Source: Marisa cornuarietis (taxonomy: Eukaryota > Mollusca > Gastropoda > Architaenioglossa > Ampullariidae). Taken from it: a stretch of 64,000 bases of DNA. The translations under genes were made by a program, and so were the position numbers. The DNA lies in contig SMMW01000456.1 in NCBI GenBank assembly GCA_004794655.1, positions 37,512 to 101,511 on the forward strand, given 5' to 3'. Below the pieces are notes generated by a model, which was given only the letters and a program-made list of their open reading frames with translations, was not told the DNA's origin and searched no databases. Positions 1-64,000 of the stretch are shown piece by piece; position 1 is the stretch's first letter, and each line of letters begins with the position of its first letter.

Positions 1-203
1 CCACGGCGACAGCAGGCAGTCCTGACAGTCCGTCGTCAATTACTTGCCTCCTTCTCTCAAGGTTCTCTAACCCCGATTCTTTCCTCCCGAGTCTTGCCCT
101 CGTGGCTAAGACTCGGTCCGAGGCAGAAGTGTAGCTGGCGTTAGAAAGCTGAAGTGGCTTCGGCTGGTGACCCGTTGCTCCTCACTCAGACGTCTCACCG
201 AAA
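1..203 (+). other. Possible untranslated exon end with splice donor
   Basis: A moderately GC-rich stretch with no convincing reading frame ends at a GTAAGTG that fits a splice donor (from 204). A SINE sits directly behind it, and the SINE's target duplication overlaps the donor. It could be the end of a 5' exon of a plus-strand gene starting outside the window. No acceptor or coding exon could be tied to it. Confidence 0.2.
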
Positions 204-214
204 GTAAGTGAAGT

Positions 215-447
215 TGTTTGTTATTTGTTTATTTAGTTGGAAAGTGCTTTCACCTTGCGGTGATTTCGCACTATAGGGGGAAAGGGAGGGGGAGGAAACC
301 GGAGTACCCGGAGAAAACCCCCGCCGTCCAGCCCTGCGAACAGGTGTCACATACAGAGAGTGTCCCGAGACGAGATCTGAACCCTGAGCCACTCACTGCA
401 GTGGTGACAAGCGAGTGTTTTAACCACTACACTACCGGGGGATCCTA
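215..447 (-). mobile_element. tRNA-derived SINE, full length
   Basis: Read on the minus strand, the head GGTAGTGTAGTGGTTA resembles a pol III box A and GGTTCAGATCTCG a box B. A central TCCGGGTACTCCGGTTTCC motif follows, which I recall as widespread in invertebrate SINEs, then an A-rich tail. The element is bounded by the 10-bp direct repeat TAAGTGAAGT (205-214 and 448-457), which is a target-site duplication. Complete head, body, tail and duplication make this call strong; the family name is not assigned. Confidence 0.8.
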
Positions 448-459
448 TAAGTGAAGTGT

Positions 460-1334
460 GTTCCGTCCTTCTACTTATATCTCTACATTCTCACAGATAC
501 ATACATCGAGGGATGCCATTGGTCACTCACTCATCATCCAATCAGCTACAATTACAGCCAGCAACGAAAGGAGGAAACCTGTCTCTCTGACCAGTGGCCA
601 CGCCTACAGGTGGTCGCGGTCAGGTGGCTAAGCCTCCCTTTCCCTGTCTAATTACGTGGTCTGGCGGAAACCAGGTGCGCGCTGCCCCGAGGTATCTTTC
701 TCTCCCTCCCTAGACTTTTGTTGACGGCGGCCGAAATCACTTAGAGCTGTCTGCTCCACGCGCCATTTAGGCGTCCATACTAAAACATACACCTCTACAC
801 TGGACACACGCCCTCCTCTTTCTTGCCTAAAGGACCTTAGGCTTGTAAAGAGCCGCCATAGACAATAAGCAGGCCGATTGTTACCTACCCCCTAGAGTTA
901 TCTCATGACATAAGTATCCAGCTCACAACTTTAAGAAAATTGTACGATAAGTTTTTTTTTTCCACTGTTACCAGCAATAGTTACTATCACCAACAACAGG
1001 ACCGAGCAGCGACCCTCCTACACACCTACCCTAACCCATTTAAATGTGCGTGCGACTGTCTGTGTAAAACTTTGTGTGACAGACTATGTGCGAGTTTTAA
1101 AAGAGAGGAACTATTGGGGCCAGTTAAACGAGCTCAAGGTCCGTTACCTTTCATCTGACCGCCCTTATTCTGTGTAAATATTTATTTAAAAAATGATGAT
1201 TGTCTTGATCTTTCAGGCTGGACGTACAGGATCGTCTTCTACCCACACTTCACAAATTTTGCTCTCGAGATAAAGATTAACAAATTGGAAGCAAAGATTG
1301 GTAATAAAATCTCTAAAGAATAACCTTACATCTT
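460..1334. other. No gene recognised
   Basis: Short open frames only, none with recognisable protein similarity. Nothing supportable was seen apart from plain sequence with a T-run near 950. Confidence 0.4.
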
Positions 1335-1412
1335 TGTCCCGCTGTACGTCACAACTTGTGATTGTCTCCTGATGACGACAAACTGATGGTCATCTGACGT
1401 CATCACCTCATG
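1335..1412 (+). pseudogene. 3'-end fragment of a P-loop/nuclease gene paralogue
   Basis: This 78-bp segment matches 51020-51097 with only about two mismatches. It encodes the same C-terminal residues (SRCTSQLVIVS followed by TGA) plus the same 3' flank. Upstream of 1335 the similarity stops, so only the last exon's end is present. It is the remnant of a second family copy about 50 kb away, left by duplication or partial deletion. No other exon of this copy was found in the first 1.3 kb. Confidence 0.6.
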
Positions 1413-1504
1413 ACGTGTTACATAACAACGAGTGTCAATATCAACATCATACACACTGGGTCTTGTTTACACAGCCTCACATCAACTCTTGCACCATTTG
1501 ATGA

Positions 1505-3297
1505 CACACTGCCAACGTAACACTACACCATCACCTGTCATCAGCTGTCTCTACATGTTACTGCATCAACACTACTCCATCACCTGTCATAACCTGTGAC
1601 ATGTTACACCATCACCTGTCTCTACATGTTACTGAGCCAATATGTAGCGTACAAGGGGGTACATCAGTTGAGTATTGTTTTGTTCGACACACAGGTGTGC
1701 CTTGGTTTGACACTGCCACGCTGGAAGTCACGAGAACTTGAAAGTCTCGGTTTTTACCTTATTTCACGTGCGAGCAGAACAGAGCTCCATCCGTCCAGGT
1801 GGTTAGGGTGTCTGGTTTTTCTGTCGCTGTCATGCGAGTTGCATGAGAAAATTGAGGTTTCGGATATTTTAAAATTTTATGTGTGGGGCGGGCTTAGCTC
1901 ACCTTGTGGCGATGTAAACAAGGGTTGGGTATATTACACCCGACATTAGCAAGTAGGAGAATGCTCGATTTGGACGATGGATATTCCGGCAATCCTGGTG
2001 TGTTGCTGCTGTGTGCTGTCACTGACGGGGTGCAGTCTTCATTCAGGCCTACCAGTCGTCATAGTGTATGTCGACGTGAGGCGCTAGAGAGAGCGCTGGT
2101 TAGTGACAAGAGTTGTCACCGTACTTACTGGTATTCAAGCCGAGGGCTGTGATTCTACTACCGGTACAGTACAGAAAGAACTTTTGCTGAAATTTGGATA
2201 CAGGCGTCTGAGAACTTATCTGACGTAAACAGAGGGACTCCGCCGAGAGCGTGGAAGGCTGTGGGAAACTACGGGTGTTGACGGCTGGAGCTGGCGCATA
2301 GACGGCCTGTGGTTTGGCAAAGACGAGTGAAAGGGTGTCCGCGTATCTCCAAGGTGGGGAGGAGCATCCGATACAGAGAGGCTGAATGACTTACTTGCGT
2401 GGGGCGATATCCTACAGACGATATCCGAAGTTGCCGGAGATCCACTGACGTGAGGCAGAGGCATGGGCTTCCGATGATCTAACACCAGAAGAACATCCCC
2501 AACGAAGTAAGACTTTGATTAAGGTAGAGTGACGCACCAGATGTCCTCCCTGTATAACTCATACGTGAGGAGTTGCTAAAATATTTGTAAAAAGAAATAA
2601 CTTGAACTTTGAAAGAAAAAGGGTCAAGTGGAGAACTTTGTGTTTGCGCTTCGGGTCCAGAGTGGGAAGAAATTAAACACGCGTAGGAAGACGGATAGGT
2701 TATCCTTACTGAGGAGGTGATAAGGCCTAGGGTGTGCTACCCATTCTGACTCTGTTGTTAGAACCAAGTATTTGTGTGTTGGTGCCGAGGGCACTGTCGC
2801 TGAAAGACATTTCTTCATATTTTTGTTTTGATATACCTGTTATACACTATTGTTTGTCAACAATTGCTCCTTGTGTATGCCTGTTTATTGTTTACGTGAG
2901 CTTGAGCGGCGTAATAATCCAAGAAAGAGAGGGATTTTCAGGCTACGTCTAGCCGTGAGAGTTTAAAGAAATGCTAAATATCATGTTTGACTAACTGCTC
3001 GTGTTAACTACTGATGCTTTGCCTTGTATAGAGCCGTACTGAGCATATTTTTTCTGTATTTAAATTGTGATTCTTGTAGTCAATAAGTATTTGTCTCTTT
3101 GAGGGACGTTCTACACCAGAGTGGTCATTTGTTGATTGTGTTGAGTTAACGAATGCGCGTGTCTGCGGATGACTCGTCGTGTGTATGCGGGTGATCCGTG
3201 ACACAATATTACTCCATCACCTCTCATGAGTCTCATCACCTTTCTCTACATTTTACTGTCAGCACTACACCATCACCTGTCATCACCTGTTCATGTA
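1505..3297. repeat. Degenerate minisatellite split by a solo LTR
   Basis: Degenerate units built on CACCATCACCTGTCATCA and CTCTACATGTTACTG occur at 1505-1642 and again at 3204-3297. The intervening 1.56 kb is an inserted LTR; joining the two sides reconstitutes a normal repeat unit. Confidence 0.65.
1643..3203. mobile_element. Solo LTR, 1561 bp
   Basis: The segment begins TGTAGCG and ends CCGTGACA, the TG...CA termini of an LTR. It is flanked by the perfect 5-bp duplication CAATA (1638-1642 and 3204-3208). It interrupts a minisatellite unit that is restored when the segment is removed. No gag or pol coding is present, so it is a solo LTR left by recombination, or an unusual non-coding element with the same termini. 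Orientation is not resolved. Confidence 0.75.
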
Positions 3298-3494
3298 TTT
3301 AATAGAGGAAACAAATCCCTCTTTCCTGCACGTGACTGTCTGTAAGAAAATGAGACTGAGACAAGGAAAATCCTGGCAATGGTGTCACTAGTGGTAGTCT
3401 AGTCATCATAGGTGTACAACAGGTAGGGCTATAATATTTTCTTGGTAGTATTACTGTCAGTAGTAATACTATAGTGATCACAGGTCAACAAGTA

Positions 3495-3765
3495 TTTGTG
3501 TCTCTAGTAACACTATACTCATGATAAGCAGCTTACCCCTAGGGTAGTATTGGTGTCACTAGTAATATTATACTCGTGATAAGCAGCTTACCCCCATGGT
3601 AGTATTGGTGTCACTAGGAATACTATTTTCGTGATAAGCAGCTGACCCCCATAGTAGTGTTGGTGTCACTAGTAATACTATACTCGTGATAAGCAGCTTA
3701 CCCCCATAGTAGTGTTGGTGTCACTGGTAATAGTATACTCGTGATACGCAGCCTACCCCCAGGTA
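3495..3765. repeat. Minisatellite, about 5 units of 50-60 bp
   Basis: Tandem units share GTGTCACTAGTAATACTATACTC followed by GTGATAAGCAGCTTACCCCCA, with minor changes. A short (TA)n run follows at 3786-3803. Confidence 0.85.
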
Positions 3766-3803
3766 TCAAAGGTTGCTAATTCCATATATATATATATATA
3801 TAT

Positions 3804-5239
3804 GCATCAGCTTTATCATGTTTTAAAAGTACCTGTACAAATTCTCAATGCGGTAAGGAGGCCTGCTATGTCTGTTGCACACATTCAAACAATTACGCTT
3901 CTGTTGAGTCCTCTCTACATTGCTTGCGCTCAACTGCCTATTAGTTCAGCTGTTGCAGCTATGGCAGCCAATTCATCTATTATAATTGATATTGTGCCTC
4001 CAAGAATCTGAATGTCTAGCACCATACGACGACCGGCGCACAGCCGCCTGTTACACGGGCCACCAGCAAAGCAGTCCACAGGCCGACCATCCACTTCACT
4101 GGAAGCATTTCACAGTCCACAGTGCAGTCGTAGTCCCTGGTGATTGTGGTCACCTTCACACAGCAAGGAGGAAGTAAGCTTCTAAAATACATATTGAGGG
4201 CAGTCACAACAACACAGACCTCATGAATTTTTAAACATTAACATCAGCAAAACCGCAAACTTTCAAAACAGTTTTTACAGGGCAAACAAAAGTGACTGCG
4301 AAAGGTGATCCACTTAGTATGGAAAAGCAAACAAACAAACAAAGACCCTGACCCTTCACCCTTTCCATGATCGTTTCCACCCTGACTATGTGTCATGTCA
4401 CCTTGTCCTTGTGACCCTGACACTTCACCTTTTCCATGGTCAATGTGCATCCTTCACTTAGACATTTACTTACAGACCGTGGGTTGATGAACCACCAAGT
4501 CTGTTCAAGTCCCTGAAGCTTGACCTCATCATCTGCAGTATCATCGTCATCGAGACTGTTGGTGTCTATGAAGGTGTCGACTTGACTTCTCCTAGAATGA
4601 CAGTGAAGGCTGAATCTGCCAGAATAATTCACATGACAAGTCATGTTGCCACTCCTCATACTGATTGTGTCCATGATTGTGACATGACAGTGTCAATGCA
4701 TTCTTGTAGAAACGTTTTGTCTTAAAGTTGATTCAACGACCCCGTTGATATTATTGACATATCACATGTTATTTACACTGGTGCACTGTACAATCTTCTA
4801 TCATCAAATACCGAGTCACACAGAAAGAATTGCAAATATGTCACGTGATGACAGGTTGTGTAGTCTGTTGATGCTCAAGAACAAGATAAGAATTTCATGA
4901 TATATTACAATGATAACACGTGACCTGTAGTAGACATAATGATATACCTCGGTATTTCACTAGAAGCACAATTATCGTGAACTGTTAACACAAATAATAA
5001 GAAGTTATTGACAAAGCTGACACATTGTTATGTATGTTGAAGTCAAAACAGTTTGATGAAATATTTCATTTAACTTCTCAAGGTTTTTTTAAATCAACTT
5101 TGTTGTTGTTTTGTTGTCTTCTTTCTCTCTCTCTCTCTCTTTCTCTCCGGGGTGTAGGGTACATCTTTCTTTATATTTATTTATCTCTCACTGTTTTTAT
5201 CTTATCTGTGCATCTCTTGTACTTCTTTTTCTTTCTCTC
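3804..5239. other. Mostly unassigned sequence with one candidate exon
   Basis: Apart from the minus-strand candidate exon at 4474-4674 no gene was recognised. A CT-rich tract near 5120-5150 precedes the LINE fragment. Confidence 0.4.
4474..4674 (-). CDS. Candidate internal coding exon, unknown protein
   Basis: An open minus-strand frame with three cysteines and an acidic DDDDTADDE stretch ends exactly at a consensus splice donor (GTAAGT, plus coordinates 4473-4468). The encoded piece includes MTCHVNYSGRF and QTWWFINPRS. No clear acceptor, partner exon or recognised domain was found, so it may be a chance open frame next to a chance donor. Confidence 0.25.
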
Positions 5240-6185
5240 TGTCTGTATCGTTCCCTAGTGCGTTCAAAATTGGATTATGGATGCGTAGTCTATGGATCAA
5301 CCAGGACATCATACCTAAAAAGGCTAGACACTGTGCACCATCACGGCCTGAGAATTTGTCTTGAAGCTTTCAGAACTACTCCAATACACAGTCTATATGC
5401 AGAGGCAGGTGAACCCCATCTAGAGTTACGACGACTAAAACTACTTGCACTTCACTCTCAACGTTTAGATCACCCACTACTGGTTCAACTCTTTGAACTT
5501 CTATCATTACTACAAAATAACAATTTTGACATTATCTTTATTTGGGTTCCTGGCCATGCAAGTATTCCAGGAAACACTAAAGCTGACAAGGCAGCAATAA
5601 AAGCCCTTCAGAAACCACTTGTGGTCCATACATTTGCCTCAGATTGGTACGCTTCTGTTAAACTGTATATCTCACAACTTTGACAGCTTCACTGGGACTC
5701 CATGATCACAACAAACTTCATGCTATTTTTCCAAAACTATCAGACTGTATAACACAAGAATTTCTAAATCGACGAGAAAAAGTGGTTATAAATAGACAAA
5801 AAGCTGGACACTCATTTATCACTCACCGATATTTGCTTGCAGGAGAAAACCCCCCACTTTGTCCTTGGTGTAAAGACCCCCTAACCATAGAACATTTGCT
5901 CATCTCCTGTACAAAACTCGCTACAATCCGTCAAAACTATTTTACAGCACAGACTCGGGTGAACTTTTTGTCAAACACTCTTCCAAATCAATCCTGGCAT
6001 ATGTAAAGTCCATTCAGATGTTTCACCTGATATGATAAAACTTATGTGTTTAAAAACTGTTATTTTATAAAAACTAAGAAAAGAGAAATCTCTAGACTTG
6101 TACAATTTCTTGATATCAACCTGTGAATAGTCATGTACATTGTTTTTGCCATGAGATAGCCTTAGTTGCTGACTTGGCATAAAAC
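5240..6185 (+). mobile_element. 3' fragment of an RNase H-bearing LINE
   Basis: Decayed coding remnants include the post-RT segment (YRSLVRSKLDYGCVVYGS) and the last RNase H motif (FIWVPGHASIPGN followed by ADKAA). A cysteine/histidine motif (CPWCKDP...HLLISC) follows after a frame change near 5680. The central RNase H region is deleted. The 3' end (about 6150-6175) carries GATAGCCTTAGTTGCTG followed by GGCATAAAACA, shared with the copy ending near 38470. This is an I/Nimb/jockey-like lineage; the exact clade is not assigned. Confidence 0.75.
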
Positions 6186-6213
6186 AACAATTAACTAACT
6201 CCTACATTACAAC

Positions 6214-6969
6214 CAGTGGCGTGCTGTCTGTGGATACGGGGGACTAGGCTAGTCCCCTTAAAGTCTCAAGTAATCAGTTTTTTTTTTTTTTTTTTTTGAC
6301 GATACTTTAAAATAAAGTGTTTTAGAATTATTGAAAAGCGCCAGCGAAAAATGCGTCTTGCCTCTCTTCAAACCGTAGCGCCATTAGGGAACTAACCTTA
6401 GCAGTCGCTACCACGTTCCGCCTGCTGTTGATTAGAATTGTCTTCTCTACTTGGTGGATCACGTGGTCTTGGGACCAGGAGCCTGACTTCCCTTCCCGGC
6501 ATCACTGCCTGTGTTAGCGCCAGGTTGTCCTGTGTGTCAAGTTACATGCCAAGCTTCTACTAAAGATTGACCAGAATCCGTGGTTGCACAGTGACAATCT
6601 CCAACCTAAGTTTGTTAGTGTATTGTGGTGTCCACTGAGCGAACTTAACTCAGGACTGACTGAAAACAAAAATCTTTTTTGTAAATTAAGGTGGACTCGG
6701 TCGAGAAATCTGTTCCCTGCAATACGTCATGCGGGAACCCGCACCATCGATGTGAAGCTGCCTCTGATATTTTCACGTCATTATCATATAATCAAAATTA
6801 TCATAAAACCTGATTTATTTGTCGCTTGCTTGTATTACTATTTACGTAGTACGAAATACATGTTTAGGCATCAAGAGAAGCTGATTATGCAGGAAATCAC
6901 GTAGCATCTCCAGACCCCGCTGGGGGAGCTTACAGTGCTAGACCCCTAGCTTGTCCCCACACGCCACTG
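6214..6969. mobile_element. Non-autonomous hAT-type DNA transposon, 756 bp
   Basis: The ends are CAGTGGCGTG and its inverted complement CACGCCACTG, typical hAT termini. They are flanked by the 8-bp duplication ATTACAAC / ATTATAAC (one mismatch). Further subterminal sequence is partly inverted (GGACTAGGCTAGTCCCC versus AGACCCCTAGCTTGTCCCC). The longest open frame inside (106 codons at 6584) does not resemble a transposase. It inserted just beyond the 3' tail of the neighbouring LINE. Confidence 0.8.
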
Positions 6970-7377
6970 ATTATAACACATTTTGTCATATGCCTTCCAT
7001 TGTATAATAGAACAGCATCTCACATCTGTCAGTCTGTTTATAAGAGAACAGTGTGTTTATTGCAAAACACTCTATGCTTATATTTCATTGAGTCTTGGTG
7101 CACAGCATTGTGTAGCTGTATTTGTATTTTGGATGATCTGGTGGACTTTGTATGAAGCAGTGCTTATATTGTGTTGAGTTATTGTGCACAGTGTTATAAG
7201 CTGTGAATATTTGCAGTTTGGATGATCTGTTGGGTGTTGTGTCAAGCACTCCAATATTTCTGCCACCATGAAACTTTCTGTTTTTTGGCTGTCGGGGTCA
7301 GTACAATGACTTTTACTGCCGTGAGGAGTGGTCTACCTTACAGTCACAGGGTCTCCTGCTGCTCTTCACAGCTTTTT

Positions 7378-7870
7378 CTCGTGACCAGATGAGGGGTGTG
7401 AGGTGTGACCAGGTGAGGGGTGTGAGGTGTGACCAGGTGAGGGGTGTGACCAGGGGAGGAGCATGACCAAGTGAATGGTGCGATGTGGTGAGGAGCATGA
7501 CCATGTGAGGGGGATAACCAGGTGAGGAGCATGACCATGTGAGGGGGATAACCAGGTGAGGAGCATGACCATGTGAGGGGGATAACAGGTGAGGAGCATG
7601 ACCATGTGAGGGGGATAACCAGGGGAGGAGCATGACCATGTGAAGGGGATAACAGGTGAGGAGCATGACCATGTGAGGGGTGTGATGTGGTGAGGAGCAT
7701 GACCAGGTGAGGGGCATGACCATGTGAGGGGTATGACCAGGTGAGGGGCATGACCAGGTGAGGGTGTGTGACTTGGTGAGGGGCATGACCAAGTGAGAGG
7801 TGTGAACAGGTGAGGGGTATGATCAGATGACTAGGTGAGAGGCACGACCAGGTGAGGGACATGACTAGTC
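7378..7870. repeat. Minisatellite, about 33-bp units
   Basis: Units of the form GAGGAGCATGACCATGTGAG plus GGGGATAACCAGGT are repeated about fifteen times with variation. Overlapping minus-strand frames stay open (HMVMLLTWLSPSHGHAP-like), which follows from low stop density in the unit and is not evidence of a gene. Confidence 0.85.
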
Positions 7871-8009
7871 ACACAAGTGTTTAAAAAGTCATGGCTGATT
7901 CCTTAGTTCAATGCCCAAGACTGAGAGGAAAGAAGCGCTGTAGTTGATGGTTTTACAACTTTGGAGGACAGGTGTAATATAAATGGGCTAAGTTATTATT
8001 GTTGTTCTC

Positions 8010-8345
8010 GATAATGATCTTACAGCATGATAGAAAATTACTCTGTGAGGTTTTATATGCTGGGTTCTGATTCCCTCATATGACATGTCACATAATGAAA
8101 TAAGTGTATCAGTGGGCTTTGTTATCATTGCCTCATGACATTTCTCAAGCTGAACTAAGGCTATGAGTGGGCTTGGTTGTGATTCTCTCATATGACATGT
8201 CACATGCTCACCTCAGTGTATGGATAGGCTTGGCTGTAATTCCCTCATGTGACATGTCACAAGCCGAACTAAGTGTATGAGTGGGCTTGGTTGGGACTCC
8301 CTCATATCACATGCCACATGCTCACCTCCGTGTGTCAAAGGCTAG
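8010..8345. repeat. Degenerate tandem repeat, about 70-80 bp units
   Basis: Four to five imperfect units share CCTCATATGACATGTCACA and GTATGAGTGGGCTTGG. No coding or RNA gene was recognised. Confidence 0.65.
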
Positions 8346-8929
8346 CAGGCCACTTGCTGAACTCGGTGTATTAATGTATTTTTATTAGTGTGTAGGTAGC
8401 TTGCAGGTCTTTTCTGCCAATTCGCTGCTCATTTCAGATGTGAGTGAAGGAAACATTTCACATAAAAACTTTTTTTCTCAAAGAAGCACACAGAGTAAGG
8501 CTGTAAAATGTAAGTTTTGATGCTAAATGACTGCAGTCAGCTTGTTACCTTAGATCAGCTGCGCATTTCTGTTGTTATCTTGTTACCCTGAGACCATTTT
8601 CTCAGCCAGAGCAATTTAATTTGGTTTGAACACCTGAACAGTTTTGTATTGATTGTTTCTTCCCATTGACCATTATCACAGCTGGTGCAGACGTTTTTTA
8701 GTTTAATTGCGAATGTAACCATGTAGCCAAAATTCTTTGTGACCAAAATTGACCAAGTCTCTTAGGACATAGAAAAATGCATGAGAACAGTATAATTACA
8801 AAATATTCAAGTATTTCATAGTTGCATTTTAGAGTTTTATTGCAAATTTAAACTTAGTAATATGTGTTTCATGCTCGTCTCAGGAGGAGAAGATATATGA
8901 TCTGGACCGTACTTCATGACCAGCTGGGT

Positions 8930-9200
8930 AGATTCTACATTGCTGGGTACAGTGCAGTAACCAGTGTTTAACACATTGTGCTGAAGTGTCGTAGATTACC
9001 TGACTATACTTGCTGGGTACATGCAGTACCAGTGTTTAATAAACTTAGATACAGTGCAGCAACCAGTGTTGAATAAATTGGGCTGTAGTGTTATAGATTA
9101 CTGACTATACTTACTGGGTACAGTTCAGTAGAAATGTTGAATAAATTAGGCTGCAGTATTGTAAACTACTGACTATAATTGCTGGGTACAGTGCACTACA
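8930..9200. repeat. Degenerate tandem repeat, about 80 bp units
   Basis: Four units share TGCTGGGTACAGTGCAGTA and GTGTTGAATAAATTGGGCTG, with drift between copies. Confidence 0.7.
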
Positions 9201-9245
9201 ATTCACAGTGTTGTATAAGTATTTGACTGTGATGTTACTTTGTGA

Positions 9246-9247
<2 letters not shown>

Positions 9248-9297
<50 letters not shown>
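9248..9297. repeat. (TG)n microsatellite
   Basis: About 25 uninterrupted TG dinucleotides. Confidence 0.95.
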
Positions 9298-9299
<2 letters not shown>

Positions 9300-9814
9300 C
9301 AAATTGCATTTGATGCCTACCCTTAAAATGGGGTATGTTTATGCGAGTATTCAGGTGTAATATTGATTAAAAATCACTCTTTGTCATATTTTATGCGCTA
9401 GGTTGTGATTCTCTCATATGTCACATGCCAAACTTCGTAGATTAGTTTATAAACAAATACATTGGTGTGTACACAGGAACACAAATCACAGACGTGTGTG
9501 CTGCTGTCATAGAAATGCTGCAAAAATATGGATTGATGATGGAGGTGGAAGCCAACAGCTACATAGAGTCACTGGAGCGCAATCACCGCTGGCAGGTTGA
9601 AACCTGGTCTTAACACAAGTGAAATGTTCCACTTTGTGTTATCACATTTGTCAAGTGAGTTGAAGGCAACAGAATTGCCACTTGCGGAAAGCAGTGCTTG
9701 GTGAAGGTTTGTGGTTCTCAGCTACTGAATGATGCTCAGACTAAGGACATCAGCAATAGAAGAGTTACCTCCAGGATGTGGTGTACATCTTGGGTGAATA
9801 AAGGCTGATTAACA

Positions 9815-10410
9815 TCCACATCTACCCTGGGTGGCAGACTGTACAGTCTCTTCTGTGAAAACATGTATTCAGTCCGCACCTACCCTGGGTGGTATATTGT
9901 ACATTGTTTTTTGTGAATACATGTATGCAGTCCAGATCCACAACACTTGTTGTCTATGTTTTAATTATGGGCCATGGGTCGTGAGTCAGAGTATGTGTGT
10001 GGGAACAGAGTGACATCAAAGCGTGTATCTGCTGATTACAAAGTGCTGCATGTCCTGAGAAAATTTGTCACACAAGTGTGGATATCGCAGAACACAGAGC
10101 ATGACATCAGCTTTAGTCTGGTGATTACAAAGTGCTGCTTGTCCTGAGAAAGTTTGTCAAGTGTGAATAACACAGAACACATGACATCAGCTTCTATGTA
10201 TGTATTGTCTTTTGTTGGGTAACCTCTGACTGTGGGTATCATAACAGACACACTACACAGCTTGTATGTATGTATGTATGCATGTATGTATTTATTGTCT
10301 TTTGTCTGGTATCCTCCGAAAAGTGGGTATCATAGCAGACACACAACACATGATATCAGCTTGTATGTATGTTGTCTTTTGTTGGCTACCATCTGACAAG
10401 TGGGTATGCT
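9815..10410. repeat. Paired direct repeats
   Basis: Two about 67-bp copies containing ACCTACCCTGGGTGG lie at 9820-9935. Two about 95-bp copies containing GATTACAAAGTGCTGC and GAACACATGACATCAGC follow at 10030-10195. Related TATGTATGTATTGTCTTTTG units run to 10410. No gene recognised. Confidence 0.6.
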
Positions 10411-12537
10411 GCTCCATTGGTACTGGTCATCAGAAGAATAAATGGATAGTTGCAACCGATGACAAGGCTAGCCATTTAATTAGGTCTGTCTTGAGCAGTT
10501 GTGAGCAGTCCTCACTGGAATGACCAGTCTATTCCCTCCTTTTTACCAGCCACTTCTTCCTCAGTCTACTTCAGTGTTGTCAAGGTCAGGAATTAACTGT
10601 TAGGGTGAGTTGTGTGGGTCAGTGCTTCACGCTTGTCAACACCGGGTGCCACAGTTGCTAGGCAAGCTAGTGTAAGGAGGCAAGAGTTTTTGGAAGATGC
10701 TAGAAGGGCTAGCATGAAACTTTAATGGGATTAGGTGCCCATTTTTCACCGCAGGGAGACATGCTGGTCGCAACGTCTGGCTATGCGTGGTGAAGACTGC
10801 CTGCCGAGCCTGGTGAACTATCTTAGATATTACCAGAATTCTCACTACTGTTATTTCCCCAGGTGGTGCTGGATGTTTTTTCACAACTGTCCATATTTTT
10901 ATTTCTTGTATTTTTTTGGTGTATGTCGCACCTCCTTCTCCCAAGTCAAACCATTCTTTCCGGTCATAAACAAGATGCACCTAATCCATCTTGAGACAAA
11001 AAGGCGGACCTGGGGTGAAAAGTAAATTGTGAATGACTGGCAGGGGACTGGCAGAGAAAAAGCATGAGAAACAGAACCTGAGGGCGGGGTCGGTTCTGCT
11101 GTGGGCTTAGTGTCTTTTCAGGGTGGTTTTTTTTTCTTTCCGTTCCACATTTCTCTTTGTTGTTTTTTCTTGTAGTGTTAGTAATAAATTCGTGTCCCGT
11201 ATTGTCTTCATGTGCATTTTTGTATCTGTTCGCTGAGGAACGGTTGGCTACGTGGCTTTCATCGGGCGTGCGAGTGTCTGCGTAGCTGAGAGTGTGTGTG
11301 AGAGAGTGTGTGAGAGTGTGGAAGGTACGGCGCTCGATTGCAAAACGCGACAAGATGGACGGTCAAGTATTTGTACTCACATACCTTTTAAACATTCGCT
11401 GCCAGTCTTTCCGGGTTGGGATGCCCAGGTGCCTTTGCATCTTTCCCCCAACAAGTCCCCCCCTCCCTAGACTAAGTCGCCAAATTGTACATCTCCAGAC
11501 TGACCAGCTTTCCAAGATGTACAAGTTCACAAAGTGCACGAGGGGAAATGAAGGACAGAAATGTGCGGGCAGTCATGAATGGAGTGGAAGATATGAATGC
11601 TGTTTACACCTAGACTTTCCGGCCTGAATGAAATGTGCTTTTGTCCAAAACTTTTGTCATTTAGAAATGTCTAGAGTGCCAGACATCCGAGCTTGCAATA
11701 ACCACCACGCTGGTGCATTAAGTAAAGAAATGAATAAAATAAAGCCAACACAAATATTGATGGGAAGACACCAGACTCTCTGTACCAGACATTCATGGCA
11801 ATTAAGCTGAGTTTTGCTGCGATGACTGTGTGAAATATTTTATTAATCAAACAACCCTCGTCCTCCCTTCACACCGATTGACTGTGAGGCCAAGTGTCCA
11901 GAGACCAGACTTGTCTTCTTCCAGTGTCGTTGCTGATGTAAACAGTCATCACTGCCGTCAGTGGCACTGCTGTGACCTGACGGAGGTCGGGTGGTGCACG
12001 CAGTGGCTGCAGGCGGCAGACACATACAAGAGCAGGTCACTCTGGCATAGTACGATGGGGATGGGTGTGTCAATGCAGCGAGGAGGGGAGCTAAGAGCTG
12101 TTGATGTTGAGACGCTTCACGAGGACCGATTCACCGATCTGCAACAGAAGATTGAGAAAAGTTTTTAGGGCTATCGTAAAAACAAGGCTTGAGACTAGCT
12201 TAGCCCTCACATGAGGACCTTATTGTGGGTAACCGAACTGTTTAACGGAGACTTTGTGACCAGAATGTTTAAGCGCTAACATGAGAAGACAGCCCCCGGG
12301 GCAGACTGTCCCTTTTTCTACACACAGGTGTCAAGTGACCACGTGTTAGGTGGGGTTACCTGGCAGAAACAAGTGACAGCACTCGCTTTTAAGGTGGTTT
12401 ACATTCTGAGGATGGCCACAGCGGGGACACTTCATTTCCGCAGTCGGCGTCAGGTTATATGGTCAGTAACATCAACGACCTTTTCACAGTCTGGGATATG
12501 CGCCAGGTGTCGGCATTTTATATGACAGTTCCACCCA

Positions 12538-12538
<1 letters not shown>
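10411..12538. other. 3' flank of the prohormone gene, nothing assigned
   Basis: Open frames of up to 129 codons occur on both strands (for example 10636-10980, 10964-11353 and 11830-12168). None has a recognisable domain, and the frames overlap each other on opposite strands. I cannot support a gene here. Confidence 0.4.

Positions 12539-12602
<64 letters not shown>
12539..12602. repeat. (GT)n microsatellite
   Basis: About 31 uninterrupted GT units. Confidence 0.95.
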
Positions 12603-12603
<1 letters not shown>

Positions 12604-12889
12604 TTCATAGTCGCGCGTATAATCATTATAAATTTGCCACATAATTTAATGATGTGTTTATTACATAAAATAATTATGTATTACTTACTACTGATCATGT
12701 ATTAATGTTACAAACTAGATAATCTATTATTACATATGCTGATCACATTATCATTAAAACTGGTGTTATAATGTATAGTTATGTGACAGGGAATCTAATA
12801 TACATATTTTACACTAATTATTGTGATGATGGTTTATCATTTATACAGAGTGTTCCTACTCGAATTTCACACTGTAGACCTCCTAGCAG

Positions 12890-12895
12890 TTTATT
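12890..12895 (-). terminator. Candidate poly(A) signal of the prohormone gene
   Basis: AATAAA on the minus strand lies about 300 nt past the stop codon at 13193, a plausible 3' UTR length. A second AATAAA lies further on (minus 12662-12657). Motif only. Confidence 0.35.
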
Positions 12896-13192
12896 AAAAT
12901 GAGACAAACATTTAAAATATCAGTTCAGAAATATGCAAGAGATTTGAATACAAAGAAGTATAGAAAATAAAGATGACGACATTGAAGGAAACTAAGTAAC
13001 ATCAGTTTCCGGGATATAAAGTGGCAGTGCGCTCCCAACAAACCGACAATCTGTTATTTCAGTTTCCCAGTAGACACACACAAACACACCCTCTCTCTCT
13101 TTCTTCCCGCATTCCTCTGTTAGTTTGTAAGTGTGTATCTATGCGTGCGTGTGTGAAGCTGTCATGGCGCGTGCACGTGCAAGTCGCGCTCA

Positions 13193-13295
13193 CTAGTTCG
13201 GGAGGTTGGCATTGTTCTCCAGGGTGGCCCTCTCCACGAGTGAGCGAAGGAGCTGGTACCGTTGTTCGTCTGTGAAGTCCCGCTTCTTCTTGCCG
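13193..13295 (-). CDS. Secreted peptide prohormone, coding exon 3 (last)
   Basis: After the acceptor CGCTGCAG the exon starts with one base that completes the split codon from the previous exon. It then encodes Gly-Lys-Lys-Lys-Arg, a glycine amide donor plus a multibasic cleavage site. Next come 28 residues beginning DFTDEQRYQLLRSLVE and ending NNANLPN at a TAG stop. In the joined protein the GKKKR occupies residues 74-78 and the tail 79-106. The tail is predicted helical and could be a second peptide or a spacer. A minus-strand AATAAA follows about 300 nt downstream. Confidence 0.65.
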
Positions 13296-13945
13296 CTGCA
13301 GCGATAAGTACACCATGTTTACAACCAACGACATTTTGGCGAGACTTTCTTACTCATATCTTGCTCATTAACTGTATTTGTATTACTAAGCTCAGGTAAA
13401 CGCTATGTCATGCCTATATGTAAGAGTAACAGACACCTGAAATCATTTGTGCCATCTGCAGTCCAGCTGCTTAGTCTTAGTTGAGCTGTCAGTGGTGTGT
13501 GTGTGTGTGTGCGTGTGTGATGTTGTATGTGTATACTTGAGTTCCCTGTGAGTTTTTTTTAAATCTATATATATATATATTTCCATTCACTGTTGAACTA
13601 GAGCACATTCCCATATTCAAATTGCCCACTGGGATAAATAAAGTTGGTCATTATCATTGTCATTGTCATTGTACCTACACAGTGGCCGGCTTTCAACTCC
13701 TATGAAAATACACAACAGTACTCAACAAACAAACTCAAAACAAAACGAACTATAAAAGCATCTGTTGCTACCAACAGTAACTTCATCAGTGTTTGCTCAA
13801 TGATGTGTAAGATTGTGGGCACACTGTGTACCCTGCTCGGGACACACGAGACATCGTGACAGTAACTGCATCGACGATGAAGCTGACGATAGACCGGTGA
13901 AGAGTATACACGTCACTAGGGTGAGAGGATGACACAAAGTACGAA

Positions 13946-13948
<3 letters not shown>

Positions 13949-14002
<54 letters not shown>

Positions 14003-14020
14003 GTGAGAGAGAGAGAGAGA
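13949..14020. repeat. (TG)n followed by (GA)n
   Basis: About 26 TG units, then a short GA run. It lies in the second coding intron of the prohormone gene. Confidence 0.95.
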
Positions 14021-14560
14021 ATCTTCTCCTTGTCATATGCGTCATTATGTCTGGTGAGTACAAGTCAGTTCCCTCATTCAGGAAACACAGACCAAGTCTT
14101 TACACGATCCTCTCAGGCCCATTGCACACTCAATCAGAATTGCATCCTCCCCCATAAACACGCTTCAATATTTTTTCTTATAAAGTTTCCATGATTACTT
14201 TTCACTCCTTTTTTTCAAGTACTAAAAGCGAGAACTTCCGAAACAAACAATAGAAAGGGGTGCATTGTGTACCCGCTCACAGAACAACCACCGATCAGAG
14301 GTAATAAGCACAACAGGAGATGAGATAGCAAATAAGCAAAACCAAAATTGGAAGTAGAGAGACAGCATGAAATATCGTCTAAGATATTTGATAATGAACA
14401 CAGACGTTATAATAAACGTAACAAACTAACACGGTACGAGCTGTGAATACGTTCGCACCACAAGAAAATACCAAAGAGCAAGTTGTGGGAGTAGTCATGC
14501 AAGAAAGTTTTACAGAACACAAATACAAGCGAGCAGCTTGACGCAAAAGAAACATTTAAG

Positions 14561-14565
<5 letters not shown>

Positions 14566-14597
<32 letters not shown>
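14566..14597. repeat. (CA)n microsatellite
   Basis: About 15 CA units, intronic to the prohormone gene. Confidence 0.95.
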
Positions 14598-14603
<6 letters not shown>

Positions 14604-14732
14604 AATACATACATATATCTATATATAAACATAGAATAACGCACACAATCACTGCATGCTGTTTGAACGTACGAAAGACGGCGTCACAGAGACGATCATG
14701 TGTGACGCACATGACTGCTCGACCTACCAATG

Positions 14733-14800
14733 TGACGTCACGGACAGACAACTTTCCAATGTGACGTCACAGGGACACAGCTCGCACTGAACTGACGTCA
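14733..14800. promoter_or_regulatory. Cluster of three CRE palindromes
   Basis: Three exact TGACGTCA sites lie at 14733-14740, 14762-14769 and 14793-14800, spaced 29-31 bp. This is the palindromic CREB/ATF site. They sit in the intron between coding exons 2 and 3 of the prohormone gene. The sites are seen directly; enhancer activity is inferred from spacing and context. Confidence 0.5.
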
Positions 14801-15037
14801 TCAGACAAATGCCAAGGTTGCTGATGTTGTTTCCCGGCCGGCGAGGGGGGGGGGGAGGAAAGAGACGCAAACTCGACGACATGGATGATATGACAGATAT
14901 CTGTGTTACCTACATTCTGAGAGGGTCAAACTGTCCGTGAGCCACCCGCCTTCAATTTCCGGTCAACGCCAACAAGGCCTGCAACTCTGCTACCCTCTTG
15001 TCAGAGGAAGATCTACGGACTCAGTGAAAGAAATCTC

Positions 15038-15073
<36 letters not shown>
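15038..15073. repeat. (CA)n microsatellite
   Basis: About 17 CA units. Confidence 0.95.
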
Positions 15074-15075
<2 letters not shown>

Positions 15076-16167
15076 GCTCAATCACAGACCACTCGGGCAA
15101 GCCGCCCACAAAGACATTCTTTAATGTCTGTCTCTCTCTCTCTCTCGGGTCTCCCATCGCACGGTTTCCTATGTAACACACGGCAACGTGTGAAATAGAG
15201 AGACGATGCAGGTTAAAGGTCCTGTGTAGCACTCGGCAGATGTGTGCAGCAGATGATCCCAGCTAAAGGTTCTAAGAAAAAGGTTGCGAGGTAAGACGTG
15301 AAACGTACCGTTGACCATCTAACGGCACGGTGGCTGGCTTGACGTTGGGTCGACCCTGGGGATACTGGCTACACAACATGGTCTCGCCGTATTTCCTTGT
15401 CTAGGCTTCCTGACCTTGAGCTTGTCGTCAGAACATCCGTGTGAGTATCTGATCAACAATAGGACTGTAGGACTGTTTGCTGACTCCGTCTTCAGATTGT
15501 ACAACGTGTACAACACCAACAATGTTTTTGCTGATCCTGTTTACAGAACACAGGTTCATGCACTTGGAGTGACGTAAGTTGACATGCTTGAGACAAAGTT
15601 TGCTGATTGGAATGATCGATTTGAAGCTTGAAAAATAGACAGGGAAGTAAAATATATCCAGAAAATGTTTAGAAAAAAAGACTTCCTTTGACATTAGAAA
15701 AAGGGTGGATGGAGTTTGTTTCTTCATGTACACAGACAACGTGGGGAGCATTCACGACGGAACGTTGTATGCGCATGCGCACACAGGAACTGCACGACGT
15801 CACACAGCGTTTGGACGACGTTTTAAAATGCATATTACAACGACAACTCACGATAATAGAAGAAAACACACAGCATTAAAACAAAACAGTGTCGCTTTCA
15901 CCAAAACATTTTCCGCAGTCCACAAACAGCAACGAAACACCAACACACCTCCCCCAGTGACGTTCGCACACAAACTGATGGTCAGTAGCATGGATGTGGA
16001 AATACACGCATGCGGTAAGCTACGTGTATGACAAGCTGGCAGAATTGTAAGAAATGTAGCTGTGAGTTCAATGTTTGATCTCTCCACCAACCCAAAACAA
16101 ACTACTGGCGCGCTCATGCTCAGGAAAGCAACAAGACAGGAAGAGAGGGGGCATGTGAGAAAAGTAC

Positions 16168-16290
16168 CTGCTGATCACATCGACTAACCCGCAGGCTATC
16201 TCCGTACAGTTCCCGGATTGCTCCTGTCTTTCCAGTGCAATCAGCGCCAGGTACTCAGCAAGTTTGACATCAGCCGCCTGTCGTCTGTGC
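16168..16290 (-). CDS. Secreted peptide prohormone, coding exon 2
   Basis: This 123-nt exon lies between the acceptor CCAGTTCCAG and the donor CAG/GTACTT, with one base at its start and two at its end belonging to split codons. Its first base completes Arg32. It encodes H-R-R, so the junction gives R-H-R-R, a furin-type site. A helical segment VKLAEYLALIALERQEQ and the Cys-x4-Cys motif NCTEIACGLVDVIS follow. Cleavage after Arg35 and at Gly74-KKKR would release a 38-residue amidated peptide starting with Gln (possible pyroglutamate) with one disulfide. I do not recognise the family. The Cys spacing equals that of CGRP, but the position is wrong for a calcitonin-type ring. Confidence 0.65.
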
Positions 16291-16448
16291 CTGGAACTGG
16301 AGATCAGCTGACTTGCATTGAATCAGGTGACAGATCAGGGAATGTTGTACTTGCAGAGAATCAGTTAAAAAGTCGGGGGGGGGAGCTAGCAGGCCCTAAT
16401 CTCCCCACCCCTTCCACTAGGTCACTATTTTGCCTCACATTCAGACAG

Positions 16449-16583
16449 CGACGTCACTATTTCTGCTCTTATTCGCAGACATTGACGTCACTATTTCCTC
16501 ACACATACAATGACGTCACTACTTAATCTTACGTTCACAATGACGTCACTATTTCCGCCTCAAGTTCGCCGACCATGACGTCA
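16449..16583. promoter_or_regulatory. Array of CRE sites in the first coding intron
   Basis: Exact TGACGTCA sites occur at 16483, 16511, 16541 and 16576, with a one-base variant (CGACGTCA) at 16449. Spacing is 28-35 bp, and most are followed by CTATTTC or a close variant, so the array arose by tandem duplication. It lies just upstream of coding exon 2 within the intron. Palindromic CREs are classical cAMP/CREB targets. Confidence 0.55.
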
Positions 16584-17872
16584 CCGCTTTCGTCTGTTCA
16601 TTCACAACTATTTCGTTCATAGATTTCTTGTTGTCAGCTCAGCTCTGTCCTGTCAAATATTGCACGTGTGAAAGCCCTTAAGAGGTGAATCATCGTGGCT
16701 ATTTTCAAATGGTCGCAGAAAAAACAAATGAAGAAAGGACATGGGAATGCACGGTGCAGTAACTTGTTTTCCTTCTGCTCGGTCGTCTTGGCCTCAGCAC
16801 TACATCATTCAGCAAAGTTTTCTCCCTTCTAGCGTTTGAACTGAACACATCCGCTGCTCTCCCCTCCTGCCCTCTAGACTACTGCCTTCTTCCTTTTCCT
16901 CAGAATTAAAGCACGAAACCCTTGTTTTCCTATGGAATGAACCGGGTAGCAGACTGCCTGTAAGAAAGGTCAAGGTTCTGTCGCTAATCACTAACTTCCA
17001 TCGCTAAATAGTTTTACTGTGGGAGGGGTGCTGGGGTAAAGCAGGGCGGAGGTGGCTTGCACTGACGTGCATCTCTGGACTGCTTGCAGAAAGTTTTCCC
17101 CCGCGTAATTTCTAGAACGAGGCCAAAACACAAGTTCGCTTCCGGTTTAACTATCAACATCTAGAAGAAGAGCAGACACTACGAACTCTCGTGTTGATGG
17201 AGGTACAAAAGCTCAAGCTTTATTGCCTGTTGTGTTTTCAGTTTATTGGCTTTAAGCTGTGGAAACTAGATGTCGAGGACTTTTGTCAAAAAAGAAAGAA
17301 AGAAAAAACAAGCAGAAATTTTGTTGCAAGTGTATTGTTGACTTACATCGCGGTTCCGGATATTAAATGTTAAATGGTTAGCCGAGACCTGGCAGCCTAC
17401 AACTTCGCGAGAAGCTATAAGTTGGTCTGCGCAGACAGCCAGCAGTCCAGAGATATACTTCCTCCATGGTTGTAGGTGGGGGGGACGCACTAGAGTTCTG
17501 GTGAAAGGTCTGCTGGGGGTGGTAGTAGCATCTACAGCATCATTTGTAGTAACACCAGCAGCACCAACAGGACTAAACCAAACCATTTGATGGACGTTCT
17601 GCCAATAATGTGTCACATCTTTGAGAACAGACGCTGACTGAATCATCTCGCGAAATATTTCATTTTAAAACAAACGACGTCGACGCTGTTGTTCATATGG
17701 TCCAAAACCTGGAGTCAGTTACCTAGGTAACAGGTAGCTAACGGGTAGGTCTCTTGTGTGCACGACATATATGGTTATGATCTCTAGATATTTCTGTTTA
17801 ACTATACAAAAGAGTGATGGACAGGAAACAAGACAGAAAAGGACAGTCAGGTAGGCCAACAGATGTTCTTAC

Positions 17873-17978
17873 CTGACAGCGTCTGGAACAGGACTTGCTT
17901 GTGACGAGGTGAGGAACAGGATACCAGCGAGGCAGGTGACAATAACAATGAGGATCTGTTTTTCCATGGCTGTTGCTG
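17873..17978 (-). CDS. Secreted peptide prohormone, coding exon 1 with signal peptide
   Basis: The exon follows the acceptor CTGTTGTTGCAG, and its ATG at 17967 is in good context (ACAGCCATGG). It encodes MEKQILIVIVTCLAGILFL then TSSQA/SPVPDAV, a textbook signal peptide with likely cleavage near residue 24. It ends two bases into a codon at the donor AG/GTAAGA. Joining exons at 17967-17873, 16290-16168 and 13295-13193 gives exactly 321 coding nt (106 residues plus stop), with phase kept at both introns. The layout (signal peptide, furin site, amidated Cys peptide, tail) is that of a neuropeptide or peptide-hormone precursor. Confidence 0.7.
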
Positions 17979-17989
17979 CTGCAACAACA

Positions 17990-18621
17990 GACGTTTCACA
18001 TTTTTCTTACCGTGTGCACGTAGTCCTATGTGTTAACAATACTGTACAATTTTCAAAGAGTTATTTTGGACATTCAAAGACTAAAATTTTCCACAAAGCT
18101 CGAGAGTCACTTTTGAGTTTCGTCTCATTTTTCTGTCTACATTAAGTCCAAGATACTCTGTACAAACAGTCAAAAACTTGACAATCTCAGTAAATTTACT
18201 CCAAGATACTTTGTACAAACAGTCTTAAGAGCTTGACAGACAATCTCAGTAAATTTAGCAAGTCAGACAACTGTCCACCTTTGTACCTCCATGTGTACAG
18301 AGAGAAAGACAGACAACTGTCCACCTTTGTAACTCCGCGAGTACATAGAAATGACAGTCAGTAATCAACATGTTTCCATGTATCCATAGTGAAATGTTCG
18401 GTGTTGAGGGCGGACCCTGGACTACTGCTGAAGGTTTAAAATCGATGCATATGATGAGCTGTGTTCAGCTCTGACAAGTCTCATCTACCCCATCAGCCTG
18501 CAACCCGTTCTTCACGGAGCATCTTTAGACTTGAATACAAATTTCTAAGCCAATATGTTAGCAATTACGAATAGTTTTTTTTTTTTTAGTTCGCAAAGCG
18601 GCGAACGTAAAAAAAGGCGTG
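17990..18621. other. Intronic sequence with direct repeats
   Basis: Two copies of a segment containing CCAAGATACTNTGTACAAACAGTC and CAATCTCAGTAAATTTA lie at about 18148-18260. Two copies of GACAACTGTCCACCTTTGTA follow at about 18268-18345. No exon recognised. Confidence 0.5.
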
Positions 18622-18673
<52 letters not shown>

Positions 18674-18683
<10 letters not shown>

Positions 18684-19658
18684 CTTTTCGTGCTAGTTGT
18701 ACATAAGGCCTCAACTAGAGCCTGCCACTGATGTCGATCGGCTGAAACTCGCCCCAGGCGACCCCATGTCAGCCCTTTCCTTTCATCTCCCTTTCCACTG
18801 TTCTTCTCCAGGTTTCCTTTGGGCGACCTCGTTTTCTTCGGCCGTCTGGAGTCCATCGTAGGGCGATTCTGGAGAGGTCTGCTGTCTGCTGGCGGAGCAC
18901 ATGTCCAATCCATCGCCAACGCCTTCGTTTAACCAGCGTGGTGATGGACTCGGTTTCAGTTCTTCGGTGGAGTTCTTCATTGGTGATGGTGTTTGGCCAA
19001 AAGTATGCGCCTGAGACATCTGTTTTGGAAGACGTCAAGCCTGTTACCGATGTTTTTGGTCATCTTCCATGATTCTGATCCATAAAGGAGGGTGCTGATC
19101 ACATTCGACTTGAAGAGTCTTAGCTTCGTCTTTGGCTGATGATTTTTGCCTTCCATGTGCCCATTGAGTGAGGCGAAGGCTTGGCTGGCTTTTGCCTGTC
19201 GGGCTCGAATCTCCACCTCCGCATCCCTGGTGTTTGACATCTTGGACCCAAGATAGGTAAAACTATCAACTTCCACAACCTCTTCTCCATTTAGTTTGAT
19301 GTTTTCTTGGACTATGGCATTCACTCTCATACTTTTTGTTTTCTTTGCGCTGACCTTCAAGCCAAGGTGTTTCTGAGAAGGCATTTGTTTTCTCCTGCAT
19401 GTCTTAATGTCGGTGTGACAACATGGCAAAGTCATCGGCAAAGTCCAAGTCTTCCAGCATTGTTGTTGCTGTCATAGTCATGGTCCATTTGATCCCTCTC
19501 CTCTCTCTGTCGGTGGAATTCTTAATAATCCAGTCCATGGCCAGGATGAAGAGGAACGGCGACAGAATGCAGCCTTGCTTCACCCCAGTGTTGACGTTGA
19601 AGGGTGCTGTGAGCTCCCTGTCACAGACCACCTGAGATTTGAAGTCGCTGTACAGCAT
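18674..19658 (-). pseudogene. RTE RT C-terminal half and tail domain, frameshifted
   Basis: Frames running from 19658 down to 18674 encode the RT catalytic box (LDFADDFAM), with VKQGCILSPFLF before it and a thumb-like region with DSFTYLGSKMS after it. The C-terminal block reads WRWIGHVLRQ, then RGRPKETWRRT. Frame changes occur near 19420, 19000 and 18800, so no intact protein can be made. Confidence 0.8.
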
Positions 19659-19709
19659 TCCAACGACCTGGACAATTTTCGCAGGGACTCCGTAATGCCT
19701 CAGGATCTT

Positions 19710-20180
19710 TCATAATGACTCGCGGTGGATGCTGTCAAAAGCCTTCTCCAGGTCGATGACGTTGATGTACAGCGGTGCGTTCCACTCATTGCTCTGCTCC
19801 AGAATCTGACGCAGAGTGAAAATGAGTTCAGAGCAGGATCGCCCAGGGCGAAATCCTGCTTGCTCAGGCCGGAGGTCTTTCTCAACGGATGCTGTCAGTC
19901 TTGACAAAACAATCTTGCTGAAGACCTTACTGGTGAGGGAACGAAATCCTATACCACTCCAGTTATTGCAGTCTCCAAGATCTACTTTCTTGGGTAACTT
20001 GAAGATGAGCCCTGTCTTCCAACCATCGGGATTGGGGATCTGTCCTGATTCCCAAACTTGCTTGAAGATTTCAGTCAACATGGGAGCTGTCACATTCACA
20101 TCTGCTTTCAACATCTCTGCTGTTATTCCATCTGCCCCTGGTGCTTTGCCGCTTTTTATTGCCTTGATTGCTGCTGTCAC
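19710..20180 (-). pseudogene. RTE RT N-terminal half
   Basis: A 156-codon frame contains the RT start motif SGKAPGADGITAEMLK, the region WKTGLIFKLPKKVD...CNNWSGIGF, and the catalytic IDLEKAFDSIHRESL. It belongs to the same LINE as the neighbouring frames and ends at a frame break just after the first catalytic Asp. Confidence 0.85.
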
Positions 20181-20409
20181 TTCTTCCAGGCTTGGCGGGT
20201 CTGTGCAGATGATAAGGTCTCTCTCTCTGCTGGCTGGATGTCTGCGAGCTGAGGGGGCTCTGGTCTGTGTAGAACTGACTCAAAATGTTCCCTCCAGCGC
20301 TATAGTTTTTCTGCCTCTCCATCAACAACATTTCCGTTTATGTCTTTCACTGGTATCTCACTGTTTTTGAACCTGTTGTTCAGCTGTTTATTGATTTTAT
20401 ACAGTGTTT

Positions 20410-20862
20410 TCAGGTCATTTTTCCTGCTTCTTCTTCTGCTTCATCTGCCAGTTTCTCTCTGTAGTCCCTTTTGTCGGTTTTGATCATCCTCTTTACCTCT
20501 TTGTTTATTTCTGTATATCTTTGTCTGCGTTGTTCCTTCAGACGTTCAGATCTGGTGTTGTTGATTTTCTGCTTGGTTGACTTTCTTTCTTCTATCCTTT
20601 TCCATGTCGTTTCTCTGATCCACTGCTCTTTTTTTTTTTTTGGTTGGAAGCCCAGTATTTTCTTTCCTGTTTTCTGTAAGACTCGATTGAAGTCCTCTAA
20701 GGTCATTTCCTGTTGGTCCCCTAGTGCCTGGAACCTGTTCTTTACTTCCACTACAAAGGCCCGTTTAGTGGCTGGGTCCTTCAGTGTGCCGGAGTCCATT
20801 CTCTGCTGACCTGCCTGTTTTCCTCGCGATCGACGTAGCTTCAGAGAAACTGCGGCTATCAC
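20410..20862 (-). pseudogene. RTE linker between endonuclease and RT
   Basis: A lysine/arginine-rich 150-codon frame (for example EQWIRETTWKRIEERKSTKQK) matches the charged linker that follows the endonuclease in this LINE type. It is out of frame with both neighbours because of intervening indels. Confidence 0.6.
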
Positions 20863-21069
20863 AAGAGTGTGGTCACTGGCAACGTCTGCTCCTCTGTAGG
20901 CTCTGACATCTTGAAGTGAGCTCCTCCATCTTTGGTTGATGATGACATGGTCTATCTTGTTTTTTTGTGATCCCGTCTGGTCTACGTTGCCTTGTGGATG
21001 TCTTTGTGTTGGAAGAGTGTGCCTCCAGTCAGTAAATTGTTTTTATTTACATAAATCTGCCAGTCTCTC

Positions 21070-21651
21070 TCAGTTGTCATTGATGGTTCCAATTCCATGC
21101 TTGCCCATGATATGCTCCCTGCAGGTGTTGTCACTTCTCACCTTGGCATTGAGATCGCCAGTGATGAGCAACATATGGGCTCGGACGCTCTCCTTGGCTG
21201 CCTGGAGCTGATCGTAAAAAGCATCCTTGTCTTCTGCCTCGGAGTCTTCTGTTGGTGCATAGCAAACTAGCACTGTCAGCTTGGTGTACTTTGAATGGAA
21301 TCTTGCTCTCAGAAGCCTCGGTCCATAAGGCTTCCATTCCAGCAGTGTCTTTTCAGTTTTCCTATTGAGGAGTAGTGCTACTCCTTCAGAGTGTTGGTCG
21401 TCTGATCTTCCTGAGAACAAGATAGTATGTCCTGATGATATTCTCCTCTTTCCCGTGCCGGTCCATCTGACCTCGCTGACTCCCAGGATGTCCAAGTTGT
21501 ACTTGTCAAACTCCTTGACTAGTTGGGGCAACCTGCCAGTCTGATACAAGGTCTGGACGTTCCAGCACCCCACCCTCAACTTCTGCTTCGGCTTTAGTAA
21601 ATCCACCATCGGGGCGCCAGCTCCCTCTCGGGTTTGACTGTCGTCCGTCAT
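21070..21651 (-). pseudogene. RTE LINE apurinic endonuclease domain
   Basis: A 193-codon frame shows LRVGCWNVQTLYQTGRL, LDILGVSEVRWTGTG, LTVLVCYAPT and LLITGDLNAKV, the order of catalytic blocks in APE-type endonucleases of RTE elements. The His-containing last block is lost to a frame break at 21070. In the full element this domain nicks target DNA to prime reverse transcription. Confidence 0.85.
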
Positions 21652-21763
21652 AAGTCCAGTTTCCTGGTGTGTTTCATTACCTTCGCCAACCGTAACGAGT
21701 GCTCTAGTGTTGGTTTCTGTAACTTGTGAAGCTGATTACAAGAGTTTGAAGAGAGTCGCTCAC

Positions 21764-21923
21764 CTGGTGTTCACTTGTCAGTTGAACCTGTGACTCGCTC
21801 TCTGACGCGGCTTCGGAGAAAAGACTTGGGTGGCGAGTAGTCAGCCAGAAGGCACCTATCGTCTGCCGGGTGTGGCTCGTGGCGGAGGCGACTGCTGTCT
21901 CTTCCTCGGGACTGGAGAGTGAC
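21764..21923 (-). other. Predicted non-coding first exon of the prohormone gene
   Basis: On the minus strand this stretch starts about 25-30 bp after a TATA box, contains no ATG, and ends at the consensus donor CCAG/GTGAGC. The next usable acceptor on this strand with a start codon behind it is at 17979, ahead of the signal-peptide exon. The intron in between holds the RTE LINE. Linking this exon to the prohormone gene is inference. It could instead belong to the LINE 5' UTR or another transcript. Confidence 0.45.
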
Positions 21924-21947
21924 CGCAGCACAGACAACTCCAGGTCT

Positions 21948-21985
21948 TTATACACCGCGCGACAACGCTCGCATCACTGACGTCA
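21948..21985 (-). promoter_or_regulatory. TATA box with upstream CRE
   Basis: On the minus strand TGACGTCA (21985-21978) lies about 25 bp upstream of TATAAA (21953-21948). This spacing resembles CREB-controlled peptide-hormone promoters such as somatostatin. A start near 21923 would give the ATG-free exon listed separately. More CRE arrays lie in the downstream introns. Confidence 0.5.
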
Positions 21986-22299
21986 CGATCTGCCCACAAC
22001 ATGCGGGCTCACAGGCTCAAATTATATAACACACTCTTTCTGTACACGTGGAAAACACAACGAAAGGGGAGGTGAAGGAGAGAACGAAGCCCAAGGAAAA
22101 AGCCAGAGAGAGAAAAATTGGAGAAAATGTGATCCCACTCTTGTTGGTACCAGCTGTCGTTATAAGGGTGGTTCAAAAGGCCAGAGATAGGGAGATAGAG
22201 AAAGATGGAGAGATGGTGTTCCCACTTCCCATGGTACCAAATATCGTTGTAGCGGTAGTTGAAAAGAAAGACAAAGACAGGAGTTAACATGGTTAACAT

Positions 22300-22301
<2 letters not shown>

Positions 22302-22356
<55 letters not shown>
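22302..22356. repeat. (GT)n microsatellite
   Basis: About 27 GT units. Confidence 0.95.
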
Positions 22357-22358
<2 letters not shown>

Positions 22359-22659
22359 AGCGCGGTGATGCTAGCCACGTGGTAGAAGCATCCTGATGAT
22401 AATTTCAGACTGTGGTGGTAGCAGCTGTCTTTACAGTAGTAGTTCAAAGTACGGCTTCCACAGCACGTATGGTTCGTATAACAAATCACACGGCTGAGAC
22501 TTCAGTGACTCACTTGACGATATTATTGAAGAAAATTAGATGTTCTTTTACTTCAACTGACCCACCTTAATATTTGTCTCCTTAACATGTTAATGCTCCT
22601 AGAGTCGGCTGTGTTAGCTGGTCATTGTAAAGGTTCACCATGATATCTCCCGTGTCACC

Positions 22660-23715
22660 TCCATGTAGGAACTAGTAGTTTAGTTTGACTACAGTAACTC
22701 ACCATGTCAGCTCCCTGTAGGAACTAGTTGTATAGTTTGACGACAGTAACTCACCATGCTAGCTCCCTGTAGAAATGAGTTGCATAGTTTGACTACAGTA
22801 ACTCACCATGCAAGCACCCTGTAGGAACTAGTTGTATAGTTTGACTACAGTAACTCAACTTGCGAGCTCGCTATAGGAACTAAAAGTTTAGTTTGACTAC
22901 ATTAACTCACCATGCTAGCTCCCTGTAGGAACTAAAAGTTTAGTTTGACTACAGTAACTCACCATGCTAGCTCCCTGTAGGAACTAGGTGTTTAGTTTGA
23001 CGACAGTAACTCACCATTCCAGCTCCCTGTATGAACTATTTGTATAGTTTGACGACAGTAACTCATCATGCTATCTCCCTGAAGGAACTAGTAGATTAGT
23101 TTGACGACAGTAACTCACTATGCTAGCTCCCTGTAGAAACTAAAAAAAAAATATTGACTACAGTTACTCAGCATGCTAGCTTCCTGTAGGAACTAGTTGT
23201 TTAGTTTGACGAGAATAACTCACCATGCTAGCTCCATGTAGGAACTAGTTGTATAGTTTGACGAGAGTAACTCACCATGTAGCTCCCTGTAGGAACTATT
23301 TGTATAGTTAGACTACAGTAACTCACCGTGTAGCTCCCTGTAGGAACTAGTTGTATAGTTAGACTACAGTAACTCACCATGTCAGCTCCCTGTAGGAACT
23401 AATTGTTTTGTCTGACTACAGTAACTCACCATGTCAGCTCCCTGTAGGAACTAGTAGTTTAGTTTGACGACAGTAACTCATCATGCTAGCTCCCTGTAGG
23501 AACTAGTAGATTAGTTTGACGAGAGTAACTCACCATGCTAGCTCCCTGTAGGAACTAGTTGTTTAGTTTGACGAGAGTAACTCACCATGCTAGCTCCCTG
23601 TAAGAACTAGTTGTATAGTTTGACTACAGTTACACCATGCTAGCTCCCTGTAGGAACTAATTGTTTAGTCTGACTACAGTAACTCACCATGTCAGCTCCC
23701 TGTAGGAACTAGTGT
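22660..23715. repeat. 52-bp minisatellite, about 20 units
   Basis: Units run GTAACTCACCATGCTAGC, TCCCTGTAGGAACTAG, TTGTATAGTTTGACGACA, with scattered substitutions and one- to three-base indels. The array ends abruptly where a LINE fragment begins near 23712. Confidence 0.95.
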
Positions 23716-24405
23716 GGGGTCTGACACCTTTTAGTGATATTGAAAAAGTTCATCTATTCGCTATGAAAAGGTTTCTGTGCTTAGACATTAAAACTCATAA
23801 TGCCATGGACAGGTCAAGATTTCCAAACCAAGCTTACAACATTCAGCTCAATCTAGGACTACGTGGGCGAAGGCAATACAAGATACCCTGCACAACTACG
23901 GATTTAGACGTATGGGAACAAAGCGGGGTAGGAGATGCTAGGGCTTTCATCTTGCTGCTCAAACAAAGATAGAAAGACAACTTTATACAAAAATGGACAG
24001 ACAAAATGCAGTCGAGTAATAGGTTGTTAGCCTACAGAGAGTTTAAAAAGGAATTTAAACCAGAAAGGTATGTTTCAGTAATAACTATAAAAAGTTCAGA
24101 AATACTCTAATACGATTTAGACTGTGGATTAGCGAAATAAACACTAATAACAGATATTGTAACACCTGCATCAACACCTGCCCTGATTGCCAAGACAGAA
24201 GGGAAGATGAAGAACATTTTGTGCTAGAGTGTCAAACCTTTGATGACATCAGGGCCAAGTATCCTGCACCCCTGATAAATGACGGGTACCAGCAGACGAC
24301 GTTGGCTGTGTTGTTGTCTCGAGGGGAAACTAACGAGATCAGAAATGTAGCGATGTACATCTTGTATGCTTTACACAGACGCAACGAGAAAGTTGGAAAC
24401 ACTTG
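23712..24405 (+). mobile_element. 3' end of a LINE with zinc-ribbon tail
   Basis: Plus-strand frames encode EKVHLFAMKRFLCLDIKT, then DVWEQSGVGDARAF and a Cys/His block CPDCQDRREDEEHFVLEC. This is the zf-RVT-like C-terminus seen after the RT of common invertebrate LINEs. A stop at about 23970 and a frame change near 24090 break it. Endonuclease and RT are absent, so it is a 5'-truncated copy. Confidence 0.7.
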
Positions 24406-24491
24406 ACAAACAATGTGACCCCATGTGGTTGGACTCACAGGACTGACCAACATGTAAACCACGCTGGGGCCGGTGGCCTAGAATGTGTGTA

Positions 24492-24492
<1 letters not shown>

Positions 24493-24565
<73 letters not shown>
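24493..24565. repeat. (GT)n microsatellite
   Basis: About 35 GT units with one early interruption. Confidence 0.95.
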
Positions 24566-24567
<2 letters not shown>

Positions 24568-24599
24568 GTACGTAGGTTTACGAGAGGATAATAGAAGAG

Positions 24600-26239
24600 A
24601 AAGAGAGAGAGAGACGGCTAAGGGAAAATAGTTTCGGGGAGTGTGATGTGCGTGCGTTTGTGTGTTTGACCAATTGAGGATTGTGCGAGCTATGATAGTA
24701 TAGGGAAGACAGAGTAAGAGAAGGCAAATGAAGAATGGTTGGTATGAGTGTAGATGTTAAGAGGTTGAAAGGATATGAACGTATTAATGCACTTGATGTT
24801 ATTCATGTCTTATATATGTATATCTTCTTTTCGGACGATGATAAAATTGTATCTCGCCCTATTTGAAAAGGTCGTTGACCCATCAAATAAATATTTCTTG
24901 TTCTTGTTCTGGCAACACTTGCTGCACTCGCTTACAAAATCCGGAACCGCGAGAGAGAACTAAAAAGCCTGCGGTTCGATGCCATATAAGGGAGAAGGCG
25001 GCTTCCATTGAATACTTTATTTACAAACAGGAAATTAGGAAAGAAAAGCTGAACTCGCCGCGACAACGATAAACTTACCTGAGAACTAAATAATCTCTTT
25101 CATGTCTCGACTACGCGGTCCGCATTGTGTACGTGAAAGGTAGTCACATCCTTTGATTTCCCCCAGGTAAGATTTGAACCCCCAGTCACGTGATGAACTG
25201 ATGACTTCGTCATGACCGGCGGACAACAAATTAACACGACATCTGCTGGTCTTGTTAGAAAGCAATATCAAACATCAATACACATGTTGGTCCTAGTGAC
25301 AGCTACAACATCACTCTAGCTAACATCCTGTAATTGGAAAAACTTAGAAACGAGGCTGCGCCTGACAGGCTGAGTTGCTTTGTTCTCCTGTGAATTTTTC
25401 CATTTTCTCGTGCAACGTCTTTGTTATTCATACCCATAGGTTTCTTATCGTTGCAAGTTGTATTTGTTTCTCTTAAGATTTCCTCTGTTATTGTTTTACT
25501 ATCTGTAAGTGCCTCGCTTTTATGTTTTTGTTGCGGACTTTACTTTTAACGGTTACATTCATCGCCATTACATAGATTTTACATCTGATTCTTTATCTCG
25601 CTTTCCTGCTGCTTGTTCTGTTTATCCTTCTCTGAACTTAGCTCAACTTTAAATCCTTATCAGTTCCAATATCTTCTATCGTTTTTGTCTTATTGTATTT
25701 TTTGAACTCGTGCTGCATTTTATTTTTATGTCATAGAATTATGACAAGACAGTTTGTCTAGTCGACATCTCAGTTATCATTATTGAATCCCCTTGTAACT
25801 CTCCCACTTCCAGCCTGTTTAGTTGACACTTTAAAGGAGTTTCCCTTTATTATGATTCTATTAATATTGACTGCCCATCAAAACAACAGATTCGAATCCG
25901 TCGCTATCGTGCTGGTCGCCGTAAACAGCGTCCTTTGAAAAAATCCATCACCTGCTCTGCTGCTCGTAGTTATTCTGTCTCGTGCCCCCCTTCACCTGAT
26001 TCTGAGTCTGACTCCGGTATTGTGAAAGCTTCGCTGTGTGTCAACTCTTCTTCTGAATCATGTTTCCCCTACACAGCAGCATCAGCGTCAGCGTGGACGT
26101 GATGAGAGTGAACCAGTTGGTCGACTACCTTTACGCCAAACCAACATGGTCGTCTGAGAACAGGACACTGCCAAGTTTCCCGCACACGACAACTGAACAC
26201 TCGCCTCCACGTTGGGCTTTTCAACGCCCAGTCTGTGTC
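24600..26239. other. Unassigned sequence
   Basis: No gene recognised. GGGTTCAAATCTTACC on the minus strand near 25175 resembles a pol III box B, but no box A was found, so a SINE is not called. Confidence 0.4.
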
Positions 26240-27802
26240 GTCTGAACAACAGTCACTGAAGCGAGCTGAAATCGTAGAATTTGTCTTAGACCGCCGCCTT
26301 GATATTTTCATTATCACTGAGACGTCACAGACCGCCGCCTTGATATTTTCATTATCACTGAGACGTCACAGACCGCCGCCTTGATATTTTCATCATCACT
26401 GAGACGTCACAGACCGCCGCCTTGATATTTTCATCATCACTGAGACGTGGCTTAAACAACATAGTGACGAGAGCGTGTGTGTCGATCTTACTCCAGTGGG
26501 TTACTGCCTGAAATCTTTCCCCCGCCCTACACGTGGTGGTGGTATTGCTATAATCTACAGATCATCACTTGCCAAGTACCTGTCTGTTACTACTGCCGTA
26601 TCGTTCCACGTCTTTTGAATTTGTACAAGTCTCCTCTTCGGCTCCTCATTGCTTGATGCACCTGCTCTGCATCTACAGACCTCCTCCTAGCGCCAGGAAC
26701 AAACTTACAGCCTCTACATTTTTCCCAGAATTCCATGATCTCTTGGATTATAGCAATGCACTAATTGGACCCACAATTCTCCTCGGAGATGTGAATGTAC
26801 ACTTTGACAACAGTTCTCATCCTGACACTGTCAAACTGTCCGAAATGTTGCACACCTTTCGTTTTGTCCAGTCCGTTTCGCAGGAAACTCACAAAAGAGA
26901 TCACATCATGGACTGGGTCATACATCGACCTGATGACCACTTAGTCCAGTCAGTTAATGTTTCCCATGATCTCCCATCTGACCACTACTCTGTACTAATC
27001 GAACTGGATCGCAAATGCCCATCATCGGCGCCAGTTTTCAGACCCACTCGGTCATTACAAAATGTTGATAGACTGGCATTCAAAGCACAGCTGCAGGTGG
27101 CGCTCCTCCAACCACCCTCTGCCGAGCAACTTGACTGTGTTTTGCGTAGAGTGGTTGATGACCACGTGACCCAGTGTCTCGACGTCTGATGCGCCAGTCT
27201 AAATGTGCGCCTTGGTATCCGTGTCGAACTCCGTGACCTGAAGCGCACGCGCCGGCGAGCTGAACGTGTTTGGCGGAAGACTGGACTCGTCATCCACAAA
27301 TAAATTTATAATGCCGCTAAGCTACGTGCTGCTAAATGTATTTATGCGGCTAAAGCATCATGTCTTCAGGGCCAAATAATTAACTGCACTTCCTCCAAAA
27401 AAGCTCTTTGCCATTTGCACTCAAATGACTGGATCTAAGACAGCAACACCACTGCCCACTGCCTACCCTGCTTCACAGCTGCCGCAAGTTTTTAGTGATT
27501 ATTTCACCAGCAAGATATCGGACATTCCATCATCTTTAGACTCGGTGTCGGCGCTTGACAGCATCTCCTGTGATGCCCTCCCAGGATGCTCCATGACCAA
27601 GTTCCTACCAGTCTCTGAGGCCGATGTGAAAGCGGTTATTCTAAAAGCTCAACCAACAACTTGCGAGTTAGATCCGATGCCCACAAGCCTTCTGCTCGAG
27701 TGCCTAGATACTCTTTTTCCTGCCATCACAAATATTGTAAATGTCAGCCTGTCGTCAGGTGTGTTCCCATCTTTGTTCAAAAATGCGGTGGTGAGTCAAT
27801 AA
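26240..27802 (+). mobile_element. CR1/L2-like LINE fragment (endonuclease and RT start)
   Basis: The fragment starts with the endonuclease block LDIFIITET, followed by 26569-27189 encoding YRPPPSARNKL, ILLGDVNVHFDN and PSDHYSVLIELD (APE-type). The frame at 27425-27802 carries the pre-RT signature VILKAQPTTCELDPMPTSLL. Stops and frame changes separate the pieces. Inside the endonuclease a unit of about 50 bp is tandemly amplified (26290-26450). The sequence breaks at about 27802, just after the RT start. Confidence 0.8.
26290..26450. repeat. Tandem amplification inside the LINE endonuclease
   Basis: CAGACCGCCGCCTTGATATT plus TTCATCATCACTGAGACGTC occurs about four times in a row, each repeating the same LDIFIITET codons. 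The 50-bp period is not a multiple of three, so the duplications themselves shift the frame. Confidence 0.85.
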
Positions 27803-27929
27803 TACTGCCCATTATCAGATCTTGTATGTGACCCAAGATTGAATGTGACATTACCTCTGTGAAAGTATGAAAGGCTTAATTTCCCCTTAGCAAACTGACA
27901 TGCTATCAGAAAGACAATAGATATTTCCC

Positions 27930-28745
27930 TAATACTATATAAACAGATGAAAAAGATCACTCATGGAATGCATAAACTGGTAAATGCAGGCTACATTCAG
28001 TTTAAAACTCTCATCTTAACATCTGTAGAGAGTAAACTGGACCCACTGCAATTTGCTTACAGGAGGGGGAGGGATGTTGACGATGACAAGTTGTTCATTC
28101 TGATCACACTGTATAAACATTTAGAAAAGCCTAAGTCACATGCCAGATTACTCTTCGCAGATTTTAGTTCTGCATTCAATACAGTCAACCACACCTTCTG
28201 GCTTTGAGACTGATTTCTGATTTTGATCTTTCACATCAACTAGTTTTATGGATAGTGGATTTTTTTACTTGTAGACAGCAGAGGGTTTATGTTAATAGCA
28301 ATTATTCTGATACCGTTAATGCAAGCACTGGCTCCCCACAGGGCTGTAGTCTATCACCCCTGTTATTTATCATGTACACTGACAGCTGTAGAAGCGCGGA
28401 AGAGAATAGCTACCTCATAAAGTTCTCTGATGATAATGCATTGTTGACTCTTTTACAGGAACATACAAAAGATCATGGTAATGCATTAACAAATTGTGTA
28501 CAGTAATGCGATGAGAACTATCTAGAGTTGAATGTAAACAAAACAAAAGAAATAGTTATAGACTTCAAACTGTCATTTTCTGTTACTGTCTGGTATGGCA
28601 GCGCCACTCAGAAACAGAAAGGCCTACTTGACCGGGTGGTTCGTGCCGCTAGCCGCATTGTCGGCTGTAGTCTACCATCGGTAGGCACAGTACAGAGAGT
28701 ACAAAGGAGAGAAACAGAGAACAAGCTCTTACTTATCAGGTCTTA
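27930..28745 (+). mobile_element. Rex1/Babar-like LINE RT fragment with internal deletion
   Basis: RT motifs in order are SKLDPLQFAYRRGRDVDD, LLFADFSSAFNTVNH, GSPQGCSLSPLLFIMY, LIKFSDDNALL and YLELNVNKTKEIVIDFK. A stop near 28205 and a frame change separate the first two. After VIDFK the frame jumps to SVTVWYGSATQKQKGLL, so the thumb region is deleted. It abuts, but appears distinct from, the preceding CR1/L2-like piece. Confidence 0.75.
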
Positions 28746-28924
28746 GTTGTATTCAACCTAAACTCCTTTCAAGTAGAGAGAGAAGAAAAAAAACAAACGA
28801 CAGAAAAGTCATCGTCTGTCTGAACTTTATCTCACGACTTCACCACGTGACCCGGTGTACGGCACAACTTATAACTGTCTTCTCTGACATCTACCTGTCT
28901 GAACATAAATCACACCCACCCGTC

Positions 28925-31100
28925 ACTTTCTGGGGTCTCTCTTACACCAACACCTGTCACATGTTGTAGTCTTGTGTCTGTCTCTCTTAGACCAACACCT
29001 GTCACATGTTGTAGTCTTGTGTCTGTCTCTCTTACACCAACACCTGTCACATGTTGTAGTCTTGTGTCTGTCTCTCTAACACCAACACCTGTCACATGTT
29101 GCAGTCTTGTGTCTGTCTCTCTAACACCAACACCTGTCACCTGTTGCAGTCTTGTGTCTGTCTCTCTTACACCAACACCTGTCACATGTTGTAGTCTTGT
29201 GTCCGTCTCTCTTACACCAACACCTGTCACATGTTGTGGTCTTGTGTCTGTCTCTCTAACACCAACACCTGTCACCTGTTGTAGTCTTGTGTCCGTCTCT
29301 CTAACACCAACACCTGTCACCTGTTGTAGTCTTGTGTCCGTCTCTCTAACACCAACACCTGTCACCTGTTGCAGTCTTGTGTCTGTCTCTCTTACACCAA
29401 CACCTGTCACCTGTTGCAGTCTTGTGTCTGTCTCTCTTAGACCAACACCGGTCACCTGTTGTAGTCTTGTGTCTGTCTCTCTTACACCAACACTTGTCAT
29501 ATGTTGTAGTCTTGTGTCTGTCTCTCTTACACCAACACTTGTCATATGTTGTAGTCTTGTGTCTGTCTCTCTTACAACAACACTTTTCACCTGTTGTAGT
29601 CCTGTGTCTGTCTCTATTACACAAATACCTGTCACCTGTTATAGTCTTGCGTCTGTCTCTCTTACAACAACACTTGTCACTTGTTGTAGTCTAGTATCTG
29701 TCTCTCTTACACTAACACCTGTCACCTGTTGTAGTCTTGTGTCTGTCTCTCTTACACAAATACCTGTCACCTGTTATAGTCTTGCGTCTATCTCTCTTAC
29801 AACAACACTTGTCACTTGTTGTAGTCTAGTATCTGTCTCTCTTACACTAACACCTGTCACCTGGTGTAGTCTTGTGTCTGTCTCTCTTACACCAACACCT
29901 GTCACCTGTTGTAGTCTTGTGTCTGTCTCTCTTACACCAACACCTGTCACCTGTTGTACTATTGTGTCTGTCTCTCTTACACTAACACTTGTCACCTGTT
30001 GTAGTCTAGTGTCTGTCTCTCTTACACCAACACCTGTCACTTGTTGTAGTCTTGTGTCTGTCTCTCTTACACCAACACTTGTCATCTGTTGTAGTCTTGT
30101 GTCTGTCTCTCTTACACCAACACTTTTCACCTGTTGTAGTCCTGTGTCTGTCTCTATTACACTAACACCTGTCACCTGTTGTAGTCTTGTGTCTGTCTCT
30201 CTTACACAAATACCTGTCACCTGTTATAGTCTTGCGTCTCACTCTTACAACACTTGTCACTTGTTGTAGTCTAGTATCTGTCTCTCTTACACTAACACTT
30301 GTCACCTGTTGTTGTCTAGTGTCTGGTCTGTCTCTTTTACAACAACACCTGTCACTTGTTGGAGTCTAGTATCTGTCTCTCTTACACTAACACTTGTCAC
30401 CTGTTCTAGTCTTGTGTCTGTCTCTCTTATGCAACACCTATCACTTGTTGTAGTCTTGTGTCTGTCTCTCTTATGCCAACACCTGTCACCTGTTCTAGTC
30501 TTCTGTCTGTCTCTCTTACAACAACACTTGTCACTTGTAGTAGTCTAGTGTCTGTCTCTCTTTGAACAACACCTGTCACCTGTTGTTGTCTTGTGTCTGT
30601 TTCTCTTACACCAACATCTGTCACCTGTTGAAGTCTTGTGTCTGTCTCTCTTACAACAACCCCTGTCACCTGTTGTTGTCTTGAGTCTGTCTCTCTTGCA
30701 ACAACACCTGTCATCTGTTGTAGTTCTGTGTGTGTCTGTCGTATATCAAGACCTGTCACCTGTTGTAGTCTCGTGTCTGTCTCTTTTATGCCAACACCTG
30801 TCACCTGTTGTAGTCTTGTGTGTGTCTGTCGTATATCAAGACCTGTCACCTGTTGTAGTCTTGTGTCTGTCTGTCGTATATCAAGACCTGTCACCTGTTG
30901 TAGTCTCGTGTCTGTCTGTCGTAGATCAACAACTGTTGTAGTCTTGTGTGTGTATTTTGTATATCAAAACCTGTCACCTGTTAGACTTTGTCTGTCGTAC
31001 ATCATCACCTGTCACGGTGATAGTCTTTTGTCTGTCTCTCGTACGTCAACACCAGTCACCTGTTGTAGTCGTGTGTCTGTCTCTTTTACCTGTACACCTG
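28925..31100. repeat. 45-bp minisatellite, about 48 units
   Basis: Units are variants of CACCAACACCTGTCACCTG plus TTGTAGTCTTGTGTCTGTCTCTCTTA. Because 45 is a multiple of three and the unit lacks stops in several frames, a 431-codon plus-strand frame and a 241-codon minus-strand frame are open across it. No signal peptide or domain supports translation. The 3' third becomes more divergent (GTCGTATATCAAGACC variants). Confidence 0.95.
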
Positions 31101-31144
31101 AGGTAATGATATTTTCTTAACACCCGATTTGCTTCGTGCTTATG

Positions 31145-31330
31145 TATTTACACACCTAGTGTCATGGGTTCTGTCACGGCTAGCGCCACATCTAGTGTCA
31201 TAGGTACTGTCACGGCTAACGTCACAACTAGTGTCATACGTACTGTCACGGCTAGTGTCACTCCTAGGTTTAAGGCTACTGTCACATCTAGTGTCACATG
31301 GCAAGTGTCACACCTAGTGTCACTATGATA
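31145..31330. repeat. Short degenerate tandem repeat
   Basis: About six units of about 30 bp share CTAGTGTCATAGGTACTGTCACGG. Confidence 0.7.
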
Positions 31331-32868
31331 TCGTGCCACTAACAATTTATTTCTTGAAAGTTGAGAGAAGCTGGAAGTAACGACATCATCTTTTTTAACT
31401 GACTTCTGGAATAAAATGTTTGTACACAATGCTTTTCATCTTTGTGATGAGATGAGAATAGGAAACGGAACATGTTTGGCGATTTGAATGACAAGGAATA
31501 TGCATGGGTGTGTGTGGATATCAGCATTTCATGAAGACAATGATTTATTTGTATAGAAAGCTGTGACTGAGAGGCTCGAGGAGTATAAACTGTAAAGGTT
31601 AGCGCTGAGACTCTTTGACATGATTCTGCTGTTTGGTGTTACTAGTTTTATATCAGATGCATGCATGATGGGTCAAGGAACCTGAATGATTTCCTCGCTG
31701 TCATCAACTGCAGTCCTCATCAGAACTTTAAGAATAGAGTATTTTATTGACTTAAAATTCAAGAGGAGAATTGTTAGTCTGTTCGTGCAACACAGGGAGA
31801 AAATGTATTTTTTCAGAAACAGACAAGAGACTGGCGATAAGCGCAGCAAACTTCCCCCAGTCGACCCAGCTGACGGGAATGGGTACCTGACTCCATAGAG
31901 GGTTAGGGAAGGTAAGGCAGCGAGGGAGAGGAGATTGGCACCACCGTCATGTAAAAGCTGGCCCCGAGAAAAGTGGGGTCTCTAACACCTCACTCCCCTA
32001 CGACCTGAACAGGTTATGGGATGACCTTTACCTCTTTTTACTTTTTATTGTCTTGTGTTAGTGTGTAACTCATGTATTTTTCAAATGTTTTGTCTGCAGA
32101 CTATGTTAGCCTTATACTTGTATAATCTTCGTTTGGGGTAGGAATTGTGTCTTCGGAGTTCTCCATCACAAACGACATTTCATTTTTACTTCTTAGTGTA
32201 TAAAACTATTTTATGGTAAGACTGCACACAAATGCACGTTTTGTCCTAGTAGCCATCTCCATGGAGCCCCTAGATTCGCTTACTTATCTCAAACTTTCAG
32301 GTACAGCGACAATTTCAATACTTGACCCACGACTCTGAGCTGGGTGGTCATCCCAGTTGTGTGAAGTTCACTTCAGGTGAAGTGTGAAGTACCCCTAATG
32401 ACTCTTCCCTATTACTTTCCTGATGTGGTGACTGCGTGTAATGCTGGCTGATGTTGGTTTTCCTTATAAAGCTAATCTAAAATAATGCTGTGGGTGAGTT
32501 GTTGATTACATTTATAAGAAACTCGCCAGACGCATATAGAAGCGAAGGTAGCCCAAGAGGGCGAGTCGTCTTACAAGTTAATGTTTCATCTAGTATGAAT
32601 AAAGTATTAATGTTAGCTCAGTAGTCAAAGCGACACTGGCGGGCGAAAAGGCCACCGATTCTTTTTCTCCCCACGGACGCCCCTGTATTTAATCGTGGCA
32701 TAGACCGACATCAGAGGTGGAACACCCCACCCCCCATGTCAACACGCTTCACTGCTTCACTGCGAGCGACACCTGATCGCCGAATACATTCCAGTCGTCG
32801 GTTAGAATTGCAGTCAGCAGTCAGCTTATCAGGGTCTTCTGTCGACTTTGGGTACCCGTTTCCTTACA
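31331..32868. other. Unassigned sequence, possible SINE relic
   Basis: No gene recognised. TTAGCTCAGTAGTCAAAGCG at about 32614 (+) resembles a tRNA box A, with a weak box B-like ACCGATTC about 30 nt on. It may be the head of a decayed tRNA-derived SINE. Confidence 0.3.
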
Positions 32869-32875
32869 GGGTAAA

Positions 32876-33271
32876 ATGTCGAGTCGGGTAAAGAAAACGC
32901 CTAAATTAGAAACTGAACAATGCAAGGAATGCAAGTCACGTGATCACGTGAGGCACACCACAGTAATGCGTATGTCACAAGGGCCTTTTACAGGCGACGA
33001 TCTGACTGCAGTGGCACAGTCGCCAGACACATCTACAGCAGGTAGTGTCACCACAGACGACACATCTACAGCAGGTAGTGTCATCACAGACACATCTACA
33101 ACAGGTAGTGTCACCACAGACGACACATCTACAGCAGGTAGTGTCATCACAGACACATCTACAGCAGGTAGTGTCACCACAGACGACACATCTACAGCAT
33201 GTAGTGTCATCACAGACACATCTACAGCAGTTACTATCCACGAGAGGTTAAGCAGTTACTTTCCTTCTTAG
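32876..33271 (+). CDS. Doubtful small protein with Thr/Ser repeat
   Basis: A 131-codon frame starts with ATG just after an acceptor-like TTCCTTACAG. Its first 50 residues contain two closely spaced cysteines (QCKECKSRDHVRH). The rest is three rounds of a 63-bp repeat encoding DTSTAGSVTTDDTSTAGSVIT. The repeat is open in other frames too, so length is weak evidence. It could be a mucin-like secreted protein fragment, but no signal peptide is visible. Confidence 0.25.
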   Translation: MSSRVKKTPKLETEQCKECKSRDHVRHTTVMRMSQGPFTGDDLTAVAQSPDTSTAGSVTTDDTSTAGSVITDTSTTGSVTTDDTSTAGSVITDTSTAGSVTTDDTSTACSVITDTSTAVTIHERLSSYFPS

Positions 33272-33274
33272 AAT

Positions 33275-34001
33275 GTAAAGCTGTTAGTGTAGATGTCAGT
33301 AATGTACTAAGTGTAGTCAAGCTGTTAGTGTAGCTATCAGTTAGTAATGTACTAAGCGTAGTCAAGCTGTTAGTGTCGCTGTCACATAGTAATGTACTAA
33401 GTGTAGTCAAGCTGTTAGTGTAGCTATCAGTTAGTAATGTACTAAGCGTAGTCAAGCTGTTAGTGTCGCTGTCACATAGTAATGTACTAAGTGTAGTCAA
33501 GCTGTTAGTGTAGCTATCAGTTAGTAATGTACTAAGCGTAGTCAAGCTGTTAGTGTCGCTGTCACATAGTAATGTACTAAGTGTAGTCAAGCTGTTAGTG
33601 TAGCTATCAGTTAGTAATGTACTAAGCGTAGTCAAGCTGTTAGTGTCGCTGTCACATAGTAATGTACTAAGTGTAGTCAAGCTGTTAGTGTAGCTATCAG
33701 TTAGTAATGTACTAAGCGTAGTCAAGCTGTTAGTGTCGCTGTCACATAGTAATGTACTAAGCGTAGTCAAACTGTTAGTGTCGCTGTCACATAGTAATAT
33801 ACTTAGTGTAGTCAAACTGTTAGTGTCGCTGTCACATAGTAATGTACTTAGTGTAGTCAAGCTGTTAGTGTAGCTGTCGGTTAGTAATGTACTAAGTGTA
33901 GTCAAACTGTTAGTGGCGCTGTCACATAGTAATATACTAAGTGTATTCAAACTATTTGTGTCGCTGTCACATAGTAATGTACTTAGTGTAGTCAAGCTGT
34001 T
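33275..34001. repeat. 45-bp minisatellite with 90-bp higher-order units
   Basis: Two 45-bp variants alternate: CTGTTAGTGTCGCTGTCACA and CTGTTAGTGTAGCTATCAGT, each ending TAGTCAAG. This gives near-identical 90-bp dimers over 33320-33760. The same unit resumes at 35081-35135 on the far side of an inserted LTR. A 275-codon minus-strand frame is open across it and is not taken as coding. Confidence 0.95.
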
Positions 34002-35080
34002 TGTCACCTGCACTCTACAGTGCCTTTCAGACGAGTCAGTAACTATTAAAACAACAAACACAATTTGAATTTAAAGACAAATATAATTGAAAAGAAGAAT
34101 TAATAATTAACTAAACAAAAAAATCTAAATTCAAAATAACAACTAAACACAGTCAAAAATTCAATGTTCACCCTTAGTTCCTTCAAACATAATATTCCCC
34201 TCACTCATAAAGGCGCAGTCCTCCACTCCTGAAGGCGCAGTCCTCCCAAACACAGTCTTCAGAAAAGAAAAGAAAACCCAACACAAATCACACAACACAG
34301 TCTCCGGTCCTGGTGCTGTCTCTTCTGAATCAGGCACCTCCCAGTCCCGACCGCCAACGAATGCACAGTTAATTGTCCAGATGAATGAATAAAAAAAAAT
34401 GAAATAAAAAAAAATAGTAAACCTAGACAGAAAATAACCATATTTAACCCACAATATATCAATATCTAAATATTTCCCTCCCCCACTACAATAACATACA
34501 TTCATCTATTTATCTCATACAAAAATTTTATTAATCACTCTCTCAAACTCCACCATTTAAAAGCAGTAAGTAACATAGACATACACTCACCTCAACAGGT
34601 TTATTGACAAACTTTACTCAAGTCTGGTCAAGACTTGCTAAATAAACACAAGCCTGGTCAGGACTTGGTACATAAAGTCTGGTCAAGACTTTCCCAACGC
34701 CCGAGGAGACCGTCAAGTTTCCCCGCTCCCGTCAAGGAGAACCAGCATACGAATAAAATCAAAGTACACCGAAACACTCTTCTCATTCTTTCCATCCCAT
34801 CCTCTCAACAACAGACTTTATCACCATAAATCAATGGAAACAATAGAAACAAAGAAACCCCAAAACTCTCTCCCTTCGTCACCATCCCCCTAAAACAACT
34901 TGTCACACCAGTTAATTAAGCAGCCGACCGGCCATCACGGCCCGGCACTGACTCACCCACTCAGACCTCACACCGATACACATTAACTCTTCCGCTCACA
35001 CCTCCCCCCTTCCAGTCACGTTACCTGTCCCCTTTCAGGATAAAAATAAAAAAAAATTTTAAGACAGCAGGTTTGTGACA
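34002..35080. mobile_element. Solo LTR, 1079 bp
   Basis: Ends are TGTCACCTGC and GTTTGTGACA, giving TG...CA with 6-bp inverted termini. The flanking 5-bp duplication is CTGTT (33997-34001 and 35081-35085). It interrupts the 45-bp minisatellite, and removing it restores the unit exactly. It contains repeats of AGTCTGGTCAAGACTT near 34620-34700 and no gag-pol coding. Confidence 0.85.
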
Positions 35081-35135
35081 CTGTTAGTGTAGCTATCAGT
35101 TAGTAATGTACTAAGTGTAGTCAAGCTGTTAGTCA

Positions 35136-36354
35136 AGTATTTACAAGAAAGTAAAAGTATTTCAGGTTACAGGACACATTCCTTACAAAAGCAAACTTTT
35201 AGATTAGAGCTGGCTGAATTTATTTATAGCGATACATTGACTGCAGAGAAATGTTTCTGTAATCAGCTTTTTAATCGCCTCATTCAATCAGCTGAGATGC
35301 GAGATGAAGAGAGACCAGCCGTGAAGTTCGACGATATGAGATAATAAATATGGGGAAATTAAAGAGAGCTTATCGACAGACTGTATCCTTCCTTCACCCT
35401 TTACATAAGGAATGTAGAACTTAGGACCGTCCAGCCACTTACATCTCATCGTCGTCAGTCCTACTTTCTACTCATCCTGGTAAACCACGTGATCAGGTTG
35501 TTGCCTTAGTTGTGAGTAAGAAAGTAACACTACTCGGACTGTGTGTGAGCTGTTTCAGGTTTGTCTCATGTGTCTCCGACCCCCTTTCCAATGGCTTCTG
35601 TAGTGTTTCTCAAGCTGGATGGTGCAGTTGGCATTTAAGTGCTGCTGCCTAACTGGAGGTTGACTGTAAAATGTGTCGGCAGAAGTTTTCGGGGCTTTGG
35701 CTATTCAAAAGTATTATTAATGTTACCTGTAGGAGACTAATAGATTCGGGGCTCTGGTTCATGACAGTACGCTACAACCATTTTAGTTATTTATGGATTG
35801 TAAACTGCCATTATCTAATGTATATTCGATGGATGCTACGTTGTAACCAATTTTTAAAGGAAGGATCCAAGCGCAAGCTGATTTCCCTGCGTTTTGTTAT
35901 AATAAGAGCAGTTTCAACACCTTTAGATTAAAAAGAATAACAAGTACTTTGATTTCATAAATGTGCCCAACACAGTACCTTTTCTTCACTAACCTTAAAT
36001 ACCTAAGAAAAGGTAGATATATATTAATTTCCCTTATAAAAAGCAGTGATGCTATATCATTTACGTACAAATTATATCTACAAACACAACCAATAAAATT
36101 AAAAAGAAGTGGTGCTAGTAGAGCAGTTTTGTGGTTTACAACTTTATGATGTCAGGAAATCAGATAATGCCTCGGACACATCAAACCTGAATGGATTGCA
36201 TTTTTTGCAGATATCGGTAACTAATTCGTTAAATATTTATCCGCTACGATTCGCACCTCCAATCAACAAGCGCCGCTAACAGTGTATTATATCACACTAG
36301 TGCACCATTCACAATATTTTCAGCCGTTAACACCAAACAGAGAGAGAGATAATG
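35136..36354. other. Unassigned sequence
   Basis: AT-rich with short open frames and no recognised gene. The start of the following LINE could lie in here in unrecognisable form. Confidence 0.4.
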
Positions 36355-38475
36355 AGGGGTATTCTTTGATTTGGAAAAAGCATACTACCCTACCTGGAAG
36401 CAAGGTATTTTGTAGGACCTTGGTTTTCGGGGTTGTATGCTACGATTCTTCAAGAATTTTCTATCGCACTTCCTCTTTCAAGTTCGTGTAGAGTCTGCCC
36501 TGTCTGGTCCTTAGGCGGCCTCGTTGTATGTAGATGACTTTGCTCTCTGTATCCGAGGTCGATCCCTAGCATGTCTCGATCGCCGGCTTTAGCTGTGTGT
36601 AAATGGTGTGCTAACGTGGGTGACAGAAAATGGCTTCCAATTTTCTCATAGGAAGTCAGTATGCATCCACTTTTGTAAACTACGAAGTATGTTTCCAAAC
36701 CCATCTATTTCTGTGAAAGGCACGGTACACAAAAGTGAACTAGAAGTAAAATTTCTTGGATTAATCTTGAACAAAAACTATTCTTTCTTACATATATAAA
36801 GTCTCGCCTATTATGTCTGAAAGCCTCGGACATTCTTTGAGCAGTTGGCCATGGCAGTTGGCGGGTGGGGAGACACACTTCTGCTTTGTCTGTATCGTGC
36901 CTTGGTCCGCTCTAAGGTAGACTACGGATCAATCATCTATGGTTCCGCTCGAGAGTCCTTTCTCAAAATTCTTGATCCTATTCACCATCGAGGGCTCCGC
37001 ATCTGTTTGGGTGCCTTCCGCACAACTCCTGTACAAAGTTTGTACGCAGAAGAACTTTCTCTCCGTATATCATATGTCTTAAAAGCTCATCCTGGAACCC
37101 TGCATACCGTGCTGTTTTCGGGCCTCATCGAGCTGCCCTCTATATCATTCCGTGTGGGACCTCATTTACAAGTTGCCGGAGTAGATACTCAGCAGGTTGA
37201 GCCTCTTTCTCTACTACCAGCTCCTCCTTGGGCTCTTCCTGTTCCTGAAGTACCTTTTGATTTTAAATCTTTTAAAAAAGGTGACACTCGTGACCTCATC
37301 TTTCTGCAACACTTTCAAGAACTTTTTCCTGACTGTTCTGGATTCTGTTCTATCCTTACACATGGCTCCAAAATCCCAAACAGTGGACCTGTAGCTGCGG
37401 CAGCAGTTCCGTCCTGCCAAATACAACTGGTTTTCTCAGCCTGACTTGAGGATGGCCGCTCAAGTTTCTCTGCGGAACTTCAGACCTTCTTGCTAGCCCT
37501 GCAACACATTCACCGCTTTTTGGAGCAAAACTTCTTGATTATTTCAGACTCCCTTTCTGCTCTCCAAGCTTTTTTTTCCAGTTGTTTTGATCACCCTTTT
37601 GTGGTTCAGTTTCACAAAAGTCATTGCGGCTCTCCATCATCGCAACAAGGACATTCTTTTCATTTGGGCCCCAGGCCATGCTGGCATTCCTGGCAATGTC
37701 TGAGCAGACCAGATGGCCAAGGCGGCCCGCCAGTCTCCTGGTCAATTGCAATCACTAGTATCATCTGGCTTTAAGTCTGTCCTCTTGGCCTATGTTCAGT
37801 CCATGTGGCAGTGCAGCTGTGACACTCTGGGCCAGAACAAGCTACACGTCACCCGTCCTGTCTTTCTGATCGCCTACCTTCGTGCCGCCCTGTGTGACGG
37901 GAGGAAGTAGTTCTCAGTAGTTAGGACACACCTACGCCACGCAGTCGCACCTTTTACGAGATGAACCCCCACCAGGCTGGTATTGGTGTTGTGGAAGTTT
38001 GACAGTTGCCTATGTATTAATAAAATGTCATGGTATCCAGAGTACCCCAAAGAAAAGTTTTACAGCAGATTCTTTGTTCTACCTGTTTAGATTCGTCCCA
38101 TCGGTAGCTATCGTTTCATTTTTATATAGCATAGGGCTTTACAATAAGATTTTAAGTTTTTACATCTTTTTTTTTTGGTCTGTAGTTTCTGATTTGTTGA
38201 TGGCTTTTTGAGCCACTTTCACATATCAACTGTTGTTTTAATTTTTTTCCTTGTGTTTTTAGGATCTGGTTTGTTTTTGGTTTTTTTAGTAACAACACTT
38301 CTTTTACATATGATCTATCATTAAAAAATATTGTTTCCTTGTGGTGTCTTTTATTGTTGGGGATATTAGTAAATCATTTGGGGTGTTCCATATCATAACT
38401 GTTGGTATGTAACATTACTCTTTCTCGCCGTGATATAGCCTTAGTTGCTGGTTTGGCGTAAAACACAAACAAATA
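36355..38475 (+). mobile_element. RNase H-bearing LINE, 5'-truncated
   Basis: It starts inside the RT with FDLEKAY; the second catalytic box is SLYVDDFALCI (about 36525). The post-RT segment YRALVRSKVDYGSIIYGS follows. RNase H comes next with ILTHGSK (first Asp replaced by His), a Glu block SAELQTFLLAL, ISDSLSALQA, and WAPGHAGIPGN. Several stops interrupt the frame. The 3' end is GATATAGCCTTAGTTGCTG, GTTTGGCGTAAAACAC and an A-rich tail near 38460. It is related to the fragment at 5.2 kb. Confidence 0.8.
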
Positions 38476-38703
38476 AACAAACAAATCTTTGATTTTGGAC
38501 GATTGGGCATTTAATTTCCACACACCCCTTCCCATAGCACTCTCACTTTACTAGGCTATCAGGACTGGCACCAAATACAGGGTAATTAGTATATTAAACC
38601 AGCCGTGTGTCGCATATTTGAAACCCTTTATTAACCTTTACGTAGACATGTTTATACAAAAGCTTGGCTTTATTTCATTTTTCTGGTCCCACTATGACAA
38701 ACC

Positions 38704-38888
38704 TTTTTTTTATTGGTGTTTTACGCCAAGCCAGCAACTAAGGCTATATCACGGCAAGGCAGCCAGCCCTGTAAACAGATGCCACGTGCAGAGAAAGAAC
38801 AGTGTGCCCGACACGAGAACTGAACCCAGGACAGCCAACCTTTACTGTATTGGTGACAGGCGCTAACCGTTGCGCCACCGGACCCCCG
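38704..38888 (-). mobile_element. tRNA-derived SINE carrying the LINE 3' tail
   Basis: On the minus strand the head GGTGGCGCAACGGTTAGCG (box A) and GGTTCAGTTCTCG (box B) are followed by a body. The tail GATATAGCCTTAGTTGCTGG, then CTTGGCGTAAAACACC and (A)n, is nearly identical to the 3' end of the RNase H LINE ending at 38475. The target duplication is ATGACAAACC / ATGACAGACC (38694-38703 and 38889-38898). The shared tail implies this LINE's enzyme mobilises the SINE. Confidence 0.85.
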
Positions 38889-38978
38889 ATGACAGACCTG
38901 AATGTTTCTTTGAGACAAGAAAGGCGTCTTTTCAGCAAACCGTTACGGCGTTCAATTGTTTGCCTAGTTATATGTATC

Positions 38979-39116
<138 letters not shown>

Positions 39117-39179
39117 TATCGAGTGACTAGTCGGGAATGTGCTTCAAAATCTCTCCAAAAGCTTCGACTCAGTCAAAAT

Positions 39180-39500
39180 CCTGGCGTAATGAATAGTTCC
39201 AGGATATTTAACCACACAATTATGTTTATGTCACTATCACACACTAGCTGTTTATTTATTGTATGATCAAATTTTCTATTTGCAAATTTATTTTCGTGCT
39301 CAGATCGCCCCTCTATTTTTATATGGGTACCATCTATGCACCCAAACTCGTTTAAAAATCCAGTGAATACGTGAAGTTTGGATTTCTGCTTGTCTGCATC
39401 CCTCTGGTTTGGGAATGTTAGCCACCTATTTAGTCGATTGCTAATAGTATTAGAACCACGTAGAATTGTTCAAGAAACTGTCGACTTATGTGTGTTGATA
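39180..39500 (-). pseudogene. PIF/Harbinger transposase relic
   Basis: Minus-strand translation, with stops, reads HKSTVS, RGSNTISNRLNRWLTFPN, then GFLNEFGCIDGTHIKIEG and NKFANRKFDHTINKQLVCDS. The GCIDGTH block with the first catalytic Asp, and the downstream NRK...H-I-N...VCD, are diagnostic of Harbinger/HARBI1 DDE transposases. In-frame stops occur after HKSTVS and after FITPGF. No terminal inverted repeats were identified. It is a fossil domain with no long open frame. Confidence 0.7.
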
Positions 39501-39813
39501 ATATATCGCGTATACATCACCGCAACTATTTGAAATCATCCCGATGCGTAGGATCGAAACCTTTTGAAAACAATTCAAAATCATCTTCTAGGTTTGGTCA
39601 TGTCTCCGAGGGCTCGATTTTGAGATAAATTTTATTTTGTAGTTCACGATAACGACAAACAAGTTTAAAAGCCATTTTGACAAGGGAAATAACTTTCCCC
39701 TATAAAAAAAGATTTCACATTGTCGTCCTATGTTTCGTCTCCAAAACTTATAAACGAAAACTGAGTTGCTATGGACCCTCATAAGTTAGTGACTAGCTAG
39801 TCTGTTGTTACAC

Positions 39814-40695
39814 CTACTCCCTGGTTGGACTAAAGTTACGCCCGAGCTGCAGACTAAAAGTTGTTATCGTTTCGTCTATTAATTTGTTTACTTCATTGAC
39901 ATAGACGGTATCATGAAGCAAAGAGCAGTTAAATTTCCAAAAGGTTCTATTTTTCTCATTCTTGGTTAGCTTTAGGTTAAGTGTAATAATAGAGTGATCT
40001 GTTCTATAACCACTAAGTATATCCGCACTGGCCACCCAGTCTATTAGTGCTTCATTTACTAGGAAAAAGTCCAGCCTACTTAACTGTGTAGGGGTCGATC
40101 TACGCCAAGTGTATTTTTTACAGTCAGGGTTTAATTCTCTCCACACATCACTGAGTTCCAATTTATCCATTAGTGATAAAACCTCTGCCTGAGAGCGTGG
40201 ATTATTTATGTGTTTATAATTATAGTAGTCAAGACAAGGTCTTAAAACTAAATTCCAGTCTCCAGCTAAAATACAATGCGGAATTTTACTCTCTGTAATG
40301 TAATTTTCTAATTCTTTGTAGAATGTTGGATTGTCTTTGTTGGGTCCATAGATATTAGCCAGAAGGATATCTCTATTTTCTATCTTTACCGTGATTATAA
40401 TATAGTTTCCACATATATCTTTATGGACTTTCTTGACTTTAAATTCAAAATTATTATTAAATAAAATGGCCACTCCTCTAGAAGAGGTATTATTAGATGC
40501 AAAGTAACATTCGTACCCCCATTCAACTCTGACTTGTTGTTCAATTCTTTGATCGAAATGAGTATCCTGTAAAAAGTATATGCTATAATGTTTTCCACGT
40601 AGGAAGTGAAGAACATCACGTCTTTTCCTAGCATCGCCTAGCCCCTGACAGTTAAGTGATGCTATGGTTAGAGATTCTGGGTTCAGTGGGTACAT
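39814..40695 (-). CDS. L1/Tx1-like LINE ORF2, endonuclease part
   Basis: A 293-codon open frame encodes an APE endonuclease: LTIASLNCQGLGDARKR, FLQDTHFD, SSRGVAILFNN, LLANIYGPN, CILAGDWNLVL, SRLDFFLVN and RTDHSIITL. It runs into FWKFNCSLL, which precedes the RT in L1-type proteins, and then stops. The RT and C-terminal domains are missing, so the element is 3' truncated. It could nick DNA in principle but cannot reverse transcribe. Confidence 0.85.
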   Translation of the reverse strand: MYPLNPESLTIASLNCQGLGDARKRRDVLHFLRGKHYSIYFLQDTHFDQRIEQQVRVEWGYECYFASNNTSSRGVAILFNNNFEFKVKKVHKDICGNYIIITVKIENRDILLANIYGPNKDNPTFYKELENYITESKIPHCILAGDWNLVLRPCLDYYNYKHINNPRSQAEVLSLMDKLELSDVWRELNPDCKKYTWRRSTPTQLSRLDFFLVNEALIDWVASADILSGYRTDHSIITLNLKLTKNEKNRTFWKFNCSLLHDTVYVNEVNKLIDETITTFSLQLGRNFSPTRE

Positions 40696-41602
40696 TTAAT
40701 ATAAAGGAGGAAGTAGAACATCACTGTACACTAGCCTATACGCAATAGAACAATATTTACACTTACTGTATAACAGTATTTTACAATGTAGTGTCATTAA
40801 AGTAGCATAGCGGGGCACCAAGCTTAGATTGATACTGGTGTTCAAAACTTCCATTACTGCTGCAGATTTAAAAAAGGCATTCAGGCATAAATTCACACAC
40901 ACCATGCATTCAGGGCAAGACAGAAAAGAAAGAAAGACAGAGATAAAAACAAAACAAAACAAGAAAAAGCTAAGTATTTTGGAGGTATGAACTGCTCACT
41001 AGGAGGTGTCTACCCAAAACGCCGAGACAAAAAAAAAAAAAAAAAAAAACCTTGTCAAAACAGCGGCTAGCTTTGACAAAAATATGAATGGAATACAAAT
41101 GTAAAAAGAGAGCTATCATAAAAAGAATTCTACCTATGTACTATATGTTATGTTATATATACCCAAGCTACTGTTACACACACATACACAAACTAAGATC
41201 AGAGGTAGATAAGCAAAACCTACCCACTTATAAATAGTTAAGTCCGCAGGAACAGTCGGAAGTCCCGATGTCTGAATAAGTGACTTTTCATACTGTCAAT
41301 GCGCGAGTGAGGACAAATGGTAACTGGCGAGAGCGTTCTCCAGCTTAGGTCTGTATTTACCGGCGGATCTTCGGCCAGAGGGTTCCGGACACGGTCCACA
41401 TCTGTCACGCTAAATGTTGAGAGCACCAAGGTCTGCCGCATCCCCCTGCACACCATGCGACCCTACCACTCTTGACGGTATCGAATATTAACACAAATGA
41501 AGGTGCAGGAACATCCGTAAAAAACACACAGTAAACTTGCTTGTCGGATAACATCATGGTCTGCCAGGGTCTCAGTACGTCACCAGTTGTGAGATCAATA
41601 AC
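40696..41602 (-). other. Spacer between LINE ORF1 and ORF2
   Basis: About 900 bp lie between the two L1/Tx1-like frames, including an A-run at 41030-41050. No coding is recognised. The length is large for an inter-ORF spacer, so an insertion or a join of two copies is possible. Confidence 0.4.
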
Positions 41603-42577
41603 TCAGGATACTCCCGATGAGGATGTGGATGGAAGCGACATTAAATCAGTCAAAGACTGAATTTCTCGAATCCTGTGGTCCGTTGATGATTTTACGAGAA
41701 TTTTCCCGTTTTTTGACCACACGTCGGTCACACTAGGGTGGTCGCGGGCACGGGCTAGCAGTGCGTATCGTTGCTTTGTTAGGTCCTCGGTAATGATTAT
41801 CCTTGTGCCCTTCAATTTCCTTCTGTTTTGGATCACCATTTCGGTGACCTTTCTCGACAGAAAACGAGCGATCACTGGCCTTGGTTTAGTTTCACCCTCA
41901 TTGCTCCTGCTCGGTTTTTTTCCCAGTCTATGCACCACTTCGATGTCGTTTGGCCGTATTTGGTCCAGGCCAAGTTTGTTATTGAGAATTTTTAGAACCT
42001 GTGCCTGACACGTTTCTGTGGTCTCTTTGTCTGCTTCAGGCACCCCAAAAATCCTGACGTTATTACGTCTTGTAAATTGTTCTAGACTGTCTGTCCTGCT
42101 TTGGGCTGTTGTCGCTTGTAGCTTGGCTTCTTCCACTACTCGCTTCAGTTCACAGTTCTCAGCTCTTGATTGTTCCAGCTCTTTTTTAATTGAGTCGTTT
42201 TCTTGTCTTAATTCGAATACCACTCCTTTTAGTTCATCCACATCTTGAACTAGCTTATCCAGAGAGTTTATGATTTCTCCGAGTCTCCTCCATACGTCCG
42301 ATAATGAAATGTCACCCTCCACCGACTCCCTCGTACTCACCGAGGCTTGAAGTGCAGACACGGCAACTGCGGCCGACGCCATTTTGCCGGTGACTGGAAA
42401 AATATCGCAAATTGAGGGAGTCGACTGATTTCTTTGTGATCTGCGAGGCTGAGACAAGGGGTGTCTCTCTCTACCACCAAGATCAGCAACAGGTGTAGTA
42501 CTGCCGGCCGACTGATTTAAACCACGTTGTACCGGCTGAATTTTTGCTGGCTTCTTTCCCTTATTGTCCTTGACCAT
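41603..42577 (-). CDS. L1/Tx1-like LINE ORF1 (RNA-binding chaperone)
   Basis: A 324-codon intact frame has a basic, disordered N-terminus (residues 1-60). A heptad-rich coiled coil follows at about residues 95-165 (LDKLVQDVDELKGVVFELRQ onward). An RRM-like region starts RRNNVRIFGVPE and continues VVHRLGKKP, RPVIARFLSRK and GTRIIITEDLTKQR. This is the layout of L1-type ORF1p trimeric RNA chaperones. It belongs with the ORF2 fragment downstream on the same strand. Confidence 0.85.
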   Translation of the reverse strand: MVKDNKGKKPAKIQPVQRGLNQSAGSTTPVADLGGRERHPLSQPRRSQRNQSTPSICDIFPVTGKMASAAVAVSALQASVSTRESVEGDISLSDVWRRLGEIINSLDKLVQDVDELKGVVFELRQENDSIKKELEQSRAENCELKRVVEEAKLQATTAQSRTDSLEQFTRRNNVRIFGVPEADKETTETCQAQVLKILNNKLGLDQIRPNDIEVVHRLGKKPSRSNEGETKPRPVIARFLSRKVTEMVIQNRRKLKGTRIIITEDLTKQRYALLARARDHPSVTDVWSKNGKILVKSSTDHRIREIQSLTDLMSLPSTSSSGVS

Positions 42578-42820
42578 GTTGATCCCTGTTATGGGTTTTC
42601 CTGCATTCTACCGAATTTTAAATCAAAAGCACTTTTTAAGAATAATAGATCCCATGGTAGATAGGCAGACACCTCCAACTGGAAACACTAGGTGCACACA
42701 AAGAACATTTTGCGTGGTAAAAATACTAAAAATTCAGCAAATTACCCACGACAAGAAAATGTTCCGCACTCCTGTGTCTGAGTACAGTTCACCTCACCAT
42801 TAAAACATTTTCCTTTTTAG

Positions 42821-42984
42821 TGAACACACGCCCCATGGAAGAGGTGAAGGAGGAGACAGGCGCTGTCGTAGAGTTTGACCCAAACCCCTCACCTGTACCA
42901 GGTATGAAGATTCTCAACATCCGTGATGCTTCTTCTCAGATGGAGGCAGCAGTCGGACCCAGCGGACAGAAGACTGATTCACAG
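42821..42984 (+). CDS. Nuclease/P-loop gene, first coding exon
   Basis: After the acceptor TTCCTTTTTAG the ATG at 42835 opens 50 codons (MEEVKEETGAVVEFDPNPS...). The exon ends in phase 0 at the donor CAG/GTTTGT. The acceptor ahead of the ATG implies an untranslated exon further upstream. Assignment to the next exon rests on matching phase, strand and proximity. Confidence 0.5.
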
Positions 42985-43225
42985 GTTTGTTTGCTGACAA
43001 AAAACAACATATTACAACATATTACAACAGGGTGTAACAGACTATCACGCAGGAGGTTAAAAAAATACCTCACTGGATGACAGAATTATACAACGGTGTC
43101 TCTCCAGTAATAAACAGCGGTAGCTAACAGAAGTAATACTGTAAGAGAAATAATCTAAAACTCACCAAATGACTTAGAGATAATAGTCAGCTATTATTTA
43201 ATTTACCAAAATGTTGCTGCCACAG

Positions 43226-43972
43226 GGGAGATTATCAGAGCAAGCCCAGACATTCTGGCTACAGTGGGTTGAGGCCGCGTTCCCTGATCTCGACTCTCGC
43301 GCCTACTTCCTGCCTCCTGTCTACATCAACCGCGTGCCGATGACGAGACAGTCGACTGCAGGTCAGGATGTTCTCGTCCTACAGTCAGCACCTGGACAGG
43401 CTGGTCAGTCTCACCAACCGCCGGCGAGTTCATCGTCTGCTGCTCATCCGTCCAGTCCTCAGCCTCCTCGTCTTCAGGACAGTGACATCAGAGACGATGC
43501 AGCCATGCAACGGATTTTTGTCTGTCTTCAGAAACTGTGTGAAGAGAACAGAGATGTCATGGTTGGAATGACTCAGCTTCAGTTCGGACAGTACCTGGGT
43601 GAACCTTGTTACACTGCCGCCGCTACGCAACTACCCCGACCCTCCAACCTTCCTCCTTCTCTACCACAGAAGTTCAAACAGGGAGACTTTGATGTTCTTT
43701 TAATTCACCGACAGTACGGACTGGTAGTCTGTGAGGTGAAGGCCTTTGGTGACAATATAAAAACTCTAAACATGTCACAGCAGGATGTGGACAAAAACAT
43801 TAGAAAGAAACTGAATGAGGCCATGTCACAGCTGGACAAGGCGGAGGCCATGTTGTCTCACCTGGTGTCTGACATCTCACCTGGTCTGCGCATCACTAAG
43901 ACCATCGCTTTCCCCAACCTCACAGCTTGTGAACTTCAACAGGCCATCTCCGGCGACAACCTCCTCATTGAG
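43226..43972 (+). CDS. Nuclease/P-loop gene, PD-(D/E)xK (NERD-like) exon
   Basis: This exon is exactly 249 codons, phase 0 at both ends (acceptor TGCTGCCACAG; donor GAG/GTTTCA). It contains a Ser/Pro/Gln-rich linker (about residues 60-85), a helical stretch, and FKQGDFDVLLIHR followed by YGLVVCEVKAFGDN. The D...E-x-K spacing and hydrophobic strands match PD-(D/E)xK nucleases of the NERD type. A helical region with KKLNEAMSQLDKAEAML follows. In bacteria NERD domains are often fused to helicases. Here a P-loop ATPase lies in later exons. Confidence 0.65.
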
Positions 43973-44443
43973 GTTTCAGTTTCCTTCTTTTACCTTCTAC
44001 CTACTTAGCAAGTTAGGTCACAAAGTACATTTTTCAACAGACATGTTTAGCATTTTGTATTTGTAACACAAGTAGAGGAGACGATACGCTATGTTCGGTT
44101 CTCATATTGTGTTTTAAATGCTGACTCACAGACGTTAGATCAGCGGTTACAGGTACATAGCCTCTCTTTTATGCACATTATATATTATAATTTATATTCC
44201 CCGTGTCATCTCTACACGGTTTGTGGCAGATAAATGATTTGTTTACATGAAGTCATTGCAAGCAGACCTTTCTTCTGTCTTTTAATAAAACTATTGTCAT
44301 GCTGTTATCAGACTACATTACTGACTCTTATATACATTGTACTTAATGTCTGAATGCTGTGGAGTTGTACTCGACTTTGCTTCTGTCATCTTATATTTAC
44401 TAATGTCACATTTCATGATGTGGACAATGTGGTTTCTTTACAG

Positions 44444-44649
44444 GCCCTGTGTCGGTGTCTGGGAACAAGAGACGCCGCCGACATCGCTGGTGTGTGTCTG
44501 TGCTCTGATCAGTTGTCTGACCACAAGACCTCGTGTGACGTCAGTAGTCACGTGCTGAGGGAACTCGGACACTGGTGGCAGCGACGTGTGGCTGGGGCTG
44601 GACCTGACAGTCACATGACACCTGAGGTGTACAAGACACTGGTAGCCAG
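44444..44649 (+). CDS. Nuclease/P-loop gene, third exon
   Basis: The exon lies between the acceptor TTTCTTTACAG and the donor CCAG/GTAAAT. It reads in phase 0 with the preceding exon: ALCRCLGTRDAADIAGVCLC, then HVLRELGHWWQRRVAG and TPEVYKTLVA. It ends two bases into a codon. The P-loop exon at 49334 expects only one leftover base, so an exon is missing or its edge was destroyed by the LINE in between. Confidence 0.55.
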
Positions 44650-44844
44650 GTAAATATTAAAATAATGTGTAGTCATAACAATGTGAACATCTGATCCCTG
44701 TCCTGTGCGACAAGTCCTCTATGTAGATGATCGGCGATGATAAGGTCACTGCCAACCTCAGTGTTGTCGTTATAGAAATCGTCAGATCAGTGGAGAACAT
44801 TTCATGTAAACAATGAGAGAAACTAGTTGTGAGCGGGAGTAGAC

Positions 44845-44945
44845 TGGTACTGTACTGGTTAGCTGCTCACCTGTCACTGGTTCCTGAGATCACATCTCGT
44901 CTCAAGGTTTACTTACACTGCCTCTCAATCACCTGATACAATATT
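44845..44945 (+). mobile_element. Decayed tRNA-derived SINE head
   Basis: GTACTGTACTGGTTAGCTG, then CACCTGTCACTGG and ATCTCGTCTCAAGG, parallel the head of the SINE at 215-447 in order and spacing. Body and tail are not recognised. Confidence 0.45.
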
Positions 44946-45083
44946 GCCATGGTTACCATAAGGAGGGACATTATCTTGATGACTTGGTCACTTTGACGAT
45001 AACACCCGTTCAAACATAAACGCATGGAAGTTAAGTCATATAATAAAGTCTTTCACACATCCACAAAACCACCCACCCACCCA

Positions 45084-45085
<2 letters not shown>

Positions 45086-45156
<71 letters not shown>
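45086..45156. repeat. (CA)n microsatellite
   Basis: About 35 CA units. Confidence 0.95.
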
Positions 45157-45157
<1 letters not shown>

Positions 45158-45445
45158 ACACACCAAATACAGTTCCAACATGTTTTCATGTTGTCCTGTC
45201 GCAGTAAGATCTGTTGACAGTCAAGTTGACAGAAATACCTTGATGAACGCAGTAGTAAGTGATGATGATGTGCAGTGCTGTCATTTTCCCTGGGACTACA
45301 GATACATAGCTGAGAATACCCACATTTCCAGTTCATCATTGGCTTAGTGTGCAGTTTAAGTGTGAGTACCCAGCAATTTGTGTTACAGTGTCAACTGCGT
45401 GGAAAGGTGTGGACACTGCAGGTTGGTAACGTCCCCCTGTAACAG

Positions 45446-45667
45446 GTGTGTGTGAAGAAGGCTGTACACCTGGATATTGTTTGCCATACTGCAATCAGTC
45501 GCTGTATTGGAATGAAACAAGCAAGAAAGCTTCCTTCGGTGTAGGCTGCAGCAACACGTGTGGTAGGTGTTCCAAAGGAAGAACTTACGATGCCTCATCA
45601 GGAGATTGTTTAAGGTTGTGTGGTGCCGGATATCAACCGCCACCCTGCATTAAGCTAGGTACAACTG
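45446..45667 (+). CDS. Isolated EGF-like/MEGF-type exon
   Basis: An open stretch between the acceptor CCCTGTAACAG and the donor ACTG/GTACGT encodes about ten cysteines. The pattern (CEEGCTPGYCLPYC, GCSNTCGRCSKG, CLRLCGAGYQPPPC) is that of laminin/MEGF-type EGF repeats. No signal peptide, transmembrane segment or neighbouring EGF exon with matching phase was found. It lies between exons of the nuclease/P-loop gene and is more likely a stray exon of a different gene than part of it. Confidence 0.5.
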
Positions 45668-46435
45668 GTACGTAGGGTGCAGGCTACAGAACACAGTCTT
45701 TGTAACATCGAGGAGGGGGGGGGCGGAAAACGTGGCCTGTTGTTTTCTTTAATAGATAAATAATTTAAGGGAAAAATATCCTTTTCACAGAATGACATTA
45801 GCAGGACAACATCCCTCTGCTTGTAGACTGACCACCAGGCTAGTTTCTCACTACATGTATTACAGGAAAACCAAATGACTACAGGGCTATCTTGAAGTGA
45901 CCAGCTAGCCAGCGGGGGAAGAAGAGGGTGGTGGTTGATGGGAACACATTCTACTGATACCAACCTCCCCTTTCTCTCTTCTATCCTACTTTGTAAGACT
46001 CCCACACTTATGTATTGAAAACACTGGAGCTGAGATCAGAGACAACAACACTGACTGGAGTTTGCTACACGAGTTTCTGTTTGGTTATGACAACTGTTAT
46101 ATGTTCAATATTTGTTACACTTACGAACTTTGAACCCGAGGGAACTTAGCTAATGTCACGATCGCCTTCTTAGTTAATAAGAGTATTAAAGCCTTTAGCA
46201 AACAAATATCAGAGACACGAAGTTTATAGTATAACTCGTTTTATTGTCAATTTTCAGATTAATTTATTTAATTCACTGTCACGAACTTTTTTCTCCTTAG
46301 TGCTGTGTACAGGGTGACACTGACGGCCTATAATCTTGTACTCATGGTCATGAATATGTACCTTTCTTATTAATTATTAGAGAAAACCAACACAGACATG
46401 ATACACTTACAAAAGAACAGTAAGACATTCAGCTA

Positions 46436-49333
46436 CGTCTGTCACGGTTAGCGAAGGAACTAGAGAATCTAGAGATGCACTCCACACACAATCTCAAGAT
46501 ATTCGCTTTACCGGAAGGAAACAGAAACTATCAAAGTTGTGAGATGCAACTGCTATGTTTTCTTAACGATTGTGTGAATTACAAAACATAGAGCGGTGCT
46601 GATGTTGAAGGAGCTCATCGTACTGAAAAGTTCAGGTCCTCTAAACCGAGACCAATGATAATACAATTCTACAGATGGTTTGATAAGATGAGTTTATTAC
46701 GAGATCACGAGACTCGAGGAAAAATACGCAAGGATGGATTTCCCTTGGCAGCTGATCTAACGAAGCAGCAGATGTCACAACTTCGCCACCTTAAATAAGA
46801 AGGCTGCACAGGCTACTTCCGAACGGTGAGCTCCACATCAACAACTCACGAGCCAACACCCACTCAGCCGTGCTGATCTTGTTGACAAACATCCGCGGCA
46901 GCTCCGTCACAACGATCTTCTCCCTGTACATCTCAGTCCTTACTGCCAGTCAGTCCACCACCTGCTCCTAGTCCCATTATCCCAGTTTGCTGCACTATAC
47001 CCCAGACGAGGCTGGCCACAACAGTAACATTGTAAGGGAACCGCCTACCGTTAAGGCAACCATGCAGAGCTCCCTCAACTCACATTTGCTAGGAGATACT
47101 CCAACCTGCCAGATAACTACCGACAGGAATTCACCCCCTCCTTAACATCCCCTCCAGCAGCTCTAACCATCCAATTAATACAGAAGCAGGAGAGAACAAT
47201 TCTGAGGTGACCAGTGGCCATATACCACAGGTGGAAATACCCCAGCTATAAATAGAACAAGGTCACGTGCAGTAAACAAATCTAAGAGCAAGAATGATAA
47301 CCCTGACTGCAAAGACCGACTGCCAAACAGTGCTGGGAAACCCACCGACCTGCATCCCGACTACGACAACTACAGCTTGAAACAGCACTACTACATGAGA
47401 CAAACCAGTCTTTTCACTGTCCCCGAGGCCTTCGACAGGGGTGTGTAGCTCACCCACCTCTTTTCTCTATTATTATGAATGAATAGCCGATGCGTTGTCT
47501 ACCGAAGGTAAACACGGTATTCAGCTTTGCCCCGGTCTAGTTGAACTCTTCATTCTGATGTTTGCAGACGATCTGGTGCTTTTATCAAGCACACCAGCTG
47601 GTCTTCAAAACCAGATAAACTGCCTCGCTAGCTTATGCCAGAACCTATGACTACAAATCAACTGTAGCAAAATGAATGTAGTGGTCTTTGTCGTAACCTA
47701 AGGGGCATTAGGTACGTGTGATAGACGGAGACTCGTAGTTAAAACCTTAACTACACTCTCGACGACTCCGTCATCCACGCCGACATAACTTGTGCGCGAT
47801 GCACCTCCACTAAATTGCTAATTTACAAGAAACATCACACTTGACTCGAGCCCCCAGCGCACACCCCCAATAAACAAACACAACGCAATTTAGTGGAACA
47901 CGTTAATTATTAATAATAAAGACTGCCGAGAGTTACACCAATATTTTGATAATAAACAATGTAAGAAATGTAAATTCTGTATCCTGGCTAATAGTCTAAG
48001 GCGTCCCGTTAATTCTAACTATTGCTGATCCAAATAACTAGTGAGTCATAGAAACCCTATCTTTAACTACATACACATCATTCTCCTCACTCGTTCCCGT
48101 ACACATTCACTCGCTCTATACATCACACATTCATACGCCACTTAGCCTTGCTGTTGCCGCGTGGAATAGAATGGTCCGTTGGTATGAACGATAGTCTTTG
48201 TTACACGGGAGCCCCTCCCGATGCAACGTAGAGGGGATGGCAATTGATTAGCCCTTGTCCTTCTTGTCTCGGGCGGCTCTCCCTGGCACCACGACGTAGA
48301 AGAGACGGTGGCCGGCTGGCCGTTGTCTTCGTTGTCTTGAGTGGCTCTCTCTGGCACCACGACGCAGAAGAGATGGTGGCCGGTTGGCCGTTGTCTTCGT
48401 TGTCTTGAGTGGCTCTGGCACCACGACGCAGAAGAGATGGTGGCCGGCTGGCCGTTGTCTTCGCTGTCTGGAACCTCGCACTCGACGACTTGAAAGGAGT
48501 TGGAACGAGCGCTCACGCGTACCGTCCCCTTGCACGGGTGTGCACTCCCTTCCCTGTCACCAGTAGGCCTGACGCTTCCACCGATGAGACCAGCGCCTAG
48601 CTTGTGACCAGAGTAACTTATCCCCCTGCCGAGAGTTGCACGGCGACTGCAGGGATAGAGGTTACTCTCCTTGACACTCTGTTTTAAGAGTGGGCTGCAC
48701 ACCTCTTCACAAGTCCCTTTTACCACGTCTCGTGCCTGATGGTCGTAGACAGGTACTAGCTGACTTTACTCAAAGTCTTTCTTTCTCGCGTTGATGCGAT
48801 CACTTCGAGAGTTTGGTGGCGAAGCCCCGATTCTGGGTTCCACACAAAGTTAAATTGCCGGTTTCGACAATAGCGTGGCACACGATTGGTCAGTCACACT
48901 CACAACCACGCTCATAATTCATTTGTCCACTTAAATACAGCCAATCATGCATCACCGCTAGTGCGAGACAATGACAGACCCCTGCCCAGCCTCTGGAATC
49001 TATCCCTACCTGAATTCACAACCCTCGTCCGATTAACAATTGCCAAGGAGTGGATTTGCCGAAATCAGAGAGGCCCTACACCCTCCCTCACCTGGGCTGA
49101 CCAGCGTCCGCGGGTACTAAAGAGTTGGGTTACGGGAACCAGAGCTGGCGCTACACCCTCCCTCACCTGGGCTGACCAGCGTCCGCAGGTACTAAAGAGT
49201 TGGGTTACGGGAACCAGAGCGGGCGCTATACGCCCCTCGTTTAACGGACTGTCTTCCCGTCCCACATTCCACGTTCTTTCGTGACAGTCTTTAGGAAAAG
49301 GGGTTCGGGGAAGACGGGAATAGTGGTTTTTAG
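46436..49333 (+). mobile_element. Decayed LINE (ORF1 and RT), split by a solo LTR
   Basis: At 46436-46860 a frame with two stops encodes an ORF1-like RRM protein: HNLKIFALPEGN, VEGAHRTEKF, SKPRPMIIQFYRWFDKM, LAADLTKQQMSQLRHL, GYF. At 47440-47688 an RT fragment reads GKHGIQLCPGLVELFILMFA, DDLVLLSSTPAGLQNQ, then NCSKMNVVVF. Here the LTR (47689-49286) intervenes. At 49292 the frame resumes as RKRGSGK. The 3' junction lies near 49330, at the start of the P-loop exon. Confidence 0.7.
47689..49286. mobile_element. Solo LTR, 1598 bp, with internal tandem repeats
   Basis: Ends are TGTCGTAACC and TTTCGTGACA, flanked by the 5-bp duplication GTCTT (47684-47688 and 49287-49291). Removing it rejoins the RT frame of the host LINE. 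It contains three about 62-bp repeats (GGCACCACGACGCAGAAGAG units, 48280-48475) and two about 73-bp repeats (CACCTGGGCTGACCAGCGTC units, 49070-49220). The 194-codon minus-strand frame at 48142-48726 is made largely of the first repeat and is not called a gene. Confidence 0.85.
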
Positions 49334-49715
49334 GAGAAACGGTCCTAGAAGTTGTGGCCCCTTCTCTCCGTCAACTTCACCTGCTCAACACGGCGCCTCC
49401 CAGACTCTTTGTCACCGGACCGCCCGGCACAGGTAAAACCGTGGTGCTGCTGATGACGGGTATAAAATGGCTGCGACGTGGACACCCCGTCTATATTGTA
49501 AGTAGTTGGCATGTGAGTCGTGCAGCGTGCATCATGTTGTACCACCTGTTGCTGCAGACAGTAAACACACAACAGTCAGCAGGTGTATCACCCGGTCAGC
49601 CTCACCTCCTGCTGTATCATCTTGATGACGATAAAGACAGGGAGAAGATCGTCAACGACTTGTCACAGGCGGCGAGCGGAGGGTCGTTGTACGTCATCGC
49701 TGATGAAGTGGAGTG
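49334..49715 (+). CDS. Nuclease/P-loop gene, P-loop ATPase exon
   Basis: The exon reads LHLLNTAPPRLFVTGPPGTG then KTVVLLMTGIKWLRRGH, with an intact Walker A GPPGTGKT, and ends with GGSLYVIADEVE, a Walker B (hhhhDE). The donor GAGTG/GTGAGT leaves two bases that form Trp with the next exon. The arrangement resembles superfamily 1/UvrD-like or Schlafen-like P-loop proteins. Its 5' edge touches the LINE insertion, and the phase does not fit the last upstream exon. Confidence 0.6.
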
Positions 49716-50060
49716 GTGAGTAGTACAGCGTGTGATGTAATGATAGACACACAGGTAGATGGCGCTCGCTTGTATCTCATAATCACCACCAGGTGTGTAA
49801 CAGGTGATAATTCCTCAATGGTTGTCACACCTGATGGAGGTGTTGTTATGCAGGTAAAAGTAGATTTGTTGTTACATCGGCTGTTACACAGATTGTGTAG
49901 CAACACGTGTCATTATTATGAAATCATTTACATAGCGTGTGCAATTACGTCATTAATTGATGACGTCACACAATACACACAAACATAAACACACATATTA
50001 GTGACAGTACACAGTGTGACACGTGTATCTCAGTCTCTGTAACACTCATGTCTGTGACAG

Positions 50061-50325
50061 GCCATACTTCGAGCCTGTGTGTGAAAAGCTGCTGACACAA
50101 GTTCCTCGTCTCCATCTTTGTGCGGCAAGTTGTTACCATGGAGACGCACCCGCCGGCTGGCAAGTGGAATATTTAACCAGACCCCTCCGCTCTCCACCGG
50201 TCGTCGTCAGGGAAGTCGACTGTATCACCGAGGTCAGGATCACTCAGGTGACTGGCCAGGTGACTGTGTCACGTGCGGTCGTGAGGTGGCCAGCTTCCTA
50301 AACAGTCTCCGTGTTGGTGTTACGG
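50061..50325 (+). pseudogene. Nuclease/P-loop gene, following exon, frameshifted
   Basis: From the acceptor CTGTGACAG it reads in phase with the P-loop exon: PYFEPVCEKLLTQVPRLHLC, AASCYHGDAPAGW, LTRPLRSPPVVVREV. Around 50210 the conserved-looking sequence switches frame to LYHRGQDHSGDWPGDCVTCG, then REVASFLNSLRVGVTG, ending at the donor ACGG/GTAGGT. The first frame reaches a stop at about 50301. A deletion that shifted the frame is the simplest reading. Confidence 0.55.
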
Positions 50326-50719
50326 GTAGGTGTGGGTATTGTGTAGTGTAACGTTTGTTAAGAGGTGAACAGTTAACGGTGTGAAGAAAGCAGTGTTTTA
50401 GTCACGTGTGTCTGTCATGTCATGTCTGTAGCACTGTAGTAGTGTACCTAGTTATTTCGTTATTTGTGTAGAACGTAATTCGGGGACAGTTGAGCGCTTG
50501 GTACCAAAGAATAATGAGCCTAATCACAGACACATCGAGGTCCACACAGAAGTGTGTCACCCATGTGTCTGTCAGTGTGTACGTAGTGATCAGGGACAGA
50601 CGTGTTCTTACATGTCACCATGTGATGATGTCACCGTTTATATCCATGTGTCTGTCAGTGTGTACGCTGTGTCTCCGACATGTGACTTACACAAGAAACT
50701 CACTTTGAATGCTTATCGA

Positions 50720-51060
50720 GAATGTCACGACAACAACGACGATCGTCACCTCCACCAACAGCTACACAACACCACCCTGCCTGCAGTGGAGAGACGTGTT
50801 GGTGTTGTACTGGTGGTGGTTAATTAGTAACGACTCGGATATGATGGTGGCGCTTACAGAAGCTTTACCCAGTGCGGGTGATGAAGGATGCTGACATTGT
50901 GGACGTGGTCACGGCCGACAGTGACGTGGTGTGGGTGGCTGATGGACATCTTGTTTATGGTCTGGAGAGAAAAGTCGTCGTCTGTCTGGAAGATGATCAT
51001 TTTGCCCGACTTCACCTCATGTCCCGCTGTACGTCACAACTTGTGATTGTCTCCTACTGA
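50720..51060 (+). pseudogene. Nuclease/P-loop gene, C-terminal exon, frameshifted
   Basis: One frame encodes PPCLQWRDVLVLYWWWLISN and MMVALTEAL. At about 50866 the continuing sequence moves to another frame: YPVRVMKDADIVDVVTADSD, VVWVADGHLVYGLERKVVVC, then HLMSRCTSQLVIVSY and a TGA at 51058-51060. The GLERKVVV block resembles the helicase C-terminal region near motif V/VI in SF1-type proteins. The acceptor is not resolved. Its last 38 nt plus 3' flank are duplicated at 1335-1412. Confidence 0.55.
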
Positions 51061-51097
51061 CGACAAACTGATGGTCATCTGACGTCATCACCTCATG

Positions 51098-51838
51098 TGT
51101 GTATGACTATGTGTATTACTGTGACTGCGTGTATGTGTGTATGACAGTGTGTATTACTGTGACTGCGTGTGTGTGTATGACTGTGTGTATTACTGTGACT
51201 GCGTGTATGTGTGTATGACTGTGTGTATGACTGTGTGTATTACTGTGACTGCGTGTATGTGTGTATGACTGTGTGTATGTGTGTATGACTGTGTGTATTA
51301 ATGTGACTGCGTGTATGTGTGTATGACTACTGTGACTGTGTGTATGTGTTTATGACTGTGTGTATTACTGTGACTGCGTGTATGTGTGTATGACTGTGTG
51401 TATGACTGTGTGTATTACTGTGACTGCGTGTATGTGTGTATGACTGTGTGTATGTGTGTATGACTGTGTGTATTACTGTGACTGCTTGTATGTGTGTATG
51501 ACTGTGTGTATGTGTGTATGACTGTGTGTATTACTGTGACTGTGTGTATGTGTTTATGCCTGTGTGTATTACTGTGACTGTATGTGTGTGTATGACAGTG
51601 TGTATTACTGTGACTGCGTGTGTGTGTGTGTATAACTGTGTGTATTACTGTGACTGCGTGTGTGTGTGTATGACTGTGTGTATTACTGTGACTGCGTGTA
51701 TGTGTGTATGACTGTGTGTATTACTGTGACTGTGTGTATGTGTGTATGACTATGTGTACTACTGTGACTGTGTGTGTGTGTGTATTTGTCTGACTGTGTG
51801 TGTGACCGTGACTGTGTGTGTATGTGACTCTGTGTGTG

Positions 51839-51873
<35 letters not shown>
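51098..51873. repeat. TG-rich minisatellite, about 36-bp units
   Basis: Units of GTGTGTATGACTGTGTGTAT plus TACTGTGACTGCGTGTAT are repeated about twenty times with TG expansions. It ends in a (TG)n run at 51838-51873. It begins immediately after the 3' flank of the P-loop gene. Confidence 0.9.
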
Positions 51874-51875
<2 letters not shown>

Positions 51876-51994
51876 TCATCATAACTGTGGTCAACATGTC
51901 AGTCGTCACTGAAGGGTGACATGAAGGTAAACAGTCGGCACGGCGTGGCTGGGTGAAGCTCTCCTGTTGAGTGAGTAACAGGTGTTGTGTAGGT

Positions 51995-52030
51995 CAGTGG
52001 TTTACAAACTTTTCCAGACGAGAACCACTT
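51995..52030 (+). mobile_element. Possible hAT end (single terminus)
   Basis: CAGTGGTTTACAAACTTTTC followed by GACGAGAACCAC resembles hAT terminal inverted repeats. No matching opposite end or 8-bp duplication was found, so the element is truncated or the match is fortuitous. Confidence 0.35.
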
Positions 52031-54466
52031 TCGAAAATTCCAAATGACGGAGTATCACCTCCCCACCCTACCCCCTACGAATATATATATATATATATAC
52101 TAGTCTAGGACTATGTTCGCCGGTATTTAGTACACCATTTAATCAGTAGTTAGTTGTTTGTTAATATGATCATCTCCATATATTTGTCACAGGAAAAAAT
52201 ACTTTCAAAACGAAAGAACGTGAGAGAGTTTGCAGATAAGAAATGAAACGGTGCCCTGCAAACTGTTGACATTTGTAATCTTTATAGACTAACAAAACTC
52301 TCCTGGAATCTTGTGGTAGTCATCTCTTTGCCTTGATTTATTATCAAAAGTCACACAAGTGTTTTAGTTAACAGTTGTGATTTAACATTCTTAACATAAT
52401 GGACTATCACCCATTTCATTCCCAAACTGACAAAAAGAAATGAAACTGATGACTTTAAGTAGAAGTCCATGTTTTTGTAGCTTTACAGAAGTAGTGAAAA
52501 CAAAAGGAGCCCCTGTATAAATAATTACTGAAAAATTGGTCTGTTATATTACTAGTTTTGTACTTGTCACGGATCGACCCGTGACAGTAAACAATCTGAG
52601 AATGTGAGTTAGTTAACTTATGTAGTAAGAAGCAATATTATTCTTGACACTAGTCAAGTTTTAATTTAAATGCTGCTTATTTTAATCTGACACCGTGAAT
52701 ACATATTTATATCTAATCTGCATAGTGTCAGGACACGAAAGGCAAGCCAGGGGCTCGTGGAAGAGGTGGAGTCACTTGGTGTGCGAGAAACCCTGTGGAA
52801 GTTTATCTGCCTTTTGTAATGACAGAATTAAGATAAGCCAATTCCATAAAGGAGCTGGGTAGTGAAAGATATATGACACTGTGACAAAAGATCTCTTATG
52901 GCCTACAGTCGGACTGAGATTATTTCATTGCACATAAAACTCTATCAGTTGATAAATAAAGGTGTCATGAGATACATATGGAAATACTGGTAGCCGTGAC
53001 AACCTGATCTCTCTCAGAGACGTGCTTCACAGAAATAATGGCCCAAGACACACGGTGTGGTCAGTGTTTTACACTTTGTCCTTAGCTTTTTACTACTTCG
53101 TAGTCATGACAACAATAAGATGATGACGGCCGTCAGTACACATGTGTTAAATTTCGTCCTTTGCGACTGGCAGTCAGCTTTCACATCTGTCTGCGTGAAT
53201 TTGCCTGCATTGCATAGCTTCACTGTGCTAGTCACTATTTGAGTGTGTGTGTGTGTGTGTTCATTGTGTCTGTGTGTGTGTGTGTGTGTGTGTCTCAGAA
53301 TGTATAGTCAGTGCTAGTCATTCTGGTATGTTAACAGTCACTTGTTCTGAATTTTAATGCTTTGTTTATCTTTCTATCGTAAATCTTTTAATCTTACCCG
53401 TATGTTTTACCTGGCTTGTCCAAATATGTGATTTTGCAAAGGCCGAGCAGCTTAACTTCTCAGAACTGTGGGAAACTTGATTTTCTTTTTTTGTTATTGT
53501 CTTTTTAGTATAGTAAAGTGCACACTAAAGGCACCTAGAATTCTGTTAAATGTCAGAAGAGTAACTGGTTTTGTTTACTATTGCCTCGCTGATTGCTGCA
53601 GGTTTTTTTAATGTTGTGTCTATAGTTGCTCTCAGATGAGGACATTTACATTTGACCACAGGTGGTAATCTACTCAGCTGTGAACTGTACCTGTCCGCTC
53701 TCACGGGGACAAAATAATCTTCAACTCTTTTTCGCTTGAAAGTGATGATGTTGACTTTTAATAAAATCATGTCATGCTGTTATATTATACTTGTTTTGTT
53801 TATATCTCATATTTTCGTTCACATGGATGCACCACGCAAATCAAATGTTATCAATCACATCCATACATTAACACATACAGTAGAATACTATAGTTTTGTA
53901 AACCTTTCACATAATAAGCCCGATGAGAGTCGTGGGACTAAAATTCTGTTTGGTTTCTTCTTCTTGGACTATAACACTGTTAATTATGTAAAAGCATGTA
54001 AACTAAGTAGTGCCAAATCCTTTTGCTAGCATCTGTTGTCTTCTCGGTGTTTGCGGCAGAGTGGAGCACTTGAAAGAAAAAAGACATAATTTGTGTTCTG
54101 ATGGTTGTCACGGGAATAAAAATAAATCCTTCGTTAAATATGCTTCCAATGCAATTGGCTGCTGCTAAGTATTTTATTTTGAATTGTATAAATAAACAGT
54201 ATGAACTAGTGTTGTGGGTTTTCTTTGATAGCAGTACTATTTGCTGTACTTTTGTCCTCGCATGACGCCTCACTATATTTATGGACACTTCACGCTACAT
54301 GCTTTCTACAAATATAGCCAGAAAAATAAGAATATTGAAATTAATTTTATCCCCCATGTCCCATTGAAGGGGCGAACGTTTGTCACAGTCTCATATATGT
54401 AATGTCGAAGGGAACGTGAGCGTAGGAATATGTGAGAGGAGAGAAGTTAAGGTAGTTGGGTTAGAG
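52031..54466. other. Unassigned AT-rich sequence
   Basis: A (TA)n run is at 52082-52100 and TG runs lie at 53243-53292. A short perfect inverted repeat (TGTCACGG/CCGTGACA) is at about 52566-52588. No gene recognised. Confidence 0.4.
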
Positions 54467-54471
54467 GTGTG

Positions 54472-55062
54472 TGTCACGTGTCGCATGCTGGCTCAGCCTG
54501 AGCTTTAGCTCTGGTGGGGGGGGGGAGTTGCTGCGTCACTTTACTCTGACGCTATTCTTGTATTTTGTTGTTTTTTTACGTAATTATTTACGTAATTGGC
54601 GCGAGAGGGGAAGAAAAAAAAGAGGGCTGCTGTTAGGGAGGAAGGGAACGACAGAGGAAGACAAGAACAGGGAACTTTCGTCCGCTGAGAGACTGTGAAG
54701 TGATGGAGTGACTTTCTTCAGTTGATCAACCGCTGTTGAGCGGAGTGTTGATTGTCCAGGAGAGACCGTTGCTTGAGCGGGGAACGTTCGTCCGATAGAA
54801 GACTGTGGTGCAAACAGAGTGACTCTTGCCTGTAGTCCTTTCTGTACCTGGGGTGGTGTCTTAGGGTATAAACGGGGAGGTGGTTGTATTGGGCAGTGGT
54901 AGGCGTCCTCTTTTGTCCCCAACCCATTGTTTTCTCTCTTCTCTTCCTTGTTTCTGTTACATTCGATTTTTTCTTTATTAAAGGCATGATCATATTGTCC
55001 ACACGTGTGCGTGTCGTCTGGTTTGCACTGGAGAGCGATTGGATTTGTCGCTATACGCGACA
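54472..55062 (+). mobile_element. Solo LTR, 591 bp, with promoter and poly(A) signal
   Basis: Ends are TGTCACGTGT and TACGCGACA, flanked by the 5-bp repeat GTGTG (54467-54471 and 55063-55067). Inside, TATAAA at 54867 is followed about 110 bp later by ATTAAA at 54977, the order expected of U3-R-U5 on the plus strand. Two diverged copies of GGGAACTTTCGTCCGCTGAG occur in the U3 part. GTGTG is a low-complexity duplication, so this call is less secure than the other solo LTRs. Confidence 0.65.
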
Positions 55063-55067
55063 GTGTG

Positions 55068-55533
55068 GATGCTTCGTGACCCCGTAGGTGTTGGTTACTG
55101 TTGATAGAGACCTAATTATTACTTTTTCTGACAAGCCAAAGCCCCAGTTGTAGAAAATGCTCAGTCGCTTTATAGATTTTTTTCAAGGTTAAACAGACTT
55201 GTTTAAGGGAGATGCTTAATCATCGAAGCTAAGTATTATTTTCAGTTTCTTTTCTTAGCGAGGGAGGGAGGTCTACAGTTCACGACAGCATTGACTGTTT
55301 TTATTACTTGCAGAGACGAGCAGCTTCTAGGTTCGTGCTACCATCTAAACATATAAGAAATTGGTTCTAGCTAGGTTTCTGCCGCGAATTATCCGCACGG
55401 ACTGGGCGCAATGCTTCTTCTTTGTGGATCACTTCACCTGGGAACCTGAATGTTGTCCAAATGTGAGGGAGGTCTGGGGTTTGAAAGGGTCAGAGTAATG
55501 GGCTTCTACTTTCCTTGACAACTTTGACGAAAT

Positions 55534-55594
<61 letters not shown>

Positions 55595-56107
55595 AGGTAA
55601 GCCAATCTGATATTTAATTGTGTTTTCTACTTGTTTGTTTACATCGATTCATATCGATCACTTGTATGATTTCTACCCTGAAATTATTATCTCGTTTGTG
55701 TTCTGAGCTGTTTATTTATAAAGAGAACCAAACAACCACTGGACTCACACATGTTTATTTCACAAGATTGAACTGCTTCTCAATGTCATCATCTTATGAA
55801 TTATTCCTGATCATGAGAGGAAGGAAATATTATATTCTCTGTATATATGACCGCAAAATATTTGCTTTATCAAAGTATTGTATAGCAAATACAAATTTTA
55901 AAAATCCTTATTTGTTACAGTTCTTGTTGCTGTAATGTGTTTTAGATGAAATACAGCTACATTTCAATATTTGGTTTTATTTTAAGTAGTAAAAACATAG
56001 ACAATTGGCAAAGACTATTTGCTGATTGACGAAAAAGATTGAAAAATACAGAAAATAATTGTTTGATCGCCCAAGAATACAAAGCGCGGTACTATAGTAG
56101 TCGATCG

Positions 56108-56168
<61 letters not shown>

Positions 56169-57045
56169 AGTGACAATGTAAAACACGTTGATGCTTTCCT
56201 TATAAAAATTATCCCTAAAGTGGGGTTAATCATTTTTCTTCTAAACAAGACTGAATAAAGCAAGTTGTGTTTTACGGAACCTGGTGTCCTCACAGAACCA
56301 GTGAGCAACTACATGTATGTTGTAGTCACGGTTGTAAGGAAACGTTACGTGTTAATCCAGAAATGTCAGGCGGAATGTCGATATTTATCATTTAAAACCA
56401 ACTTGCAATTTCACTTGCCTTCTTAAAAGAGAACGTGGTGCATGCAAAAAAGTGATTGGCATCTCTTGCCGTCTGTTATAGAATTGAGGCAAGTCTACAA
56501 AGACATACAGAATCAAAGTACTCAAGTATTTAGAGTTTTGTAATAACCAAGCAAATTCAGAATCGTCAAAGATAAGACAAAGGAAGAAGTAACGGATAGA
56601 CTGAGAACGTAGGGAAACAGCCTGTGTCTCCCCTGCCATGTTATGATGCTCGTTTATACTTGGTTACCATAGTCACACCATGAGCACTTATTTCCTGAAA
56701 CAAAAAGAAGAAAGAAATAAATAAACATTTATAACACTTGAATAAATAAAACATTTATAGTGTGTGTGTGTAAAATTGGTGTGTATGTGTGTGTGTGTGT
56801 GTGTGAATGTGTGTGTGTAAAATTGGTGTGTATGTGTATGTGTGTGTGAATGTGTGTGTGTGTGTGTAAAATTGGTGTGTGTGTCTGTGTAAAATTGGTG
56901 TGTATGTGTATGTGTGTGTGAATGTGTGTGTGTGTAAAATTGGTGTGTGTGTGTGTGTGAATGTGTGTGTGTGTGAATGCTGATGGGGGATATATATATA
57001 TTAGACAATTATTTCTCATATATCAAATATGTACTTGACACTGCC
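55068..57045. other. Unassigned sequence with TG/CA microsatellites
   Basis: (CA)n at 55538-55591 and (GT)n at 56110-56166. At 56760-56975, TG-rich sequence is interrupted by repeated AAATTGGTGTGTATGTG. No gene recognised. Confidence 0.5.
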
Positions 57046-57923
57046 TGTCAAGAACGCACGGAAAGTGTGGACAGGTCACACACAACACACACTGGCCTCA
57101 CAGCCTTCTTCACGTGTCCTTTCACACAACAAAATACAAAGACCTGCACATGGGCTCGAACGTTTCTATTAATCGGGTGAACGTAAATCTATACTTTACT
57201 AAATAACAACAGAAAACTTCAGCACAAATATTCTACACTGAGTTTGCACCGAAACAAATATATCCAAGCAGTTTATATTAAAGTCCTTCAAGTTCTCTCT
57301 TCTTCTGTTGTTGGGGGGGGGGGAAAGGGTCGACACGGCAAACAGTTCCCCTCTTTCAGTCTTGCTCTCTGGCGTTGATCATACGGACAGCCTACATTCA
57401 CCAAATAACTCCGACAGTCTAACGGCAGACAAATGATCAAGTCAATAAAAATTCCACAGTAGGTAAATCCACACAGTTCTACGATCTTCTCAAGAGATCA
57501 CACAGCAGTTGAGAAAATTAGTAAATCGAGGAACCACACAGATAATATTTCTCCACACAGTTCTACGATCTTCTCAAGAGATCACACAGCAGTTGAGAAA
57601 ATTAATAAATCGAGGAACCACACAGTTAATATTTCTCCACACAGTTACTCTTTCTCCATACAGTTAATATTTCTTTACACCGTTAATATGTATCCACACA
57701 GTTGCTATTTCTTCACACAGTTAATATTAATCCACACAGTACTATTAATTCCAACCTCTGTACCAAATTCCTCTTTCTCCTCGACTCTCACGTCTGCTTC
57801 TTCTTCCAATTTCTAAACAACGCCCCCTATCAACATTCAAACCAGGGGTGATAATCGCTACTCGTACAAGGGCGACAACCTCGTTACTTCGACGTTCAGG
57901 GGTGGTAACACATGTTCATAACA
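57046..57923 (-). mobile_element. 3' LTR of the Gmr1-like retrotransposon, 878 bp
   Basis: Plus-strand boundaries are TGTCAAGAAC and GTTCATAACA; on the coding (minus) strand it starts TGTTATGAAC and ends TTGACA. About 655 bp can be compared with the 5' LTR, and roughly seven substitutions plus a G-run indel are visible, about 1% divergence, so the insertion is recent. Two about 82-bp direct repeats (CCACACAGTTCTACGATCTT units) lie at 57468-57640. Confidence 0.9.
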
Positions 57924-57936
57924 TTCCTCCCCTCCT
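57924..57936 (-). other. Polypurine tract of the retrotransposon
   Basis: On the minus strand AGGAGGGGAGGAA lies immediately before the 3' LTR, the expected position of the plus-strand primer. Confidence 0.8.
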
Positions 57937-58011
57937 ACAAAAAAAATGTTCACATTTTCGCCTAACTACAATAGAACTGTTACGTTCTAACGAAAAGATT
58001 ATCTGACAGCC

Positions 58012-60540
58012 CTATGGAATTTCTTGATCCATTTCAGCCCTTGATAAGGCATCGGCTAATTTATTAGTGGTCCCCTTAATCGGCTGAATATCAAACTTAA
58101 ACTCCTGGAGGGCTAAAGCCCACCGCATCACTCTGGCATTCTTATAAGGATTAGATGTGAGGAACGATAGGGGCTTGTTATCAGTATGTAGGGTAAACTG
58201 TCTCCCATACAAATATCTAGACAGCTTCAGAACAGACCATACTATGGCCAAACACTCTCTTTCTACTGTGCTGTATCTCTTCTCTCTATCCAGTAATTTT
58301 CTACTCACATATATGACGGGTAAGAAACTGTCATCATGGGGTTGGAGCAACACTGCCCCTAGCCCTACTGCACTAGCGTCAGTCTGCAGTAAGAACGGCA
58401 ATGTAAAGTCTGGTAGCCTCAGAATGGGATAGCTTGAGAGGAGAACCTGGATCTTTTCTAAAGCAGATTTACACTCTGAAGTCCATTGAATAGATCGGGG
58501 CCTGTCTCCTTTCACGAGATCCGATATCGGTGCAATAACTTCAGAGAAGTTAGCGATGTATCTTCGGTAGTAGCTAATGAGTCCAATGAGAGATCGAATC
58601 TGTTTCTTAGACCTAGGAGTCTGGATGTCAAGGATCTTTTGAATAAGGGATCGATCAGGTTTCATTATCCCTCGTCCTAACTGATGGCCTAGGTATAATA
58701 TTTGTTGATAGCCTGCGTTGATTTTCGAAGGCCTGGCTGTCAGTTGGAATTTGGCTAGAGTCCTCAATACTCCTTGGAGATGCATTAGATGACTTTCCCA
58801 ATCATCACTTCCGGTGAGTAAATCATCAAAGAAATGACGAGTGGCGTGTTTTTCCAAGTGTAGTGAACGCATAGCCCGGGCGAACGTGGCGGGAGCTGTT
58901 ACTAAACCGAAAGGCATTCTGGTCCACTGAAAGAGGCCTTTAGTGGTTTGAAAGGCGGTCTTAGGACGGTCTTCCTTCTTAACGGGAATTTGCCAATACC
59001 CTTTTGTTAGATCAATTTTTGTGAAAAATTTTGCAGTCGCCAAACTGACGTATACGGCTTCCGGGTCGGGGATGGGTTCCGCATCAAACTGGGTGATTTG
59101 GTTCAGTGCTCGATAATCCACACAGAAACGCATCGTTCCGTCCCTTTTCTTTACTAGTAAAACAGGTGACGAGTATGGCGAGGTGGATGGTTCAATAACT
59201 CCTAGTTCTAACATAGAGTCCACTTCACTCTCGATTTGTTGTTGTAGAGCAAATGGGACTGGGTAGGGTTTTTGTTTTATTACCCTTTCTTCTATCAGTT
59301 TTATTTCATGTTCCACGTTCCCTTGGAACAAACCTGGTTGGGTGGTCAGTACATTTTCATATTGGTTGAAGATTTCTTGTAGTTCCAGTCGTCGAGGAGA
59401 TGGTAATTCGGGGTCTATTTGTATGTCCTTGACACTTTCGCCAGCTGTGGGTGTTACTGTTGGTATGGTTGCAGGATCAAAAGGTTCGGGTGGCTGAAGA
59501 ATCGCCACATTACAGGAAATGGGTATGATAGGTATTCTAGGTGGCTGGTGAGATTCTTTGGGATCGGACATGTGTTGCGGACAGAATTGGGAGGAAAGGA
59601 TGTCGTCGAATTGGATAGGAAGAGGACATGAAGGGACCGGCTTAGAAGGTAAGAAACTGTTCTCAATGTTGTAGGTGAAGAGGGCTGATGGAACTTCTTC
59701 ACGTCGATGGTATTGTTTCAGCATGTTTATGTGGTAGGTCTTCTCTTGCTTCTGAATTTTTAGCACATAATCCGGATGGCGCTTCTGTATTACTAAATAA
59801 GGTCCTTTCCACTGCATTAGAAGTTTGTTTGCTTTCGTGGGCCTTAGCACCAATACTTCGTCTCCTTCCCTAAGTTGACGTGGTACAGTCTTTTTGTCGT
59901 AATATCGCTTGCTATTTATTCTGGCATTTTCCGAGGTCTCTGCGGCTTGGTGCAGGGTCTCCCGCAGGATTGCCTTTAGGTCTAAAATGTACTGGAAGAT
60001 AGATTTTTCTTCTGAAGTGGTTTGTTGCTCTTCCTTCCAGTGGGCTGCTAAAAGGTCCATAGGTCCTCTGACCTTTCGTCCGTATAACAATTCGAACGGT
60101 GAGAATCCGGTGGACGCATGCACTGACTCTCGACAGCCGAAGAGTAAAGCTGGTATGTACCTATGCCATTGCCTTGGTTCCTTTTCGATGACTCTTCGAA
60201 TCATGGGTTTAAGCGTGCCATGAAATCGTTCGACACACCCATTTGTCTGAGCGTGATACGGGGTTGAATGCAAAGTCTTAATGGATAGAAGCTTCATGAC
60301 TTCTTGCATCAGTTGAGATGTGAACTGGGAACCTCTGTCGGTAAGAATTTCCTGAGGAAATCCAACCCTACTGAAAATCGTTAGTAAAGTCTCAGCTATT
60401 GTGACCGTGTCAATCTTTTTGATGGGTATGGCTTCTGGATATCTGGTGGCTACATCGATGAGAGTCAAGAGGTGGGTGTGTCCTTCTTCTGATGGTGGGT
60501 GAAGGGGTCCCACTAAGTCTACTGCTACTCTCAGGAAAGG
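58012..60540 (-). CDS. pol: Gmr1-like pol: integrase core, then RT and RNase H
   Basis: The open frame covers 60513-58012 (833 codons) and extends a little upstream to overlap the gag-PR frame. In order it has an integrase core with a DD35E triad (D in TLIDVATRYPEA, D in TDRGSQF, E in NGCVERFHG) and a GPY-like C-terminal module (LMQWKGPYLVIQ). After a linker come RT (FCVDYRALNQ; FTKIDLTKGYWQI; FFDDLL at about residue 560) and RNase H (LQTDASAVGLGAVLL; STVERECLAIVW; LHTDNKPL). Ty3/gypsy elements normally have integrase last. This copia-like order with gypsy-type sequences defines Gmr1-like elements. Ends EIP-TAG just upstream of the polypurine tract. Confidence 0.9.
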   Translation of the reverse strand, partial: PFLRVAVDLVGPLHPPSEEGHTHLLTLIDVATRYPEAIPIKKIDTVTIAETLLTIFSRVGFPQEILTDRGSQFTSQLMQEVMKLLSIKTLHSTPYHAQTNGCVERFHGTLKPMIRRVIEKEPRQWHRYIPALLFGCRESVHASTGFSPFELLYGRKVRGPMDLLAAHWKEEQQTTSEEKSIFQYILDLKAILRETLHQAAETSENARINSKRYYDKKTVPRQLREGDEVLVLRPTKANKLLMQWKGPYLVIQKRHPDYVLKIQKQEKTYHINMLKQYHRREEVPSALFTYNIENSFLPSKPVPSCPLPIQFDDILSSQFCPQHMSDPKESHQPPRIPIIPISCNVAILQPPEPFDPATIPTVTPTAGESVKDIQIDPELPSPRRLELQEIFNQYENVLTTQPGLFQGNVEHEIKLIEERVIKQKPYPVPFALQQQIESEVDSMLELGVIEPSTSPYSSPVLLVKKRDGTMRFCVDYRALNQITQFDAEPIPDPEAVYVSLATAKFFTKIDLTKGYWQIPVKKEDRPKTAFQTTKGLFQWTRMPFGLVTAPATFARAMRSLHLEKHATRHFFDDLLTGSDDWESHLMHLQGVLRTLAKFQLTARPSKINAGYQQILYLGHQLGRGIMKPDRSLIQKILDIQTPRSKKQIRSLIGLISYYRRYIANFSEVIAPISDLVKGDRPRSIQWTSECKSALEKIQVLLSSYPILRLPDFTLPFLLQTDASAVGLGAVLLQPHDDSFLPVIYVSRKLLDREKRYSTVERECLAIVWSVLKLSRYLYGRQFTLHTDNKPLSFLTSNPYKNARVMRWALALQEFKFDIQPIKGTTNKLADALSRAEMDQEIP

Positions 60541-62582
60541 CTTGGGACCTTGACCATAGGCACCGGTCGAATTCTACCAGGAGCGGTGGTGCGTTGACAG
60601 ACGTCACAGGTTTTACAGTAATTTCTAGTGTCTTTCCTTACATGGGGCCACCAAAACTTGCTTCTGATGCGGTACAAAGTACTTCTGCATCCCATATGGC
60701 CTGCTAATGGATTATCATGAGCAAGTCGGAGAATGGTCTTTCTCAGGGTGGTCGGTACTACCAATTGTCTAGTAACTTCGTTTGACTGCCGAAAGAGACG
60801 ATACAAAAGCTTGTTCTTGTAGCAAAAGTGCTCTTTCTGGTTGTTCGCTAGATCTTCATCTTGTGCTACCTCTTTTATTGTTGTGAGAGAGGGATCGCTC
60901 TGCTGTAGAGCAATTAGATCATTCCTCTTAATGTCCCATTGAATTGGTGGTAGAGTTATGGGTTGAGGTCCCTGCATCTGGCGTTGGAATTGCGCGCGAG
61001 TGGTAACCGCTGCTGTTGGTTCTGACTCTTTCTCTTGTACATCAAATACCACCCGTTTTGTACCTCTCACGTTTCCAATGATTAGGTCGACAACTGGATT
61101 TTCGATGACACAACATTTCAGGTCTCCACTGAAGAAAGGTGTCTCTACTGGAACACGTGCTAGAGGGAAGGTTTCAACCTTTCCACCAAAGGTAATACAA
61201 GATTGTTTCCCGTTCAGTCGGTCCTGTGGTTGAACCAAGGAGGCTCGTATACCGGAGATGGTTGCACCTGAGTCGCGTAGCACCTTAACTTGCTGTCCCC
61301 TAATCCGTCCTGGATACAGATGTAGTTTACCCAATTCTTCCTCGTCGGTGACTGAACACATAATAGCAACATTGGCTGGGGTTGGGTTGCTCTCATTTTT
61401 CCAATTTCCATTTGTGTTATCTTGGGGTCTATAGCTTGGACAAACCTTGGCTATATGTCCAAGTCCTCCACAGTTGAAGCAACGTCGTGGTGGTTTCCAA
61501 CGATCAGGATGACAAGGGCTGTTTCGATCATATATGGTCGTTGGTGCTTCCTTCGGAACTGTTCTTATTGGTGGGGAGTGGGGTGGAGTCCTCCATGATT
61601 CATTCCTTCTGTAGGGAGGAGTATTTCGTTGTCTTGAAGATCGAGGAAGTAAATTGGTGTCTGTCCTGCTTTGGGCGAGCTGGCGGTGAAGAAGGAGGAG
61701 TGGCTTGTCCCACATTTGCGAACATGATAGTTTCTGTTCGTCTTGCCGGAGATTTCTGGGGTGTGCTTGGCGATAACGTTCAGCACTGTCAATCATTTCA
61801 TTAGCGTTCTGAAAATCTCTTTCTCTCAGAAATACGGCTAAATCTCTAGATACACTTTGCAGTACTTGTTCTCTGACTAGCAGATCATGCAATCCTTCAT
61901 AAGTTTTTTGGACTTTGGATAAGTCAATCCACCTGTTGAACAATCCGATTAGTCGGGCTTGAAAAGAATGCATTGACTCTTGAGATTGGGGTTTCACCGA
62001 TCTAAATTTTTCTCTGTATCCTTCGGCTGTGCACTGAAACTTGAGTAATAGTTCTCTTTTGAGCACATCATAATCCACGGGGCCCTGTACACATAGGTTA
62101 TCATATAGCTGGAGGGCTTCTCCGTGAAAAGAAGTGGCGATTTGTAATGGCCAGATATCTCTGGTCCATTTAAGGGACTGCGCCTGAGCCTCAAATCGAT
62201 TCAAAAATGCGTTGATATCGTCTTCGTCCTCTTTGAAGGCGGGGAGTTTATGTGTGAGTCCTTTTGGGGTTTGGTTCCCATTACTCCTCGTCGCGCTGGA
62301 ATCGGTCTCTCTCTCTAAACGTAGTTTCTCTAATTCGAACTGACGCTCGGCCTCTCTTTCTCTTGCGGCCCTTTCAGCTTCTTTTTCTTTATCTATCCTG
62401 TCAGCTTCTTTTTCTTTCTCTCTGGCTAATCTTTCTGCTTCTTTCTCTCTGGCTAATCTTTCTGTATATCTGTCCTGCCTTTCAATACACTGAAATACAT
62501 ACTTTGTAAGGGCTTCTTCTTTCAATCCCAACAGTTGTCCTTCTTTCATAAAGTCGGCTACCTCCCTAACGGATTCAGCCAT
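60531..62582 (-). CDS. gag: Gmr1-like gag, protease and integrase N-terminus
   Basis: The ATG at 62582 has a strong context (ACCATGG) and is preferred over an in-frame GTG at 62591. The frame has about 683 codons: a charged coiled coil (REKEAERLAREKEKEADR at about residues 45-95) and a capsid-like region. A zinc knuckle CFNCGGLGHIAKVC lies at about residue 370, then an aspartic protease LRDSGATIS (about 440) and the integrase HHCC finger (HDNPLAGH...CKTCDVC). It stops at TGA 60531, inside the integrase. The rest is in the -1 frame, overlapping by about 50 nt. Either a programmed shift or a one-base lesion is possible; no canonical slippery heptamer is evident. Confidence 0.9.
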   Translation of the reverse strand: MAESVREVADFMKEGQLLGLKEEALTKYVFQCIERQDRYTERLAREKEAERLAREKEKEADRIDKEKEAERAAREREAERQFELEKLRLERETDSSATRSNGNQTPKGLTHKLPAFKEDEDDINAFLNRFEAQAQSLKWTRDIWPLQIATSFHGEALQLYDNLCVQGPVDYDVLKRELLLKFQCTAEGYREKFRSVKPQSQESMHSFQARLIGLFNRWIDLSKVQKTYEGLHDLLVREQVLQSVSRDLAVFLRERDFQNANEMIDSAERYRQAHPRNLRQDEQKLSCSQMWDKPLLLLHRQLAQSRTDTNLLPRSSRQRNTPPYRRNESWRTPPHSPPIRTVPKEAPTTIYDRNSPCHPDRWKPPRRCFNCGGLGHIAKVCPSYRPQDNTNGNWKNESNPTPANVAIMCSVTDEEELGKLHLYPGRIRGQQVKVLRDSGATISGIRASLVQPQDRLNGKQSCITFGGKVETFPLARVPVETPFFSGDLKCCVIENPVVDLIIGNVRGTKRVVFDVQEKESEPTAAVTTRAQFQRQMQGPQPITLPPIQWDIKRNDLIALQQSDPSLTTIKEVAQDEDLANNQKEHFCYKNKLLYRLFRQSNEVTRQLVVPTTLRKTILRLAHDNPLAGHMGCRSTLYRIRSKFWWPHVRKDTRNYCKTCDVCQRTTAPGRIRPVPMVKVPSLS

Positions 62583-63326
62583 GGTTAACACCTATCCAAC
62601 ACAATTACTCTACTATGTTTACAAAAAGGGAGCACCCTACTATCAAAGCTTCTAATAAGGCAGAAAATACAACCAGAATTGCAATAAGTCTAAGCTACTG
62701 GCATGTCAACATCAATCAGGCAAAAAAAATTATCTTCAAGGAATGCAACTGGGTTACAAAATAACATCAATAGCAGTCTTAACTTGTTCAAAACTAGTCA
62801 CTCAGATTTCTAGATCTATTAACAATCCTAAAGTACCGTACGAGTACATCAAAATAATCCAAGGGCGACAACTTATTCAAACATCCAATGACTTCACATA
62901 AATTAATAAGTGAACACGCAAGGCCCAGAATTATTTTTTTTTTATAAAAATAAAACAAGACAGATAACTACAGGATAGAGAACATCCACTCTCACTTTCG
63001 GTTTCTGCATACACTTTCACACAGAATAGTGAGCTTGGAAAATAAAGACGAGAGGCAAAGTAGAAACAGAGGCTAATTCCTTACTACGGGTAGAACTTTA
63101 CACACCCGTAGACCCGTGAAGCTGGAGACGGGGAAACTGCACCACGCCCAACATGTAACACTTAAACACTGAGCAAATATAAATAAGTACAACCGCTTTG
63201 CAAAATTCTCAAAAATAAATAATTAACTGCCAACCTTCTACCACTAAGTCCCAGGGGAATCACAAACACTGAATCGAAGACCCACTTTCACCCGACTCTG
63301 TACCAAACGAAACAAACCCACGACAG
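62583..63326 (-). other. 5' leader of the retrotransposon
   Basis: About 740 nt lie between the primer binding site and the gag ATG with no long frame, the expected location of the packaging/dimerisation leader. An unusually long leader for such elements. Confidence 0.6.
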
Positions 63327-63344
63327 GTCACGTCGGGGTCACCA
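63327..63344 (-). other. Primer binding site, tRNA-Trp
   Basis: On the minus strand TGGTGACCCCGACGTGAC starts one base after the 5' LTR. It is complementary to the 3' end of animal tRNA-Trp (GTCACGTCGGGGTCACCA) over 18 nt. Confidence 0.8.
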
Positions 63345-63345
63345 A

Positions 63346-64000
63346 TGTCAGGAACGCACGGACAGTGTGGACAGGTCACACACAACACACACTGACCTCA
63401 CAGCCTTCTTCACGTGTCCTTTCACACAACAAAATACAAAGACCTGCACATGGGCTCGAACGTTTCTATTAATCGGGTGAACGTAAATATATACTTTACT
63501 AAATAACAACAGAAAACTTCAGCACAAATATTCTACACTGAGTTTGCACCGAAACAAATGTATCTAAGCAGTTTATATTAAAGTCCTTCAAGTTCTCTCT
63601 TCTTCTGTTGTTGGGGGGGGAAGGGGTCGACACGGCAAACAGTTCCCCTCTTTCAGTCTTGCTCTCTGGCGTTGATCATACGGACAGCCTACATTCACCA
63701 AATAACTCCGACAGTCTAACGGCAGACAAATGATCAAGTCAATAAAAATTCCACAGTAGGTAAATCCACACAGTTCTACGATCTTCTCAAGAGATCACAC
63801 AGCAGTTGAGAAAATTAGTAAATCGAGGTACCACACAGATAATATTTCTCCACACAGTTCTACGATCTTCTCAAGAGATCACACAGCAGTTGAGAAAATT
63901 AATAAATCGAGGAACCACACAGTTAATATTTCTCCACACAGTTACTCTTTCTCCATACAGTTAATATTTCTTTACACCGTTAATATGTATCCACACAGTT
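63346..64000 (-). mobile_element. 5' LTR of the Gmr1-like retrotransposon, cut by window end
   Basis: Collinear with 57046-57700 and about 99% identical. About 223 bp of this LTR, and the right-hand target duplication, lie beyond the window. The left flank of the element is CTGCC at 57041-57045. Confidence 0.9.

Follow-up and report, generated by a model that had tools for sequence, protein, structure and literature searches.

The minus strand of the window, the whole 64,000-nucleotide stretch of Marisa cornuarietis DNA that was analysed, most probably carries a duplicate of a neuropeptide gene from the iPTH-related QSamide/PXXXamide family. Its PXXXamide exon has been disabled, so that a single amidated peptide, of a diverged QS type, is the only predicted product. 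Promoter, signal exon, QSamide-type exon (exon A) and tail exon are all kept in this copy, together with the six splice sites required for them; the PXXXamide-type exon (exon B) is unusable. Its divergence from another copy in the same genome is concentrated in the exon for the mature peptide.

Structure of the window gene

The features of the gene are as follows.

21978..21985, minus strand: CRE TGACGTCA of the promoter, common to all three gene copies
21947..21952, minus strand: TATA box TATAAA, 25 bases from the CRE, common to all three copies
21764..21925, minus strand: exon 1, an ATG-free leader; donor GTGAGC from 21763, start placed from the TATA box
17873..17978, minus strand: exon 2, a short 5' leader followed by the start codon at 17967 (ATG), then the signal peptide and the first part of the propeptide
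16421..16583, minus strand: intron-2 minisatellite with a 32-base unit and four CRE octamers
16168..16296, minus strand: exon A (QSamide-type), with SSRHRR cleavage site and peptide QAADVKLAEYLALIALERQEQSGNCTEIACGLVDVIS(S); acceptor 16296 by homology
16170..16280, minus strand: residues 1-37 of the predicted 38-residue mature peptide; codon 38 is split over the exon A/exon 4 junction
14914..15021, minus strand: exon B remnant (PXXXamide-type); acceptor TG not AG, in-frame TGA, donor AT/GTAGGT kept
14733..14800, minus strand: three more CRE octamers directly downstream of exon B
13193..13295, minus strand: coding part of exon 4, with GKKKR amidation/cleavage site, 28-residue tail and stop TAG
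12890..12895, minus strand: AATAAA polyadenylation signal

The CRE, the TATA box, the ATG-free exon with its GTGAGC donor and the three phase-matched coding exons proposed in the sequence-only reading could all be rebuilt on the minus strand, and the exon 2 acceptor is TTGCAG before 17978. Splicing is predicted from homology and phase. As first drawn, the coding exons (17967-17873, 95 nt; 16290-16168, 123 nt; 13295-13193, 103 nt) add up to 321 nt, or 106 residues and a stop. Their order and phases stand, but the homologs favour an exon A acceptor at 16296 (CTCCAG/TTCCAGG), 6 nt upstream of the one originally placed at 16290; 16290 and 16284 are further in-frame AGs downstream of it. With the acceptor at 16296 the product reads ...DAVSSRHRRQ... 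and has 108 aa, the predicted 38-residue amidated peptide being unaffected. This model is, at the level of sequence, beyond chance, because an annotated protein (P0001, Pomacea canaliculata LOC112560658 X1) matches it at 59% identity over 100% of its length (E 8.8e-44) and the same exon order recurs in two further copies in the genome. Intron 1 contains a reverse-transcriptase element (RVT_1 in 19713-20279), and a tblastn search of the window introns gave no extra A-type exons of the kind found in Batillaria or Lottia.

By analogy, processing would cleave the prohormone behind RHRR and at KKKR, with amidation at Gly; Gln1 may be closed to pyroglutamate, and C25 and C30 may be bridged. The predicted MH+ of the mature peptide, amidated and with one disulfide, is 4018.03, or 4001.00 with pyroglutamate; the corresponding values for the QS peptide of C488 are 3960.94 and 3943.91. 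As a prediction, then, the sequence-only reading holds: a four-exon precursor under CRE/TATA control would release a peptide of 38 residues, amidated at its C-terminus and possibly closed by one disulfide. The Cys-x4-Cys...GKKKR frame, on whose conservation that reading had staked its model, is indeed conserved among related species.

Gene copies and the loss of exon B

Both exon B (15021-14914) and the other copies in the genome had been overlooked. Three copies are present in the genome: C488, which is intact, the window copy, and C297, which is broken by an insertion of about 4.5 kb in exon 2 and lacks exon B; two weak matches, C464 (E 0.59) and C533 (E 0.84), were set aside. Across 262 aligning bases the promoter and exon 1 are 92% identical to the window in C488 and 98% in C297, and the exon 1 donor GTGAGC is the same in all three. 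The intron that matches intron 2 has seven CRE octamers in C488 and five in C297, and C488 also has three downstream of exon B. Around eight further copies of the promoter and exon 1, the stretches searched showed no coding exons at E<=0.05.

The window DNA contains both alternative exons, the QS-type and the PXXXamide one, and both are open in C488. The exon B acceptor, ttcacAG/AGTCCGTAGG in C488, reads ttcacTG/AGTCCGTAGA in the window, and a GGA codon that encodes Gly in C488 and Pomacea has become TGA. With this stop and the lost AG acceptor the window gene is predicted to yield only one amidated peptide.

Divergence of the mature peptide

Between C488 and the window, 277 of 3611 intron sites differ (7.7%; substitutions only, counted in windows of 50 or more aligned sites, the figure for all intron sites being 302/3780); these substitution-only counts replaced an earlier estimate of 8-16% that included gaps. 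Exon 2 (3/95) and exon 4 (2/103) differ by only 2-3%, whereas exon A differs at 27 of 129 sites (21%), nearly three times the intron rate. In the corresponding tests exon A exceeded the introns (27/126 vs 277/3611, p=1.7e-6; nonsynonymous sites only, 24/95, p=2.7e-7) and exons 2 and 4 jointly fell below them (4/192, p=9.5e-4). All 17 changed codons of exon A are nonsynonymous. Its rate was reached in four of the 1195 sliding windows, and every one of the 12 top-ranking windows listed overlaps exon A. With Pomacea taken as outgroup, 16 of 42 exon A residues have changed only in the window and one of 42 only in C488 (p=2.7e-4); exon 2 agrees with Pomacea at 31 of 31 residues in C488 and at 30 of 31 in the window. 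Comparison of C297 with the window gave the same excess (exon A nonsynonymous 15/90 vs introns 146/3518, p=7e-6). Omega for exon A was 3.2 for C488 and the window but only 1.4 and 1.3 when C297 was paired with each of them.

Other treatments of the C488-window data gave smaller effects. Within exon A alone the nonsynonymous excess (24/95 vs 3/31 synonymous) had p=0.08. Codons 22-29 of exon A form an unbroken run of eight changed codons and possibly reflect one clustered event; leaving them out gives 14/102 and a weaker excess over the introns (p=0.026). Taking 14.8%, the rate in the fastest of the intron windows, as neutral gave p=0.08 for the 17 amino-acid changes. In binomial tests of exon A that assumed rates of 0.098, 0.12 and 0.16, p was 8e-5, 0.002 and 0.066, respectively.

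As exon A outran the introns while the signal and tail exons stayed still, the mature peptide is likely, by these rates, to have been under positive selection after the duplication, which would fit a new ligand property better than plain decay. Decay is a rival reading: the window copy could be a young pseudogene that lost exon B after duplication and whose exon A is drifting, clean exons 2 and 4 being due to luck or recency. It would account for the two lesions in exon B, for a sister copy, C297, that is broken in exon 2 and has no exon B, and for the replacement in window exon A of W13, G17 and G18, which are invariant in 26 of 26 same-length relative modules (a set that includes isoforms of one gene and excludes four of the 30 matched modules, which have other lengths). 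The open reading frame of exon A is by itself uninformative on this point, because stops arose in just 32% of the exon A sequences simulated under neutrality at 7.7%. Drift alone, however, should keep within the intron rate, which exon A exceeds and exons 2 and 4 fall below; moreover the promoter, TATA box, CRE, leader and six needed splice sites are intact, and Cys25, Cys30, GKKKR and most of the AD..AEYLA..IAL core have been retained. We therefore regard a pseudogene as rather unlikely.

It is also unlikely that C297 and the window, at least, are diverged haplotypes of one locus, in which case to speak of three copies would overstate the duplication. The two have the same retroelement in intron 1, and a long gapped alignment (window 6200 to 25337) runs at 87-96%; against this, their introns differ by 4.2% in substitutions and by many indels. 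C488 is a distinct locus regardless, at 7.7% and with no match to the window retroelement in the stretch compared, and the main comparison of C488 with the window is thus independent of the haplotype question.

Conotoxin-type precursors have a conserved signal region. In conotoxins, according to one account, the cysteines are kept while the loops are hypervariable (PMC3823881). The window precursor resembles them in evolutionary pattern, its cysteines being kept, and is not counted among them.

Membership of the QSamide/PXXXamide family

On sequence grounds the window gene belongs, as a duplicate copy, to the QSamide/PXXXamide family, whose insect ortholog is iPTH. Profile searches (Pomacea plus window profile) gave 64 of 1412 and 98 of 7396 candidates at E<=10, and together with the protein search yielded 106 distinct related proteins; those that are labelled come from gastropods, a chiton, bivalves, octopuses and a nemertean, and none has a functional name. 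Three Magallana gigas matches (P0040, P0044 and P0060) all contain DPALIG, and P0044 also has DPYKI and DPALIGRRKR, which fit Cragi-PYKIamide and Cragi-PALIamide and so indicate membership, the comparison being with the published peptide names. Through these oyster matches a gene first described as of unrecognised family could be assigned to one. Its layout of a signal-like exon 2 (judged by eye), RHRR, 38 residues, G-KKKR and a 28-residue tail is that of the family's precursors.

In the relatives one gene would give two peptides, exon A, exon B or both being joined to shared signal and amidation/tail exons. This scheme is seen in annotated isoform pairs: in Babylonia, pairs from one locus (P0012/P0015 and P0016/P0026) differ by exon A versus exon B. 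The oyster Cragi-QSamide3/PXXXamide gene is likewise described as giving QSamide or PXXXamide peptides by differential splicing, with QSamide1 and QSamide2 coming from separate genes and all the mature peptides but QSamide2 detected by MS (PMC8398477). Alternative QS/PXXX exons occur in the oyster gene and in many relatives without being universal in the family; the oyster gene retains its PXXXamide exons, whereas the window copy has no usable one. The homologous precursor of Pomacea canaliculata, LOC112560658, matches the window at 30 of 31 signal and 31 of 33 tail residues but differs in having a canonical exon A, 61% identical to that of the window, and an open exon B.

Tribolium iPTH is reported to belong to the PXXXamide family, with a dibasic cleavage site, an amidation signal, a conserved N-terminal SD and a mildly conserved Pro at -4, and to be a ligand of class B1 PTH-type receptors (PMC7224569). 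Exon B of the relatives matches these features, and in the window only the dead exon B has the SD and the Pro (SD...DPLR). The predicted window peptide, in contrast, has AD for SD near the N-terminus and ends in VISS with no Pro at -4, contains Cys-x4-Cys, and begins QA not QS, S being present in 24 of the 26 same-length modules. The module pattern tally missed seven of the 106 proteins, which by eye have exon A modules with shorter loops.

The R15 gene of Aplysia is alternatively spliced. The R15 neuroactive polyprotein was rejected as a candidate: no protein so named was among the profile-search matches listed, the Aplysia match being LOC106011723 (P0028), and literature passages gave it no support. 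That the peptides form a family unrelated to known neuropeptides is highly improbable, for although Pfam gave no family for the window protein (eight families each matched a single one of the 15 relatives, with E no better than 0.0098), no relative of known structure emerged from PDB sequence searches beyond a chance match at E 1.4, the family's exact peptide words had no match in the literature searched and the labelled relatives are without functional names, the oyster matches fit both the QSamide3/PXXXamide peptide names and the splice logic.

Implications

QSGamide is named as the iPTH ortholog in annelids, molluscs and brachiopods in a source that states its receptor pairing in Lophotrochozoa to be unproven and mollusc PTH-type receptors to be without a proven ligand (PMC8557429). 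The receptor of the window peptide may be of the class B1 PTH type or derived from it, and to judge from the rates, selection on the peptide after the duplication would have led to a new ligand property. More tentatively, we suggest that in an apple-snail-like lineage the duplicate gave up the PXXXamide hormone of its ancestor and that its QS-type peptide became a new ligand under positive selection.

A family is now given to a gene whose labelled relatives in gastropods, bivalves, a chiton and octopuses had no functional name, and gastropods are tied to the PTH-type signalling system. The genome has its own built-in control, an intact two-peptide copy alongside a one-peptide copy whose mature exon has diverged beyond the introns, and so offers a testable system for neuropeptide divergence after duplication. 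If the proposal is true, this would be a neuropeptide caught in the course of turning into a new hormone, pheromone or secreted effector.

Gene model and exon B

The minus strand carries all sequence features named in the sequence-only reading, and these can be joined in frame. The predicted product runs from a signal-like N-terminus through RHRR, a 38-residue stretch with Cys-x4-Cys and GKKKR to a 28-residue tail, and is matched over its full length by an annotated Pomacea canaliculata protein (59%, E 8.8e-44). As SSR-x-KRQ stands at the join of exon 2 (signal) and exon A (QSamide-type peptide) in the Pomacea protein and in many exon-A isoforms of other snails, we favour acceptor 16296 over the 16290 originally proposed (both minus strand), which gives a precursor of 108 residues; the mature 38-residue peptide is the same either way. 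A possible N-glycosylation site (N-C-T) spans the first cysteine of exon A (16203–16211, minus strand) and is absent from Pomacea and from the other two copies of the gene in this genome (contigs C488 and C297). We infer that the CRE promoter drives the window gene, that its product is cleaved, amidated and given a disulfide, and what class of receptor it acts on.

One further exon was overlooked in the earlier reading. In the Pomacea isoforms exon A is separated from the GKKKR exon by an extra module, VRRSSSDQRIAELQALLALTGNGGRVAHGQFDPLRI, whose window counterpart, exon B (PXXXamide-type; 15021–14914, minus strand), is 86% identical and contains an in-frame TGA. The acceptor, ttcacAG followed by AGTCCGTAGG in the intact copy C488, is ttcacTG followed by AGTCCGTAGA in the window; the next AG lies 2 bases further on and, as read from the sequence, its use leads to TAG after two codons. 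Two separate lesions thus disable exon B, although its donor site is preserved.

Family membership

The family, left unrecognised in the earlier reading, has already been published under other names (QSamide/PXXXamide, iPTH, QSGamide). An oyster gene, QSamide3/PXXXamide, gives by differential splicing a QSamide or PXXXamide peptides, PYKIamide and PALIamide among them (PMC8398477, where a figure legend also names Lottia); scallop QSamide is confirmed by MS (PMC5996578); Tribolium PTH-type class B1 receptors are activated by PXXXamide (= iPTH; PMC7224569); and spiralian QSGamides are termed iPTH orthologs, the receptor pairing being unproven (PMC8557429). No apple-snail member was found described in the portions seen of the literature on QSamide, QSGamide or PXXXamide, and a literature search for six peptide words of the family gave no exact match. 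One of the Magallana gigas relatives (P0044) contains DPYKI and DPALIGRRKR, in keeping with the oyster peptide names PYKIamide and PALIamide.

Profile searches returned 64/1412 and 98/7396 candidates at E ≤ 10, making 106 related proteins together with the initial protein search. Organism labels, where given, are of gastropods, a chiton, bivalves, octopuses and a nemertean (Tubulanus), and the protein names listed are all of the kind 'uncharacterized', 'hypothetical', 'predicted' or 'unnamed'. Sorted by pattern, the exon-B module stands alone in 57 and exon A in 30; 12 have both modules and seven match neither, these last being, as judged by eye, exon-A modules with shorter loops. In Babylonia, the isoforms of each of two loci (LOC143301301 and LOC143286572) swap A for B. 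Precursors of Batillaria, Lottia and Bradybaena (P0003, P0008, P0020) carry two QS-type modules in tandem, and exon duplication is thus recurrent in the family.

Gene copies and associated elements

With the Pomacea protein as query, a search from which copies closer to the window than to Pomacea could escape, coding exons lie at three places in the genome: C488, the window (C325) and C297 (two further weak matches, E 0.59 and 0.84, were set aside). In C488 exons 2, A, B and 4 are all open. In C297 about 4.5 kb (C297:137302–141822) are inserted in exon 2, the edge showing a 10-base repeat; a search for exon B in this copy found none, and the intron-1 retroelement of the window is also present. 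All three copies retain the CRE, the TATA box and exon 1, at 92% identity to the window in C488 and 98% in C297. At the end of exon 4 (C488:726365–726370) the TAG of the window is TGG in C488, TGA following directly, and the C488 product is one residue longer at its C-terminus.

The octamer TGACGTCA occurs 12 times in the 64-kb window, eight of these in the neuropeptide gene: one in the promoter and the others in two arrays.

16421–16583: four CRE octamers in intron 2, inside a 32-base minisatellite
14733–14800: three CRE octamers after exon B

The minisatellite holds seven octamers in C488, five in C297 and four in the window, so that the copy number of these intronic CRE arrays varies between gene copies.

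Promoter and exon 1 have eight extra copies in the genome, 98% identical to the window.

Extra copies of promoter and exon 1
C325:6462–6758
C324:8058–8354
C323:111237–111533
C306:16187–16483
C305:17023–17319
C262:9563–9859
C261:16675–16971
C260:93670–93966

The surrounding stretches lie near contig ends and are 99.5–99.9% identical to C325:1–7400 over the 6.8–7.4 kb compared; four of the contigs are 20–21 kb long, which would fit amplification of a unit some 20 kb in size. No coding exons of the gene were found beside these copies in the stretches searched.

Other elements of the window are:

58012–62591, minus strand: LTR-type retroelement with two open frames
43202–44008, plus strand: open frame, not transposon-like
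49324–49719, plus strand: open frame, not transposon-like

The domains of the retroelement are, in order, gag-like (SCAN, zinc knuckle), Integrase_H2C2 and rve, followed by reverse transcriptase and RNase H; its Ty3-type reverse transcriptase is preceded by integrase, an order known from GmR1-like elements. One of the other two frames has no Pfam match and the other a P-loop (AAA_16, under the curated cut-off); they are possibly exons of one gene.

Divergence of exon A

Rates between C488 and the window were taken over gap-free aligned sites, the intron figure (277/3611, 7.7%) coming from windows of 100 columns that hold 50 or more aligned sites; over all intron sites it is 302/3780. Differences number 3/95 in exon 2, 2/103 in exon 4, 5/108 in exon B and 27/129 in exon A. 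Exon A diverges most within the gene: 4/1195 sliding windows reach its rate, and each of the 12 highest windows listed overlaps it. Its 17 changed codons include no synonymous change, and Nei–Gojobori dN/dS is 3.2 (24.2 nonsynonymous, 2.8 synonymous differences), as against 1.4 for C488 and C297 and 1.3 for the window and C297. With Pomacea as outgroup, 42 residues show 16 window-only changes and one C488-only (p = 2.7e-4). The excess recurs between the window and C297 (N 15/90 in exon A, 146/3518 in introns; p = 7e-6). It should be noted, however, that nonsynonymous against synonymous change within exon A gives p = 0.08, as do 17 changes at the rate of the fastest intron window, and that eight of the changed codons are contiguous and may represent one event; without them the excess over introns has p = 0.026. 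Positions 13, 17 and 18, which are W, G and G in 26/26 same-length modules, are L, E and R in the window, which keeps both cysteines and A3, D4, V5, A8, E9, Y10, L11, A12, I14, A15 and L16. We infer selection as the cause of the rate excess.

The chief alternative, that the window gene is a young pseudogene, accounts for the lesions but leaves unexplained an exon A that outruns its introns while flanked by two nearly frozen exons. The analysis shows the family, the anatomy of the exons, a dead exon B, the presence of three copies and the pattern of rates; the reading that fits all of this is that the window gene is a duplicate that has lost its PXXXamide isoform and is now specialised in one altered QS-type peptide.
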